Virus record (IMG/VR): IMGVR_UViG_3300027861_000052
Span: 1 to 44,039 of that record
Source of the DNA: a virus
Strand: one strand, 5' to 3'
Length of the DNA stretch: 44,039 nucleotides
The position numbers were made by a program, and so were the translations under genes. The notes below the pieces were generated by a model. The model saw only the letters and a program-made list of their open reading frames with translations. It did not search any database and was not told where the DNA came from. Within the stretch, counting starts at the first letter, position 1; each line of letters begins with the position of its first letter. This document shows, piece by piece, positions 1 through 44,039 of this stretch.

Positions 1-9
1 TAAGGGTAA

Positions 10-294
10 TTACCTTCGGGTGTACCTGCAAGAAATAATGTTAAAATACTTACTGAAAATTTTAGATGGTTTTTTGCAGAGTATGATTATACTTGGGAAG
101 AAGTCATAAAAGCTGCTAAGATGTATGTAAATGAGTATCAAAAAAACAATTACCTTTATATGCAAAATAGTCAGTACTTTATATCTAAACAAGATAAACA
201 TAAAGTGAAAACCTCAAAGCTTGCTGACTATTGTGATATGATTCGTGATGGTATAAGCACTGAGGATGATCACTTCAAAGAAAAAGTAGTATGA
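10..294 (+). CDS. C-terminal part of a phage protein (probable replication-associated, 5' end missing or disrupted)
   Basis: The frame is open from base 10 to a TGA at 292-294 and encodes about 94 residues of ordinary, charged, helix-rich protein (for example NFRWFFAEYDYTWEE, then QNSQYFISKQD). I recall similar segments, with an LPSG start and a WFF..YDYTW core, in hypothetical proteins near helicase genes of Bacteroidota phages; that recall is unverified. TAA codons sit in frame at 1-3 and 7-9, and no ATG, GTG or TTG occurs before the ATG at 121, although residues before 121 look coding. The gene therefore either enters from another frame or is broken at the window edge. A start at 121 would give only 57 residues. 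Its stop overlaps the next start (ATGA), which supports an operon. Function unknown. Confidence 0.6.
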   Translation, partial: LPSGVPARNNVKILTENFRWFFAEYDYTWEEVIKAAKMYVNEYQKNNYLYMQNSQYFISKQDKHKVKTSKLADYCDMIRDGISTEDDHFKEKVV

Positions 295-521
295 TACACG
301 ATGAACAAGACCAAGAAGAAAATGATCAAGATCTAATCAGAGAATACTCTGAGAATCTGATCAAGGAAATGAAAAGCTATAAAGAAACAACTATTGGTGC
401 TGTAATGAATAAAAAACAAGCTATACATGCTGCATCAATAACTGCAAAAAGATTAGCTAAAGAAACAGCAAAGAAGTTTTATTATCAAGTAACACAATAT
501 TTAATGGAATTGAATGAGTAA
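291..521 (+). CDS. Small hypothetical protein (76 aa), acidic N-terminus, helical
   Basis: I do not recognise this protein. The first 25 residues are rich in Asp, Glu and Gln (DEQDQEENDQD); the rest is a predicted amphipathic helix rich in Lys and Ala (AASITAKRLAKETAKKFYYQ). No Cys or His motif and no membrane segment is visible. The start overlaps the upstream stop by ATGA, and the end overlaps the following helicase gene by 8 bases, so it is probably translated by coupling within the replication operon. Its position directly before a DnaB-type helicase would suit a helicase accessory or loader, but that is inference from position only. Confidence 0.6.
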   Translation: MIHDEQDQEENDQDLIREYSENLIKEMKSYKETTIGAVMNKKQAIHAASITAKRLAKETAKKFYYQVTQYLMELNE

Positions 522-1470
522 ACCAATATCGGCCTGGGGAGGGCAGTATAAAGCATTTAAAGAAGCTCTAAACTATATGAGCAAAAGACAATCCGGTGAG
601 GAGAAGTCTATATATACACCTTGGCCAAAGTTTAATGACGCTACTACAGATGGGTTAGAATGGAATACATTAACTGTAATAGGTGGTAGACCGGGATCAG
701 GTAAAACATTAATTAAAGATCAAATAATAAGAGAATCTTTTGATTTAAACCCTAATGATAACTTTAGAGTATTAGAGTTTCAATTTGAAATGGTTGGTAG
801 AACGTCAGCAATTAGAGAATTTAGTTCATTAACGGGTAAAACTTATAAGGAGTTATGTTCAGCTGGTAGTACTTTAACTACGGATGTAATTAATCAATGC
901 TATGAGTATGCTAAGACTAGAGTTACAAATCCTGTTGATATTATAAGTACTCCAATGACTGTTAATCAAATGAGAGAGCAGGTTGATATGTATATGAATG
1001 AGCATAAGGGTCAAAAGACTATTATAACTCTGGATCATACAATACTTGTAAAAAGAGCACCATACCAAAATAATAGATTAGATATGTTATTTGAATTAGG
1101 TGAATTCTTTACACAATGTAAACGTGACTATCCGTGTTTGTTTATTGCACTGTCTCAGCTTAATAGAAATATTGATAACCCGGATCGTGCAGTAGATGGT
1201 AAATATGGTAACTATATTCTTGAATCAGATATATTTGGTTCAGATGCTATGTTACAACATGCTGATACGCTACTTGGTATTAATAGACCTGCTAAACAAA
1301 AGATTAGATTTTACGGTCCAGATAGATATATGATACAAGATGATAGAACTCTTGTGTTACATTTTCTAAAAGCAAGAAATGGAGATGCTCGCATGAGTTT
1401 TTTCAAAGCTGAGTTTGAAAGGATGCAAGTATCAGAAATGGCAACTCCGCCACAACAAGAAAGAAGATGA
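514..1470 (+). CDS. DnaB-type (SF4) replicative DNA helicase
   Basis: A RecA-fold helicase that would unwind DNA at the phage fork. Visible motifs: Walker A GRPGSGKT at residues 58-65, a Walker B-like TIITLDHT with Asp174, motif H3 ALSQLNR near 212-218, and the terminal KARNGD at 287-291, which in DnaB helicases carries the arginine finger contacting ATP of the neighbouring subunit. At 318 residues it corresponds to the DnaB C-terminal ATPase domain with a short N-terminal linker; the N-terminal primase-interacting domain of cellular DnaB (about 450-470 aa) is absent, as often in phages. It overlaps the preceding ORF by 8 bases and the next by 4 (ATGA). The neighbouring primase, SSB-like and polymerase genes support the role. 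Confidence 0.9.
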   Translation: MSKPISAWGGQYKAFKEALNYMSKRQSGEEKSIYTPWPKFNDATTDGLEWNTLTVIGGRPGSGKTLIKDQIIRESFDLNPNDNFRVLEFQFEMVGRTSAIREFSSLTGKTYKELCSAGSTLTTDVINQCYEYAKTRVTNPVDIISTPMTVNQMREQVDMYMNEHKGQKTIITLDHTILVKRAPYQNNRLDMLFELGEFFTQCKRDYPCLFIALSQLNRNIDNPDRAVDGKYGNYILESDIFGSDAMLQHADTLLGINRPAKQKIRFYGPDRYMIQDDRTLVLHFLKARNGDARMSFFKAEFERMQVSEMATPPQQERR

Positions 1471-1976
1471 TAAGTACAAAAAAAAAAGTAATGACCCCAA
1501 CAGAAAGAAAAGCAAAGATTGCGAAATTAAGAGAAGAGCATGAGTCTTATTTCCAAAAAATTGGAGATTCTGATGCAGTATATATACCTAAGATGGCATA
1601 TAGGCCAAGTGGAAAAGATGAATTATATGTTAGTTTTTTTCCAAGTGAGTTACAAAAGAATGGTGATATCTATACAGAGTTTGTCAGTATAGAATATGAT
1701 TCTGAGGATCCACTAAGAACTTTATATTTTCATAAAAATAATCCTCATTGGAAGGAAGAGTATGAGTTAGTTACAAGCAACTCAGGTTTTGAAAGACATC
1801 TTATACCTGTAAGTGAGTTAACAATAGTTAAGGATCTTAATACAAAATCATCAAAAGAAACAGAGATGGAGAATCCTTTCTTTCTTCCTGATCCTGATGA
1901 TAAAGATGATATAACTAAAGTGCTACAGAGAATAGCAACAGCGTTAGAATCAATAGCAAAATCAATAAATAAATAA
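1467..1976 (+). CDS. Hypothetical protein (169 aa) in the replication operon
   Basis: Not recognised. The first 35 residues are strongly basic (KKKVMTPTERKAKIAKLREE), followed by a mixed middle with several aromatic positions (YISFF-like strands near 50-60, 'TLYFHKNNPHWKEEYEL') and an acidic stretch PDPDDKDDIT. It ends in a short amphipathic helix, LQRIATALESIAKSI, of a kind that often mediates oligomerisation. No catalytic motif is visible. The gene overlaps the helicase stop by ATGA and ends two bases before the next gene, so it is co-transcribed with helicase and Sak4-like ATPase. A DNA-binding or accessory role is possible but not shown by sequence. Confidence 0.65.
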   Translation: MISTKKKVMTPTERKAKIAKLREEHESYFQKIGDSDAVYIPKMAYRPSGKDELYVSFFPSELQKNGDIYTEFVSIEYDSEDPLRTLYFHKNNPHWKEEYELVTSNSGFERHLIPVSELTIVKDLNTKSSKETEMENPFFLPDPDDKDDITKVLQRIATALESIAKSINK

Positions 1977-1978
1977 GT

Positions 1979-2662
1979 ATGGCACAAAGTGTTTTAGTAA
2001 TCGCGGACTCAGGCTCCGGTAAATCAACGTCTGGTAGAAACTTAGATCCAAAGACAACTTTTTGGATTAATATAGCAAACAAACCATTACCTTTTAAAGG
2101 TTGGAAAAAGAATTATACATTGATAAGCAAAGATAACCCTAAAGGTAATATGACTAATGCATCATCTGCCGCAGGGATTATAAAAGCTATACAACATGTC
2201 AATGATAAGATGCCGCACATCACTAACCTAGTTATTGATGATTGGCAGTATATGTCTGCATTTGAATACTTTGATAGAGCAAATGAGAAAGGCTATGATA
2301 AATTCACCTCAATCGCTTCTAACCTAGCTCAGGTTGCAAAAATGCCCAAAGATTTGAGAGATGATTTGTATTGTTTCTTTCTTACTCATTCAGAGTCTAC
2401 AACAGACATCAATGGCCGTAATAAAGTTAAAGCAAAAACTGTTGGTAAAATGATAGATAATGCATTAACTTTGGAAGGTCTTTTTTCAATCGTCCTCTTT
2501 GGCAAAGTTGTTAGAGAAGAAGATGGTAAAATGCAGTATGGTTTTGAAACACAAACTAATGGTGAGACTACAGCCAAGTCTCCTATGGATATGTTTGAAG
2601 GAACCTTTATAGAAAACGATCTACAGTTTGTTAAAGACTGTATTATCAAGTATGAACAATAA
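1979..2662 (+). CDS. Sak4-like RecA/AAA ATPase (single-strand annealing partner)
   Basis: P-loop ATPase of 227 residues. Walker A is ADSGSGKST at residues 9-17, close to the N-terminus as in phage Sak4-type proteins; Walker B is LVIDDWQ around Asp87-Asp88. The C-terminal half contains a TVGKMIDNALTLEGLF segment and a strand pair typical of the small RecA-like recombinases in Bacteroidota phages. Known Sak4 family members have weak single-strand annealing activity that depends on a phage SSB. The next gene here looks like an SSB, which supports this call. It might alternatively be a generic AAA_24 ATPase. Start ATG lies two bases after the previous stop. Confidence 0.75.
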   Translation: MAQSVLVIADSGSGKSTSGRNLDPKTTFWINIANKPLPFKGWKKNYTLISKDNPKGNMTNASSAAGIIKAIQHVNDKMPHITNLVIDDWQYMSAFEYFDRANEKGYDKFTSIASNLAQVAKMPKDLRDDLYCFFLTHSESTTDINGRNKVKAKTVGKMIDNALTLEGLFSIVLFGKVVREEDGKMQYGFETQTNGETTAKSPMDMFEGTFIENDLQFVKDCIIKYEQ

Positions 2663-2679
2663 TTAATTAATTGAAAAGT

Positions 2680-3348
2680 ATGTTAAGTACAAAAGACATG
2701 AGTGCCGGTAGCGGCAAAGCAAGACCTGTGATTAGTCCAGGCAATCAAGTAATCAAGATTAATAAGATTACATTTGACCAAACTCCTTATGATAAGGATG
2801 CATATAATGTTGTATTACATGTAGAATCTGAGCCTGTTAAAGGTGAATTTGATGGATTCTTAGTTGATCCTAATGATCAAGATGGACCGCGTTATAAAGG
2901 TCAAGTAGGGAGAGTAAGAATGAGCCCATATGCATATAAAGATGCTACTTTACCAAGTGGTAGAGAAGTTAAGCTTGAAAGCGATGTTATGAGATCCATG
3001 ATATATTTAGCTGAAGTTCTTGATAAAAGAGATGATCTTGATTCAATTGAAGCTAATACAATTGCTGAATTTATGGATTCGGCTAATCAAGTGTTATCAG
3101 GTGATACATATATTAATGCTTGCATTGGCGCAAGAGAGTGGGAAAATAAAGAAGGTTATATAAATAATGATCTTTATTTGCCACGTATGTCAAAAGATGG
3201 TATTCCATTAGAAGCATTAGATGTAGAAAACTCTAGGCTGTATAAGTTTTCTAAAGCTGACCATGTAAGAGAAGTTCAGAAAAAGACTTCTTCAGAAACT
3301 AAAAGTTTTGAACCTGTTAATAATGCAGGATCAGATTTTGATCTGTAA
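2680..3348 (+). CDS. Probable single-stranded DNA-binding protein
   Basis: The protein (222 aa from the ATG at 2680) has an N-terminal region of alternating beta strands (VIKINKITFDQ, YNVVLHVESEP, GFLVD) compatible with an OB fold, then a Lys/Glu-rich linker and the acidic C-terminal tail SDFDL. Such acidic, hydrophobic-ended tails are the partner-binding tails of bacterial and phage SSBs. I chose ATG 2680 rather than TTG 2671 because it lies in an ordinary ATG context and the extra residues add nothing recognisable. It follows the Sak4-like ATPase, a gene pair commonly seen in phages. The fold is inferred; no diagnostic SSB motif exists at this level. It is the last gene before the structured intergenic element at 3367-3446. 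Confidence 0.6.
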   Translation: MLSTKDMSAGSGKARPVISPGNQVIKINKITFDQTPYDKDAYNVVLHVESEPVKGEFDGFLVDPNDQDGPRYKGQVGRVRMSPYAYKDATLPSGREVKLESDVMRSMIYLAEVLDKRDDLDSIEANTIAEFMDSANQVLSGDTYINACIGAREWENKEGYINNDLYLPRMSKDGIPLEALDVENSRLYKFSKADHVREVQKKTSSETKSFEPVNNAGSDFDL

Positions 3349-3366
3349 AAATAAAATGTAAAAAAT

Positions 3367-3446
3367 AAGGCATGTGGAAAAGTGGGCGCTAGTATGGTTA
3401 AGACCGGCATCAACCGAACACAACTACACACCTCTGCCTTTTTTTT
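3367..3446 (+). terminator. Composite terminator-like structured element
   Basis: An outer stem AAGGCA (3367-3372) with TGCCTT (3435-3440) closes onto eight T. Just inside, TGTG (3373-3376) can pair with CACA (3427-3430), and a further inner hairpin GGTT (3396-3399) with AACC (3412-3415) fits. The roughly 60 enclosed bases are richer in G+C than the surroundings. It separates the SSB-like gene from the primase. A plain terminator would not need so long an insert, so a small structured RNA ending in a terminator is possible. Folded by eye only. Confidence 0.5.
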
Positions 3447-3459
3447 ATAAATTTACAAT

Positions 3460-4425
3460 ATGCTCAATACAAAAAACTTAGTTACAAGTGAGAAAGACAT
3501 ACCTAGTTACTGGGTATTTAGATATTATCTCAATATAAATGAGGAGTTGACTGGGCAAGATCTTAAAATAAAATCTGCCTGGAATCCAGGAGAGCGTACA
3601 CCTAGTCTATGTATATATGTAGATAAAACAAAAATGTGTTATATGTTCAAGGATTTTTCTACAGGAAAAGGTGGTAATAAAATTAATCTTATTCAAGAAT
3701 TATTTAATGTTAGTTATTCGCATGCTTTAGAAAGAATGATAAAAGACTATAATGTATATGTTAAAGAAAATCCAATTAATAGAAAATCTATTAAACCCGT
3801 AACAAAATGGGAAATGGGACTAGTTATTCCAAGAGATTGGTATAAAACAGATGCAGAATATTGGTTGCAATATAATATAGGTAGCAGTATGTTAGAGAAA
3901 TATAATGTAAAGCCTATTGATTATTATACTATGACCAGAGAGTCTGAGAAAATAAAAATTGATTCTAAGTATATGTATGGTTATTATAATAATAATAACG
4001 AGGTATATAAGGTATATCAACCTTATAATAAAAAGCATAAGTTTCATAAAGTAATGCCGCATGTACAAGGACTTGATCAGTTAAGGTATGACCAACCATA
4101 TTTAGTTATATGTTCATCATTAAAAGATGCAATGTGTCTAAAATCATTTGGTTATAATATAGAAGTAATAGCTCCAGATAGTGAAAATACATTAATAAAA
4201 CCGCACATAATTGAAAACTTAAAAGTTAAATACAAAAAAGTAATAACCCTCTTTGATAATGATGAGGCGGGAAAGAAAGCAATAGCCACGTATAAGTCAA
4301 TGTATGATTTAGATGGCTTATGTTTAGACAAAGACAAAGATATATCTGACTCTGTTAAGAATCACGGTATTGAATATATTCGTTCTATTCTTTCACCTCT
4401 ATTAAAAAAGATTATACACAAATAA
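3460..4425 (+). CDS. DnaG-type primase (Toprim domain)
   Basis: A 321-residue protein with a bacterial-type primase layout. The N-terminal about 100 residues resemble the CHC2 zinc-finger fold of DnaG (GERTPSLCIYVDKTKMCYMFKDFSTGKGG) but lack the full set of zinc-binding Cys/His, as in many phage primases. The Toprim domain spans about residues 213-300, with the metal-binding FDNDEAGKKA at 265-274 and a later DKDISD. The first Toprim motif reads VICSSLKDAM, where cellular enzymes have a Glu (EG.KD). Together with the DnaB-type helicase it would form the primosome. It lies after the structured element at 3367-3446 and ends one base before the resolvase gene. Confidence 0.8.
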   Translation: MLNTKNLVTSEKDIPSYWVFRYYLNINEELTGQDLKIKSAWNPGERTPSLCIYVDKTKMCYMFKDFSTGKGGNKINLIQELFNVSYSHALERMIKDYNVYVKENPINRKSIKPVTKWEMGLVIPRDWYKTDAEYWLQYNIGSSMLEKYNVKPIDYYTMTRESEKIKIDSKYMYGYYNNNNEVYKVYQPYNKKHKFHKVMPHVQGLDQLRYDQPYLVICSSLKDAMCLKSFGYNIEVIAPDSENTLIKPHIIENLKVKYKKVITLFDNDEAGKKAIATYKSMYDLDGLCLDKDKDISDSVKNHGIEYIRSILSPLLKKIIHK

Positions 4426-4426
4426 T

Positions 4427-4795
4427 ATGAAATGGTTTATACCAGGTAATGTGCCATCAAGTAAAAATGGAAGACGTTGGACAGGCAAGTACTTCATATC
4501 TAGTAAAACAGTTATGAAATATAGAAAGGATACTTTATCCTACTATAAGAAGTATGCATCTCAATTTCAAAAGGAATTAAAGAAGCATAAACTACCGGTC
4601 AAAATAGCTTTTACTTTTATAAGAGGTACTAGACATAAGTTTGATTATATAAACCCTGCACAAACTGTGCAAGATGATATGGTTAAAAATGGATGGATTG
4701 AGGATGATAATATGACTTTTATAATCCCTTCATTTAATAAGTATGAATATGATAAAGAAAAACCAGGAGTAATAATTGAAATAATTAATGAATAA
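4427..4795 (+). CDS. RusA-type Holliday junction resolvase
   Basis: A 122-residue protein of the size and pattern of RusA endonucleases (about 120 aa), which cut four-way junctions and branched DNA as dimers before packaging. It begins with the typical IPGNVPSSKNGRR segment, and its acidic residues are in RusA order: KFDYINPAQ (Asp73), VQDDMVKNGW (Asp83/84) and IEDDN (Asp93/94), the presumed metal-binding site. It follows the primase by one base and overlaps the next gene by 8 bases. In the family this enzyme removes recombination and replication junctions. The call is firm; only exact substrate preference is open. Confidence 0.9.
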   Translation: MKWFIPGNVPSSKNGRRWTGKYFISSKTVMKYRKDTLSYYKKYASQFQKELKKHKLPVKIAFTFIRGTRHKFDYINPAQTVQDDMVKNGWIEDDNMTFIIPSFNKYEYDKEKPGVIIEIINE

Positions 4796-5117
4796 TGAGA
4801 TTGTAAAAATAGACTTAGAAACATACAAGAATATAATTACCATGTTAACATCAGGAAGTGATGATAGGGAATTAGCTATAAAATGTATAGAAAATATAGA
4901 GTTATCAAGTTTAATGATAAAACTATTATGTAAACCCGTAAATACAGTTTCTAGAGCCAAAATACTCTATAGCCGTAGTACTATAAAAGGTAAGTTTACA
5001 ATCTATAATTGGACAGATCTTACATTAGACGAGATAGAAAAAAATGTATATAAATCCTCAGTTCAAGCTGAAAAGGATATATTTTATTATTTAAAAGATA
5101 AATATTTGAAAAAATAA
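4788..5117 (+). CDS. Hypothetical protein (109 aa) sharing a module with the 7.6-9.7 kb paralogs
   Basis: Not recognised as a named family. Residues 13-48 (YKNIITMLTSGSDDRELAIKC and what follows) resemble a segment in the two larger proteins encoded at 7561-8586 and 8583-9728: a hydrophobic helix, S-G/Y-D-D/R-E/D acidic turn, then an L-A-x-x-I helix. This suggests a shared helical, possibly HEAT-like, module. The C-terminal half is basic and Tyr-rich (SSVQAEKDIFYYLKDKYLKK). No catalytic residues are evident. The gene overlaps the resolvase by 8 bases and precedes the metallopeptidase/VWA gene by 6, so it may belong functionally to the MoxR/VWA group. Confidence 0.6.
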   Translation: MNNEIVKIDLETYKNIITMLTSGSDDRELAIKCIENIELSSLMIKLLCKPVNTVSRAKILYSRSTIKGKFTIYNWTDLTLDEIEKNVYKSSVQAEKDIFYYLKDKYLKK

Positions 5118-5123
5118 AAATTT

Positions 5124-6281
5124 ATGAAAATAGCAGATCTAGTATCAAAGACTAGCAAAAATTTAATATTTGATGAGCCCTTTTATGGGCTTTTTTTAGT
5201 TGGCCTTAATAAGGTTTATAGGGATGATATACCTACGGCAGGTGTAAGTAAGAATGGAATTGGAGTTCAGCTTACAATTAACGGTGATTTTTTTACAGAT
5301 TTGTCAGAAAATCATAGAAAAGGATTGTTAAAACATGAGTTACTCCATATATCATTTGGTCATCTTACAGTACGAGATAGATATGATGATAAAAAGCTAT
5401 TTAATATAGCTGCAGATATTGAGATTAATCAATATATTGATTCATTATGTTTACCTGATGGTGGATTGACTTTAGATACTTTTCCAGAACTTAATCTTCC
5501 AGAAAGAGCAGGAACTAAAGTGTATTATGATCTATTACAACAAGCAAAAAAAGATGGAACATGTCCATCATTGGATAGTTTGCTTAATCAAATGGATGAA
5601 AATACGCCATGGTCTCATTCTACATGGGAAGAGTTTGAAGATATACCCGAAGCAGAAAAAAAGTTAATTCAAAAACAGATTGAACATCAGGTTAAAGAGA
5701 ATGCAGATGTTACAGAAAAAAGATCTGGAAATATACCTGGTGAATTAGCTGATCTTATTAAACGGTTACGCTATATTGAACCGGCTAAGTTTGATTGGAA
5801 AGGATATCTTAGAAGATTTATTGGTAATTCTTCAATTGCTTATACAAAAAAGTTAAGAAGAAAGTATAATAAAAGATATTCTGGTAATCCAGGTCTTAAG
5901 ATTAAATTTAAGAATCATATATGTGTTGGAATAGATACATCAGGTTCAGTAAACAATGATGAACTTAAAGAGTTTGCCAATGAATTATGCCATATGCATA
6001 AAACTGGTCATAAAATTACAATTGTACAATGTGATACACGTCTAAGAAGTGTAGAAGAATTTAATCCTAAAAAGGATTTAGAAGTTCGAGGTAGAGGTGG
6101 CACATCATTTCAACCTGTAATAGATCATTATAATGAAAACGGGCGTTATACAGCGCTAATATATCTAACAGATGGTGAAGCTCATGCGCCAGATAACTGT
6201 CCTAATAATACCTTATGGGTTCATAGTAGTATATCTGATGTAAATGAAGCACTTCCCGGATTAAAAATTAAATTAAATTAA
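5124..6281 (+). CDS. Putative metallopeptidase plus von Willebrand A (VWA/MIDAS) protein
   Basis: Two domains are visible. The N-terminal domain (about residues 1-130) has the zinc-peptidase motif HELLH at 71-75 followed by NIAADIEIN (94-102), the layout of the DUF2201 putative metallopeptidase domain. The C-terminal domain (about 265-385) is a VWA fold with a complete MIDAS: DTSGS (Asp271, Ser273, Ser275), Thr327 in GRGGTSF and Asp350 in LTDGE. Such proteins usually partner MoxR-type AAA+ ATPases, and one follows 5 bases downstream. The pair could act as a metal-dependent remodelling or protein-activation system, but the phage substrate is unknown. A terminator-like hairpin (5175-5197) lies inside the coding sequence near its start. 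Confidence 0.85.
   Translation: MKIADLVSKTSKNLIFDEPFYGLFLVGLNKVYRDDIPTAGVSKNGIGVQLTINGDFFTDLSENHRKGLLKHELLHISFGHLTVRDRYDDKKLFNIAADIEINQYIDSLCLPDGGLTLDTFPELNLPERAGTKVYYDLLQQAKKDGTCPSLDSLLNQMDENTPWSHSTWEEFEDIPEAEKKLIQKQIEHQVKENADVTEKRSGNIPGELADLIKRLRYIEPAKFDWKGYLRRFIGNSSIAYTKKLRRKYNKRYSGNPGLKIKFKNHICVGIDTSGSVNNDELKEFANELCHMHKTGHKITIVQCDTRLRSVEEFNPKKDLEVRGRGGTSFQPVIDHYNENGRYTALIYLTDGEAHAPDNCPNNTLWVHSSISDVNEALPGLKIKLN
5175..5197 (+). other. Terminator-like hairpin inside a coding sequence
   Basis: GAGCCC (5175-5180), a six-base loop, then GGGCTT running into seven T (5187-5197) forms a six-pair stem with a terminal G-T pair and a T tract, the form of an intrinsic terminator. It lies 51 bases after the start codon of the metallopeptidase/VWA gene and is translated through. 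It may be chance, or an attenuator reducing transcription of the distal genes when translation is slow. Confidence 0.35.
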
Positions 6282-6286
6282 AAATT

Positions 6287-7561
6287 ATGGCACAAGTAAA
6301 TTTAAACATTGATGATCTAAATGGTTTTATGGATCACATTATTAATAATAACAGGTTTTTACAAAAGCAAGGTAAACTACCTGTAGCAATAGAAGTTCTA
6401 GGTGAATCTGGTATTGGTAAAACATCTACAGTAAAACAGATTGCTGAAGATCACAGTCTTGATTTTGTTAAATTGAATTTAGCTCAAATTGAGGAGTTGG
6501 GTGATCTTGTTGGTTTCCCAGTAAGAGAGTTTCAAATGTATAAAGAGAAGGTTGTAACAATACCAACTCAAAATAAAAATTTACAATATGGGGCAGGTAA
6601 ACAAGCTGCTACAGAAGATATGGTAAAAATGTCTAGTAATACAGTGACTAAGAAAGTTGGTCAATGGGTTAGTGAAATGGCGGTTAGTGACTATCTAAAT
6701 AATGGTTACAAAATGACAGGTAAAAATCGCATGTCTTATTGTGCGCCAGAGTGGATCTCAGGAAAAAAGAAAGGTGGTATTTTACTACTTGATGACTGGA
6801 ACCGTTCTGACCAAAGATTTATTCAAGCTGTTATGGAATTGATAGATCGTCAGACATATATTTATTGGTCATTACCAGAAGATTGGCATATTGTCTTAAC
6901 AGCAAATCCTGATAACGGAGATTATATGGTAAACTCTGTTGATGCAGCACAAAAAACACGTTATATAACTGCAAACTTACAGTTTGATGTAAACTGTTGG
7001 GCTCGTTGGGCAGAAGAAGCTGGTATTGACACAAGATGTATTAACTTCTTGTTGTTACATCCTGAATTAGTAACACAGGAAACAAATGCCCGTGCAATTA
7101 CTACATTCTTTAATGCAATATCAAGTTTTGAAAACTTTGATGATAGCCTTAGTTATATTCAAATGATTGGAGAAGGTAGTGTTGGAGATGAATTTGCATC
7201 TATGTTTACAACTTTTATTAATAACAAGTTAGATAAACTAGTTACGCCAAAAGATTTATTGACCCATGATAATGAGCAATATATTCTTGGTGAGTTGACC
7301 GGTTGTGTTGGAAAAGATGATAGCTATCGTGCAGATATTGCATCAACTCTAGCAACAAGACTTGCTAATTATGCTGTAGTATATTCAAAAGAAAATACAA
7401 TTAATCAAAAAATCACAGATAGATTAGAATCTCTTTGTACAAAGGAGCATTTTACCAATGATTTAAAGTATCTAATTGTAAGAACTATTTTTAACGGGAA
7501 TAAGCAAAAGTTTAATAAACTTATGATGAAGCCTGAAATAATTAAAATGACTGTAAAATAA
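6287..7561 (+). CDS. MoxR-like AAA+ ATPase
   Basis: A 424-residue AAA+ ATPase. Walker A is GESGIGKT at 39-46, Walker B GGILLLDDWNR with Asp169-Asp170, sensor 1 VLTANPDNGDY with Asn207, and a candidate arginine finger follows in DAAQKTRYI. The motif set and DDWNR sequence fit the MoxR/GvpN branch, whose members act as chaperone-like motors on VWA-domain partners. The VWA/metallopeptidase gene directly upstream (5-base gap) fits that partnership. An insertion of about 60 residues lies between the two Walker motifs. The stop codon overlaps the next ATG (TAATG), so the following paralog is co-translated. Its role in the phage cycle is not known. Confidence 0.88.
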   Translation: MAQVNLNIDDLNGFMDHIINNNRFLQKQGKLPVAIEVLGESGIGKTSTVKQIAEDHSLDFVKLNLAQIEELGDLVGFPVREFQMYKEKVVTIPTQNKNLQYGAGKQAATEDMVKMSSNTVTKKVGQWVSEMAVSDYLNNGYKMTGKNRMSYCAPEWISGKKKGGILLLDDWNRSDQRFIQAVMELIDRQTYIYWSLPEDWHIVLTANPDNGDYMVNSVDAAQKTRYITANLQFDVNCWARWAEEAGIDTRCINFLLLHPELVTQETNARAITTFFNAISSFENFDDSLSYIQMIGEGSVGDEFASMFTTFINNKLDKLVTPKDLLTHDNEQYILGELTGCVGKDDSYRADIASTLATRLANYAVVYSKENTINQKITDRLESLCTKEHFTNDLKYLIVRTIFNGNKQKFNKLMMKPEIIKMTVK

Positions 7562-8586
7562 TGGCATCAAAAAATTTATATGAAAATTATAATAATGACG
7601 CATTGAAGCATTTTGGCCTAGAGGACGAGACCTATTATGGTCTCGTCACTTCAGGTACAGAAATAGCAGATGTGCTTATAACACAAAATACATCAGTGTT
7701 TGATAAAGTTCGTGATTTGTTATCTAATAATACAATAGCCGATAATAAAATTAAGGATTATAAAAGAGGATTTGTTTTATCAAAATGTCCAGTAACATTA
7801 GATAGAATTAAATCTTCAGCTAAAGAACATAAGGTAACAATAACAAATGATTATGAAAAGGCTGATTTTTTAATATCTCATGATAATATTTATACCGACT
7901 ATAATAATAGTGAAAAAATATTATCTACACAACTTATGTATAAATTGTGGAACTATGAAGCTTTTTCTAAAACTAACGGAAGATGTTCATTTATTGAGAA
8001 CTACCATAGAAAAGTAATATATGATGATAAATTATGTACTTATTTTAATACTTGGCATGGAGTTGATGGAGATGATTTAATGGAAGAATGGATTATAACA
8101 CCGGTAGCTTTAAACTTAGCATACTTGGTTGATATAGGAGAACTTAAAGTTTTAAGTGTAGAGAATCTATTACATGCATCAGGAAATATTACACCTCTTA
8201 CTGAGAATATGGTAATTGAACTAACTAATTGGTGTCAATCTTATGATGATGATAATAAAGCTATAGCAGCAAAAATATTACCTACTGTAGATTATAGTAA
8301 AAAACATCATTTAATGTGGAAATTAGCACAAGAAATAGGTTCATATACATACAACTTTAATAGGGATAAAGACGTGCAATACTGGCTAGAAGCGTCTAGA
8401 TTAAGTGAGTATTATCACATGAGTGCTCAAGATATGATTTTGAGTTTAGAATCAGAGTCTAAACTAAATCCCGAAGCATTTAAATATCTTGAAAAAATAG
8501 TACGCAAAGAAATATCTATACACAATAGAGATCTTTATGTATTTAAAGTTAGTGTAAAATCAGAATACAAAAAATATTTAAAATGA
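7561..8586 (+). CDS. Hypothetical protein (341 aa), paralog A of the MoxR/VWA-linked family
   Basis: Not recognised. It aligns by eye with the next protein: VTLDRIKSSAKEHKVTITND..KADFLISHD here versus ITLPQNKMALLKDKYKISVKRD..KANYLITSD there, and both carry a later helical module (about residues 207-257 here: VIELTNWCQSYDDDNKAIAA). They are therefore tandem paralogs that have diverged strongly. No enzyme motif, signal peptide or membrane segment is visible. The start overlaps the MoxR-like stop by one base and the end overlaps the next start by ATGA, so the four genes from the VWA protein on form one translational unit. They are candidate adaptors or substrates of the MoxR/VWA machine (inference). 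A perfect 9-bp hairpin lies at 7624-7647. Confidence 0.75.
   Translation: MASKNLYENYNNDALKHFGLEDETYYGLVTSGTEIADVLITQNTSVFDKVRDLLSNNTIADNKIKDYKRGFVLSKCPVTLDRIKSSAKEHKVTITNDYEKADFLISHDNIYTDYNNSEKILSTQLMYKLWNYEAFSKTNGRCSFIENYHRKVIYDDKLCTYFNTWHGVDGDDLMEEWIITPVALNLAYLVDIGELKVLSVENLLHASGNITPLTENMVIELTNWCQSYDDDNKAIAAKILPTVDYSKKHHLMWKLAQEIGSYTYNFNRDKDVQYWLEASRLSEYYHMSAQDMILSLESESKLNPEAFKYLEKIVRKEISIHNRDLYVFKVSVKSEYKKYLK
7624..7647 (+). other. Perfect 9-bp hairpin inside a coding sequence
   Basis: GACGAGACC (7624-7632), loop TATTAT, GGTCTCGTC (7639-7647). The stem has no mismatches and much higher G+C content than its surroundings. It starts 63 bases after the start codon of paralog A. With no T tract it is not a terminator; an mRNA structure affecting translation or decay, or a protein-binding site, is possible. 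Confidence 0.45.
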
Positions 8587-9728
8587 GAAAAATAAAAGCA
8601 TACAATATAGTATTTAAAATAAAAGACACTATTGCTAAGCAAGTACCCAAGGTATTTGAAGATGAACATATAGATTTTAATCCTGACTTTAACTGGAATG
8701 ATGGAAACGTAGAGGTACATAATCCTGAAGATGATTATCCTTATGTTAAATCTGTAATACATGAGGAAATTCCAAAACTTAATTTTCAAAAGGATTTTAA
8801 TTTAGAAAAGGAGTCTTTTTATAGAACGTCTAATATAACATTGCCTCAAAATAAAATGGCTTTGTTAAAAGATAAATATAAGATATCAGTTAAAAGAGAT
8901 ATAGATAAAGCAAATTATCTAATCACTTCTGATACTTATTTTAAATCTTTATTTCATCAGCAATGGGATGATTATTCAGTATATCGTGATGTTAAAAAAC
9001 ACTTTAATGAAAATAAAGGCTTCTTTAAGAATTATAAAGTTATGGAAGATTTCTTTGACAATATAGAAGAAGATAATGAAAATCTTAATGATGTATATAT
9101 ATCCATAAAGCTAAAATGTACTTGGGATATTAGATCAAATATGAATTCATCTTTAAAATCTATGGCCAGTGGAGAAGGTCTCAAACTTAATAACATTTGC
9201 TATATGAAAGATGAAGGTATGATTGATATTCTTAATTCTCATACTAAACTTGTATCAGATGAGTATATGATAGCAAAATGCAATGAAGATTCTGTAATTT
9301 TAAGTCCTTTAGATTTAAAAAATATATCTCAAATGTTAAAGTCAGGAGATCGAGAAAGTGGAACACTAGCATTAGAAATAATGGCTAACTGCAATATTGA
9401 AAAGTCTTATGACAAAATAGCTTTAATGTTTGCATTTTATCCTGATTACATGAAAGCATGTGGTAATTGGAACAGTGTTAATGTAAAATCAATGCGCAAA
9501 AGGTTTAGTGGTGTTGATGAAATTTCCTTTCATTATACATATGGTTTTGAGAGACTTCTAAAAAATTTACATAATAATAATTCTTTAACAAGTTTTGCAC
9601 AAAAGATCATATTAAAAAAAATATATAATACAACATTAACCAGTATAGGGTTAGCACGAGAGGCTTCTATATTTGATTTTAAGTTAGAGGATTTAAAAAT
9701 AAAAGAATTAGGAGAAGTTGAGTTTTAG
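8583..9728 (+). CDS. Hypothetical protein (381 aa), paralog B of the MoxR/VWA-linked family
   Basis: Not recognised. It is a diverged paralog of the preceding protein, sharing the block beginning ITLPQNKM and ending KANYLITSD (about residues 89-118) and a helical module near 240-283 (LKNISQMLKSGDRESGTLAL, then EIMANC). The acidic-turn helix module also appears in the 109-residue protein at 4788-5117. The first 70 residues are acidic with repeated aromatic residues (DFNPDFNWNDGNVEVHNPEDDYPY) and have no counterpart in paralog A. It is the last gene of the MoxR/VWA block; the composite hairpin at 9727-9784 follows its stop. No catalytic motif seen. Confidence 0.75.
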   Translation: MRKIKAYNIVFKIKDTIAKQVPKVFEDEHIDFNPDFNWNDGNVEVHNPEDDYPYVKSVIHEEIPKLNFQKDFNLEKESFYRTSNITLPQNKMALLKDKYKISVKRDIDKANYLITSDTYFKSLFHQQWDDYSVYRDVKKHFNENKGFFKNYKVMEDFFDNIEEDNENLNDVYISIKLKCTWDIRSNMNSSLKSMASGEGLKLNNICYMKDEGMIDILNSHTKLVSDEYMIAKCNEDSVILSPLDLKNISQMLKSGDRESGTLALEIMANCNIEKSYDKIALMFAFYPDYMKACGNWNSVNVKSMRKRFSGVDEISFHYTYGFERLLKNLHNNNSLTSFAQKIILKKIYNTTLTSIGLAREASIFDFKLEDLKIKELGEVEF

Positions 9729-9784
9729 GGGTAAGCCATAATTGATTGTTATTGGGTGTGCGTAAAAGCACACCCACCCCTTTT
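9727..9784 (+). terminator. Composite terminator (outer AGGGG/CCCCT stem with strong inner hairpin)
   Basis: The inner hairpin GGGTGTGC (9754-9761), loop GTAAAA, GCACACCC (9768-9775) is a perfect 8-bp stem. An outer stem AGGGG (9727-9731), overlapping the stop codon of the previous gene, can pair with CCCCT (9777-9781), followed by TTT. It ends the MoxR/VWA block. The overlap of the outer stem with the stop codon would couple folding to ribosome position. Confidence 0.65.
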
Positions 9785-9790
9785 AATTAC

Positions 9791-9809
9791 TGTGCAATCG
9801 TTTTGCACA
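9791..9809 (+). promoter_or_regulatory. Inverted repeat upstream of the small zinc protein gene
   Basis: TGTGCAA (9791-9797), loop TCGTT, TTGCACA (9803-9809): a perfect 7-bp dyad 13 bases before the ATG at 9823 and only a few bases after the terminator. Its place between terminator and start suggests an operator or 5'-leader hairpin. No clear promoter box is seen. Confidence 0.35.
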
Positions 9810-9822
9810 CAATTGTTTTAAT

Positions 9823-9993
9823 ATGGAATGTACAATATGTAAAAAAGAAATATTAGGTTATGATCATAATGCACAGCCAGTTGCTAAAGGCAGATGCTGT
9901 GAAAGATGTAATCATAATGTTGTGATCCCTACAAGAATAAAACATGTAATGGGAATATATAAAAAAGCGCAGAATGATATCATCAATGATTAA
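9823..9993 (+). CDS. Small zinc-ribbon-like protein (56 aa)
   Basis: The reading frame from ATG 9823 to TAA 9993 encodes 56 residues with two cysteine pairs, CTIC at 3-6 and CCERC at 25-29, arranged like a treble-clef or zinc-ribbon site. Between them lies NAQPVAKGR, and after them NVVIPTRI. I recall small proteins with this pattern (CxxC, NA.P...GRCC..CN, VV.P.RI) as frequent hypothetical genes of tailed phages of marine and other environments; unverified. It overlaps the following radical SAM gene by 20 bases. A nucleic-acid or protein-binding role is likely from the fold type, but the target is unknown. Confidence 0.7.
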   Translation: MECTICKKEILGYDHNAQPVAKGRCCERCNHNVVIPTRIKHVMGIYKKAQNDIIND

Positions 9994-10819
9994 GGTTCAG
10001 AAAACAAAGACTTTAGTTACTAAAGATAATAACAATAGCGCAAACTGCATAGCACCAAATTTAATCTACGGATGCTTTGGTGGTTGTGTAAATACTTATT
10101 GTTATATGTCACGGTACAATGGCAATAGGGTATTTGTAAATAAAAACGTAGATGATATATTTGAATCTGTTGTTAAATGGGAAGAAGGTTTTACCAAGGT
10201 CCCTGATCAACAGGATCCTATATATACTATGGTGGATATTGCATGTAATACTGATTTAGTATTGATGCAGAAACATTTACCAGAACCACTGATAGATTAT
10301 CTTAAAAGATATGATAATCATCCAAGACTAAATACAACTATGGCTACCAAGTATCCTAGTCTATTGAATCTAGATGTTAGTCATTTTGATAAGAAGCCTA
10401 GAGTAAGAGTAAGCTTAATGCCGCAAGTGTATGCAGATATATTAGAACCTAAGATGCAAAAAACTATTCATAGAATACATGAAATAAATAGATTGAAAGA
10501 TCTTGGATGGGAGGTTCATATAAATTATAGTCCTGTTATATTTAGTCATAAATGGTCAGAGCATTATGATGAATTATTTAAGAATGTTAGAGCCATAGCA
10601 GGTGAAAATAAATGCGAAGTTATTGCATTAACAAATCACCCTAATCAAATGGCCAAGGCATCTGAAGAGGCTCAAAAGCTAATGGTTGCTTCATGTGAGG
10701 TTAAAAATAAATCTGGCGTAATGAGATACCCAATTAAAGATAAGCATGCATATTTAGAGCATTGGAAGTTTTTATATTCTGCTTATTTTGATATTAATAC
10801 AATTAGATATATATTTTAA
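9974..10819 (+). CDS. Radical SAM protein related to spore photoproduct lyase family
   Basis: A 281-residue protein. Near the N-terminus, Cys34, Cys38 and Cys43 lie in GCFGGCVNTYCYMSRYN, which resembles the iron-sulfur cluster motif of radical SAM enzymes followed by Tyr-Met-x-Arg as in spore photoproduct lyase-like proteins. The spacing is CX3CX4C rather than the canonical CX3CX2C. Later segments (VDIACNTDL, RLNTTMATKYPSL, VRVSLMPQ, GWEVHINYSPVI) fit the beta strands of a radical SAM TIM barrel. Cellular relatives repair UV photoproducts or modify substrates; here the substrate is unknown. An alternative start is ATG 9986. It overlaps the small zinc protein gene and ends 3 bases before the next gene. 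Confidence 0.72.
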   Translation: MISSMIKVQKTKTLVTKDNNNSANCIAPNLIYGCFGGCVNTYCYMSRYNGNRVFVNKNVDDIFESVVKWEEGFTKVPDQQDPIYTMVDIACNTDLVLMQKHLPEPLIDYLKRYDNHPRLNTTMATKYPSLLNLDVSHFDKKPRVRVSLMPQVYADILEPKMQKTIHRIHEINRLKDLGWEVHINYSPVIFSHKWSEHYDELFKNVRAIAGENKCEVIALTNHPNQMAKASEEAQKLMVASCEVKNKSGVMRYPIKDKHAYLEHWKFLYSAYFDINTIRYIF

Positions 10820-10822
10820 ATT

Positions 10823-11122
10823 ATGGCAACAAGCAATCAAAAGGTAGCATGCATACTAGGTATACTACCTATACTTATGGATTTTATGGAGGATGTTAAG
10901 TATGAGCATCCTTCTTTATATAAAAGGCAGATTAAAAAAGCCGGTAATGAATTTATTACTGAAGTAGAAAAACTAGGTGATAAGGTATATGAAAAAATAA
11001 ATGATAATCCTAAAGTTGATAATAATGAGTTTTCACAACAAGTTATTGATATGGGCACAGCATTTAGAGAATTTATAGAAACAATAAAAGATGGATCCAA
11101 TAGTAAAGAAAGTAACAGATAA
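10823..11122 (+). CDS. Hypothetical helical protein (99 aa)
   Basis: Not recognised. It looks wholly alpha-helical, with a hydrophobic N-terminal helix (VACILGILPILMDFMEDV) that is probably packed rather than membrane-spanning, then a basic segment (HPSLYKRQIKKAGNEF) and repeated acidic/basic helices. No Cys pair or catalytic signature is present. It overlaps the downstream MazG-like gene by 32 bases, so the pair is probably co-translated and may act together in nucleotide metabolism, though nothing in the protein itself shows that. Confidence 0.6.
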   Translation: MATSNQKVACILGILPILMDFMEDVKYEHPSLYKRQIKKAGNEFITEVEKLGDKVYEKINDNPKVDNNEFSQQVIDMGTAFREFIETIKDGSNSKESNR

Positions 11123-11387
11123 GTTTAAGTCAAGATCTGAAGTAGGAATAAAAAAATATGGTACAACATTGCAAGACAACAACACGGATGACTTTTTAAA
11201 TCATCTGCAGGAGGAGTTAATGGATGCTATATTATATATTGAAAAATTAAAATCAAAAAGAAATGAGATTGAAGACGAAGAACCTGAAATGCCCGAAGGT
11301 GGGTGGGAATGCTCTGAATGTGGTGCTCCAGTAAATAATATGAATGATGTATGCAGCCGTAGCTGTTTTAACGCAATGATGAGATGA
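11091..11387 (+). CDS. MazG-like nucleotide pyrophosphohydrolase with C-terminal zinc ribbon
   Basis: The N-terminal 55 residues have the all-alpha NTP-pyrophosphohydrolase look: SRSEVGIKKYGTTL, then HLQEELMDAILYIEKL with Glu41, Glu42 and Asp45 as probable Mg-binding residues (the EExxD pattern). Such small phage proteins hydrolyse non-canonical or excess NTPs/dNTPs. The C-terminus adds a four-cysteine site, CSEC (74-77) and CSRSC (88-92), a zinc ribbon not part of the usual catalytic domain. The second EExxE/D helix of full MazG is not evident, so the domain is minimal at 98 residues in all. It overlaps the genes on both sides (32 and 4 bases). Confidence 0.65.
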   Translation: MDPIVKKVTDKFKSRSEVGIKKYGTTLQDNNTDDFLNHLQEELMDAILYIEKLKSKRNEIEDEEPEMPEGGWECSECGAPVNNMNDVCSRSCFNAMMR

Positions 11388-12385
11388 TTGATAAACAAAA
11401 AGAAGAAGAATTTTACGCTAAGGATAGTTTTAACTTTAGTTACTCTTCTCTAAATAAACTATTATTTTCCCCATCCTTATTTTATAAGGACTATATTCTC
11501 CAAGATAGGGAGATCAAAACAGATAAGCATCTTGTAGAAGGTAAGTTAATACACTGTCTACTGCTTGAGCAAGAAGAATTTGAAAACAAGTTTGCCCTGG
11601 TACCCGGTAAAACACCAAGTGATAATATCAGAAAGGTGATGAAGAGTATGATTGATTTTACACATGAACAAGAATTAAAGAATGTTCGTGATCATGTTAT
11701 ACTAGATGCATTAAAGAAAATGAATCTATATCAATCTCTTAAAACAGATGAGTCTAGAATTGCAAAGGTTAAGGTTGATGACTATGATCCTTATTGGAAG
11801 TTCTTATTCAATGAGTCTAAGGATGTAATTGACCAAGATACTTATCTCCGTTGCCAAAAACAAGTTGATATAATTAGATCTAATAAAGATGTGATGAACT
11901 TATTTGGTGATGGTAAAGTACATACAGGTACAGATTTTGAGTTAGATGGGACTAAAACATATGTAGAAAAATATGTTAAATGTGATCTTAAAAATTATAA
12001 ATTTGGTCTACACGGTTATATAGATTATTACAAAGTTGATCCTGATAAAAAAGAGATTATAATATGTGACTTAAAAACAACTGGTAAAACTATATCTGAT
12101 TTTGCTGAAACCGTTGATTTTTATAACTATTGGATTCAAGCTGCAATATATAATTACCTGGTGTATAAAAAACTTGATGCTGAAGATGCTGATAATTACA
12201 AAATTTTTTTTAAATTTGTTGTGATAGATAAGTATAATCAAGTGTATGTTTTCGATGTACTTGAGGGTACAATGGGGAAATGGGCTCAAGGATTAAGTCA
12301 TATATTAGAACAAGCTAACTATCATTATTCAGAAAGAGATTACAGCCTACCATATGAATTTGTAATAAATAAACCAAAATTATAA
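11384..12385 (+). CDS. PD-(D/E)XK exonuclease (RecB/RecE-like)
   Basis: A 333-residue nuclease. Core motifs: His57 in EGKLIHCLLLEQEEFENKF (typical of the RecE/exodeoxyribonuclease VIII-like group), Asp214 in LHGYIDYY, ICDLKTTGK with Asp229 and Lys231, and the QxxxY helix WIQAAIYNY (Gln252, Tyr256). These match the RecB/Cas4-type active site, which binds Mg and degrades dsDNA ends. In phages such enzymes produce the single strands used by annealing proteins; the Sak4-like ATPase and SSB encoded upstream would fit that recombination pathway. Start ATG overlaps the MazG-like stop (ATGA) and the stop abuts the next ATG directly. Confidence 0.88.
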   Translation: MIDKQKEEEFYAKDSFNFSYSSLNKLLFSPSLFYKDYILQDREIKTDKHLVEGKLIHCLLLEQEEFENKFALVPGKTPSDNIRKVMKSMIDFTHEQELKNVRDHVILDALKKMNLYQSLKTDESRIAKVKVDDYDPYWKFLFNESKDVIDQDTYLRCQKQVDIIRSNKDVMNLFGDGKVHTGTDFELDGTKTYVEKYVKCDLKNYKFGLHGYIDYYKVDPDKKEIIICDLKTTGKTISDFAETVDFYNYWIQAAIYNYLVYKKLDAEDADNYKIFFKFVVIDKYNQVYVFDVLEGTMGKWAQGLSHILEQANYHYSERDYSLPYEFVINKPKL

Positions 12386-12967
12386 ATGATAGGCACATAC
12401 ACACAGTATTTTCAAAAGAGTAAAGTATTTTTATATCCTTTACTTCAAATAAAAAAAGGTGAAGATTTTGTCCCAGTAGAAACTTATATCTTATGGGAAG
12501 GTCTTTATGATGAAAGTAAATTCAAATATATATGTATTTACAGGACAGAAAAAACTATAGAATATAAATTATTTGAAGATAGAGTTTTAAAGAATCATAG
12601 ACTTTTAGAATGCAGTGTAAGCCTATCAAATAAAAAACACTTATATGTATTTGATTATTCTAGTTATAAACATGACTTTGAAATGTTTATTAATGGAAAG
12701 TATTCAAAGTTTTCATTAGCAACTAAAAATAAAATTCTAAAATATTTTGGTAAAGTTGGTAAAATTAGTGATTACATTAAAAGTTTTTTAAATCCAGAAG
12801 AATATCATGAAATATATGCGGAAGCGCTTATGGTTGATATACAAGATATAAAATCTGTATATGAAGTATGCAGCATTCCGGACATTGATAAAGAAACTCT
12901 AAAGGAAAAAATCCCGCATGAGCTTGCAGTTTTCAAAAATAATTCTTTACCTTTAGATCAAAATTAG
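12386..12967 (+). CDS. Hypothetical protein (193 aa)
   Basis: Not recognised. The first 110 residues alternate short beta strands rich in aromatics (KVFLYPLLQIKKG, ETYILWEGLYD, FKYICIYRTEKTIEYKLFED, HLYVFDYSSYKHDFEMFI); the last 80 are helical and end in an acidic then Pro-rich tail. I recall Bacteroidota phages with similar 'FLYPLL.I' proteins annotated hypothetical; unverified. It begins immediately after the exonuclease stop with no spacer and ends three bases before the next gene, so it belongs to the same mRNA. No catalytic residues visible. Confidence 0.65.
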   Translation: MIGTYTQYFQKSKVFLYPLLQIKKGEDFVPVETYILWEGLYDESKFKYICIYRTEKTIEYKLFEDRVLKNHRLLECSVSLSNKKHLYVFDYSSYKHDFEMFINGKYSKFSLATKNKILKYFGKVGKISDYIKSFLNPEEYHEIYAEALMVDIQDIKSVYEVCSIPDIDKETLKEKIPHELAVFKNNSLPLDQN

Positions 12968-12970
12968 AAT

Positions 12971-13390
12971 ATGAGCAAAACCCTAATCGGTCAAAACATG
13001 ATGTTAATATCATCATCTTTTAGAAATGTTAAATCATTTAGTTTAATGCCAGTCAATAATGACTGCCCATATGTTGAAGCAATGTATGATCCAAGTTCTG
13101 GAATACTTGCTGTTATAACAAAAATCAGAAAACAATCTTTTCATATGATGCCAAGATTAGATGACAATGGCCAACCTCAAAGGTTAAAAGTCCCTAATCA
13201 AGAAACAGGTAAAGTTCATAAAGAACAAAGAACAACTATTGAAACTTTTTCTGAAGTTTATATTACAGAAAAAAGTGAAATAGAGAACTTTATAGGAATG
13301 TTTGCTATAAATGCTGCTACATTCCCATATAAAGAATCCTTTGTAGATGTTGCTGAAACTAAAACTTCAAATATTATTATGCCTGGCTAA
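12971..13390 (+). CDS. Hypothetical protein (139 aa)
   Basis: Not recognised by function. Mostly beta structure: MMLISSSFRNVKSFSLMPV, then SGILAVITKIRKQSFHMMP, a charged loop with basic and polar residues (NGQPQRLKVPNQETGKVHKE), a TTIETFSEVYITEKSEIENF segment and a hydrophobic MFAINAATFPYKE strand. No Cys/His site. It is the last gene before the double hairpin at 13405-13469 and directly precedes the DNA polymerase gene, so it may be a replication accessory; that rests on position only. Confidence 0.65.
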   Translation: MSKTLIGQNMMLISSSFRNVKSFSLMPVNNDCPYVEAMYDPSSGILAVITKIRKQSFHMMPRLDDNGQPQRLKVPNQETGKVHKEQRTTIETFSEVYITEKSEIENFIGMFAINAATFPYKESFVDVAETKTSNIIMPG

Positions 13391-13404
13391 ACTACTAAGT
13401 ATAA

Positions 13405-13440
13405 TTAAAATAGTGTGCCCTCAGCTCAACCACACTATTT
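13405..13440 (+). other. Long hairpin (10 bp or more) before the polymerase terminator
   Basis: AAATAGTGTG (13408-13417) pairs perfectly with CACACTATTT (13431-13440), extendable outward by A-T pairs, around a 13-base C-rich loop. It has no T tract and lies just upstream of a separate intrinsic terminator, so it is either an mRNA 3'-end stabiliser or part of a small structured RNA. Confidence 0.5.
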
Positions 13441-13443
13441 AAT

Positions 13444-13469
13444 AAAGCCTCTTAATTGGGGCTTTTTTT
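13444..13469 (+). terminator. Intrinsic terminator before the DNA polymerase gene
   Basis: AAAGCCTC (13444-13451), loop TTAATT, GGGGCTTT (13458-13465) with one G-T pair, followed by further T residues. It has the classical form of a rho-independent terminator and ends the exonuclease operon, 20 bases before the polymerase start. Full termination would require a promoter within that short gap or read-through. Confidence 0.7.
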
Positions 13470-13488
13470 ATGAGCTAAAATTTAAAAT

Positions 13489-15489
13489 ATGAAACATTGG
13501 GTAATGGATTATGAAACTTTATCTAATTGTTTTGTAGCCGTGTTTCAACACTATAAAACTTCCGAACAGAAGATATTTATAGTACATGACTTACAAAATG
13601 ATTTTGATGAGTTCATAGAATTTTTAATTGAAAATAGAGATGAGAAGCAATGGCATATATCTTATAATGGATTAGCCTTTGATGCTCAAGTTACTCAGTA
13701 TATACTAAACAACTATGAGTTGTGGTCTAACATGTCAGGATGTGCAATAGCAGAAGTTATTTATGCATTTGCTCAAGAAACAATAGCAAGACAAAATCGT
13801 AAGGAGTGGGGAGTATTTGCACCATGGCATATACAAATAGGTCAGATTGATTTATTTAAAATGCATCACTGGGACAACCCGGCAAAACGTTCTAGCCTTA
13901 AGTGGATACAATTCAGTATGGATTGGGAAAACTTGCAGGACATGCCTATTGATCATACGGTAAAGATTGAGACAAAAGAACAACTTGATACTATAGTTGG
14001 ATATTGCATTAATGATGTTGCATCTACTAAAGCTATATTTGACAAGTCCAAGTCTCAGATAAAGCTCCGTAAAGAGTTGACAGATAAGTATCAGATCAAC
14101 TTATACAGTGCATCTGAACCGCGGATTGCTAAAGAGTTGTTTGCTTATTACTTAGGTAAAAAGTTAAACATAACTTCTAGAGAAATAAAAGGTATGAAAA
14201 CTTATAGGAATATAATCAAGGTTAAAGACTTGGTGCTTCCTTATATAAAGTTTAAGTCTCCCGTGTTTCAACAGGCGCTAAATAAGTTTAATAGTTTAGA
14301 GTTAGATGCTATGCAGCTTAAGGGTCAGTTTAAGTATAAGCTTGAGCACAACGGTGTGCATACAACTTTTGCTTTAGGTGGCATACATGGTGCTAGAAAG
14401 AGTGGTGTTTATAAATCAGATGATCAACATATTATTATGTCTTCTGATGTTACATCTTTCTATCCTAATCTATGTATCCGCAATCAATGGTCACCTGCAC
14501 ACTTCCCAAAAGAAGAATTTTGTGATCAGTATGAATGGTTCTTTGATGAAAGAGTTAAAATCCCAAAGTCTAATCCAATGAATTACGTATATAAAATTAT
14601 ACTTAATTCAACGTTTGGTTTAAGCAATGAAGAGAATAGTTTCTTTTATGATCCGGAGCTATGTATGCGTATAACTCTTAATGGCCAACTAAGCCTAATG
14701 ATGTTATATGATATGATACTTGATGCAATACCTGAAGCATTTGGTTTGTTGCAGAATACAGATGGTGTTGAGATTAGGATCCCAAGAGACAAAAAAGATC
14801 TTTATCTTAAAGTCTGTGAAGAATGGGAAAATATAACGCAACTAAATCTAGAACATGACACATATCAAAAGCTCATTTTAGGTGATGTAAATAATTACAT
14901 TGCTGTAAATGATTTTAAATCTGTTGACTTAACAACCTGGAGAAAGGTTAAAGAGGAAAATCCTCACTATTTATTTAAAGTAAAAGGTCCTGATTTTATG
15001 TATGCTCCTGTTAAGCTCAAGGGTAGATTTAATTTTCATTCGCTTGCGCTGCATAAGAATAAATCTAAGCTCGTTGTACCAAAAGCAATATACAATTACT
15101 TTGTTAAAGATATATTGCCTGAAGATTACTTGCAAAAAAATAAGAATATCTTAGATTATTGTATTGGTATGAAGTCCAAAGGAGCTTGGAAACAGGTATC
15201 AAGATCTACACCAAACGGTGTTTATAAAGAAGAAGATCTGCAGAAGATCAATAGATATTATATATCTAGGCCCGGAAAGAATAGTTCAAAGATAATAAAG
15301 ATTAATAAACAAGACGGTAGGGAAATACAATGCGAATCCGGACAATGGTTGCAATCTATTTATAATAATATAGAACTACAACCAAAATGGGAAGACTATA
15401 ATCTTGATTTAAGATATTATAGCAAAGCCATTGAATCTCAGATAAATGATATTCTATCAACAAATATTAATCAATTAGAACTATTTTGA
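13489..15489 (+). CDS. Family B DNA polymerase with 3'-5' exonuclease domain
   Basis: Replicative polymerase, 666 aa. Exonuclease motifs: Exo I DYETL (Asp7, Glu9), Exo II NGLAFDAQ (Asn60, Asp65), Exo III YCINDVAS (Tyr172, Asp176). Polymerase motifs: A SSDVTSFYPNL with Asp320, B YKIILNSTFG (Lys369, Asn373, Gly377), C QNTDGV with Asp425. In motif C the first Asp of the family's DTD is Asn423; the retained second Asp is the metal-binding one. Only about 40 residues separate motifs A and B, so the fingers are short. It is small for the family (usually 750-900 aa) but not protein-primed in obvious features. The stop overlaps a 29-codon ORF. Crassvirales carry either a family A or B enzyme. Confidence 0.9.
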   Translation: MKHWVMDYETLSNCFVAVFQHYKTSEQKIFIVHDLQNDFDEFIEFLIENRDEKQWHISYNGLAFDAQVTQYILNNYELWSNMSGCAIAEVIYAFAQETIARQNRKEWGVFAPWHIQIGQIDLFKMHHWDNPAKRSSLKWIQFSMDWENLQDMPIDHTVKIETKEQLDTIVGYCINDVASTKAIFDKSKSQIKLRKELTDKYQINLYSASEPRIAKELFAYYLGKKLNITSREIKGMKTYRNIIKVKDLVLPYIKFKSPVFQQALNKFNSLELDAMQLKGQFKYKLEHNGVHTTFALGGIHGARKSGVYKSDDQHIIMSSDVTSFYPNLCIRNQWSPAHFPKEEFCDQYEWFFDERVKIPKSNPMNYVYKIILNSTFGLSNEENSFFYDPELCMRITLNGQLSLMMLYDMILDAIPEAFGLLQNTDGVEIRIPRDKKDLYLKVCEEWENITQLNLEHDTYQKLILGDVNNYIAVNDFKSVDLTTWRKVKEENPHYLFKVKGPDFMYAPVKLKGRFNFHSLALHKNKSKLVVPKAIYNYFVKDILPEDYLQKNKNILDYCIGMKSKGAWKQVSRSTPNGVYKEEDLQKINRYYISRPGKNSSKIIKINKQDGREIQCESGQWLQSIYNNIELQPKWEDYNLDLRYYSKAIESQINDILSTNINQLELF

Positions 15490-15578
15490 TGAATTGGCAA
15501 AAATTAAGATTTCAAGTAACGAAATTTTTAGTAGGACTGACAATCCTTTCCATATTATTATGGTTAATTATGTTTTAA
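15489..15578 (+). CDS. Tiny single-pass membrane peptide (29 aa)
   Basis: ATG 15489 overlaps the polymerase stop (TGATG) and the frame ends at TAA 15576-15578. The peptide is a short basic start (MNWQKLRFQVTKF) followed by a hydrophobic helix, LVGLTILSILLWLIMF, to the C-terminus. The length, coupling and membrane-segment composition suggest a real small protein, perhaps membrane-acting, but no homolog is recognised and a chance ORF cannot be excluded. Confidence 0.45.
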   Translation: MNWQKLRFQVTKFLVGLTILSILLWLIMF

Positions 15579-15601
15579 TTAAATTAAATTTACTATCTTT
15601 A
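15571..15601 (+). promoter_or_regulatory. Candidate Bacteroidota-type promoter upstream of the DUF932 gene
   Basis: TATCTTTA at 15594-15601 differs from the Bacteroidota -7 box TAnnTTTG at one position, and a T-rich TGTTTT lies about 18 bases upstream where the -33 TTTG element would be. The predicted start lies near 15608, giving a leader of roughly 12 bases to the ATG at 15620. This would let a host-type sigma factor transcribe the DUF932 gene. Confidence 0.4.
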
Positions 15602-15619
15602 CACTTATAAAGTTTAAAC

Positions 15620-16567
15620 ATGAAAAGTCAAATTAACATAGAAAAAAGTTATGTACTTAATGCAGAATTACCAAATCACGGTGATTCCTATACAGTTATA
15701 TCACATAAATATGTGATAGATACAACAAAACAAATGCTAGCATCTAGCGGATTTATAGTAACAAAAGAATACTATAGAGCAAATAATAAAGGCCAGGTAG
15801 CTCAAGGCATATATCATATAAGACCAATGAATGTTGAATCTACAGATCCAGATTTAGGAATGATGTTTGCTTGGACAAACTCATATGATAAATCAATAAG
15901 ATTTCAATGTGCTATTGGAGCATATGTAATGGCTTGTTCTAATGGAATGGTATGCGGAGAACTTAACTATGCTAGAAAGCATACAGGATCCGCAGATCAA
16001 GAAATAAGATCTCAAATATCTAATCAAATAAAGAATGCTCAGAAAGCATTTAATACAATCAAAAATGATAAAGATTCTTTGAGAGCAACTCCTTTAGATG
16101 TAAAAAAGCAAGCAGAGCTATTGGGAATAATGTATTTTAATGAAGATCTAATTAGTCCAAGACAAATGTCTGTAGTTAAAGATGAAATGAAAAACCCATC
16201 TTTTGATTATAATGCTGACATGGAAAATGCATGGGCTTTTTATAATCATGTAACACATTCATATAAATCTGTGCATCCAAGGTCATGGCTATCAGACTCA
16301 AAGAAGTTTCATGATTTTATGACGGCAAATGTTCTAAAAGGAGCAGGATCAGTTAGCTATGATACTATAAATACACAAGCTAGTGTAGAAATGGAAGATG
16401 CAAATCATGATCAAGAAGTTACATATGAAGAAGCTCAAGAATATATTGCAGGTCAAATGGCAATGGATGAGCAAGATGCTAAAGAAGCAGCTGCAAATGG
16501 ACCTGATAATTCAATTGAAGAGCATTTTGAAGAAGAGCTTGATGAAGATTTTGATTTTGAAATTTGA
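15620..16567 (+). CDS. DUF932 family phage/plasmid-like protein
   Basis: A 315-residue protein with the DUF932 (phage/plasmid-like protein) pattern: an N-terminal beta-rich domain containing HGDSYTVISHKYVIDTT, then SIRFQCAIGAYVMACSNGMVCGE, the usual 'R...A.GA.V..C.NG' region, and helical segments after it. The C-terminal 50 residues are very acidic (EEHFEEELDEDFDFEI). The family is common in phages and plasmids and its biochemical role is not established. It may have its own promoter (15571-15601). It is flanked by tiny hydrophobic ORFs at both ends and is the last sizeable gene of the plus-strand block. Confidence 0.8.
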   Translation: MKSQINIEKSYVLNAELPNHGDSYTVISHKYVIDTTKQMLASSGFIVTKEYYRANNKGQVAQGIYHIRPMNVESTDPDLGMMFAWTNSYDKSIRFQCAIGAYVMACSNGMVCGELNYARKHTGSADQEIRSQISNQIKNAQKAFNTIKNDKDSLRATPLDVKKQAELLGIMYFNEDLISPRQMSVVKDEMKNPSFDYNADMENAWAFYNHVTHSYKSVHPRSWLSDSKKFHDFMTANVLKGAGSVSYDTINTQASVEMEDANHDQEVTYEEAQEYIAGQMAMDEQDAKEAAANGPDNSIEEHFEEELDEDFDFEI

Positions 16568-16647
16568 TTGTATTAGGGCTCATATTAAAGGCTTTAATAG
16601 CCATATTGTTAATTTATCTTGTAGCTACTAAGAAAGATAGATATTAA
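16564..16647 (+). CDS. Possible tiny membrane peptide with TTG start (27 aa)
   Basis: TTG 16564 overlaps the DUF932 stop (TTGATTG context) and opens a 27-codon frame to TAA 16645-16647. It encodes a hydrophobic helix (IVLGLILKALIAILLIYLVA) with a basic tail TKKDRY, a convincing single membrane span with positive-inside end. The non-ATG start and short length keep this tentative. It mirrors the tiny membrane peptide before DUF932. Confidence 0.35.
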   Translation: MIVLGLILKALIAILLIYLVATKKDRY

Positions 16648-16702
16648 TAAAATATACAGGGTAGGAGTACCCGCGAATTATGAAATAAGTGAGAAACCAA
16701 CA

Positions 16703-16733
16703 CCCATTAGTTTTTGTATATTTTTCTAATGGG
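16703..16733. terminator. Bidirectional terminator between convergent gene blocks
   Basis: CCCATTAG (16703-16710) and CTAATGGG (16726-16733) form a perfect 8-bp stem around a 15-base T-rich loop, between the end of the plus-strand block and the stop of the minus-strand gene at 16737. A second small dyad GGGTA/TACCC lies at 16659-16672. Position and symmetry suit termination from both sides, though T tracts outside the stem are short. Confidence 0.55.
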
Positions 16734-16736
16734 TTC

Positions 16737-17654
16737 TTACGATCTAATTGTTGCTGATATATTTAAAAAGTCTGAAGAACCTACAGATATTGAGTCATAG
16801 CTCCATCCTAAAAATAAAAGATCTCCTTTATTGATAATGCTGGAACCTCCTAATGTAATATCGTATATTATTTCTTTACCATATGTGCTTATTCCACTAC
16901 TTGTAAAATCCGAATTTAAGTTAAGATTAGCACCCCCAGTTATTTGACTTAAAGTAGTACCAGAAGTACCACCATTACCAAGATCATCAGGATCTAATCT
17001 ATAAAGTTTCCAATTTAAAACAACACCTGTTATGTTTGATTGGGCTACTATTTGTATTGCCAAGCCTTCACCACTTAATACATCTATAGGTGATCCATAT
17101 GATATACCTACAAGTTTTCTTGTATCAATAACAAATGTGTCAACTTTTGCATGATTATTATTGCTATAACCTATAAATGGAGATGATACATCAGCGCCAA
17201 TTATTCCGGCCTGTCTACCAATACTAAAAATATCAGGACCTGTAGAAAACTTATTTAGTAAAGAAGAAAAATTTTGAGTAAGTAAAATTGTAGATTTATT
17301 GGAAAGCAAATCAAATTCAATAAAATCACCGTTCTCTTCTATGGTTAAATCTAAAGAAAGACTTTTAAGTCTTCTAAAATTTACAACAGGATTTCCTGTA
17401 ATAGGGTCCGTAGTTTTATCTTTAAAGCAACCGGCATTTGAATCACCAATTGGTAAATTTTCAAATGTAGAATCAGATGCAGAAATAAGATCTTTAACTT
17501 TAATCAGCTTAGCGTTTTTATATGGAACTGGAGAAGCTATACCTTCTATCTCAGGTTCTTCATTAATACCAAGCACTACAACATCTAGCGGATCTGCTTT
17601 AGATACAAATTTCTTCCTTTTAAAAAGGCTTAATATATCAGTTAAGATGTTCAT
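16737..17654 (-). CDS. Beta-rich probable virion or fibre-associated protein (305 aa)
   Basis: Not recognised as a named family. After a basic N-terminal helix (LTDILSLFKRKKFV) the sequence is Ser/Thr/Gly/Asn-rich with regular short strands (FIEFDLLSNKSTILLTQN, VLNWKLYRLDPDDLG, GGSSIINKGDLLFLGWSYD) and ends in SDFLNISATIRS. Composition and strand pattern are like phage tail, decoration or receptor-binding proteins, with a beta-sandwich C-terminus. It is the last gene of the minus-strand cassette; its start overlaps the upstream 57-residue gene (ATGA). No enzymatic motif. Surface or fibre function is an inference from composition and late-gene location. Confidence 0.6.
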   Translation of the reverse strand: MNILTDILSLFKRKKFVSKADPLDVVVLGINEEPEIEGIASPVPYKNAKLIKVKDLISASDSTFENLPIGDSNAGCFKDKTTDPITGNPVVNFRRLKSLSLDLTIEENGDFIEFDLLSNKSTILLTQNFSSLLNKFSTGPDIFSIGRQAGIIGADVSSPFIGYSNNNHAKVDTFVIDTRKLVGISYGSPIDVLSGEGLAIQIVAQSNITGVVLNWKLYRLDPDDLGNGGTSGTTLSQITGGANLNLNSDFTSSGISTYGKEIIYDITLGGSSIINKGDLLFLGWSYDSISVGSSDFLNISATIRS

Positions 17655-17824
17655 CTTTTACCTGAATAAGTATTTGCAGATGGTACCGTACCACCTAAAT
17701 TCATTTTTTTATTGCAACCACAGTCACCCTTTACACTTTTTGATGCTCCAGGCATGCTCATATCAAGGCGACCCTCTAATCTAGTTAGCAGGGACCCTCC
17801 ATTTGTTTTTTTAACTCTTGACAT
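17651..17824 (-). CDS. Small basic protein with CGC motif (57 aa)
   Basis: An ATG at 17824 (reverse) opens 57 codons to TGA at 17653-17651, overlapping the next start by ATGA. The sequence is basic and Gly/Ser-rich: SLLTRLEGRLDMSMPGASKS, then GDCGCNKKMN and a C-terminus NTYSGKR. The Cys-Gly-Cys could bind metal or form a disulfide. No family is recognised. Tight spacing (3 bases after the preceding stop, overlap with the following gene) argues that it is a real gene of the late cassette. Confidence 0.55.
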   Translation of the reverse strand: MSRVKKTNGGSLLTRLEGRLDMSMPGASKSVKGDCGCNKKMNLGGTVPSANTYSGKR

Positions 17825-17827
17825 ATC

Positions 17828-17977
17828 TTATTTATTAAATGTTAAAGTAACAACTAAAAGGTATAATCTTAAAGTTGAGTAATTATGTTCATCATCACTT
17901 GAAATAAATTCCCATCCTAAAGCAAATCTATCATGAGGCCAATGAATGCAAAGTTCTAAAAAAGGTTCATCATTCAT
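17828..17977 (-). CDS. Small phage protein of 'DRFALGWEF' type (49 aa)
   Basis: ATG 17977 (reverse) to TAA at 17830-17828. The 49 residues read as acidic start, then HWPHDRFALGWEFI, an acidic SSDDEHNYSTLR turn, and a hydrophobic strand LYLLVVTLTFNK. I recall many short phage ORFs with a DRFALGWEF...LYL...TL pattern, function unknown; unverified. Its start overlaps the stop of the 43-residue gene (ATGA), consistent with coupled translation. Confidence 0.6.
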   Translation of the reverse strand: MNDEPFLELCIHWPHDRFALGWEFISSDDEHNYSTLRLYLLVVTLTFNK

Positions 17978-18105
17978 CGTCCTTGTTTGTTATATTTTTT
18001 GACGTAGTTCTTGCTACCCTTGCTAAAAGATGTTTTACTTTTAGCATGAATACCTTTTCTTTTAATTTTCTTCTTTTCTATTACGCCTGTCCCGCCTCTT
18101 TTCAT
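17974..18105 (-). CDS. Small highly basic protein overlapping the holin gene (43 aa)
   Basis: ATG 18105 (reverse) to TGA at 17976-17974, 43 residues, in a different frame from the holin gene whose 3' end it overlaps by 44 bases. Nearly half the residues are Lys, Arg, Ser or Gly (EKKKIKRKGIHAKSKTS, then NYVKKYNKQGR), a composition suited to DNA or RNA binding. It overlaps the next gene by ATGA. The regular chain of overlaps and the lack of another gene in 17978-18061 support it as real. Confidence 0.6.
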   Translation of the reverse strand: MKRGGTGVIEKKKIKRKGIHAKSKTSFSKGSKNYVKKYNKQGR

Positions 18106-18493
18106 TTGTATTTCTTACTTTTTCAATTGATCTACCACCAAAGTATGCACCTATAACAGTCAATAATGTTATCTCTAAGAGGTTAATCCATCTTTCTGAA
18201 ACTGCAAACTTAATGACACCTGCGTCAATAAATACAAGAATCATTGTACAAACTACTAAGAATATTAAAACCATAGGTCTAACATTCTTAGAAAGCCAGG
18301 AGTCTGAATTCATATCAGACTTCCAGCGTTCCGTAACATTTTCTTGGATAACAGCTTCACTATCAAGAAGCATTTGCTGCATAGCATTTTTAAGGGTCAT
18401 CTTCTCTTCTTTAGAAGTGACTACCTCATCTATGATCTTGTCAGCTTTACCAAGAAGGCCTCCAAATAGTTTAGTTACCCAAGCTGCTGGCAT
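18062..18493 (-). CDS. Holin (3TM / GTA-holin-like family)
   Basis: A 143-residue membrane protein. After an amphipathic N-terminal region (LFGGLLGKADKIIDEVV, then an Ala/Glu-rich helix) come hydrophobic segments MVLIFLVVCTMILVFIDAGVI and LLEITLLTVIGAYFGGRSIE, ending in a very basic tail KRRDRRNRKEEN. The order (W-L-S-K-N-x-R-P, two membrane segments, YFGGRSIEK) matches the 3TM holin family known from phages and gene transfer agents. It would form the membrane lesion for lysis. The stop of the 196-residue gene overlaps its ATG (TAATG). No endolysin gene is seen beside it. Confidence 0.75.
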   Translation of the reverse strand: MPAAWVTKLFGGLLGKADKIIDEVVTSKEEKMTLKNAMQQMLLDSEAVIQENVTERWKSDMNSDSWLSKNVRPMVLIFLVVCTMILVFIDAGVIKFAVSERWINLLEITLLTVIGAYFGGRSIEKVRNTNEKRRDRRNRKEEN

Positions 18494-19083
18494 TATGGAT
18501 ATGTTTGTGTATCTTTATCCATCATTTTTTTCATTGCCATCTCTTTACCGTATAGAGCTTTATCATTAAAGTATTTCATAGGATTACCTACATAATCTTT
18601 AGCCATAGGAGCTTTTCCTCCCATTCCCTTCTTTGGTCTTGGTGGTCTTGGTCCTGGTCCATTTATTTGATCCATTGCATTATACAATCCATGCTCCTTC
18701 ACATCAGGTGTATTTCGTCTAGATGGTGTTGTAGTAGTTGCACCTTTACGTTTTTGCATTCTACTTTGCATTCTGTTTCCTCTCTCTTGAGATACTCTTT
18801 TATTTGACCCTGTATTCTTAACCATTTCTTTTGCAGGACCAGTTCCTTTAGTAACTGTTTTAGATCTACTTACTGTAGACTTAGCCATAGGATTCATTGG
18901 ATTTCTAACAGACTTTGTCTTAGTAATAGTTTTATTACCTCTTTTCTTAGTAATTGTTTTTGTAGTTACAGGAGTTCCTCCTACCATTCCTGGTGCTGGG
19001 TTTTTAGTATCAACCTTAACTGTTCTTCTTTTGGAGCCACCTTTTTTATATTTCATCCCTGCGGCTTTCATGTTTGCTGGCAT
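18493..19083 (-). CDS. Very basic low-complexity protein (196 aa)
   Basis: Not recognised. The protein is rich in Lys, Arg, Thr, Pro and Met, with repeated KT/TK runs (TKTITKKRGNKTITKTKS) and an SRSK/NRMQSRMQKRKG segment; the C-terminal third contains GPGPRPPRPKKGMGG and ends in a helix with several Met-Lys repeats. The predicted charge is strongly positive and there is little hydrophobic core, so it is probably disordered. A DNA-condensing or virion-internal role is plausible in view of composition and late-gene location, but that is inference. It overlaps the holin start by one base (TAATG). Confidence 0.65.
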   Translation of the reverse strand: MPANMKAAGMKYKKGGSKRRTVKVDTKNPAPGMVGGTPVTTKTITKKRGNKTITKTKSVRNPMNPMAKSTVSRSKTVTKGTGPAKEMVKNTGSNKRVSQERGNRMQSRMQKRKGATTTTPSRRNTPDVKEHGLYNAMDQINGPGPRPPRPKKGMGGKAPMAKDYVGNPMKYFNDKALYGKEMAMKKMMDKDTQTYP

Positions 19084-19100
19084 AGCTTTAATTTTAATTA

Positions 19101-19301
19101 TTATTTTTTCATTTTACCTAATGTTAAAGCAAGCCTGGCACGTTGGGCGGTTTTACTACCACCTTTTGCCTTCTGCTTTAACCAAGTTTTTTTTATTGTC
19201 CCATCAGACTTTAATGCTCCAGCTCTTTTTGCTGTAGCCTTAAGACTACCGGGTTTTTTAATGGCACCCTTTATCCAATTACTTTTTTTTGGGGCTGCCA
19301 T
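19101..19301 (-). CDS. Small basic phage protein (66 aa)
   Basis: MAAPKKSNWIKGAIKKPG opens the protein, followed by SLKATAKRAGALKSDGTI and a C-terminal helix AQRARLALTLGKMKK. About a quarter of residues are Lys or Arg. I recall similar short basic sequences with 'GAIKKPG.L...A.RAGAL' in phage and large-virus genomes, with no assigned function; unverified. It overlaps the upstream gene's 3' end by 23 bases and precedes the 196-residue basic protein by 17 bases. It could be an architectural nucleic-acid-binding protein. Confidence 0.65.
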   Translation of the reverse strand: MAAPKKSNWIKGAIKKPGSLKATAKRAGALKSDGTIKKTWLKQKAKGGSKTAQRARLALTLGKMKK

Positions 19302-19518
19302 TTTTATTAAATTTCTTTCCTTTTATTGCGTCTTTAACATCTCCCATTTCTCTAGCTGCGTTTTTAGATCTGCGTACAGTTTCTTTAACTACAGAAATTG
19401 CCTTTTCATCAAAGCTTGTTTTTGACCAAAGCCAATACCATCCTAAGATGGTCCAAACGCAAATATTCCTTAATGACAAAGTCCAAATAATATTTAAAAT
19501 AAATTTTAATATTTTCAT
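19279..19518 (-). CDS. Small membrane-anchored protein (79 aa)
   Basis: I place the start at ATG 19518 rather than 19566: the extra 16 residues (MYFSLIFCILKYNKLT) are non-conserved-looking and the downstream ATG follows an AT-rich leader. The 79-residue protein has one membrane segment (LSLRNICVWTILGWYWLW) and a basic cytoplasmic or periplasmic tail ending KKFNKNGSPKKK, with an amphipathic helix between. It could be a spanin-like or holin-accessory protein, given the holin in the same cassette, but no lipobox or spanin motif is present. Confidence 0.55.
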   Translation of the reverse strand: MKILKFILNIIWTLSLRNICVWTILGWYWLWSKTSFDEKAISVVKETVRRSKNAAREMGDVKDAIKGKKFNKNGSPKKK

Positions 19519-19590
19519 AGTGAGTTTATTATACTTTAATATACAAAAAATTAATGAGAAGTACAAAAAGAAATATACTATTACCCCATG

Positions 19591-19908
19591 CTACTTATTG
19601 TTTATTGCGTTAATAATTCTGATTTCCATTTGACCCATTTCTGACTTGAGATCCGATAATGCCTTATCATTCTTTTCTCTGTTTCTTTCTACTTGAGTTT
19701 TAAGATCATCAATTCTTTTGTGTAATAGTTTTAGATTATCTTTTTTATCATTCTTTAGATCTAAAAGATCTTTGTCTAATGCTTCTAAAGTCATTTGTTG
19801 AATAGTAACTTTACCCTTTAAACCGTGCCATACCCCTAATGCGCCAATAACTGATACCAGCAATGCAATAAGAGAATCAAATCCTATTTGTAAACTTGAA
19901 ACTTCCAT
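19591..19908 (-). CDS. Membrane-anchored coiled-coil protein (105 aa)
   Basis: First gene of the minus-strand cassette. An N-terminal membrane segment (FDSLIALLVSVIGALGVWHGL) is followed by a long coiled coil of about 70 residues with heptad Leu/Ile positions (LEALDKDLLDLKNDKKDNLK, then LHKRIDDLKTQVERNREKND) to the C-terminus. Length and topology resemble inner-membrane spanin or phage holin-accessory proteins. A lysis role would match the holin downstream, but no family signature can be named. Confidence 0.65.
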   Translation of the reverse strand: MEVSSLQIGFDSLIALLVSVIGALGVWHGLKGKVTIQQMTLEALDKDLLDLKNDKKDNLKLLHKRIDDLKTQVERNREKNDKALSDLKSEMGQMEIRIINAINNK

Positions 19909-20019
19909 CGTGTTGTGTATATATATAAATAATTCTAAAAATATAAGTATTTATGCGTATAATTGCATATATATAATATACGAAGAATTATAATTTAAAA
20001 CAATAAACTTTAAAAAATT
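19909..20019. promoter_or_regulatory. Divergent intergenic region with AT-rich inverted repeat
   Basis: This 111-base, very AT-rich gap lies between the divergent minus-strand cassette and the plus-strand nrd block, so it must hold outward promoters in both directions. CGTATA (19956-19961) and TATACG (19977-19982) form a dyad around a run of alternating TA. I see no clean TAnnTTTG box, so phage-specific promoters read by another polymerase are possible. Confidence 0.45.
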
Positions 20020-20196
20020 ATGAGTGAAAAAACTAAAAGAAGGCATAAATTTACCGTTACATTTTTGCCTAAAGAAATTTTACTAGGATTTTCTGGTATA
20101 AATTCTAAAGTTGCTTTAGAGGATGGTCAAATTGGTCATTGCTATGGTATTGAAATTGGATTTTTATTTTTTAAAATAATGTACCTTAATTATTAG
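20020..20196 (+). CDS. Small hypothetical phage protein (58 aa)
   Basis: ATG 20020, in the typical AAAAAATTATG context, to TAG 20194-20196. The 58 residues form a strand-rich fold: HKFTVTFLPKEILLGFSG, then INSKVALEDG, GHCYGIEIGFLFFKIMY. Aromatic and hydrophobic strands at both ends suggest a small beta protein. I recall short phage ORFs with the GYGIEIGF(L)FFKIMYL-like ending, function unknown; unverified. It is followed by the terminator at 20240-20272. Confidence 0.6.
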   Translation: MSEKTKRRHKFTVTFLPKEILLGFSGINSKVALEDGQIGHCYGIEIGFLFFKIMYLNY

Positions 20197-20239
20197 TTTA
20201 AATTGTAGAAATTCTTTAAATTAAATAAGAAGACATTGC

Positions 20240-20272
20240 AGCTATACTAGTCCAAAAAGTATAGCTTTTTTT
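20240..20272 (+). terminator. Intrinsic terminator upstream of nrdB
   Basis: AGCTATAC (20240-20247), an 11-base loop, GTATAGCT (20259-20266) and then six more T. An 8-bp perfect stem plus T tract is a standard terminator for the 58-residue gene. As it lies only 24 bases before the nrdB start, it could also work as an attenuator of the ribonucleotide reductase genes. Confidence 0.7.
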
Positions 20273-20295
20273 AACTAACAATTTAAAAAATAAAT

Positions 20296-21276
20296 ATGAA
20301 CGGAAACATTTTCAAGACCCGTGTTAATATTCTACCGTATGAATATCCGCAACTATTAGATTACAAAGACGCTATCAGACATTCCTATTGGATTGATACT
20401 GAGTATAATTTTACAGAAGATATTTCTGATTTTAAAACAAAGATTACTGATCAAGAAAGAGAAGTAATTAAACGTACAATGCTAGCCATTGCGCAAATAG
20501 AAGTAAAAGTCAAAACCTTCTGGGGTGATTGCTTTAAGAGAATGCCTATAGCAGAGATTGGTGATGTAGGTATGACATTCGCAGAGTCTGAAGTTAGACA
20601 TAAAGATGCCTATGCTAGATTGTTAAGAGTCTTAGGTCTAGAAAAAGAGTTTGAAAATGTAATTAACGTTCCTGCTATAAAAGGTCGGATGGATTATCTA
20701 AACAAGTATCTTGATGGTACTAGAAGTAAGGATAATAAGATGTATACCAAATCCGTACTGTTGTTCTCACTGTTCATTGAGCATGTAAGTTTATTCAGTC
20801 AGTTTCTTATTATGATGAGTTTTAACAAAGAGAAGAACCTTTTCAAAGGGATCTCAAACGTTGTTGAAGCTACCAGTAAAGAAGAAGATATACACGGAAA
20901 CTTTGGTGTTGAGTTGATCAACATCATTAAGAAAGAAAATCCGGAGTGGTTTGATGCTGAGTTTGAGGAATTAGTTTACTCTGCTTGTAAGAAAGCTTAT
21001 GCTGCAGAGACTGAGATCTTAGATTGGATATTTGAAAAAGGTGAATTAGACTTTCTAACTAAAGAAACAATAACTAATTTTATTGCAAATAGATTCAACA
21101 ACTCTCTAAATAAAATTGGCATGGACGGATTATTTAGCGTTCATCCAGATCTCTTAGAAAATACACGGTGGTTTGATGTAGAGTGCACAGCTACCAAAGA
21201 AGGTGATTTCTTTTACAAAAAACAAATTGATTACAACAAAAAAAGCAAGAGTATAACGCATGCAGATTTATTCTAA
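20296..21276 (+). CDS. nrdB: Class I ribonucleotide reductase, beta subunit
   Basis: The 326-residue radical-generating subunit of aerobic ribonucleotide reductase. Iron ligands and radical site are visible: Glu69 in AIAQIEVKVK, then Glu99, His102 and Tyr106 in ESEVRHKDAY (the E-x2-H-x3-Y spacing of a class Ia/Ib enzyme, Tyr being the radical), followed by a second-half LFIEHVSLF and SKEEDIHGNF (E-E-x2-H). Length matches Bacteroidota-type NrdB. With the alpha subunit downstream it makes deoxyribonucleotides from ribonucleoside diphosphates for phage DNA synthesis. The stop is one base before the nrdA start. Confidence 0.95.
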   Translation: MNGNIFKTRVNILPYEYPQLLDYKDAIRHSYWIDTEYNFTEDISDFKTKITDQEREVIKRTMLAIAQIEVKVKTFWGDCFKRMPIAEIGDVGMTFAESEVRHKDAYARLLRVLGLEKEFENVINVPAIKGRMDYLNKYLDGTRSKDNKMYTKSVLLFSLFIEHVSLFSQFLIMMSFNKEKNLFKGISNVVEATSKEEDIHGNFGVELINIIKKENPEWFDAEFEELVYSACKKAYAAETEILDWIFEKGELDFLTKETITNFIANRFNNSLNKIGMDGLFSVHPDLLENTRWFDVECTATKEGDFFYKKQIDYNKKSKSITHADLF

Positions 21277-21277
21277 T

Positions 21278-22906
21278 ATGAAATACCCTAAATATTATTG
21301 GCTCAATGATGAGTCCCGCCTCTTTCTCTCAAGAGGATATATCAGTGAAACACCTGAACAAAGAATTAAAAGTATTGCAATCACTGCCCAGAAATACCTG
21401 GGTATTGATGGCTTTGCAGAAAAGTTTGAAGATTATATGGCTCGCGGCTTTTATAGTCTTTCAACTCCTGTATGGATCAACTTTGGTAAACAGAAAGGTT
21501 TGCCTATTAGCTGCTATGGATCTAATGTAGACGATTCATTAGATAGTATATTAAATGCAGGTCGTGAGATTGGAATGATGTCAAAGTATGGCGGTGGTAC
21601 TAGTGTTTACTTAGGTAACATTAGACCTCGTGGTACAGAGATATCAACCGGTGGTCATGCTGATGGGCCCGTGCATTACGCAAAAATTTATGACACAGTT
21701 GTAGATGTCTGTAAACAATCTGAAGCAAGACGTGGCGCATGTGCTGCATGGCTGCCTATTGAACACCCAGATATAATGGACTTTCTAGACATTGGTTCTG
21801 AAGGTAATCCTATCCAAAATCTACAGTACGGTGTAAGTGCAAGCGATGAATGGATGAAAGAGATGGAAGCCGGGGACCAGGAGAAACGTAAAGTTTGGGC
21901 CAAGGTTATTCAGAGACGCTCTGAGTTTGGATTCCCTTATCTTATGTTCCGGGACAATAGTAATAATCATACCTCTCCTTATAAAGATTTGGGTATGAAT
22001 ATTACCGCATCTAATCTTTGTTCAGAGATTCAGTTACCAACTGATAGCTACAATTCTTTTGTATGTTGTCTTGGATCGTTGAACCTGCTGCATTGGGATG
22101 AGATCGAAAGAACAGACGCAATTGAGACGTATGTTATGTTCTTGAATGCCGTAATGGATGAGTTTATATCTAAAGCTCGTACACTACCGGGAATGAAAAG
22201 AGCGTATAACTTTGCTAAAGAGCATAGGGCTATTGGTCTAGGCGTACTCGGATATCATTCGTTATTGCAATCTAAGTTGCTTGAGTTTGATTCGTTACAA
22301 ACTAAAGGTTTAAATGAACATATGTTTAAACTAATAAAGACTAAAGCGGAAGCGGCCTCTGAATGGTTACATGATAACTTCGGTTATAAATCTATCCGTA
22401 AAGGTTATGCTAATACAACTTTGCTAGCAATAGCACCAACTAAGTCTAGTTCATTTATTCACGGTGCCGTGAGTATGGGTATAGAGCCTATAAAGTCTAA
22501 CTACTTTATTAAGGATCTTGCCAAGTCTAAGACTATATATCAAAATCCTTTCTTAAAGGAAGAGTTGCAAAAGTATGGTTTAGATACCCCGGAAACTTGG
22601 GATAGTATCTTAAAGAAGGATGGATCAGTTCAGCATCTTGACTTTCCTACTAAAGCTGTGTTTAAGTCTTTTGCAGAGATTACCCCAAAAGAACTTGTTC
22701 TGCAAGCAGCTCAAAGACAGAAATATATTGACCAGTCTCAGTCATTAAATTTAATGATTGATCCCAGCATTCCAGCAAAAGATATAAATCAATTATATCT
22801 GTATGCTTGGAAAGAAGGTGTGAAAACTTTGTACTATCAATTTAGTCAAAGCTCAGCTCAAGCCTTTTCTAGAAACATTCTTGAATGTTCTTCTTGTGAA
22901 GGTTAG
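21278..22906 (+). CDS. nrdA: Class I ribonucleotide reductase, alpha (catalytic) subunit
   Basis: The catalytic subunit, 542 aa from ATG 21278. I prefer this start to ATG 21260, which would overlap nrdB by 17 bases and adds six residues unlike the family start (KYPKYYWLNDESRLFLSRGY). Active-site residues: the Cys in LPISCYGS, Cys and Glu in NLCSEIQLP, Cys in FVCCLGSLNL, and the C-terminal redox pair CSSC near the end. GGTSVYLGNIRPRG is the usual alpha-subunit block. No N-terminal ATP-cone is present, so allosteric overall activity control by dATP is probably lacking. Substrates are ribonucleoside diphosphates. It ends at the structured element before the tRNA. Confidence 0.95.
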   Translation: MKYPKYYWLNDESRLFLSRGYISETPEQRIKSIAITAQKYLGIDGFAEKFEDYMARGFYSLSTPVWINFGKQKGLPISCYGSNVDDSLDSILNAGREIGMMSKYGGGTSVYLGNIRPRGTEISTGGHADGPVHYAKIYDTVVDVCKQSEARRGACAAWLPIEHPDIMDFLDIGSEGNPIQNLQYGVSASDEWMKEMEAGDQEKRKVWAKVIQRRSEFGFPYLMFRDNSNNHTSPYKDLGMNITASNLCSEIQLPTDSYNSFVCCLGSLNLLHWDEIERTDAIETYVMFLNAVMDEFISKARTLPGMKRAYNFAKEHRAIGLGVLGYHSLLQSKLLEFDSLQTKGLNEHMFKLIKTKAEAASEWLHDNFGYKSIRKGYANTTLLAIAPTKSSSFIHGAVSMGIEPIKSNYFIKDLAKSKTIYQNPFLKEELQKYGLDTPETWDSILKKDGSVQHLDFPTKAVFKSFAEITPKELVLQAAQRQKYIDQSQSLNLMIDPSIPAKDINQLYLYAWKEGVKTLYYQFSQSSAQAFSRNILECSSCEG

Positions 22907-22978
22907 CCGGGTGTTACACCGGTAAAAGTGGAGGACGTAAAGCTGTACAGGTTGAAGCCCTGGACTCCGCTTTTTTTT
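22907..22978 (+). terminator. Composite terminator/structured element between nrdA and tRNA-Arg
   Basis: It starts with a small GTGT/ACAC dyad (22911-22919) inside a CCGG/CCGG frame. AAAGTGGAG (22925-22933) then pairs with CTCCGCTTT (22965-22973, one G-T pair), enclosing an inner hairpin CAGG/CCTG (22948-22962), and closes onto eight T. The tRNA begins immediately after the T tract. Beyond termination it may serve as tRNA leader or a small RNA. Confidence 0.5.
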
Positions 22979-23052
22979 GGTTCCGTAGCTCAGATGGATA
23001 GAGCATCTGCCTTCTAAGCAGACGGTCTCAGGTTCGAATCCTGACGGGATCA
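22979..23052 (+). tRNA. tRNA-Arg(UCU)
   Basis: Cloverleaf visible by eye: acceptor stem GGTTCCG (22979-22985) with CGGGATC (23045-23051, two G-T pairs), D arm GCTC...GAGC, anticodon stem TCTGC/GCAGA around loop CTTCTAA (anticodon UCU), T arm TCAGG-TTCGAAT-CCTGA and discriminator A. CCA is not encoded. It would read AGA (and AGG), arginine codons common in the phage genes here. The tRNA directly follows the nrd block and is probably co-transcribed with it. Confidence 0.92.
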
Positions 23053-23070
23053 CTAGCTATATATGTAATT

Positions 23071-23114
23071 TGTAAATTGTGACATTTACAGCAGAGGGGA
23101 TGAAAGTCCCCTCT
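23071..23114. terminator. Two hairpins between convergent blocks
   Basis: TGTAAAT (23071-23077) with ATTTACA (23084-23090), then AGAGGGG (23093-23099) with CCCCTCT (23108-23114), both perfect 7-bp stems. They lie between the tRNA (plus) and the stop of the second giant gene (minus, 23116). T tracts are short, but placement suits bidirectional termination or 3'-end protection. Confidence 0.5.
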
Positions 23115-23115
23115 A

Positions 23116-26100
23116 TTACTTTATATAGAAGTTTTTCATATCAAGATAGTTCTGCCATTTTTTAATTGAATATAAAACAGGCACTGCATCTTGCCATTCT
23201 TTTTTAAGTTTCCAAGTTCCAGCCCTGCTACCTCTTTGATAAACAACTTCCTTATTCTTATAAAATTCTTTATTGTTTTGTGTAATAGCATAATAAGGTG
23301 TCTCAACAGTTGACCATAATGCTTGACCAAGTTCACCCATAGTTCTAGAAGATGCTATAGGGGATTTAACCATTTGATACTGTTGGTCTGATCCCAATAT
23401 AGGAACAAATAATATTAGTTCTTTAAAAGATCTATCTGCTTGGTATATTGCTATATTCTTAAATCTTTTAAGTATCTCATTGTCATCATCATCTCCAGCA
23501 AAAGATGACATTAATATTTCTTTCATTACAAAAGTTAACATCATTATTCCTATTTCACCCATAGTTCTGTAGAATCCAAACAATTGATTTTTAGCAACTT
23601 CTTTGTTTTTTTCATATGAACCATCAAACTTTTGAATATAACCTTGCTCCTCCATAAAGTTTTCACCATAGTCTCTAAACTTCATATCTCCTTTTGCTAT
23701 TTGACCAAAAGCATAACCCATAAACTTCCACCAAGATCTATATCGGCCTTCCATCCATCCTAAGTTTTCATCAAAATATTGTTGCTGAAATCTAGCTCTA
23801 ATTGCAGGAGCAACCCACTTATGAAATTGAGCTGCTAGTTTACCTACAGTACTAGATTGAAGAACCATTCTATCTTCTGCTGCATAGTTACCGTGAATCT
23901 GTTTATTTACTTCCCGTATTTTATTTCTAAAATCATATCTAAAATCAACATTATATTCACCTACTTCTATAATCTGTTGTGATTTTCCGTCTTCACTTAG
24001 ATTTTCAGGATCATATTTTACTATAGTTTTAAATCCTTCTTTTAGTTTTAATCCTTTAGTTTCAGCATCAAACTCCAGAGCATCATATAAAGATAGAATT
24101 TCACCACCTTCTCCCCCTTTTCTAATATATGTGTCCATCAGCATGGCTATGCCAACTTTAGTTTGGACATTCCATTCTGCCGCATCTTGCAAAACATAAC
24201 CCCATTCTGTAGCTTTATTCAACCAAGATTTATTAATTGATTCCATATCAGCTCCAGTCTCTCGTATATCTGCATCTGAATCCATCATTCTAAACAGAGA
24301 TACAGCTGCTTCATACTTACTAGTTGGAAGTGTAGGATCATAGTCAGTTGCATTTATAGGTTTCTTTGCCATTGATGCTAATCTATGAATCATGTCTGGT
24401 ACAGCTCTTCTATTATATTCCACACTTGCTCTACCAAAAGCTTTTGCGCTATAGAATCTACCACCTATTGCTTCAATATTATCATTCAATCTACCAAGAA
24501 CATAATTATTAAAATTACCAAATGGATTAAAAGCAACATATGATAATGATGACCACTTTATCAAACCGTCTGCAAGCTTTTCTCCAAAGCCTTTAGTTAG
24601 TTGATCGTTATCATAGTAAACCATATTCATCCACTTCTTGGCTCTTTTAAGAATATTAGAGTCTGTTCCTTTTACAGAACCTCTTTGTTCAAATCCAAGT
24701 TTATTTTTAATACCGGTAGTTATCCTACTATCTTGAGGTTGGTATTCTCTTTTTTCTATGACTTTAAGCATTGCTTTCATTGTATCTTCCACAGTGGACA
24801 TTGTATCATAATGTTCTGCCATGGTAAGAAACTTCAATAATCCAGAAGCCATGTCTTTATTAAGTTCACCTTTAGAAGGTTTATTTTCTAATGCAGCCCT
24901 TTTACCTTGAAGCAATGCTAGTTTATCTTTATATTCTACTTTGCTTATTTTCTCATCAATCATTTCTTGTTCTAATGCTTGAATTTGCTCATCAATATCT
25001 GTTAATTGCTTATCTGTAGCAGGAACCCCTGTATAAAAAATAGGTAAGCTATCTATTAAATTTCCATTTTCGTCAACAAATATTGATCTTTGTTGGGCTG
25101 TAGTTCTAAATAAATTCTTAATTCCTCTAGATGTTTTTGCAAACATATCCGTAAAGAAAGCACCTTTATCTTTAATGCTGCCTATTACATTTGCTCTAAT
25201 TAAAGGAACTCTTCCTAGCATTTGATCTCTTTGTGCTTTTGGTAATTTTTGCAAAAGATCTTGCTCAAATACATTTCTAAAAAAGTCATAAAATTCTTTT
25301 TGAGCTAAACCTAGTGCTGACTTATTTTCTTGAATTGCTATAAATTTTTCACTACGCATGTCTTTACCAGATCTACTTACCAATCTTCTTTTTCTATATT
25401 CAGGCTTAACAGTATCAAATATTTGATCTTTTAATATAGCTCCTGTGGGATTTCCATTTTTATCATTTTTCATGATATCCTTACCTTCCACATCAACACC
25501 TGTAGTATAGTATTTTGCTTTAAATCTATAGTATGCATCATCAGAAATATCTGTTCTTCTTTTCCAAAAGCCGTTTCTACCTACAGGTACAAAATACATA
25601 TACTTTTTTCTTTCTTGTTTAAAATCATCGGTATAGTAATGATACTCTCCATCAATAGGTTCATTACCAGCACCAATAGTTTCAGCATTAAAGAAGTTTC
25701 CAAATTTCCTTCTCTTTAAAGCAAGGTCTATATTATAGTCTATATCTTCTTGAGAAGCTGTTTGTAAGTTTGTGACATCTCTATATTGATATGGTTGACC
25801 ATTTTCATCATATAACTGAGATCTTAATTCCTCAAGCAAATCATAGTATACTTGTCCTATTTCTTGAACATATCTGCCACTAAACTCACCATTCTCATCC
25901 ATTTCTAACATGAAGTCAAATATCTTTTGTGGATCTTTTTCAGATGAAAGTTTTTGAAGTTTTGAAGCAAGGTTTCTAATAGTAGATTCTCTTGTTTGAA
26001 TTTTATCAAGAAGTTCTTGTTTTTTAGCTTTATAAATTTTATCCATTAAAGCTAATAATGTATCTGGAGAAGTTGCTAAATCTTTAGTTTGCAATTCTAC

Positions 26101-28896
26101 AATTCCTATATCTCTACCAAACTGCATAAGATGATCTAATTCTTCTTCGCTAAAGTTTTGACTAGATCTTGTTTTTACTATATTTCTTACATAGCTTGTA
26201 ACCGCTTTATCAATAACACCTTCGTTAGATTTTGTACCAACTAAATCATTTGCTTTAGCTTGAAGAGTAAAAGCAAGTCTTCTCTGTGTAGCGTTTAAAG
26301 GTTTTGAGTCAACAACTGAATATAGACCTTCAAATGTAGCAAGATAATTATCAAAATTTAAAGCATATCTAATGTATTCTGGTTTACCAAAGTTTTTGGG
26401 ATTCTCCATATAATCTTTAAAGTAATCCATTTGCTTTATAGCATCTCTAAGTAAGGATGAGTATGTAGCAACTTTTGTTTTTGGATCTAGACTCATAGCC
26501 AATGTTATGGCGTTTATAGAGTTGTTTATACTTTCTTTTAATTGAGATACAGATTTATGCTTACCTAAGAAAACATTATTCTTAAGCATCTCTAAAGCTT
26601 CTAATTTTCTTACTAAGCCTATTCTATAATCTTCTAAAGCCTGTGTTATAACTTTATATTCAGGATCTACTTTTTGATCTTGAGGCTGAGCTTCTTTAGC
26701 ATTTAAAGTTGTATCTGCTTTACTTTCAGGACTCTTGCTTGAAGCTTGATCTATTTTTCTTTTTGCTTGTGCATCTACACTTAATGGCATTATTGCATCA
26801 ATGTAAGGTAGGTTTTGAGATTCTGGATGTGGTACCCAGGTTTCTGTTTTAAATGTACCTTCAAACTTTTGATCTTTACCTTTACCAGTTACATCAACAT
26901 GTATATGCATTGTTGAAGCATTACCGTCTTGAGTACTTACAGTATATCCCATATTCTCAAGCATTCTTCTATACAAATTAACCTGCAAATTATGTTGTTG
27001 TTCCTTGCTTAGTTCTTCAGCAATACCTGCTTTTTTAAGCATGCTGTCTTCTCCGATTTTATACTTTGAATTACTATATGATTTCTCACCTTTATATGTA
27101 TCCTCAATGCTTGTTTTAGAAGTTTTTAAATCTACAATTTTTAAGCTACCATTTGGTTGTACTAATAATAAATCAATTGATCCTGCTAACTTTGTGCTTT
27201 TATCAAAGACAACTACTTGAGGTATTGCAATACTACCATCTTGAGTTAATAGTGCTAAGTTTGCTTGCAAAGCCGCATATGCATTCCCAAATTGCTGTTC
27301 ATTTAAAATTTTCATTTGCTCAGCTATATCTTTAACAGGCATATCTGTAGAAAGACCATCTAATATTGTATCAAAATCATTTCCTAAATCTAAGTTTAAT
27401 TGAAAGTCTTCTATTCTATCTTCAGGCATTTTTCCTTTTATAGCTTCTGTTGTACTTGTCCATACTGTAGCTGAATCATTTAAATCTTGATACGTATGAG
27501 TTGCTTCATCTAAAACTAAAATAGGATCTCCATCTTTAAGTGTTGATGCAGCAAGATTTCCAACTTCTTTTGGAGAATGCATTGCTCCATGAAATATGTT
27601 TTCTATTATTTCTTTTTGAGTTTTATTAGCTTGTCGTATAGCATAATCATAAGCTGCTTGTTTACCTGGCGTAAGATTATATCTCACTTTATTATTATCA
27701 GTCTTTAAATCAACGTCAAATGATATATCACTTGTATTTAAAAACTTTGCTATATCGGATAGAGTTGCGTTATCTGGAATTATGTCCGGTGTCAACCTTG
27801 TTATTCTTCTGACTTCTTCATTTGCAAGTTGCTCATTATTTATAACATCATCAGTTGCAGACTCTCTTCTTTCTTGCTCAAGAAGTGCAGTATCACCTCT
27901 AAAGTAGCTTAAGTTTCTACCTGTAAAAACTTCACCTAAACTTTGGACAATAGAAAAAAACCAATCTACAAATTCTTTTATTCTATCTTTAAATGTTTTA
28001 GTTGTTTCTGTTTTAAACTCTTTATCAAAATATCTAGATAAACCTTGAGTTACTAATTCTAATTCTCTATCTCTTTGTGTAAATCCTCTTTTATCTGTAT
28101 ATGCTTCCGCAATCTCTTGGTTTAATTCTGGAAAATTTAATTTTGCTTCCTCTAATAAAGAATTAAAAAGCTCAGGGTTGGAAGCTGCAAATGAATCAAC
28201 AAAAGGATGTAAAACTTCTTCAATTGCAATTTGATCAGTTACACGTTCTTTTATAAGATATGCTGTACCGTTAACATAAAAAGATCTAACATCCTTAAAT
28301 TCTTTGATGTCACTCTTTTGATCTTTAGGTAATTTATCATAAATCTTTTTAGCTTCTCTTTTACCAAGAACTTTAATTTCAACAGAAGGAAATAATCTAC
28401 TTAAGTGTTCTATTAACTCTGTAGTATGATTAGTACCAAATGATCTAGATTCGGGTAGTATATCTCTCTGTGTTAGAAGCGTAGGCTCAAGCTTTATAGA
28501 TAAGCCTTTTCCCATCATTTTTTTACTAAATATATCAAGAGGTATATTATTAGATATTAAATACCCTTGTATTCTATCATAATTAAACTTTCTTATTCCA
28601 GCATTATAGACTCTATCTTTTGATGATACCACATACCAATTATCACCAAGCTTACTTATCATTCCCTTTCGCCTCATGTTTTCATAAAGAGCATCAACAA
28701 AAGACTTTCTTTTTAAGTTAAAGGCTGTTTTACTTTGTTTTTCAAATTTCAATGCTTCTTCCACTGAGGGTATAGCATCCGAATTATTTACATCCTGCCA
28801 TGCAGAGATTAATGAATTTGCAACTATTGGAGAGCCAACAGCTTTAGCCACAAGTTTAAATTCATCCAAACTTCTATTTATACATCTAACTGCCAT
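23116..28896 (-). CDS. Giant virion-associated protein with PD-(D/E)XK nuclease motif (1,926 aa)
   Basis: The second of two giant late genes. Visible in order: a helical N-terminal region; a zincin-like segment EEVLHPFVDSF at 226-236 with DRELELVTQ near 276-284, where the first His of HExxH is Glu; a PD-(D/E)XK core with Asp575 in AGSIDLLLV and IVDLKTSK at 587-594 (Asp589, Lys591), like RecB/Cas4 nucleases; a long helical middle with a coiled coil near 1,300; and a C-terminal part with HKWVAPAIRARFQQQY and a hydrophobic helix near 1,776-1,798 that could insert into membranes. I recall related C-termini in giant crAss-like virion proteins. It probably enters the host with the polymerase protein. 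It starts 2 bases after that gene's stop. Substrates are unknown. Confidence 0.8.
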   Translation of the reverse strand: MAVRCINRSLDEFKLVAKAVGSPIVANSLISAWQDVNNSDAIPSVEEALKFEKQSKTAFNLKRKSFVDALYENMRRKGMISKLGDNWYVVSSKDRVYNAGIRKFNYDRIQGYLISNNIPLDIFSKKMMGKGLSIKLEPTLLTQRDILPESRSFGTNHTTELIEHLSRLFPSVEIKVLGKREAKKIYDKLPKDQKSDIKEFKDVRSFYVNGTAYLIKERVTDQIAIEEVLHPFVDSFAASNPELFNSLLEEAKLNFPELNQEIAEAYTDKRGFTQRDRELELVTQGLSRYFDKEFKTETTKTFKDRIKEFVDWFFSIVQSLGEVFTGRNLSYFRGDTALLEQERRESATDDVINNEQLANEEVRRITRLTPDIIPDNATLSDIAKFLNTSDISFDVDLKTDNNKVRYNLTPGKQAAYDYAIRQANKTQKEIIENIFHGAMHSPKEVGNLAASTLKDGDPILVLDEATHTYQDLNDSATVWTSTTEAIKGKMPEDRIEDFQLNLDLGNDFDTILDGLSTDMPVKDIAEQMKILNEQQFGNAYAALQANLALLTQDGSIAIPQVVVFDKSTKLAGSIDLLLVQPNGSLKIVDLKTSKTSIEDTYKGEKSYSNSKYKIGEDSMLKKAGIAEELSKEQQHNLQVNLYRRMLENMGYTVSTQDGNASTMHIHVDVTGKGKDQKFEGTFKTETWVPHPESQNLPYIDAIMPLSVDAQAKRKIDQASSKSPESKADTTLNAKEAQPQDQKVDPEYKVITQALEDYRIGLVRKLEALEMLKNNVFLGKHKSVSQLKESINNSINAITLAMSLDPKTKVATYSSLLRDAIKQMDYFKDYMENPKNFGKPEYIRYALNFDNYLATFEGLYSVVDSKPLNATQRRLAFTLQAKANDLVGTKSNEGVIDKAVTSYVRNIVKTRSSQNFSEEELDHLMQFGRDIGIVELQTKDLATSPDTLLALMDKIYKAKKQELLDKIQTRESTIRNLASKLQKLSSEKDPQKIFDFMLEMDENGEFSGRYVQEIGQVYYDLLEELRSQLYDENGQPYQYRDVTNLQTASQEDIDYNIDLALKRRKFGNFFNAETIGAGNEPIDGEYHYYTDDFKQERKKYMYFVPVGRNGFWKRRTDISDDAYYRFKAKYYTTGVDVEGKDIMKNDKNGNPTGAILKDQIFDTVKPEYRKRRLVSRSGKDMRSEKFIAIQENKSALGLAQKEFYDFFRNVFEQDLLQKLPKAQRDQMLGRVPLIRANVIGSIKDKGAFFTDMFAKTSRGIKNLFRTTAQQRSIFVDENGNLIDSLPIFYTGVPATDKQLTDIDEQIQALEQEMIDEKISKVEYKDKLALLQGKRAALENKPSKGELNKDMASGLLKFLTMAEHYDTMSTVEDTMKAMLKVIEKREYQPQDSRITTGIKNKLGFEQRGSVKGTDSNILKRAKKWMNMVYYDNDQLTKGFGEKLADGLIKWSSLSYVAFNPFGNFNNYVLGRLNDNIEAIGGRFYSAKAFGRASVEYNRRAVPDMIHRLASMAKKPINATDYDPTLPTSKYEAAVSLFRMMDSDADIRETGADMESINKSWLNKATEWGYVLQDAAEWNVQTKVGIAMLMDTYIRKGGEGGEILSLYDALEFDAETKGLKLKEGFKTIVKYDPENLSEDGKSQQIIEVGEYNVDFRYDFRNKIREVNKQIHGNYAAEDRMVLQSSTVGKLAAQFHKWVAPAIRARFQQQYFDENLGWMEGRYRSWWKFMGYAFGQIAKGDMKFRDYGENFMEEQGYIQKFDGSYEKNKEVAKNQLFGFYRTMGEIGIMMLTFVMKEILMSSFAGDDDDNEILKRFKNIAIYQADRSFKELILFVPILGSDQQYQMVKSPIASSRTMGELGQALWSTVETPYYAITQNNKEFYKNKEVVYQRGSRAGTWKLKKEWQDAVPVLYSIKKWQNYLDMKNFYIK

Positions 28897-28898
28897 AA

Positions 28899-31800
28899 TT
28901 AACCATTAAAACATTTATTAATTTCTTCTTTAAATTGTTCAAAGCTGGTATAAGCATTTGCTCTTTTAGCTTCTTTTTGTAAATCTGCAAGTGATGATAT
29001 ATCAAAAGTTCTTAATGTTCTTTTTTGAGGTATGCTCAAACTTTCCCAGAACTCTGCAACTTGCTCATCCATACTAACTTTAAACTTGCTTTCATCTTTT
29101 TGTATTGGGCTATTTAAATCTAATTCACCTTCTACTTCTCCATCTTCTGGTAACTCTATAGAAAAACTTTGTGAGTCTGTGTTATCAGATCCCGGAAGTA
29201 CAAACTCACCTTCAACTTCACCATCAGCAGGTAAATCTACATTTTTGATATCTGTTTGTTTTTTACCATTTAAAGTTACATTTTTTCCATCAAAACCTAT
29301 CTCAGTTTCAGGATTATCTTTTAGATTCTCTGCATTTTGTTTAGACTTAATAGAATCATATTTATTCATTATGTTAATAGCTCCTGGTGTAGTAAGAAAA
29401 TATTCAAACGTTCCTTTAGGCCCTTCTCTAAAACCTAATGTGTTATTTATCTCATCGTATTTAGCTTTTAGTTCAGCATCTAATTTAGGATTTTCTCCAG
29501 GAATATATAAGCTTGATACAGCAGATCTTGCTTCAGCTGCAGCTCTCTTATTCTGTTTAGACATATCAGACTCTTCTATTGGGTTTGCATCTCTAATTAC
29601 TTTTCTTACTTCCTTATTACTTTTTAAATCTCCAAAAATATAACCTCCTGCAAATTGAGCTGTAGATCCTTTTACATCTACTTCTACATATTGCGCATAT
29701 GATCCTGAAACTAAAGGACCGGTATACATATCATGCATATTTTGTCTTTTCTTTGATCCAATCACTCTTTTTAGCTTGAAGTATTTCCAGTTATCCCCTA
29801 CTTTAGTTCTTATTGCTGCAGGAAAAATTACTTCATTTTGTACATACCCATCTGTTTCTACCTTTGTTATACCAAAACCTTTAGTTTCTACTAAGTTTTT
29901 ATTTTTTTCAAAAGCTTCCCTTTGCTTTCCTTTAAGCGTTTTTACAGAACTTGTTTTCATACTACCTTCAAATGTAGTAGATCTACTATAGACACCTTTC
30001 AATAAATCAATTGTAAGGACTCCCTTGTTACCTTCCATACTAATATTAATTGGAGCTTTTAAAGCATTAGTATTTAATACATCTTCTTTTTTCTCTTCTT
30101 TTGTTTTATACCCTGCAATATTATAATCAAAATACTCATCCATCAATGTAACTAGCTCATCATGTAATTCTGGACTATTATCTTGTAAACCTTTTATTAC
30201 TTCTGCTGGTATACTTGAAGGTAAAAATACACTATTAAACATTCCTCTTTGAGAAGCTATTATTTTAACTTGTTCTCTTAGCGCTTTCTTAGCTTGATCT
30301 ACTTCAAATGGAGAATAATAATTTGACTCTATATTTGCATCACTTTTCTTTATTATTAATCTAAATGCATTAGGTTGATCTCTTACAATTTTACTATCAG
30401 ATGATCCTATACCAGCTTCATTATCAAATATTATAAACATATCATTTGGTCTACTGGCTACCTGAGTTTGTGTAAAACTTTTATTAGCAATTATAGTATT
30501 AGCTTTAGGATTATATAAAGGTATTCCATTATGCGTACTTAGCATATATGAAGTTTTAGCGCTCAAGAAATAGTTTGTTACAAGTTCTTCAAAGAAATCT
30601 TCATATGTCATACCCATTACACTTTCAAAGAAAGCACCATCTCCCCTTTTAAAAGCTTCTTTTATTGTTGAAGCATTTTCTAAATACTTACCTAAAGCGG
30701 GAGGTGATATTGCAGAAAGTAACGTTTTATACGCAGGCTGCAATCCATCTTTTACCATTAAGTAATTCATGATATCCATAGCTAAATATCTAGTCTTGGG
30801 ATCTAAGAATAACTCTTTAAATCCATTTTGAAGATCTACTTTATCACTATCCTTTATTCTGGTTAATGTATTTGAACCTGCAATATATGTACCTGTTTTA
30901 TTTCCTTCAGTTAATGCGTCTTCCAATCTGATAAAATCATCTAAAAAGAAGTTAAACTTTCCATTTTGTAATTCTCTAGCTTTTTCAACTATAGCTACAA
31001 TATTTATATTTTTATTATCACTTGGATATATAATATCATTAGTTAAAGTTGCACCTGCTTGAGGATCAGTTAGTGATAAATGATGCATGTAACTTTTTAT
31101 TGTTACAATAGATAGAATGTCCCTAGTAATATTTTTTCTAACATCAGGATCTATATAACGCATGCGTTTATTTTTTGCATCATAGAAGGTAGAATTATGG
31201 AGTAAAGTTGGCATAAACTTATTATACCCACCTTTAGATCTAGATAAAAATATTTCAGGTAATAGTTCACCGTAGAATTCTTCAAATATACTCAAAGATG
31301 TTGACTGCCATGTATCGCTTCTGAATATAGGTCTTATATCCATTAATGGTAAGTCTTCCCATCTCATATTTTTAAGCTCAGCATCTGGAATATTTAAACC
31401 TAATTTTTCTATTGACATAGCAGTTTCATCCATTGCTGCAATATTTTGACCATATCCACTTGTTAAGTCCATTAAAGCACCCATTTCCTTAGTGAATCCC
31501 GATATATCAAGAGCATTAAGAAACTGAGCTAAAGCATCATATTGCATTACAGCCTCTTCAAGAGTAATTGCTTCATTACCCTCTTCTGCTGCACTTGCTC
31601 TTTCTCTAATTAAATCAGTAGCATCATTAAATTTAAGAATCGGATCTTTAATCAGTTCTTTAAGCGTCTCTTGATTTACATCAGTTGTACCTATCAGACT
31701 TGTTCCTCTATCTCCACCTAAATCTTTTATTACTCCAAACAGCAATCTCATTTGACTTTCAATGAACTTTTTCGTACCTATAAATTCAGGATCTGTTTTT

Positions 31801-34800
31801 TCTAAGAAGTAACTTCTTTTTATTGTTGGATTATTTATTAAGTAAATAGAAGTTTTAATTGGCACACCCATTGCAGTCATAACAGCCACTATACCCAATG
31901 CATTTTTAGACAAACCTAATTTAGCCGCAAGTCTTTCCTTAGCATTATCTGTCATTGCTGTGATCAATGCTGATATAATATATTGTTTTCTTCTACCTGG
32001 ACTACCATCTTCTAATACTTCTCTATTGTTAGTTCCAGAGAATTCATTATAAACTTGACCACCAAGAGTTAATCGCAGACCTTGTTCCTCACCTTTAACT
32101 ACTCTGCTTTTAAGTTTTACATTAAACTCTTGAAGTAAGCTTAAAAATAAATTAGGTCTTACAACTGCACCAATAGATGCTGCACCTTCTTTGTTATTTC
32201 CAAAACCTCTACCTTGACCTAAAAAATTATCTGGATCTAAACCTTCTTCATTAACAGCCTCTTTAAGTTCAGGAATCTCTGCAAATATTTCTTCTTGCAA
32301 TTCTAATAGAATATCAAGATCTGCAGCTTCATATGATATTGGCATACCATCCTTGTATGTTGTATTGTACTCATTAGACATCATAGCCCATTTTAAGTCT
32401 AGAACTTCATTGTTTAAAGCAGCGCTATAAGGTTGTCTACCTTTATTCTGAACAATATAAGTATTATATTGCTCTTTTGTTAAAGGCAGTCCTAATGTTA
32501 AAAGAGCATCAATAGTCTGTCTAGTCCATCCAGAATCTAAAAGTTTTTCAATTTCAGCATCTGTAAGAGAATTTTTTAAACCTTGGATTTTAGATTTATT
32601 GGAAGCCTCTTTATATACGGATCCTTTAGAGCTAATGTTCTTTTTAATATATTTCTGGTAATCATTAAAATTATTACCAAATTCCTTAAACTGAATTTTT
32701 GTTTGCTCCTTCATATAAGGCTTGCCTTTTGTACGAAGTTTATCTTTTACAAGGAGAGTTTTTGGCTCAGTTCCTTTTATATAAATTCTTTTATTATCTC
32801 CTCTTTTATGTGGTATAAAATAGTAATCATCTCCATTTTCAGTTTTCATCAGTGACTTTTCTATTTCACCAAAATTGACACCGCCACCATCTTCTTTAAT
32901 TAAATCCAATTGTTTTTGAGCTTGCTCTAAACTATCTACAACCCAAACATCCAATGGCTCTTTAGCTTTAGTTTGATCTTTAATTTCTGTATGTTCATAC
33001 ATATCTACAATAACATCATAGATTTTTTCCTTCTTTCCAGTAGGGACTCTTTCAGAATAGTATTCTTTCATTTGAATATACAACTTATCAATATCAAAGT
33101 CAGCCCCAGATACCTCAACTAATTCTCTTGGAGATATTATACTAGATCCGTAATATACAGGTAAGAAATCTACAACTTTTATATTAATTGTAGAGTGATT
33201 ATCTTGAGATGGGATACGTATACCAAACATTTTAGCTACAGAATCTGGTATAGCCTCTCCAGGTTTTAAGTCCAAGTTAGCATAAACATCTGAAGTATGA
33301 GCAGGTAGCATTGATTCGCTATATTTTACACCGGTATAATTACCATTTTCATCATACTGCTTCATATCAAATCTTAACCTATCTAATATTATAACACCCT
33401 TACCTTTTGATTTGTCTACTTCAGTTTTAAGAGTATCAAAACTTTGATCATCTGAAAAGTCTACAGCTTCACCATTTCTTTTTACTAAATCATCTGCAGA
33501 ATAATTATTTAAAAAATCATCTGATCTAATTATCTCTTGTCTATCAGGATATCCATTTTCATCTACAGATAGAACTCTTCTGTATACATTTACCCCATAG
33601 TCAGAAACTAATGCAGCAGATATACCAGGTAACTTTTCAGATATAACAGACTTGTTAAAATATGAAAGAAATAACTGCTCAAATTTTTCTATAGTAAGCG
33701 GATTATTAAGTTCGTATTTTGGTTCACCTGTATCAGGATCAAAACCAAAAAATTCTAAAAGCTCACTTGCTGACTGACTCGCCATTAAAGATGTCTGAGC
33801 ATACTGCAAATAAGCTAATAAGTCAGTTGTAATTTTCTTTTGATCAATACTTTTATGCACTTCGCTCATTGCGTATTCTACATCAAAACTAAATATAAGA
33901 TTTCTTTTATCTAAATACTTACCTGTTAGTCTATCAGCAATTGCTTTATTATAACTATATCGCAAGTCTCCTATAGTTTTTTTAACCCATCCACCTTCAC
34001 CATCAGGAATTGATACCTCAGTAGCATCATTTTGCTCCCCGGTTATCAATGTTTTAATCTGAGTAGGATCTGTTATTTCTAACTTATTAGATGGGTTTAT
34101 TACCTGAAGACCCATAAAATTAGCATCTAGAGTCATTGACTCACTTTTAGATAATGGTGTATTAACATTTTGAGTATCAACAAATGTGTTAATATTATTT
34201 ACATTTTCCTTTAACATCTTCATTGCTGATATAGGAGCAGCTAAAGCAATAGTATCATTTTCTTCCTCAAACCTTTCCATGCGCTCCCTCATATTGTGAA
34301 GCTTTACTCTATCAGGTCTTGCTATCCAATTACCTTGAGCATCTTGAGACGATGTATATTGTTTAGTCAATGTAAAAGCTGACATCTTTATGAATGTTTT
34401 ACCGTCACCATATACAAGCTTTTTAGAGTTTAGCATTGCTTGCGTTTTTGCAGCTCCTAGTTTACCAAATATTTCTTTAGTTGGTACTTTTTCTCCGTTA
34501 GCAATTCTATCTAATAGTTTATTTTGTGCAGCTGTAAGTTTCCCAAATCCAAACCACATATGCTTAAAGGCTTTTACTGTCATCCATAACTGAGCATCTG
34601 CATGATCAATATCCTTTTTTGCTTGTTCATTTTCTCCAAATCTAGACTTACCCGTAGGTTCAGTCATTGGGAATATTGACATTTCTTGTAGTGGCTTATT
34701 AATACCAAATTCAGGAGCAGCTATAGAACTGGCAGCACTATAATATGCAGCATTTTGCATCTTGGCTCTTTTAACAGCATCAACAGCATCTTTAAGACTT

Positions 34801-37800
34801 TGTGCTTGATCACCTAATAAGATTTCATTTAAAGAACTAGTATTAACCCAATTGCTAAAAAATATTTGAGCTAAATTCCAAGTTTTATTTTTAGCTCTTA
34901 AGTTTAATCTATCTGCAGTAGTTGCAAATTTACCAGCATCTCTTGTTGCATCTTCGGGTCTAACTACACCATCCATTATAAATTTAGGTAGTTCGTTATC
35001 TCCAAATAAAGCTTCTAAATCATTTTGAAATGCAGCAAACTCATCCATAAGTCTTTTAGATACAAAGGATCTAAGACTTTCTTCAGTTTCTCCTATAGAT
35101 TCTAATAGCTCATCAAAGCTAATCCTTGAAGCTTCTTCTTTACTTAACTTAGCTATAGCATCTTCTAGTTTTTTCTTAAGGCCGCCTCTTTGTCTAGATT
35201 CTTTAACTATTCGCCCTGCATTTTCATAGTCTTCATTTTCAACTGCAGCCTTTTCAGCCTCTTTAAGTTCTTCTTGAGAAAGCTCTGTTATATCATCTCT
35301 TACTATTTCATATAAATGTTTTTTTCTTTTTCCTTGTAGGAACAATTTCATGTCCTGGTTCTCTACCCATTTAGTTCTTTCTTGGTCTGACCTTGATCCA
35401 TCTTTAGGCTGAACCCATTTGACAGTATGAGTTTCTGTTTCTTGATCTGAGATTGCATCTCCTAATTTATTTAGTATCTCTGATTCATTTGAATTAGTCA
35501 TTTCTACAAAACCTACATACTTTACTTTATGAAGTGTACCTTGATCTGCAGCAGCTTTTGCTAGATATTTATATTTCTTTCTTCCTTTTTTGCTTTCCTT
35601 TTTTTCTGCACCATATAGCACCATATCCTTTGTAGTTTGAGGAATAGTGTGCTGTGATTTTTCATGCATCTTTTGACTACCTAAGAACATAGTTTGAGAT
35701 TCGCTTCTTAATCTATCTGTTCCCTGGGTCTCTATTAAAAACTGACCCACCCCAGCCTCTTCGTATGCTTTTATTTGAATAGGATCTAATAAGTTTCCGG
35801 TATTAGTATATTTAAATGCTCTACCATTTTTATCAAAAGCTTGACCATCTTTTGTAGCATTGTATCCAGCTTTTAAAACACCCTCTTTAGTATCATCATT
35901 ATATGTTGCGGAGTAGCCGCTTTCATTTAAAATTCTTTCAGTTTCAGCCTCTATCCTATCCATGAAGTATTGTACTACTTCAGGTGTAAGTTCCATTCCA
36001 CCATCTGCACCATCCATTATAGCTTTAACAACCGGAAGTGATACCATATCTCCAGTGTTAGATGCTTCAATTACTCTTATAAGTGATGGTGATAATGCTA
36101 TATTATTTTTTCCGTCAAATACTGTTTCAATTTCACCAGTAGAATTATTCATATTAGCTGTATATGAACCTAGCAAAGCCATTAAAAACTCTTTTTGCGT
36201 TAAGTCACCATATGTTATACCCTGTTCACTTTTATCATAACCCTCGACTATACCACCGCTATCATCTTGTCTTATATTTTTACTTGATTTTACACCCGCT
36301 ATTCTTTGAATTTTTAATCTACCTTCCGCAGATAAAGCTCTAAATGCAGGACTTCCTAGAAGATAATTATAGTTGAGATCTAAATTCTTGTAAACATCAT
36401 CTAGAACCTGTCCTCCACCTGCAACATCATTTAGTTTAGCAATTTGTTTTAGATGAAATGTAGGTAATTGATGCGCATAAACTAGATCTCCAGCTGGATT
36501 TTTAAATACAGAAGCTCCAACTGTTTCATCAAAGTTAGCATTTGCTATTGCTATTTCTCTAAGTCTACCATAAACCCCTTCATCATCTTCCATCAAGTTG
36601 TCATTTAACTCTAATGCATCTACCATATACATGACAGTCTTGTAGTCAATTGCTTTAACATTCGGATATTGAGCAGCTAGTGATTTTTGTCTTGATGTTT
36701 TATTTGTAACATTAGACGCTATACTAAATTCAATTAAACCTTCACTTACTCTTAAGCCTAATGATTCTTTAAATGCTTGAGATATAGCTAAAGCCAAAGT
36801 TCTCATATCTTCATCTGATAATTCAGACATAGGTTTTTCTTTATTAAGAGCCTCTGCTAATATTTGAACTTGTTTAACAGCATCTTCAATTAGTCCTGGA
36901 TTATCTTTAAATTTCTTTCGTAAGTTTCTATATGCAGAATCCCAAATTTCAATTTGTGTATTAGCATCATCTCTTAATGCAGCATTGTATGATATTATTT
37001 GACCATCTTTAGTTCTTCTATGGATAAATAAATAATCCACTCTAAAATTTTCAAATCCTTTTATCACGGCTTGAAACAAATCATTCCTTTTTAGAGTTCC
37101 GGGGAGTATTCCATCTTGCAGCTGACCTTCCCATACTATACCCAAATCATTAAACAACCTTTCTTGTACTGCTCTTGTTTGAGGATTATTTCTACTAAAT
37201 AGATAAAGTCTTTGTAATATTTGAACAGGATCTGATATACCGGATATTGCTTTTAAAAATCCTGAATAAACTACAGAGAAATCAACAGGTATAACTATCC
37301 TTTCTTTAGACATATTACCCTCAGCATCTTCAATATCTAATTCAAAATTACCAAACATATCAGGTCTTTGTTCTACTATAAGCTGACCAGTTATTGGATC
37401 AGTTTTCATTTTTTCATCAACTAAAGTAGTAGTACCTATATATTTTCTTAGGAAAGCAGATAAAGATCTAAACCCTCCAGTCATAGAAGCATCCTTATCC
37501 CATTCGCTAGTTGTTCTTAAACCAAATGAATTTTCTAATGTACCATCTTCTTCTTCTGTAGTTTCTAAGCCAACATCATAAAATGATAGCTCTTCTACTA
37601 CAGAATCAACTAAATCTTTACCATAATTTTCAAGAGCATTATTTAAAGCAACAAGATTTTCATATGCAGCTATATCTGTAATTCCTTGATATTGAGGGTT
37701 ATCAATATTATATAAATTTTTAAATGCGTTTATGGTTTTATTAATCTCATCAACTATATCAAAATCAGGATCTGTAGATTTTTGTTGTTGATCTATAACT

Positions 37801-40800
37801 CTTGCTACAATCATAGATGTCAAACCTCTACCTACTTTGCCATCTAGATATTTATATTCTATTTTACCACTTGGCAGTACAACCTTTTCAGTGCGTAGTA
37901 TTTTATTTGCAGATACCGTAACACCCATATTAACCTCCTGTGTAAAGGAGTTGGCCGCAACACTAGCTGTTTTAAATTTACCAGAATCAATACCTTCATA
38001 TAATAACCGTAGTTCAGTAGCGTTATATGTTCCAAGTATAGATTTTATAAATTCCATTATTTTATTAAATAAAGATTTTATCCAAGAAGCTGTTTTAGTT
38101 TTCTTGGGATTTTCTTTAAATATCTGAAATTCATCAGCCATATACTCTTCATAGTACAGCTTCTCTAATTGTTCATTAGATAAGTTTTTATACTTTTCAA
38201 TATCTGAATTTTTTAATCTTTGCAATTCACTTGCTAATGACACACCTTGCGCTCTAAGTTTAGCTCTTACCTCTTTTTTTGCAGCACTAATATATGTTGC
38301 CTGTTGTTCTGGTGTTAAAAGCATTCTAAATACAGCGTGAAATGCTTCATGATACCCATACTTAGATGAAGTACCTGTATATATTGTACCGTTTACTTTC
38401 ATCTTTCCGGCAATATTTTTGATTGCCATAACAAAAGCACCAACCCTTTCACCCCCAGACTTCATATTATTACCAAGAGTTGCAATATCTTCTGTAGTTA
38501 TAAAATCAGGAAGATTTTCATTAGCCCAAGCTATAAACTCATCTATATCATTTACATCTCTTTCTGATAAATTTTCAGCAACAACTTTATTAGCTGATAG
38601 TTTATCTCTTATTTCATTCTCTTCCTTATTAAGTTTTTTCCATCTAGGGTCTTTCTTTGTTTCAGCTTCAATTTGACTTAAAGGTAAACCTCGTTTTAAT
38701 ACTTCAGCTTTAATAGTTTTCTTTTCATTTTCAATTTGAACAAGTCTCTCCGAAAGTTGGTTTCTATCTAATTGTTCAGTTATTGATTTATTACTTGGTG
38801 CAGAACCTTGTTTAGCAGATACTGCCTGAACTACCGCATTTGCAAGTTGAGAATTTTGAGCTGATGTTAAATCGCTTAATCTAGAACCTTTTTTAGCATT
38901 TCTATTTGCTTGAATTATGCTTGTCAATTCAGCATCAAAAGCTTGCTGTATTGCTGATTTATTTACAGGTATACCTTTAGGTATAATAACTGTAGCCATA
39001 GCAAAGCCTGGTCTATTACCTTTATCTACTACTTTCACCTTTGATTTGTATGATACCTGCGAGCTTCCGTCTTCTAACTTGGTTATTCTGAAACCATCTT
39101 TACCAAATGTTTTATCACCCCTAGGGTCTTCAACAGACTTACTCTCTTCTTCTGTGGTATTGCTTGACGATAATGTTTGATATCCATCAGCGGTCCCCGA
39201 TATGACAACCTTAGGATTAGTTAATACAGGTTCTACTTTAGTATTATCTGAAAGAGGTGCTTTTAGTTTTGCAACTAATATATTTATTTGACCTGATACA
39301 GCTGGATTTTGTAAAACTTGCAGTTCTTTATTTGTAAGTGATTTTCCTGAAGGATCAGCAACCATCTTATTGGCAATAAACTCTTTTTGACCTTTTGTTA
39401 AATTTGCAAAATCATTATTCTTTAGTCTAGTAAATTCTTCTTCAGATAATAAATTTATATCATTTGAATTTGGATCTTTTTCTGAACTAGAATCTTGATT
39501 TATAGCTTGATCAATTTTTTCTGCTTCAGCAAGGGCTAAGTCTTTTCTTGTATAAATTGCACCATCTAATTCTTTACCTGAAGGAGTAATTATTTTCCAT
39601 CCACCTTCATCTTTGACTACAGTATGTTTTCCGGTCTCTATGTCTGCAGGATTTGAAGTTGATGAACTTATTGCAGATGCTAATGGCAATACTGATTGAA
39701 TTTGCTGTAAGTCAATACCATCTATATTTGAAATCAGTTTTACATCTCCACGGACGTTAGGTTGCACTGTTGCAACAACTTTAGATGCAATTTCATTTGC
39801 AGATGCCGTAACTGAAAAACCTTCTCTTATAGATCCTATATCAAACTTTAATTTAGATGCAGCTTTCAATAAATCTTTTCTAGCATCCGGTGTATTTTTA
39901 GTAACTGACTTACTCCATTCTTTTAATTCTGTGTTTGCCTTATCAAATAAGTCTTTAAAGATTTGAGTTTTATCATCTAAATTTTCATATTCCTGTATTG
40001 AAGCTAAGTCATCCATATATACGCTAACTGCAGACTTACCTTCTCTATCGTATATTTTTAATTGAATGCTGCCATTTGCAGTAAGATTTACATCAACAGT
40101 ATATCCTGGTATATTTGTAGCAATAAAAAAGTTTAAATCATTAATCTCAGTATTAAACTCAGAGTTATAATTAGTATTAGCTATTACACCTGCTTTTCTA
40201 CCTTTTACTTCTTTAATGTTTTCTTTCTGAGATAGAGCAGATCTTTTTATTAATCTATCTACCATATCTTCAAGAAGTTCTTTTGAGACAACATCGGACT
40301 TAACTGGAAAATAAGAGTAAGTTCCATTTTTACTCTTAACAATCATTACATATCTTCCTGCATTTGCTATACCATCCATCATAACAGAATTTTGTTCTGC
40401 CATTTCTTTCTTTATTCTTTCTGGAAATTCTACTCTTTCTTTAGGTGAACCCCCTGTCATTGAAGTTATAAATCTAGAAGCAACCTTGCCTTTACTATTC
40501 CTTCTATTTTCAACAATAACTGTATGGCCATCTACTTCATTTATTGAAAGTTGATCAATGCCTATTGTTTGACCAGTTGGCAAAAAGTCCATTTTACCCG
40601 CAGTAGTTGATAAGTCTACACCTAATTGTTTTAATGTAAATTTTCCAGATTCCTTTTTACCAAGCAATGAAGATATTGTATCCATCATTTTATACTGGAT
40701 AGCAAAGTTTTTCCTAACATTTTCAGCAGCTGTTTCAGCATCTGTAAATATTGAAAATAAATCTTTTACTTGATTAGCTGTTATATTTAAAGGATCAATT

Positions 40801-43800
40801 TGACTACCATTATTATCAAATAATGCAATATCAGTATTTGGGAAATAACCAACTATATTATCTTTTGGTAAGTCTAGATTTGCTTTTTGCAGAACGCTGT
40901 TAATTTTTCCTTGTAATTCTTTTGGTATTTTTAAAGCTATACTATAAGTTTGAGTAGCCCTTTTTATCCTAGAGTTTGGAGCCTTATCTTCAAATTTAAA
41001 GTTTTGACCAGTCAATGCTCCACCGTTTTGAGCTTTAACCACTTCAACTTCTAAAGCTGCTAATTCCTCAGCATTAAGCGATGCTATTATTGCCTGAAAT
41101 CTTCTTTTAGCAAGGACTTCATTTTCCCTTTTTGTTTTATCAAACTTATCATTTACATGATAAATTAAAGCAGTAGCTTCATCAACTCTTAATTTACTTA
41201 CATCAGAAGGAACATTTAATTTTTCAAGTGATACTTCAGAAACTTTATAGCGAGCTTTAAACTCACCTGGATTTAATTTAATAGCTGCAGCATTCCTATT
41301 TTTCTTTGCACCTTTCATTAAGGATACTTTTCCAATTGGTAATAAATATAATCTACCTCCAGCATTTACTTCTTTTGGTGTACCTATTACTATATATTTT
41401 TTACCTGTTGTTGAATCTACAACTTCGGTACCAAAGGATAAATCAAAACCATCAAAAGAGAATACTCCATCTTGAGGAACTATATTATCTAATTTCTTTT
41501 GCGCAGCCTTAGCTTTTGCTTTATCACTAAATGCTAATCCAACATCTAACCCTGCAATCTCTACAAGCTCTTGTTGTATTGGAGTACCATCATTATATAC
41601 AACTTGGTAAAAGGTTGTAGTTTCTCCCGTAGTCGGATCTTTTACTGCAATCTCTATTACTTTCGTTTTATCACCTGGGGAAACAACGGTCTCTTCCGCA
41701 ATATCAGTTCTTTCTCTTTGAAATTCGGGAATAAAAGTTTGAAATGTTGTATTTGTATCTCCTAATATTTTTGATACTAATAGATTGCCTTCTTGCAAAG
41801 ATAGCCAGTTAGCAAATCCTTTATCAGTACTAAATATATTATCTTTAACATCCTGCTCTTCTATGTTAGATAATGTTTGATACCATAGTTTTTTTAAAGC
41901 CTGGTATGCTTTAATGTGGTTTTTTGCAACAGCTGTTTCAATAAACTTCTGAAAAGTCAAAGGCTTGATTCCCGCCTTTATACTCATTGCCCTATTTTTT
42001 TTATACAGGTCTTTTAAAACTTCTTGTAGTACAGGTGACTCAGATGCACTGGCACCGTAGACTAAAGCTTCTGGCCCTTCTATGCCAGCTTCTTCTAGTG
42101 CTTCATCTACTGAATCAGCTACTTCTTTTTGAGTTGCCTCTGGGTCGCCTTCTTGTAGTTTTTTCTTTTCTTCTTGTACTTTAGCTTGAGATGTTTGTTT
42201 ATATACATCTATTATTCTCTTAATTTTTGCATACAATTCAGGGTCTGTAGATTCATTTACAATCCCTTGATCACTCAAGAATGTTTTTAAGTCATCGGCA
42301 TTTCCTGTTCTACCAAATGCAATAGCTTGATCTAGATCAACATAAATTCTTAATTTTAAAAGTTCATTTAATACTTGATTTATTTCTTTCTTGTTTATAA
42401 AGGCTCTTATAGCTTTCTCTAAAATCTCAAGTTTATTTTCATGAGCATATTTTAAATACTCATATCCTCTTCTTACTATATAATCTAATCTTTCAGGGTT
42501 AGCCAATATTGCTAATGATTTATCATAAACCCTTTGTCTATTTGATAAATGATTATGGTCTACTATTTTATTAACTACATCTTTAATTCTACCTTCATCT
42601 ACAAAATCATCTTTAGTCTCAGCTACAAGTTTAAGATACGCTAATACTTTAGGCATAAGTTTTGAAGTTTTTCTTCTATCAAAACGTCTATCTTTTTCAG
42701 ACAAAGTTTGATTTTCATCAGCATATAAAACATCTGCTACAGCTTGTAAAGCCAACAGCTTTTTTTCTTTTTGCTTTTTTAATAACTTTGTTCCCGCCTC
42801 ACCTAAACCAGGTATTTCTTTTTCAAGCATTTCAATCTCTTTCAAAAGTGTTTTCTGATTTAATAAAAGTGTTATATCATTTGCGGCAATATCTTTTATA
42901 ATAGGATCAGAGGCAAGCTCTTCATATATAGATGCAGCTCTTTCTCCTGCCCTAAGAAATCCATTCTTTGTAAATAAAGTTAACATTCTAGCATGTTCAA
43001 ATGCTCTATGCTTTAATGTTTCATCTATCCATTCTCTAGAATTAGGTTCAAACTGAGTAGGGTCAAAAGGATTTAGATTCTTATCTTTATTATCACGATA
43101 AGTTTCCTCCATCTGATCAATGTTAGCTAATTGCTTTGTTATGCTTTGTCTTAACTTTCCATTTTTAGCTCTAACTTTTTCACTTGGAAATGCTTCAGCT
43201 AACTCCTTATCTGAAAGTGTTAAAAAGTCTTCAAGTTGTTCTCTAAAAAGATCTTGACTGCCGTTATTAAATATATGAACCAAGTGTGCAAATCTAGCTT
43301 CATCTTTGACATCAATGTGATCCATGATTTCATTGTTATCCATTGCTACCTGAAGCTGGCTAGCTGATTGTTTTTGTGTTATAAAGTTTAAGCTTGACTC
43401 ATCGAACATTGAAGTAACATCACTTGCTTGAGCATTCCATGTTTTATTTAGAACATCTACAGCATTTTCAACAAGTGTATCTACATTTTTTTTGTGAGCA
43501 TCATAAGCCTCTTTATTAAAAGTCATCTGATATAAAGCAGGTATACCTTCAAACACAGCTTTTTGAGGTCCTGAAACTACACCTCCCATCAAAAATCCTG
43601 ACATAAATGTTTCAAAACCTTGCCCACTAAACTGCTCACCTAATCCATGTAAAGCACTAGCTTTAGCTAAAGCCAAGCCACCAGCAGAAGGATCAAACGC
43701 AATTTCTTTAAAATAATCTTTAACTCCTGCAGACACAGCTTCTTGATAAGTTTCTTGAATACCTTCACTAACATTTGCAGAAAAGAATCTCAAAGCTGCT

Positions 43801-44039
43801 CCAGCACCCATCATTGCTCCACCTTTTAAACCACCTGCTCTAACAGACTTATATAGATACTTTAGATTCATAAAGCTTTCGCCAACATCTTCAAAAACAT
43901 CTTTGGCAATTTTTCCTCCTTGTACTGTCGCTTTTGTTTTTAATATACGTTTTGGCAATCCTTCAATAGTATCTCGCATTACCCTACTAAGACTTCTTTT
44001 AAATCCGCCAAATGAATTACCTAGTAATAATTGATTGGA
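28899..44039 (-). CDS. Giant crAss-like virion RNA polymerase polyprotein with zincin motif (5' end beyond window)
   Basis: At least 5,046 residues; the first in-window ATG is at 43979, but the frame stays open to the window edge, so the true start is outside. Numbering is from that ATG. Near 1877-1881 lies HEAFH with a candidate third ligand in YYEEYMADEF (1942-1951), a gluzincin-like metalloprotease site. The block IRIPSQDNHST...SGADFDIDKLY has Asp3627, Asp3629 and Asp3631, the catalytic Mg-binding loop of crAss-like virion RNA polymerases, which resemble the two-barrel RNA polymerases of eukaryotic RNA silencing. The characterised phi14:2 enzyme is about 2,180 aa, so this protein adds over 2,800 residues. 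The C-terminus has two DGEVEGE repeats (about 4912-4950). It would be ejected into the host and transcribe early genes. Confidence 0.85.
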   Translation of the reverse strand, partial: SNQLLLGNSFGGFKRSLSRVMRDTIEGLPKRILKTKATVQGGKIAKDVFEDVGESFMNLKYLYKSVRAGGLKGGAMMGAGAALRFFSANVSEGIQETYQEAVSAGVKDYFKEIAFDPSAGGLALAKASALHGLGEQFSGQGFETFMSGFLMGGVVSGPQKAVFEGIPALYQMTFNKEAYDAHKKNVDTLVENAVDVLNKTWNAQASDVTSMFDESSLNFITQKQSASQLQVAMDNNEIMDHIDVKDEARFAHLVHIFNNGSQDLFREQLEDFLTLSDKELAEAFPSEKVRAKNGKLRQSITKQLANIDQMEETYRDNKDKNLNPFDPTQFEPNSREWIDETLKHRAFEHARMLTLFTKNGFLRAGERAASIYEELASDPIIKDIAANDITLLLNQKTLLKEIEMLEKEIPGLGEAGTKLLKKQKEKKLLALQAVADVLYADENQTLSEKDRRFDRRKTSKLMPKVLAYLKLVAETKDDFVDEGRIKDVVNKIVDHNHLSNRQRVYDKSLAILANPERLDYIVRRGYEYLKYAHENKLEILEKAIRAFINKKEINQVLNELLKLRIYVDLDQAIAFGRTGNADDLKTFLSDQGIVNESTDPELYAKIKRIIDVYKQTSQAKVQEEKKKLQEGDPEATQKEVADSVDEALEEAGIEGPEALVYGASASESPVLQEVLKDLYKKNRAMSIKAGIKPLTFQKFIETAVAKNHIKAYQALKKLWYQTLSNIEEQDVKDNIFSTDKGFANWLSLQEGNLLVSKILGDTNTTFQTFIPEFQRERTDIAEETVVSPGDKTKVIEIAVKDPTTGETTTFYQVVYNDGTPIQQELVEIAGLDVGLAFSDKAKAKAAQKKLDNIVPQDGVFSFDGFDLSFGTEVVDSTTGKKYIVIGTPKEVNAGGRLYLLPIGKVSLMKGAKKNRNAAAIKLNPGEFKARYKVSEVSLEKLNVPSDVSKLRVDEATALIYHVNDKFDKTKRENEVLAKRRFQAIIASLNAEELAALEVEVVKAQNGGALTGQNFKFEDKAPNSRIKRATQTYSIALKIPKELQGKINSVLQKANLDLPKDNIVGYFPNTDIALFDNNGSQIDPLNITANQVKDLFSIFTDAETAAENVRKNFAIQYKMMDTISSLLGKKESGKFTLKQLGVDLSTTAGKMDFLPTGQTIGIDQLSINEVDGHTVIVENRRNSKGKVASRFITSMTGGSPKERVEFPERIKKEMAEQNSVMMDGIANAGRYVMIVKSKNGTYSYFPVKSDVVSKELLEDMVDRLIKRSALSQKENIKEVKGRKAGVIANTNYNSEFNTEINDLNFFIATNIPGYTVDVNLTANGSIQLKIYDREGKSAVSVYMDDLASIQEYENLDDKTQIFKDLFDKANTELKEWSKSVTKNTPDARKDLLKAASKLKFDIGSIREGFSVTASANEIASKVVATVQPNVRGDVKLISNIDGIDLQQIQSVLPLASAISSSTSNPADIETGKHTVVKDEGGWKIITPSGKELDGAIYTRKDLALAEAEKIDQAINQDSSSEKDPNSNDINLLSEEEFTRLKNNDFANLTKGQKEFIANKMVADPSGKSLTNKELQVLQNPAVSGQINILVAKLKAPLSDNTKVEPVLTNPKVVISGTADGYQTLSSSNTTEEESKSVEDPRGDKTFGKDGFRITKLEDGSSQVSYKSKVKVVDKGNRPGFAMATVIIPKGIPVNKSAIQQAFDAELTSIIQANRNAKKGSRLSDLTSAQNSQLANAVVQAVSAKQGSAPSNKSITEQLDRNQLSERLVQIENEKKTIKAEVLKRGLPLSQIEAETKKDPRWKKLNKEENEIRDKLSANKVVAENLSERDVNDIDEFIAWANENLPDFITTEDIATLGNNMKSGGERVGAFVMAIKNIAGKMKVNGTIYTGTSSKYGYHEAFHAVFRMLLTPEQQATYISAAKKEVRAKLRAQGVSLASELQRLKNSDIEKYKNLSNEQLEKLYYEEYMADEFQIFKENPKKTKTASWIKSLFNKIMEFIKSILGTYNATELRLLYEGIDSGKFKTASVAANSFTQEVNMGVTVSANKILRTEKVVLPSGKIEYKYLDGKVGRGLTSMIVARVIDQQQKSTDPDFDIVDEINKTINAFKNLYNIDNPQYQGITDIAAYENLVALNNALENYGKDLVDSVVEELSFYDVGLETTEEEDGTLENSFGLRTTSEWDKDASMTGGFRSLSAFLRKYIGTTTLVDEKMKTDPITGQLIVEQRPDMFGNFELDIEDAEGNMSKERIVIPVDFSVVYSGFLKAISGISDPVQILQRLYLFSRNNPQTRAVQERLFNDLGIVWEGQLQDGILPGTLKRNDLFQAVIKGFENFRVDYLFIHRRTKDGQIISYNAALRDDANTQIEIWDSAYRNLRKKFKDNPGLIEDAVKQVQILAEALNKEKPMSELSDEDMRTLALAISQAFKESLGLRVSEGLIEFSIASNVTNKTSRQKSLAAQYPNVKAIDYKTVMYMVDALELNDNLMEDDEGVYGRLREIAIANANFDETVGASVFKNPAGDLVYAHQLPTFHLKQIAKLNDVAGGGQVLDDVYKNLDLNYNYLLGSPAFRALSAEGRLKIQRIAGVKSSKNIRQDDSGGIVEGYDKSEQGITYGDLTQKEFLMALLGSYTANMNNSTGEIETVFDGKNNIALSPSLIRVIEASNTGDMVSLPVVKAIMDGADGGMELTPEVVQYFMDRIEAETERILNESGYSATYNDDTKEGVLKAGYNATKDGQAFDKNGRAFKYTNTGNLLDPIQIKAYEEAGVGQFLIETQGTDRLRSESQTMFLGSQKMHEKSQHTIPQTTKDMVLYGAEKKESKKGRKKYKYLAKAAADQGTLHKVKYVGFVEMTNSNESEILNKLGDAISDQETETHTVKWVQPKDGSRSDQERTKWVENQDMKLFLQGKRKKHLYEIVRDDITELSQEELKEAEKAAVENEDYENAGRIVKESRQRGGLKKKLEDAIAKLSKEEASRISFDELLESIGETEESLRSFVSKRLMDEFAAFQNDLEALFGDNELPKFIMDGVVRPEDATRDAGKFATTADRLNLRAKNKTWNLAQIFFSNWVNTSSLNEILLGDQAQSLKDAVDAVKRAKMQNAAYYSAASSIAAPEFGINKPLQEMSIFPMTEPTGKSRFGENEQAKKDIDHADAQLWMTVKAFKHMWFGFGKLTAAQNKLLDRIANGEKVPTKEIFGKLGAAKTQAMLNSKKLVYGDGKTFIKMSAFTLTKQYTSSQDAQGNWIARPDRVKLHNMRERMERFEEENDTIALAAPISAMKMLKENVNNINTFVDTQNVNTPLSKSESMTLDANFMGLQVINPSNKLEITDPTQIKTLITGEQNDATEVSIPDGEGGWVKKTIGDLRYSYNKAIADRLTGKYLDKRNLIFSFDVEYAMSEVHKSIDQKKITTDLLAYLQYAQTSLMASQSASELLEFFGFDPDTGEPKYELNNPLTIEKFEQLFLSYFNKSVISEKLPGISAALVSDYGVNVYRRVLSVDENGYPDRQEIIRSDDFLNNYSADDLVKRNGEAVDFSDDQSFDTLKTEVDKSKGKGVIILDRLRFDMKQYDENGNYTGVKYSESMLPAHTSDVYANLDLKPGEAIPDSVAKMFGIRIPSQDNHSTINIKVVDFLPVYYGSSIISPRELVEVSGADFDIDKLYIQMKEYYSERVPTGKKEKIYDVIVDMYEHTEIKDQTKAKEPLDVWVVDSLEQAQKQLDLIKEDGGGVNFGEIEKSLMKTENGDDYYFIPHKRGDNKRIYIKGTEPKTLLVKDKLRTKGKPYMKEQTKIQFKEFGNNFNDYQKYIKKNISSKGSVYKEASNKSKIQGLKNSLTDAEIEKLLDSGWTRQTIDALLTLGLPLTKEQYNTYIVQNKGRQPYSAALNNEVLDLKWAMMSNEYNTTYKDGMPISYEAADLDILLELQEEIFAEIPELKEAVNEEGLDPDNFLGQGRGFGNNKEGAASIGAVVRPNLFLSLLQEFNVKLKSRVVKGEEQGLRLTLGGQVYNEFSGTNNREVLEDGSPGRRKQYIISALITAMTDNAKERLAAKLGLSKNALGIVAVMTAMGVPIKTSIYLINNPTIKRSYFLEKTDPEFIGTKKFIESQMRLLFGVIKDLGGDRGTSLIGTTDVNQETLKELIKDPILKFNDATDLIRERASAAEEGNEAITLEEAVMQYDALAQFLNALDISGFTKEMGALMDLTSGYGQNIAAMDETAMSIEKLGLNIPDAELKNMRWEDLPLMDIRPIFRSDTWQSTSLSIFEEFYGELLPEIFLSRSKGGYNKFMPTLLHNSTFYDAKNKRMRYIDPDVRKNITRDILSIVTIKSYMHHLSLTDPQAGATLTNDIIYPSDNKNINIVAIVEKARELQNGKFNFFLDDFIRLEDALTEGNKTGTYIAGSNTLTRIKDSDKVDLQNGFKELFLDPKTRYLAMDIMNYLMVKDGLQPAYKTLLSAISPPALGKYLENASTIKEAFKRGDGAFFESVMGMTYEDFFEELVTNYFLSAKTSYMLSTHNGIPLYNPKANTIIANKSFTQTQVASRPNDMFIIFDNEAGIGSSDSKIVRDQPNAFRLIIKKSDANIESNYYSPFEVDQAKKALREQVKIIASQRGMFNSVFLPSSIPAEVIKGLQDNSPELHDELVTLMDEYFDYNIAGYKTKEEKKEDVLNTNALKAPINISMEGNKGVLTIDLLKGVYSRSTTFEGSMKTSSVKTLKGKQREAFEKNKNLVETKGFGITKVETDGYVQNEVIFPAAIRTKVGDNWKYFKLKRVIGSKKRQNMHDMYTGPLVSGSYAQYVEVDVKGSTAQFAGGYIFGDLKSNKEVRKVIRDANPIEESDMSKQNKRAAAEARSAVSSLYIPGENPKLDAELKAKYDEINNTLGFREGPKGTFEYFLTTPGAINIMNKYDSIKSKQNAENLKDNPETEIGFDGKNVTLNGKKQTDIKNVDLPADGEVEGEFVLPGSDNTDSQSFSIELPEDGEVEGELDLNSPIQKDESKFKVSMDEQVAEFWESLSIPQKRTLRTFDISSLADLQKEAKRANAYTSFEQFKEEINKCFNG

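Follow-up and report, generated by a model that had tools for sequence, protein, structure and literature searches.

The giant open reading frame at 28899..44039 on the minus strand of the window, a virus record of 44,039 bases, is in all likelihood a gene of the Crassvirales-type transcription block that encodes a gp47-like zincin protein fused to a complete two-double-psi-barrel RNA polymerase (RNAP). The upstream part is called M1 here, the polymerase M2, and the product of the next gene M3. Both the giant ORF and M3 are of the kind that makes up the Crassvirales transcription block, namely large multidomain proteins, among which are the DxDxD protein and partners of the RNAP. The sequence-only reading had placed a crAss-like virion-type two-barrel RNAP inside one very long chain, and this is borne out by profile comparison, AlphaFold models and structural matches to phi14:2 gp66 (PDB 6VR4).

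The frame runs for 5,046 codons without a stop (5,026 when counted from the ATG at 43979), which agrees with the earlier description of an uninterrupted frame open at the window edge. The window is the entire record, so its edge is the contig edge, and it is there that the giant frame is truncated. Relatives align through ATG 43979 and continue 374-485 residues further upstream (263 in L028, which is itself cut). This means that the ATG, previously taken as the start, is internal, that about 374-485 codons are missing at the 5' end, and that the full protein would have about 5.4-5.5 thousand residues. Of the two remaining minus-strand frames, one contains an open stretch of 1,929 codons, that of the next gene, and in the other no run exceeds 150 codons. 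When the closest relative, L011 (51% identity overall to the giant protein), is compared, third-position differences exceed those at the first and second positions in each 500-residue block up to residue 4500, and less clearly beyond it. Coding constraint runs along the giant frame and is weakest in the last 500 residues. The C-terminal tail (residues ~4641-5046, 28902..30119) is poorly conserved according to the conservation table. A hydropathy scan of the giant protein gave no convincing membrane helix; the best hits were weak.

M2, a predicted single-chain two-barrel RNAP of the phi14:2 gp66 and crAss001 gp50 type, occupies residues ~2047-4640 of the open frame (30120..37901, minus strand) according to profile and structure matches, the C-terminal limit being approximate. 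Its DFDID catalytic loop is at residues 3647-3651 (33087..33101). Counted from ATG 43979 the loop starts at residue 3627, and Asp3627, Asp3629 and Asp3631 are exactly where they had been placed before. All three are invariant in 68 sequences. In the strongly conserved block after the loop, the TDNAK motif (residues 4030-4034, 31938..31952) has an invariant Asp, and its Thr, Asn and Lys are nearly so in the same sequences. In one relative, L161, DHDGD at residue 3782 of the giant ORF apparently stands in place of DFDID, with the three Asp kept.

Plain sequence comparison gave only a short match to crAss-like RNAPs, around DFDID; with crAss001 gp50 it was 37% over 99 residues (E 2e-11). A profile search and structure prediction against gp66 had been suggested for this region in the sequence-only reading, and both found the match. 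In profile-profile comparison, residues 3552-4381 match gp66 1262-1918 (prob 98.7, E 3e-16), and crAss001 gp50 was also matched by the family of the giant protein. An AlphaFold model of residues 3390-4400, built from the 68 sequences (pLDDT 81, pTM 0.75), has a single significant match in the PDB, to 6VR4 (Foldseek E 1.2e-11; VIA Z 19.2, 587 residues, rmsd 4.9), followed by the cellular RNAP large subunits with Z of 8-9. A further model covers residues 1790-2760 (pLDDT 79); its match to gp66 97-770 begins at residue 2047 (VIA Z 8.4 over 569 residues; Foldseek E 6e-13). The two models together cover gp66 97-770 and 1164-1882; this means that the fold is shared beyond the motif alone. The DxDxD metal-binding loop of the double-psi-barrel (DPBB) domain is present as DFDID, in a model that matches 6VR4. 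These profiles and models indicate that the DFDID region is a two-barrel RNAP of the gp66 type.

M1, residues 1-2046 of the open frame (37902..44039, minus strand), is the apparent counterpart of crAss001 gp47; it ends in a zincin-like domain, and its N-terminal ~460 residues lie off the contig. The zincin-like domain (residues 1832-2027, 37959..38546) matches the C-terminus of gp47, residues 2099-2295, including its HEAFH (profile, prob 96.6, E 5e-10). HEAFH is at residues 1897-1901 (38337..38351) and starts at residue 1877 when counted from ATG 43979. It is followed by YYEEYMADEF at residues 1962-1971 (38127..38156), which contains an ExxxD pattern, the pattern of gluzincins; we take its EE to provide the probable third zinc ligand. 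The two His and the Glu of HEAFH and both Glu of the EE are invariant in 66 sequences. The protease motif noticed in the extra sequence was correctly recognized. Just upstream of the zincin is a hypervariable stretch (residues 1581-1790, 38670..39299), with low conservation and occupancy in relatives. The zincin was modelled jointly with the N-terminal part of the RNAP, and fold searches of that model were dominated by 6VR4.

Outside the zincin, M1 might be weakly related to gp47: residues 80-247 match gp47 427-601 in a colinear manner with prob 24 (profile). The M1 family profile gave no hhalign match to the single sequences of phi14:2 g067 and p-crAssphage gp45, and therefore the equivalence of M1 with these two proteins is by position and annotation only. 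About 20 residues separate the end of the zincin match from the beginning of the polymerase fold, and so the join is that of a gp47-like with a gp66-like protein. The first ~2,050 residues, rather than being long regions with no assigned domain, appear by sequence comparison to be the equivalent of gp47, which in crAss001 is a cargo protein of the virion with a gene of its own; here they are fused in frame just upstream of the polymerase. This settles the identity of the "extra" residues.

M3 (1,926 aa, 23116..28896, minus strand) follows 2 bases after the giant ORF. It is an orthologue of crAss001 gp49, phi14:2 g065 and the C-terminal part of p-crAssphage gp44. Its family profile matches crAss001 gp49 with E 2e-49 and g065 with E 3e-14; family-profile hhalign against the single sequences of g065 and crAss001 gp49, the same comparison as that for g067 and p-crAssphage gp45, gave no match. 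In relatives the M3 gene begins -4 to +34 bases after the giant ORF. A weak PD-(D/E)XK-like stretch is located in M3 here and in gp47 (1700-1846) in crAss001 (E 3e-10), and this domain seems to have changed module between the two. A primase is encoded at 3460-4425; it has 73 matching records, and among the matches listed all are crAss-like phages.

Two doubts concern the existence of such a protein. DFDID could be a chance motif in a protein that is no RNA polymerase. The PHROGs scan of the giant ORF gave no family matching the RNAP part, the Pfam scan of part of the ORF assigned no RNAP (neither scan assigned a zincin), and phmmer of the ORF against PDB sequences found no related chain. The profile, AlphaFold and structural matches to 6VR4, together with the invariance of all three Asp, refute the chance motif, and its probability seems to be practically nil. 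The long frame could also be a metagenome assembly chimera or a one-off fusion, since it is known here from a single metagenomic contig that is cut inside the gene. Against this, relatives of the two parts are encoded at 295 and 328 places in IMG/VR, as scans showed, and both motifs are in one ORF at 162 of the 180 fetched loci. Most of the remaining loci are cut by locus ends or carry motif variants; at three, on two contigs, the ORF is broken up, it seems by frameshifts of a single base. After removal of near-copies, 42 distinct complete fused ORFs with the same motif order were counted, from many independent metagenomes; they range from 4,283 to 5,462 residues (median 4,664), and ten have at least 5,000. 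The identical fusion is also found in cr4_1 and cr125_1. An assembly fusion, which the sequence-only reading had named as what would overturn it, is therefore ruled out by the independent copies, and a chimera or one-off event is extremely improbable. The split giant ORFs are in L131 (13000-13240) and L185 (13560-13960), and their frameshifts may be real or may be sequencing errors.

The same modules are partitioned differently among crAss-like phages. Across CRASSVIRALES, M1, M2 and M3 are separate in crAss001 (gp47, gp50 and gp49, with gp47 on the opposite strand), M2 and M3 are fused in p-crAssphage gp44 and cr127_1, and M1 and M2 are fused in cr4_1, cr125_1 and the window clade. cr4_1 and cr125_1 (reference genomes of Suoliviridae, delta crAss-like; 4,491 and 4,502 aa) also have the zincin motif followed by the RNAP in one chain, with HEAFH at 2,002 and 2,015 and DFDxD at 3,433 and 3,556, and an M3-type gene about 2 bases after the fusion. 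However, they are about 500-1,000 residues shorter, and they use code 15, in which TAG is a sense codon and is translated. phi14:2 gp66 shares the two-barrel fold with DFDID and matches residues 2047-4381 in pieces, but it has 2,180 residues and is not fused to the upstream cargo protein. p-crAssphage gp44 and cr127_1 (4,070 and 4,133 aa) are likewise giant RNAP fusions, whereas their RNAP is joined to M3 downstream and not to M1 upstream; p-crAssphage gp45 is annotated as a zincin fusion. A further virion two-barrel RNAP is found in gp96 of Thermus phage P23-45, a chain of 5,002 residues that also has a metallopeptidase domain; this phage is long-tailed and of a different lineage, and its RNAP forms the N-terminal part of the tail tape-measure protein (PMC10770324). 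Virion RNAP fusions to large proteins have been cited for crAss-like and N4-related phages (PMC10770324).

In a tree of the RNAP core, the window clade is monophyletic (100/100), and cr4_1 and cr125_1 group with phi14:2 and crAss001, on long branches. It follows from this grouping that the gain of the M1-M2 fusion, or its loss, may have happened repeatedly, although the long branches make this unsure. As the set of 42 distinct complete fusions shows, crAss-like phages pair the three cargo modules differently, and such pairwise fusions provide good evidence that M1, M2 and M3 act as one injected transcription complex.

The following mechanism is proposed. M1 would be the N-terminal gp47-like cargo protein, with a zincin metallopeptidase-like domain at its C-terminal end, M2 the complete single-chain two-double-psi-barrel DNA-dependent RNA polymerase with its DFDID metal-binding loop, and M3 an RNAP-associated partner. 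Most likely, the capsid carries both M1-M2 and M3. They would be ejected through the tail in a partly unfolded state, ahead of or with the DNA, and would refold in the cell, where the polymerase transcribes the early genes. The fusion to M1 would guarantee co-packaging and 1:1 delivery. The genes of the Crassvirales structural block (capsid, portal and terminase, IHF, genes 74/75) lie outside the 44-kb window, so packaging is deduced only from relatives; together with ejection and early transcription, it would follow by analogy with phi14:2 and crAss001. In crAss001, gp47, gp49 and gp50 were found in virions by mass spectrometry (PMC10172136), and for phi14:2 g065-g071 the record annotation cites MS/MS detection in virions. 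The suggestion of a fused ejection machine in one chain was not sustained: in crAss001 the channel role is assigned to other genes, gp45/gp46 (PMC10172136).

The fate of the chain can be seen in other ways. The giant protein might be a polyprotein precursor that is cut near the hypervariable stretch or the zincin/RNAP boundary, either by the zincin, acting in cis or in trans, or by another protease; M1 and M2 would then be separate proteins in the mature virion, as they are in crAss001. The zincin, with its invariant catalytic residues, lies exactly at the join, ending at residue 2027 with the RNAP fold from 2047; the highly variable stretch is just upstream of it, and in crAss001 the two modules are separate genes. 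However, the zincin motif is also C-terminal in unfused crAss001 gp47, where there is no join to cut, and the P23-45 fusion, with its metallopeptidase domain, is full-size in virions (PMC10770324). The text of a proteomics paper on code-15 crAss-like phages makes no mention of the polymerase (PMC9523058). Cleavage of this kind seems rather unlikely to us. In a bolder version, which we consider a doubtful, speculative possibility, the zincin would be an active protease that processes its own chain or is directed at the host, and it would travel in covalent linkage with the injected RNAP; the ~5.5-thousand-residue chain would pass through the tail in one piece and would be cut, or would cut a host target, only after entry. 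It is quite improbable that the polymerase in this lineage is a non-virion RNAP made early in the cell. P23-45 has both kinds of RNAP (PMC10770324), but the phi14:2 and crAss001 homologues are virion proteins by mass spectrometry (annotation for phi14:2; PMC10172136 for crAss001), and the fusion to a gp47-type cargo protein and the place beside M3 follow the cargo block. An M1-M2 chain delivered from the virion is thus the reading that we prefer. Its ~600 kDa would make it an extreme example for the proposal that such proteins unfold in part to be ejected through the tail.

The size itself is not exceptional, as the sequence-only reading had supposed from the 2,180 residues of gp66. A review counts giant crAss-like RNAPs, which reach ~6,000 residues, as a hallmark (PMC10136315), the cr4_1/cr125_1 fusion has ~4,500 residues, and p-crAssphage gp44 has 4,070. 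Giant RNAPs and fusions are thus already published, and size and fusion are known in kind: the protein is long and well conserved and is not a new kind. Modestly new are the large divergent clade, the module assignment and the partition map. In plain sequence comparison, the window clade has no close named relative. Fig. 3 of PMC7886860 may already show part of the module assignment or partition map. A literature search for "largest protein" statements gave nothing further.

Several additional observations were made. RNAP relatives occur in contigs of cultured strains, Spirosoma oryzae DSM 28354 (NZ_PVTE01000009.1; L197, L199-L202) and Spirosoma terrae KCTC 52035 (L198). These RNAP ORFs, of 3,356 and 3,581 aa with DFDID and DFDVD, start near the zincin-equivalent region and have no HExxH; an M3 relative follows the RNAP ORF. 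The S. oryzae contig also encodes a major capsid protein of the crassvirus type (PF23898) and has tail genes. These loci may represent a crAss-like phage that resides in a cultured host as a prophage or phage-plasmid. On the plus strand of the window, 9974-10819 matches spore photoproduct lyase (PF20903, E 9e-15) and is a possible UV-damage repair gene, and the genes for the small and large subunits of ribonucleotide reductase lie side by side at 20296-22906. A tRNA-Arg(tct) at 22979-23053 adjoins the ribonucleotide reductase genes and the end of the transcription block.
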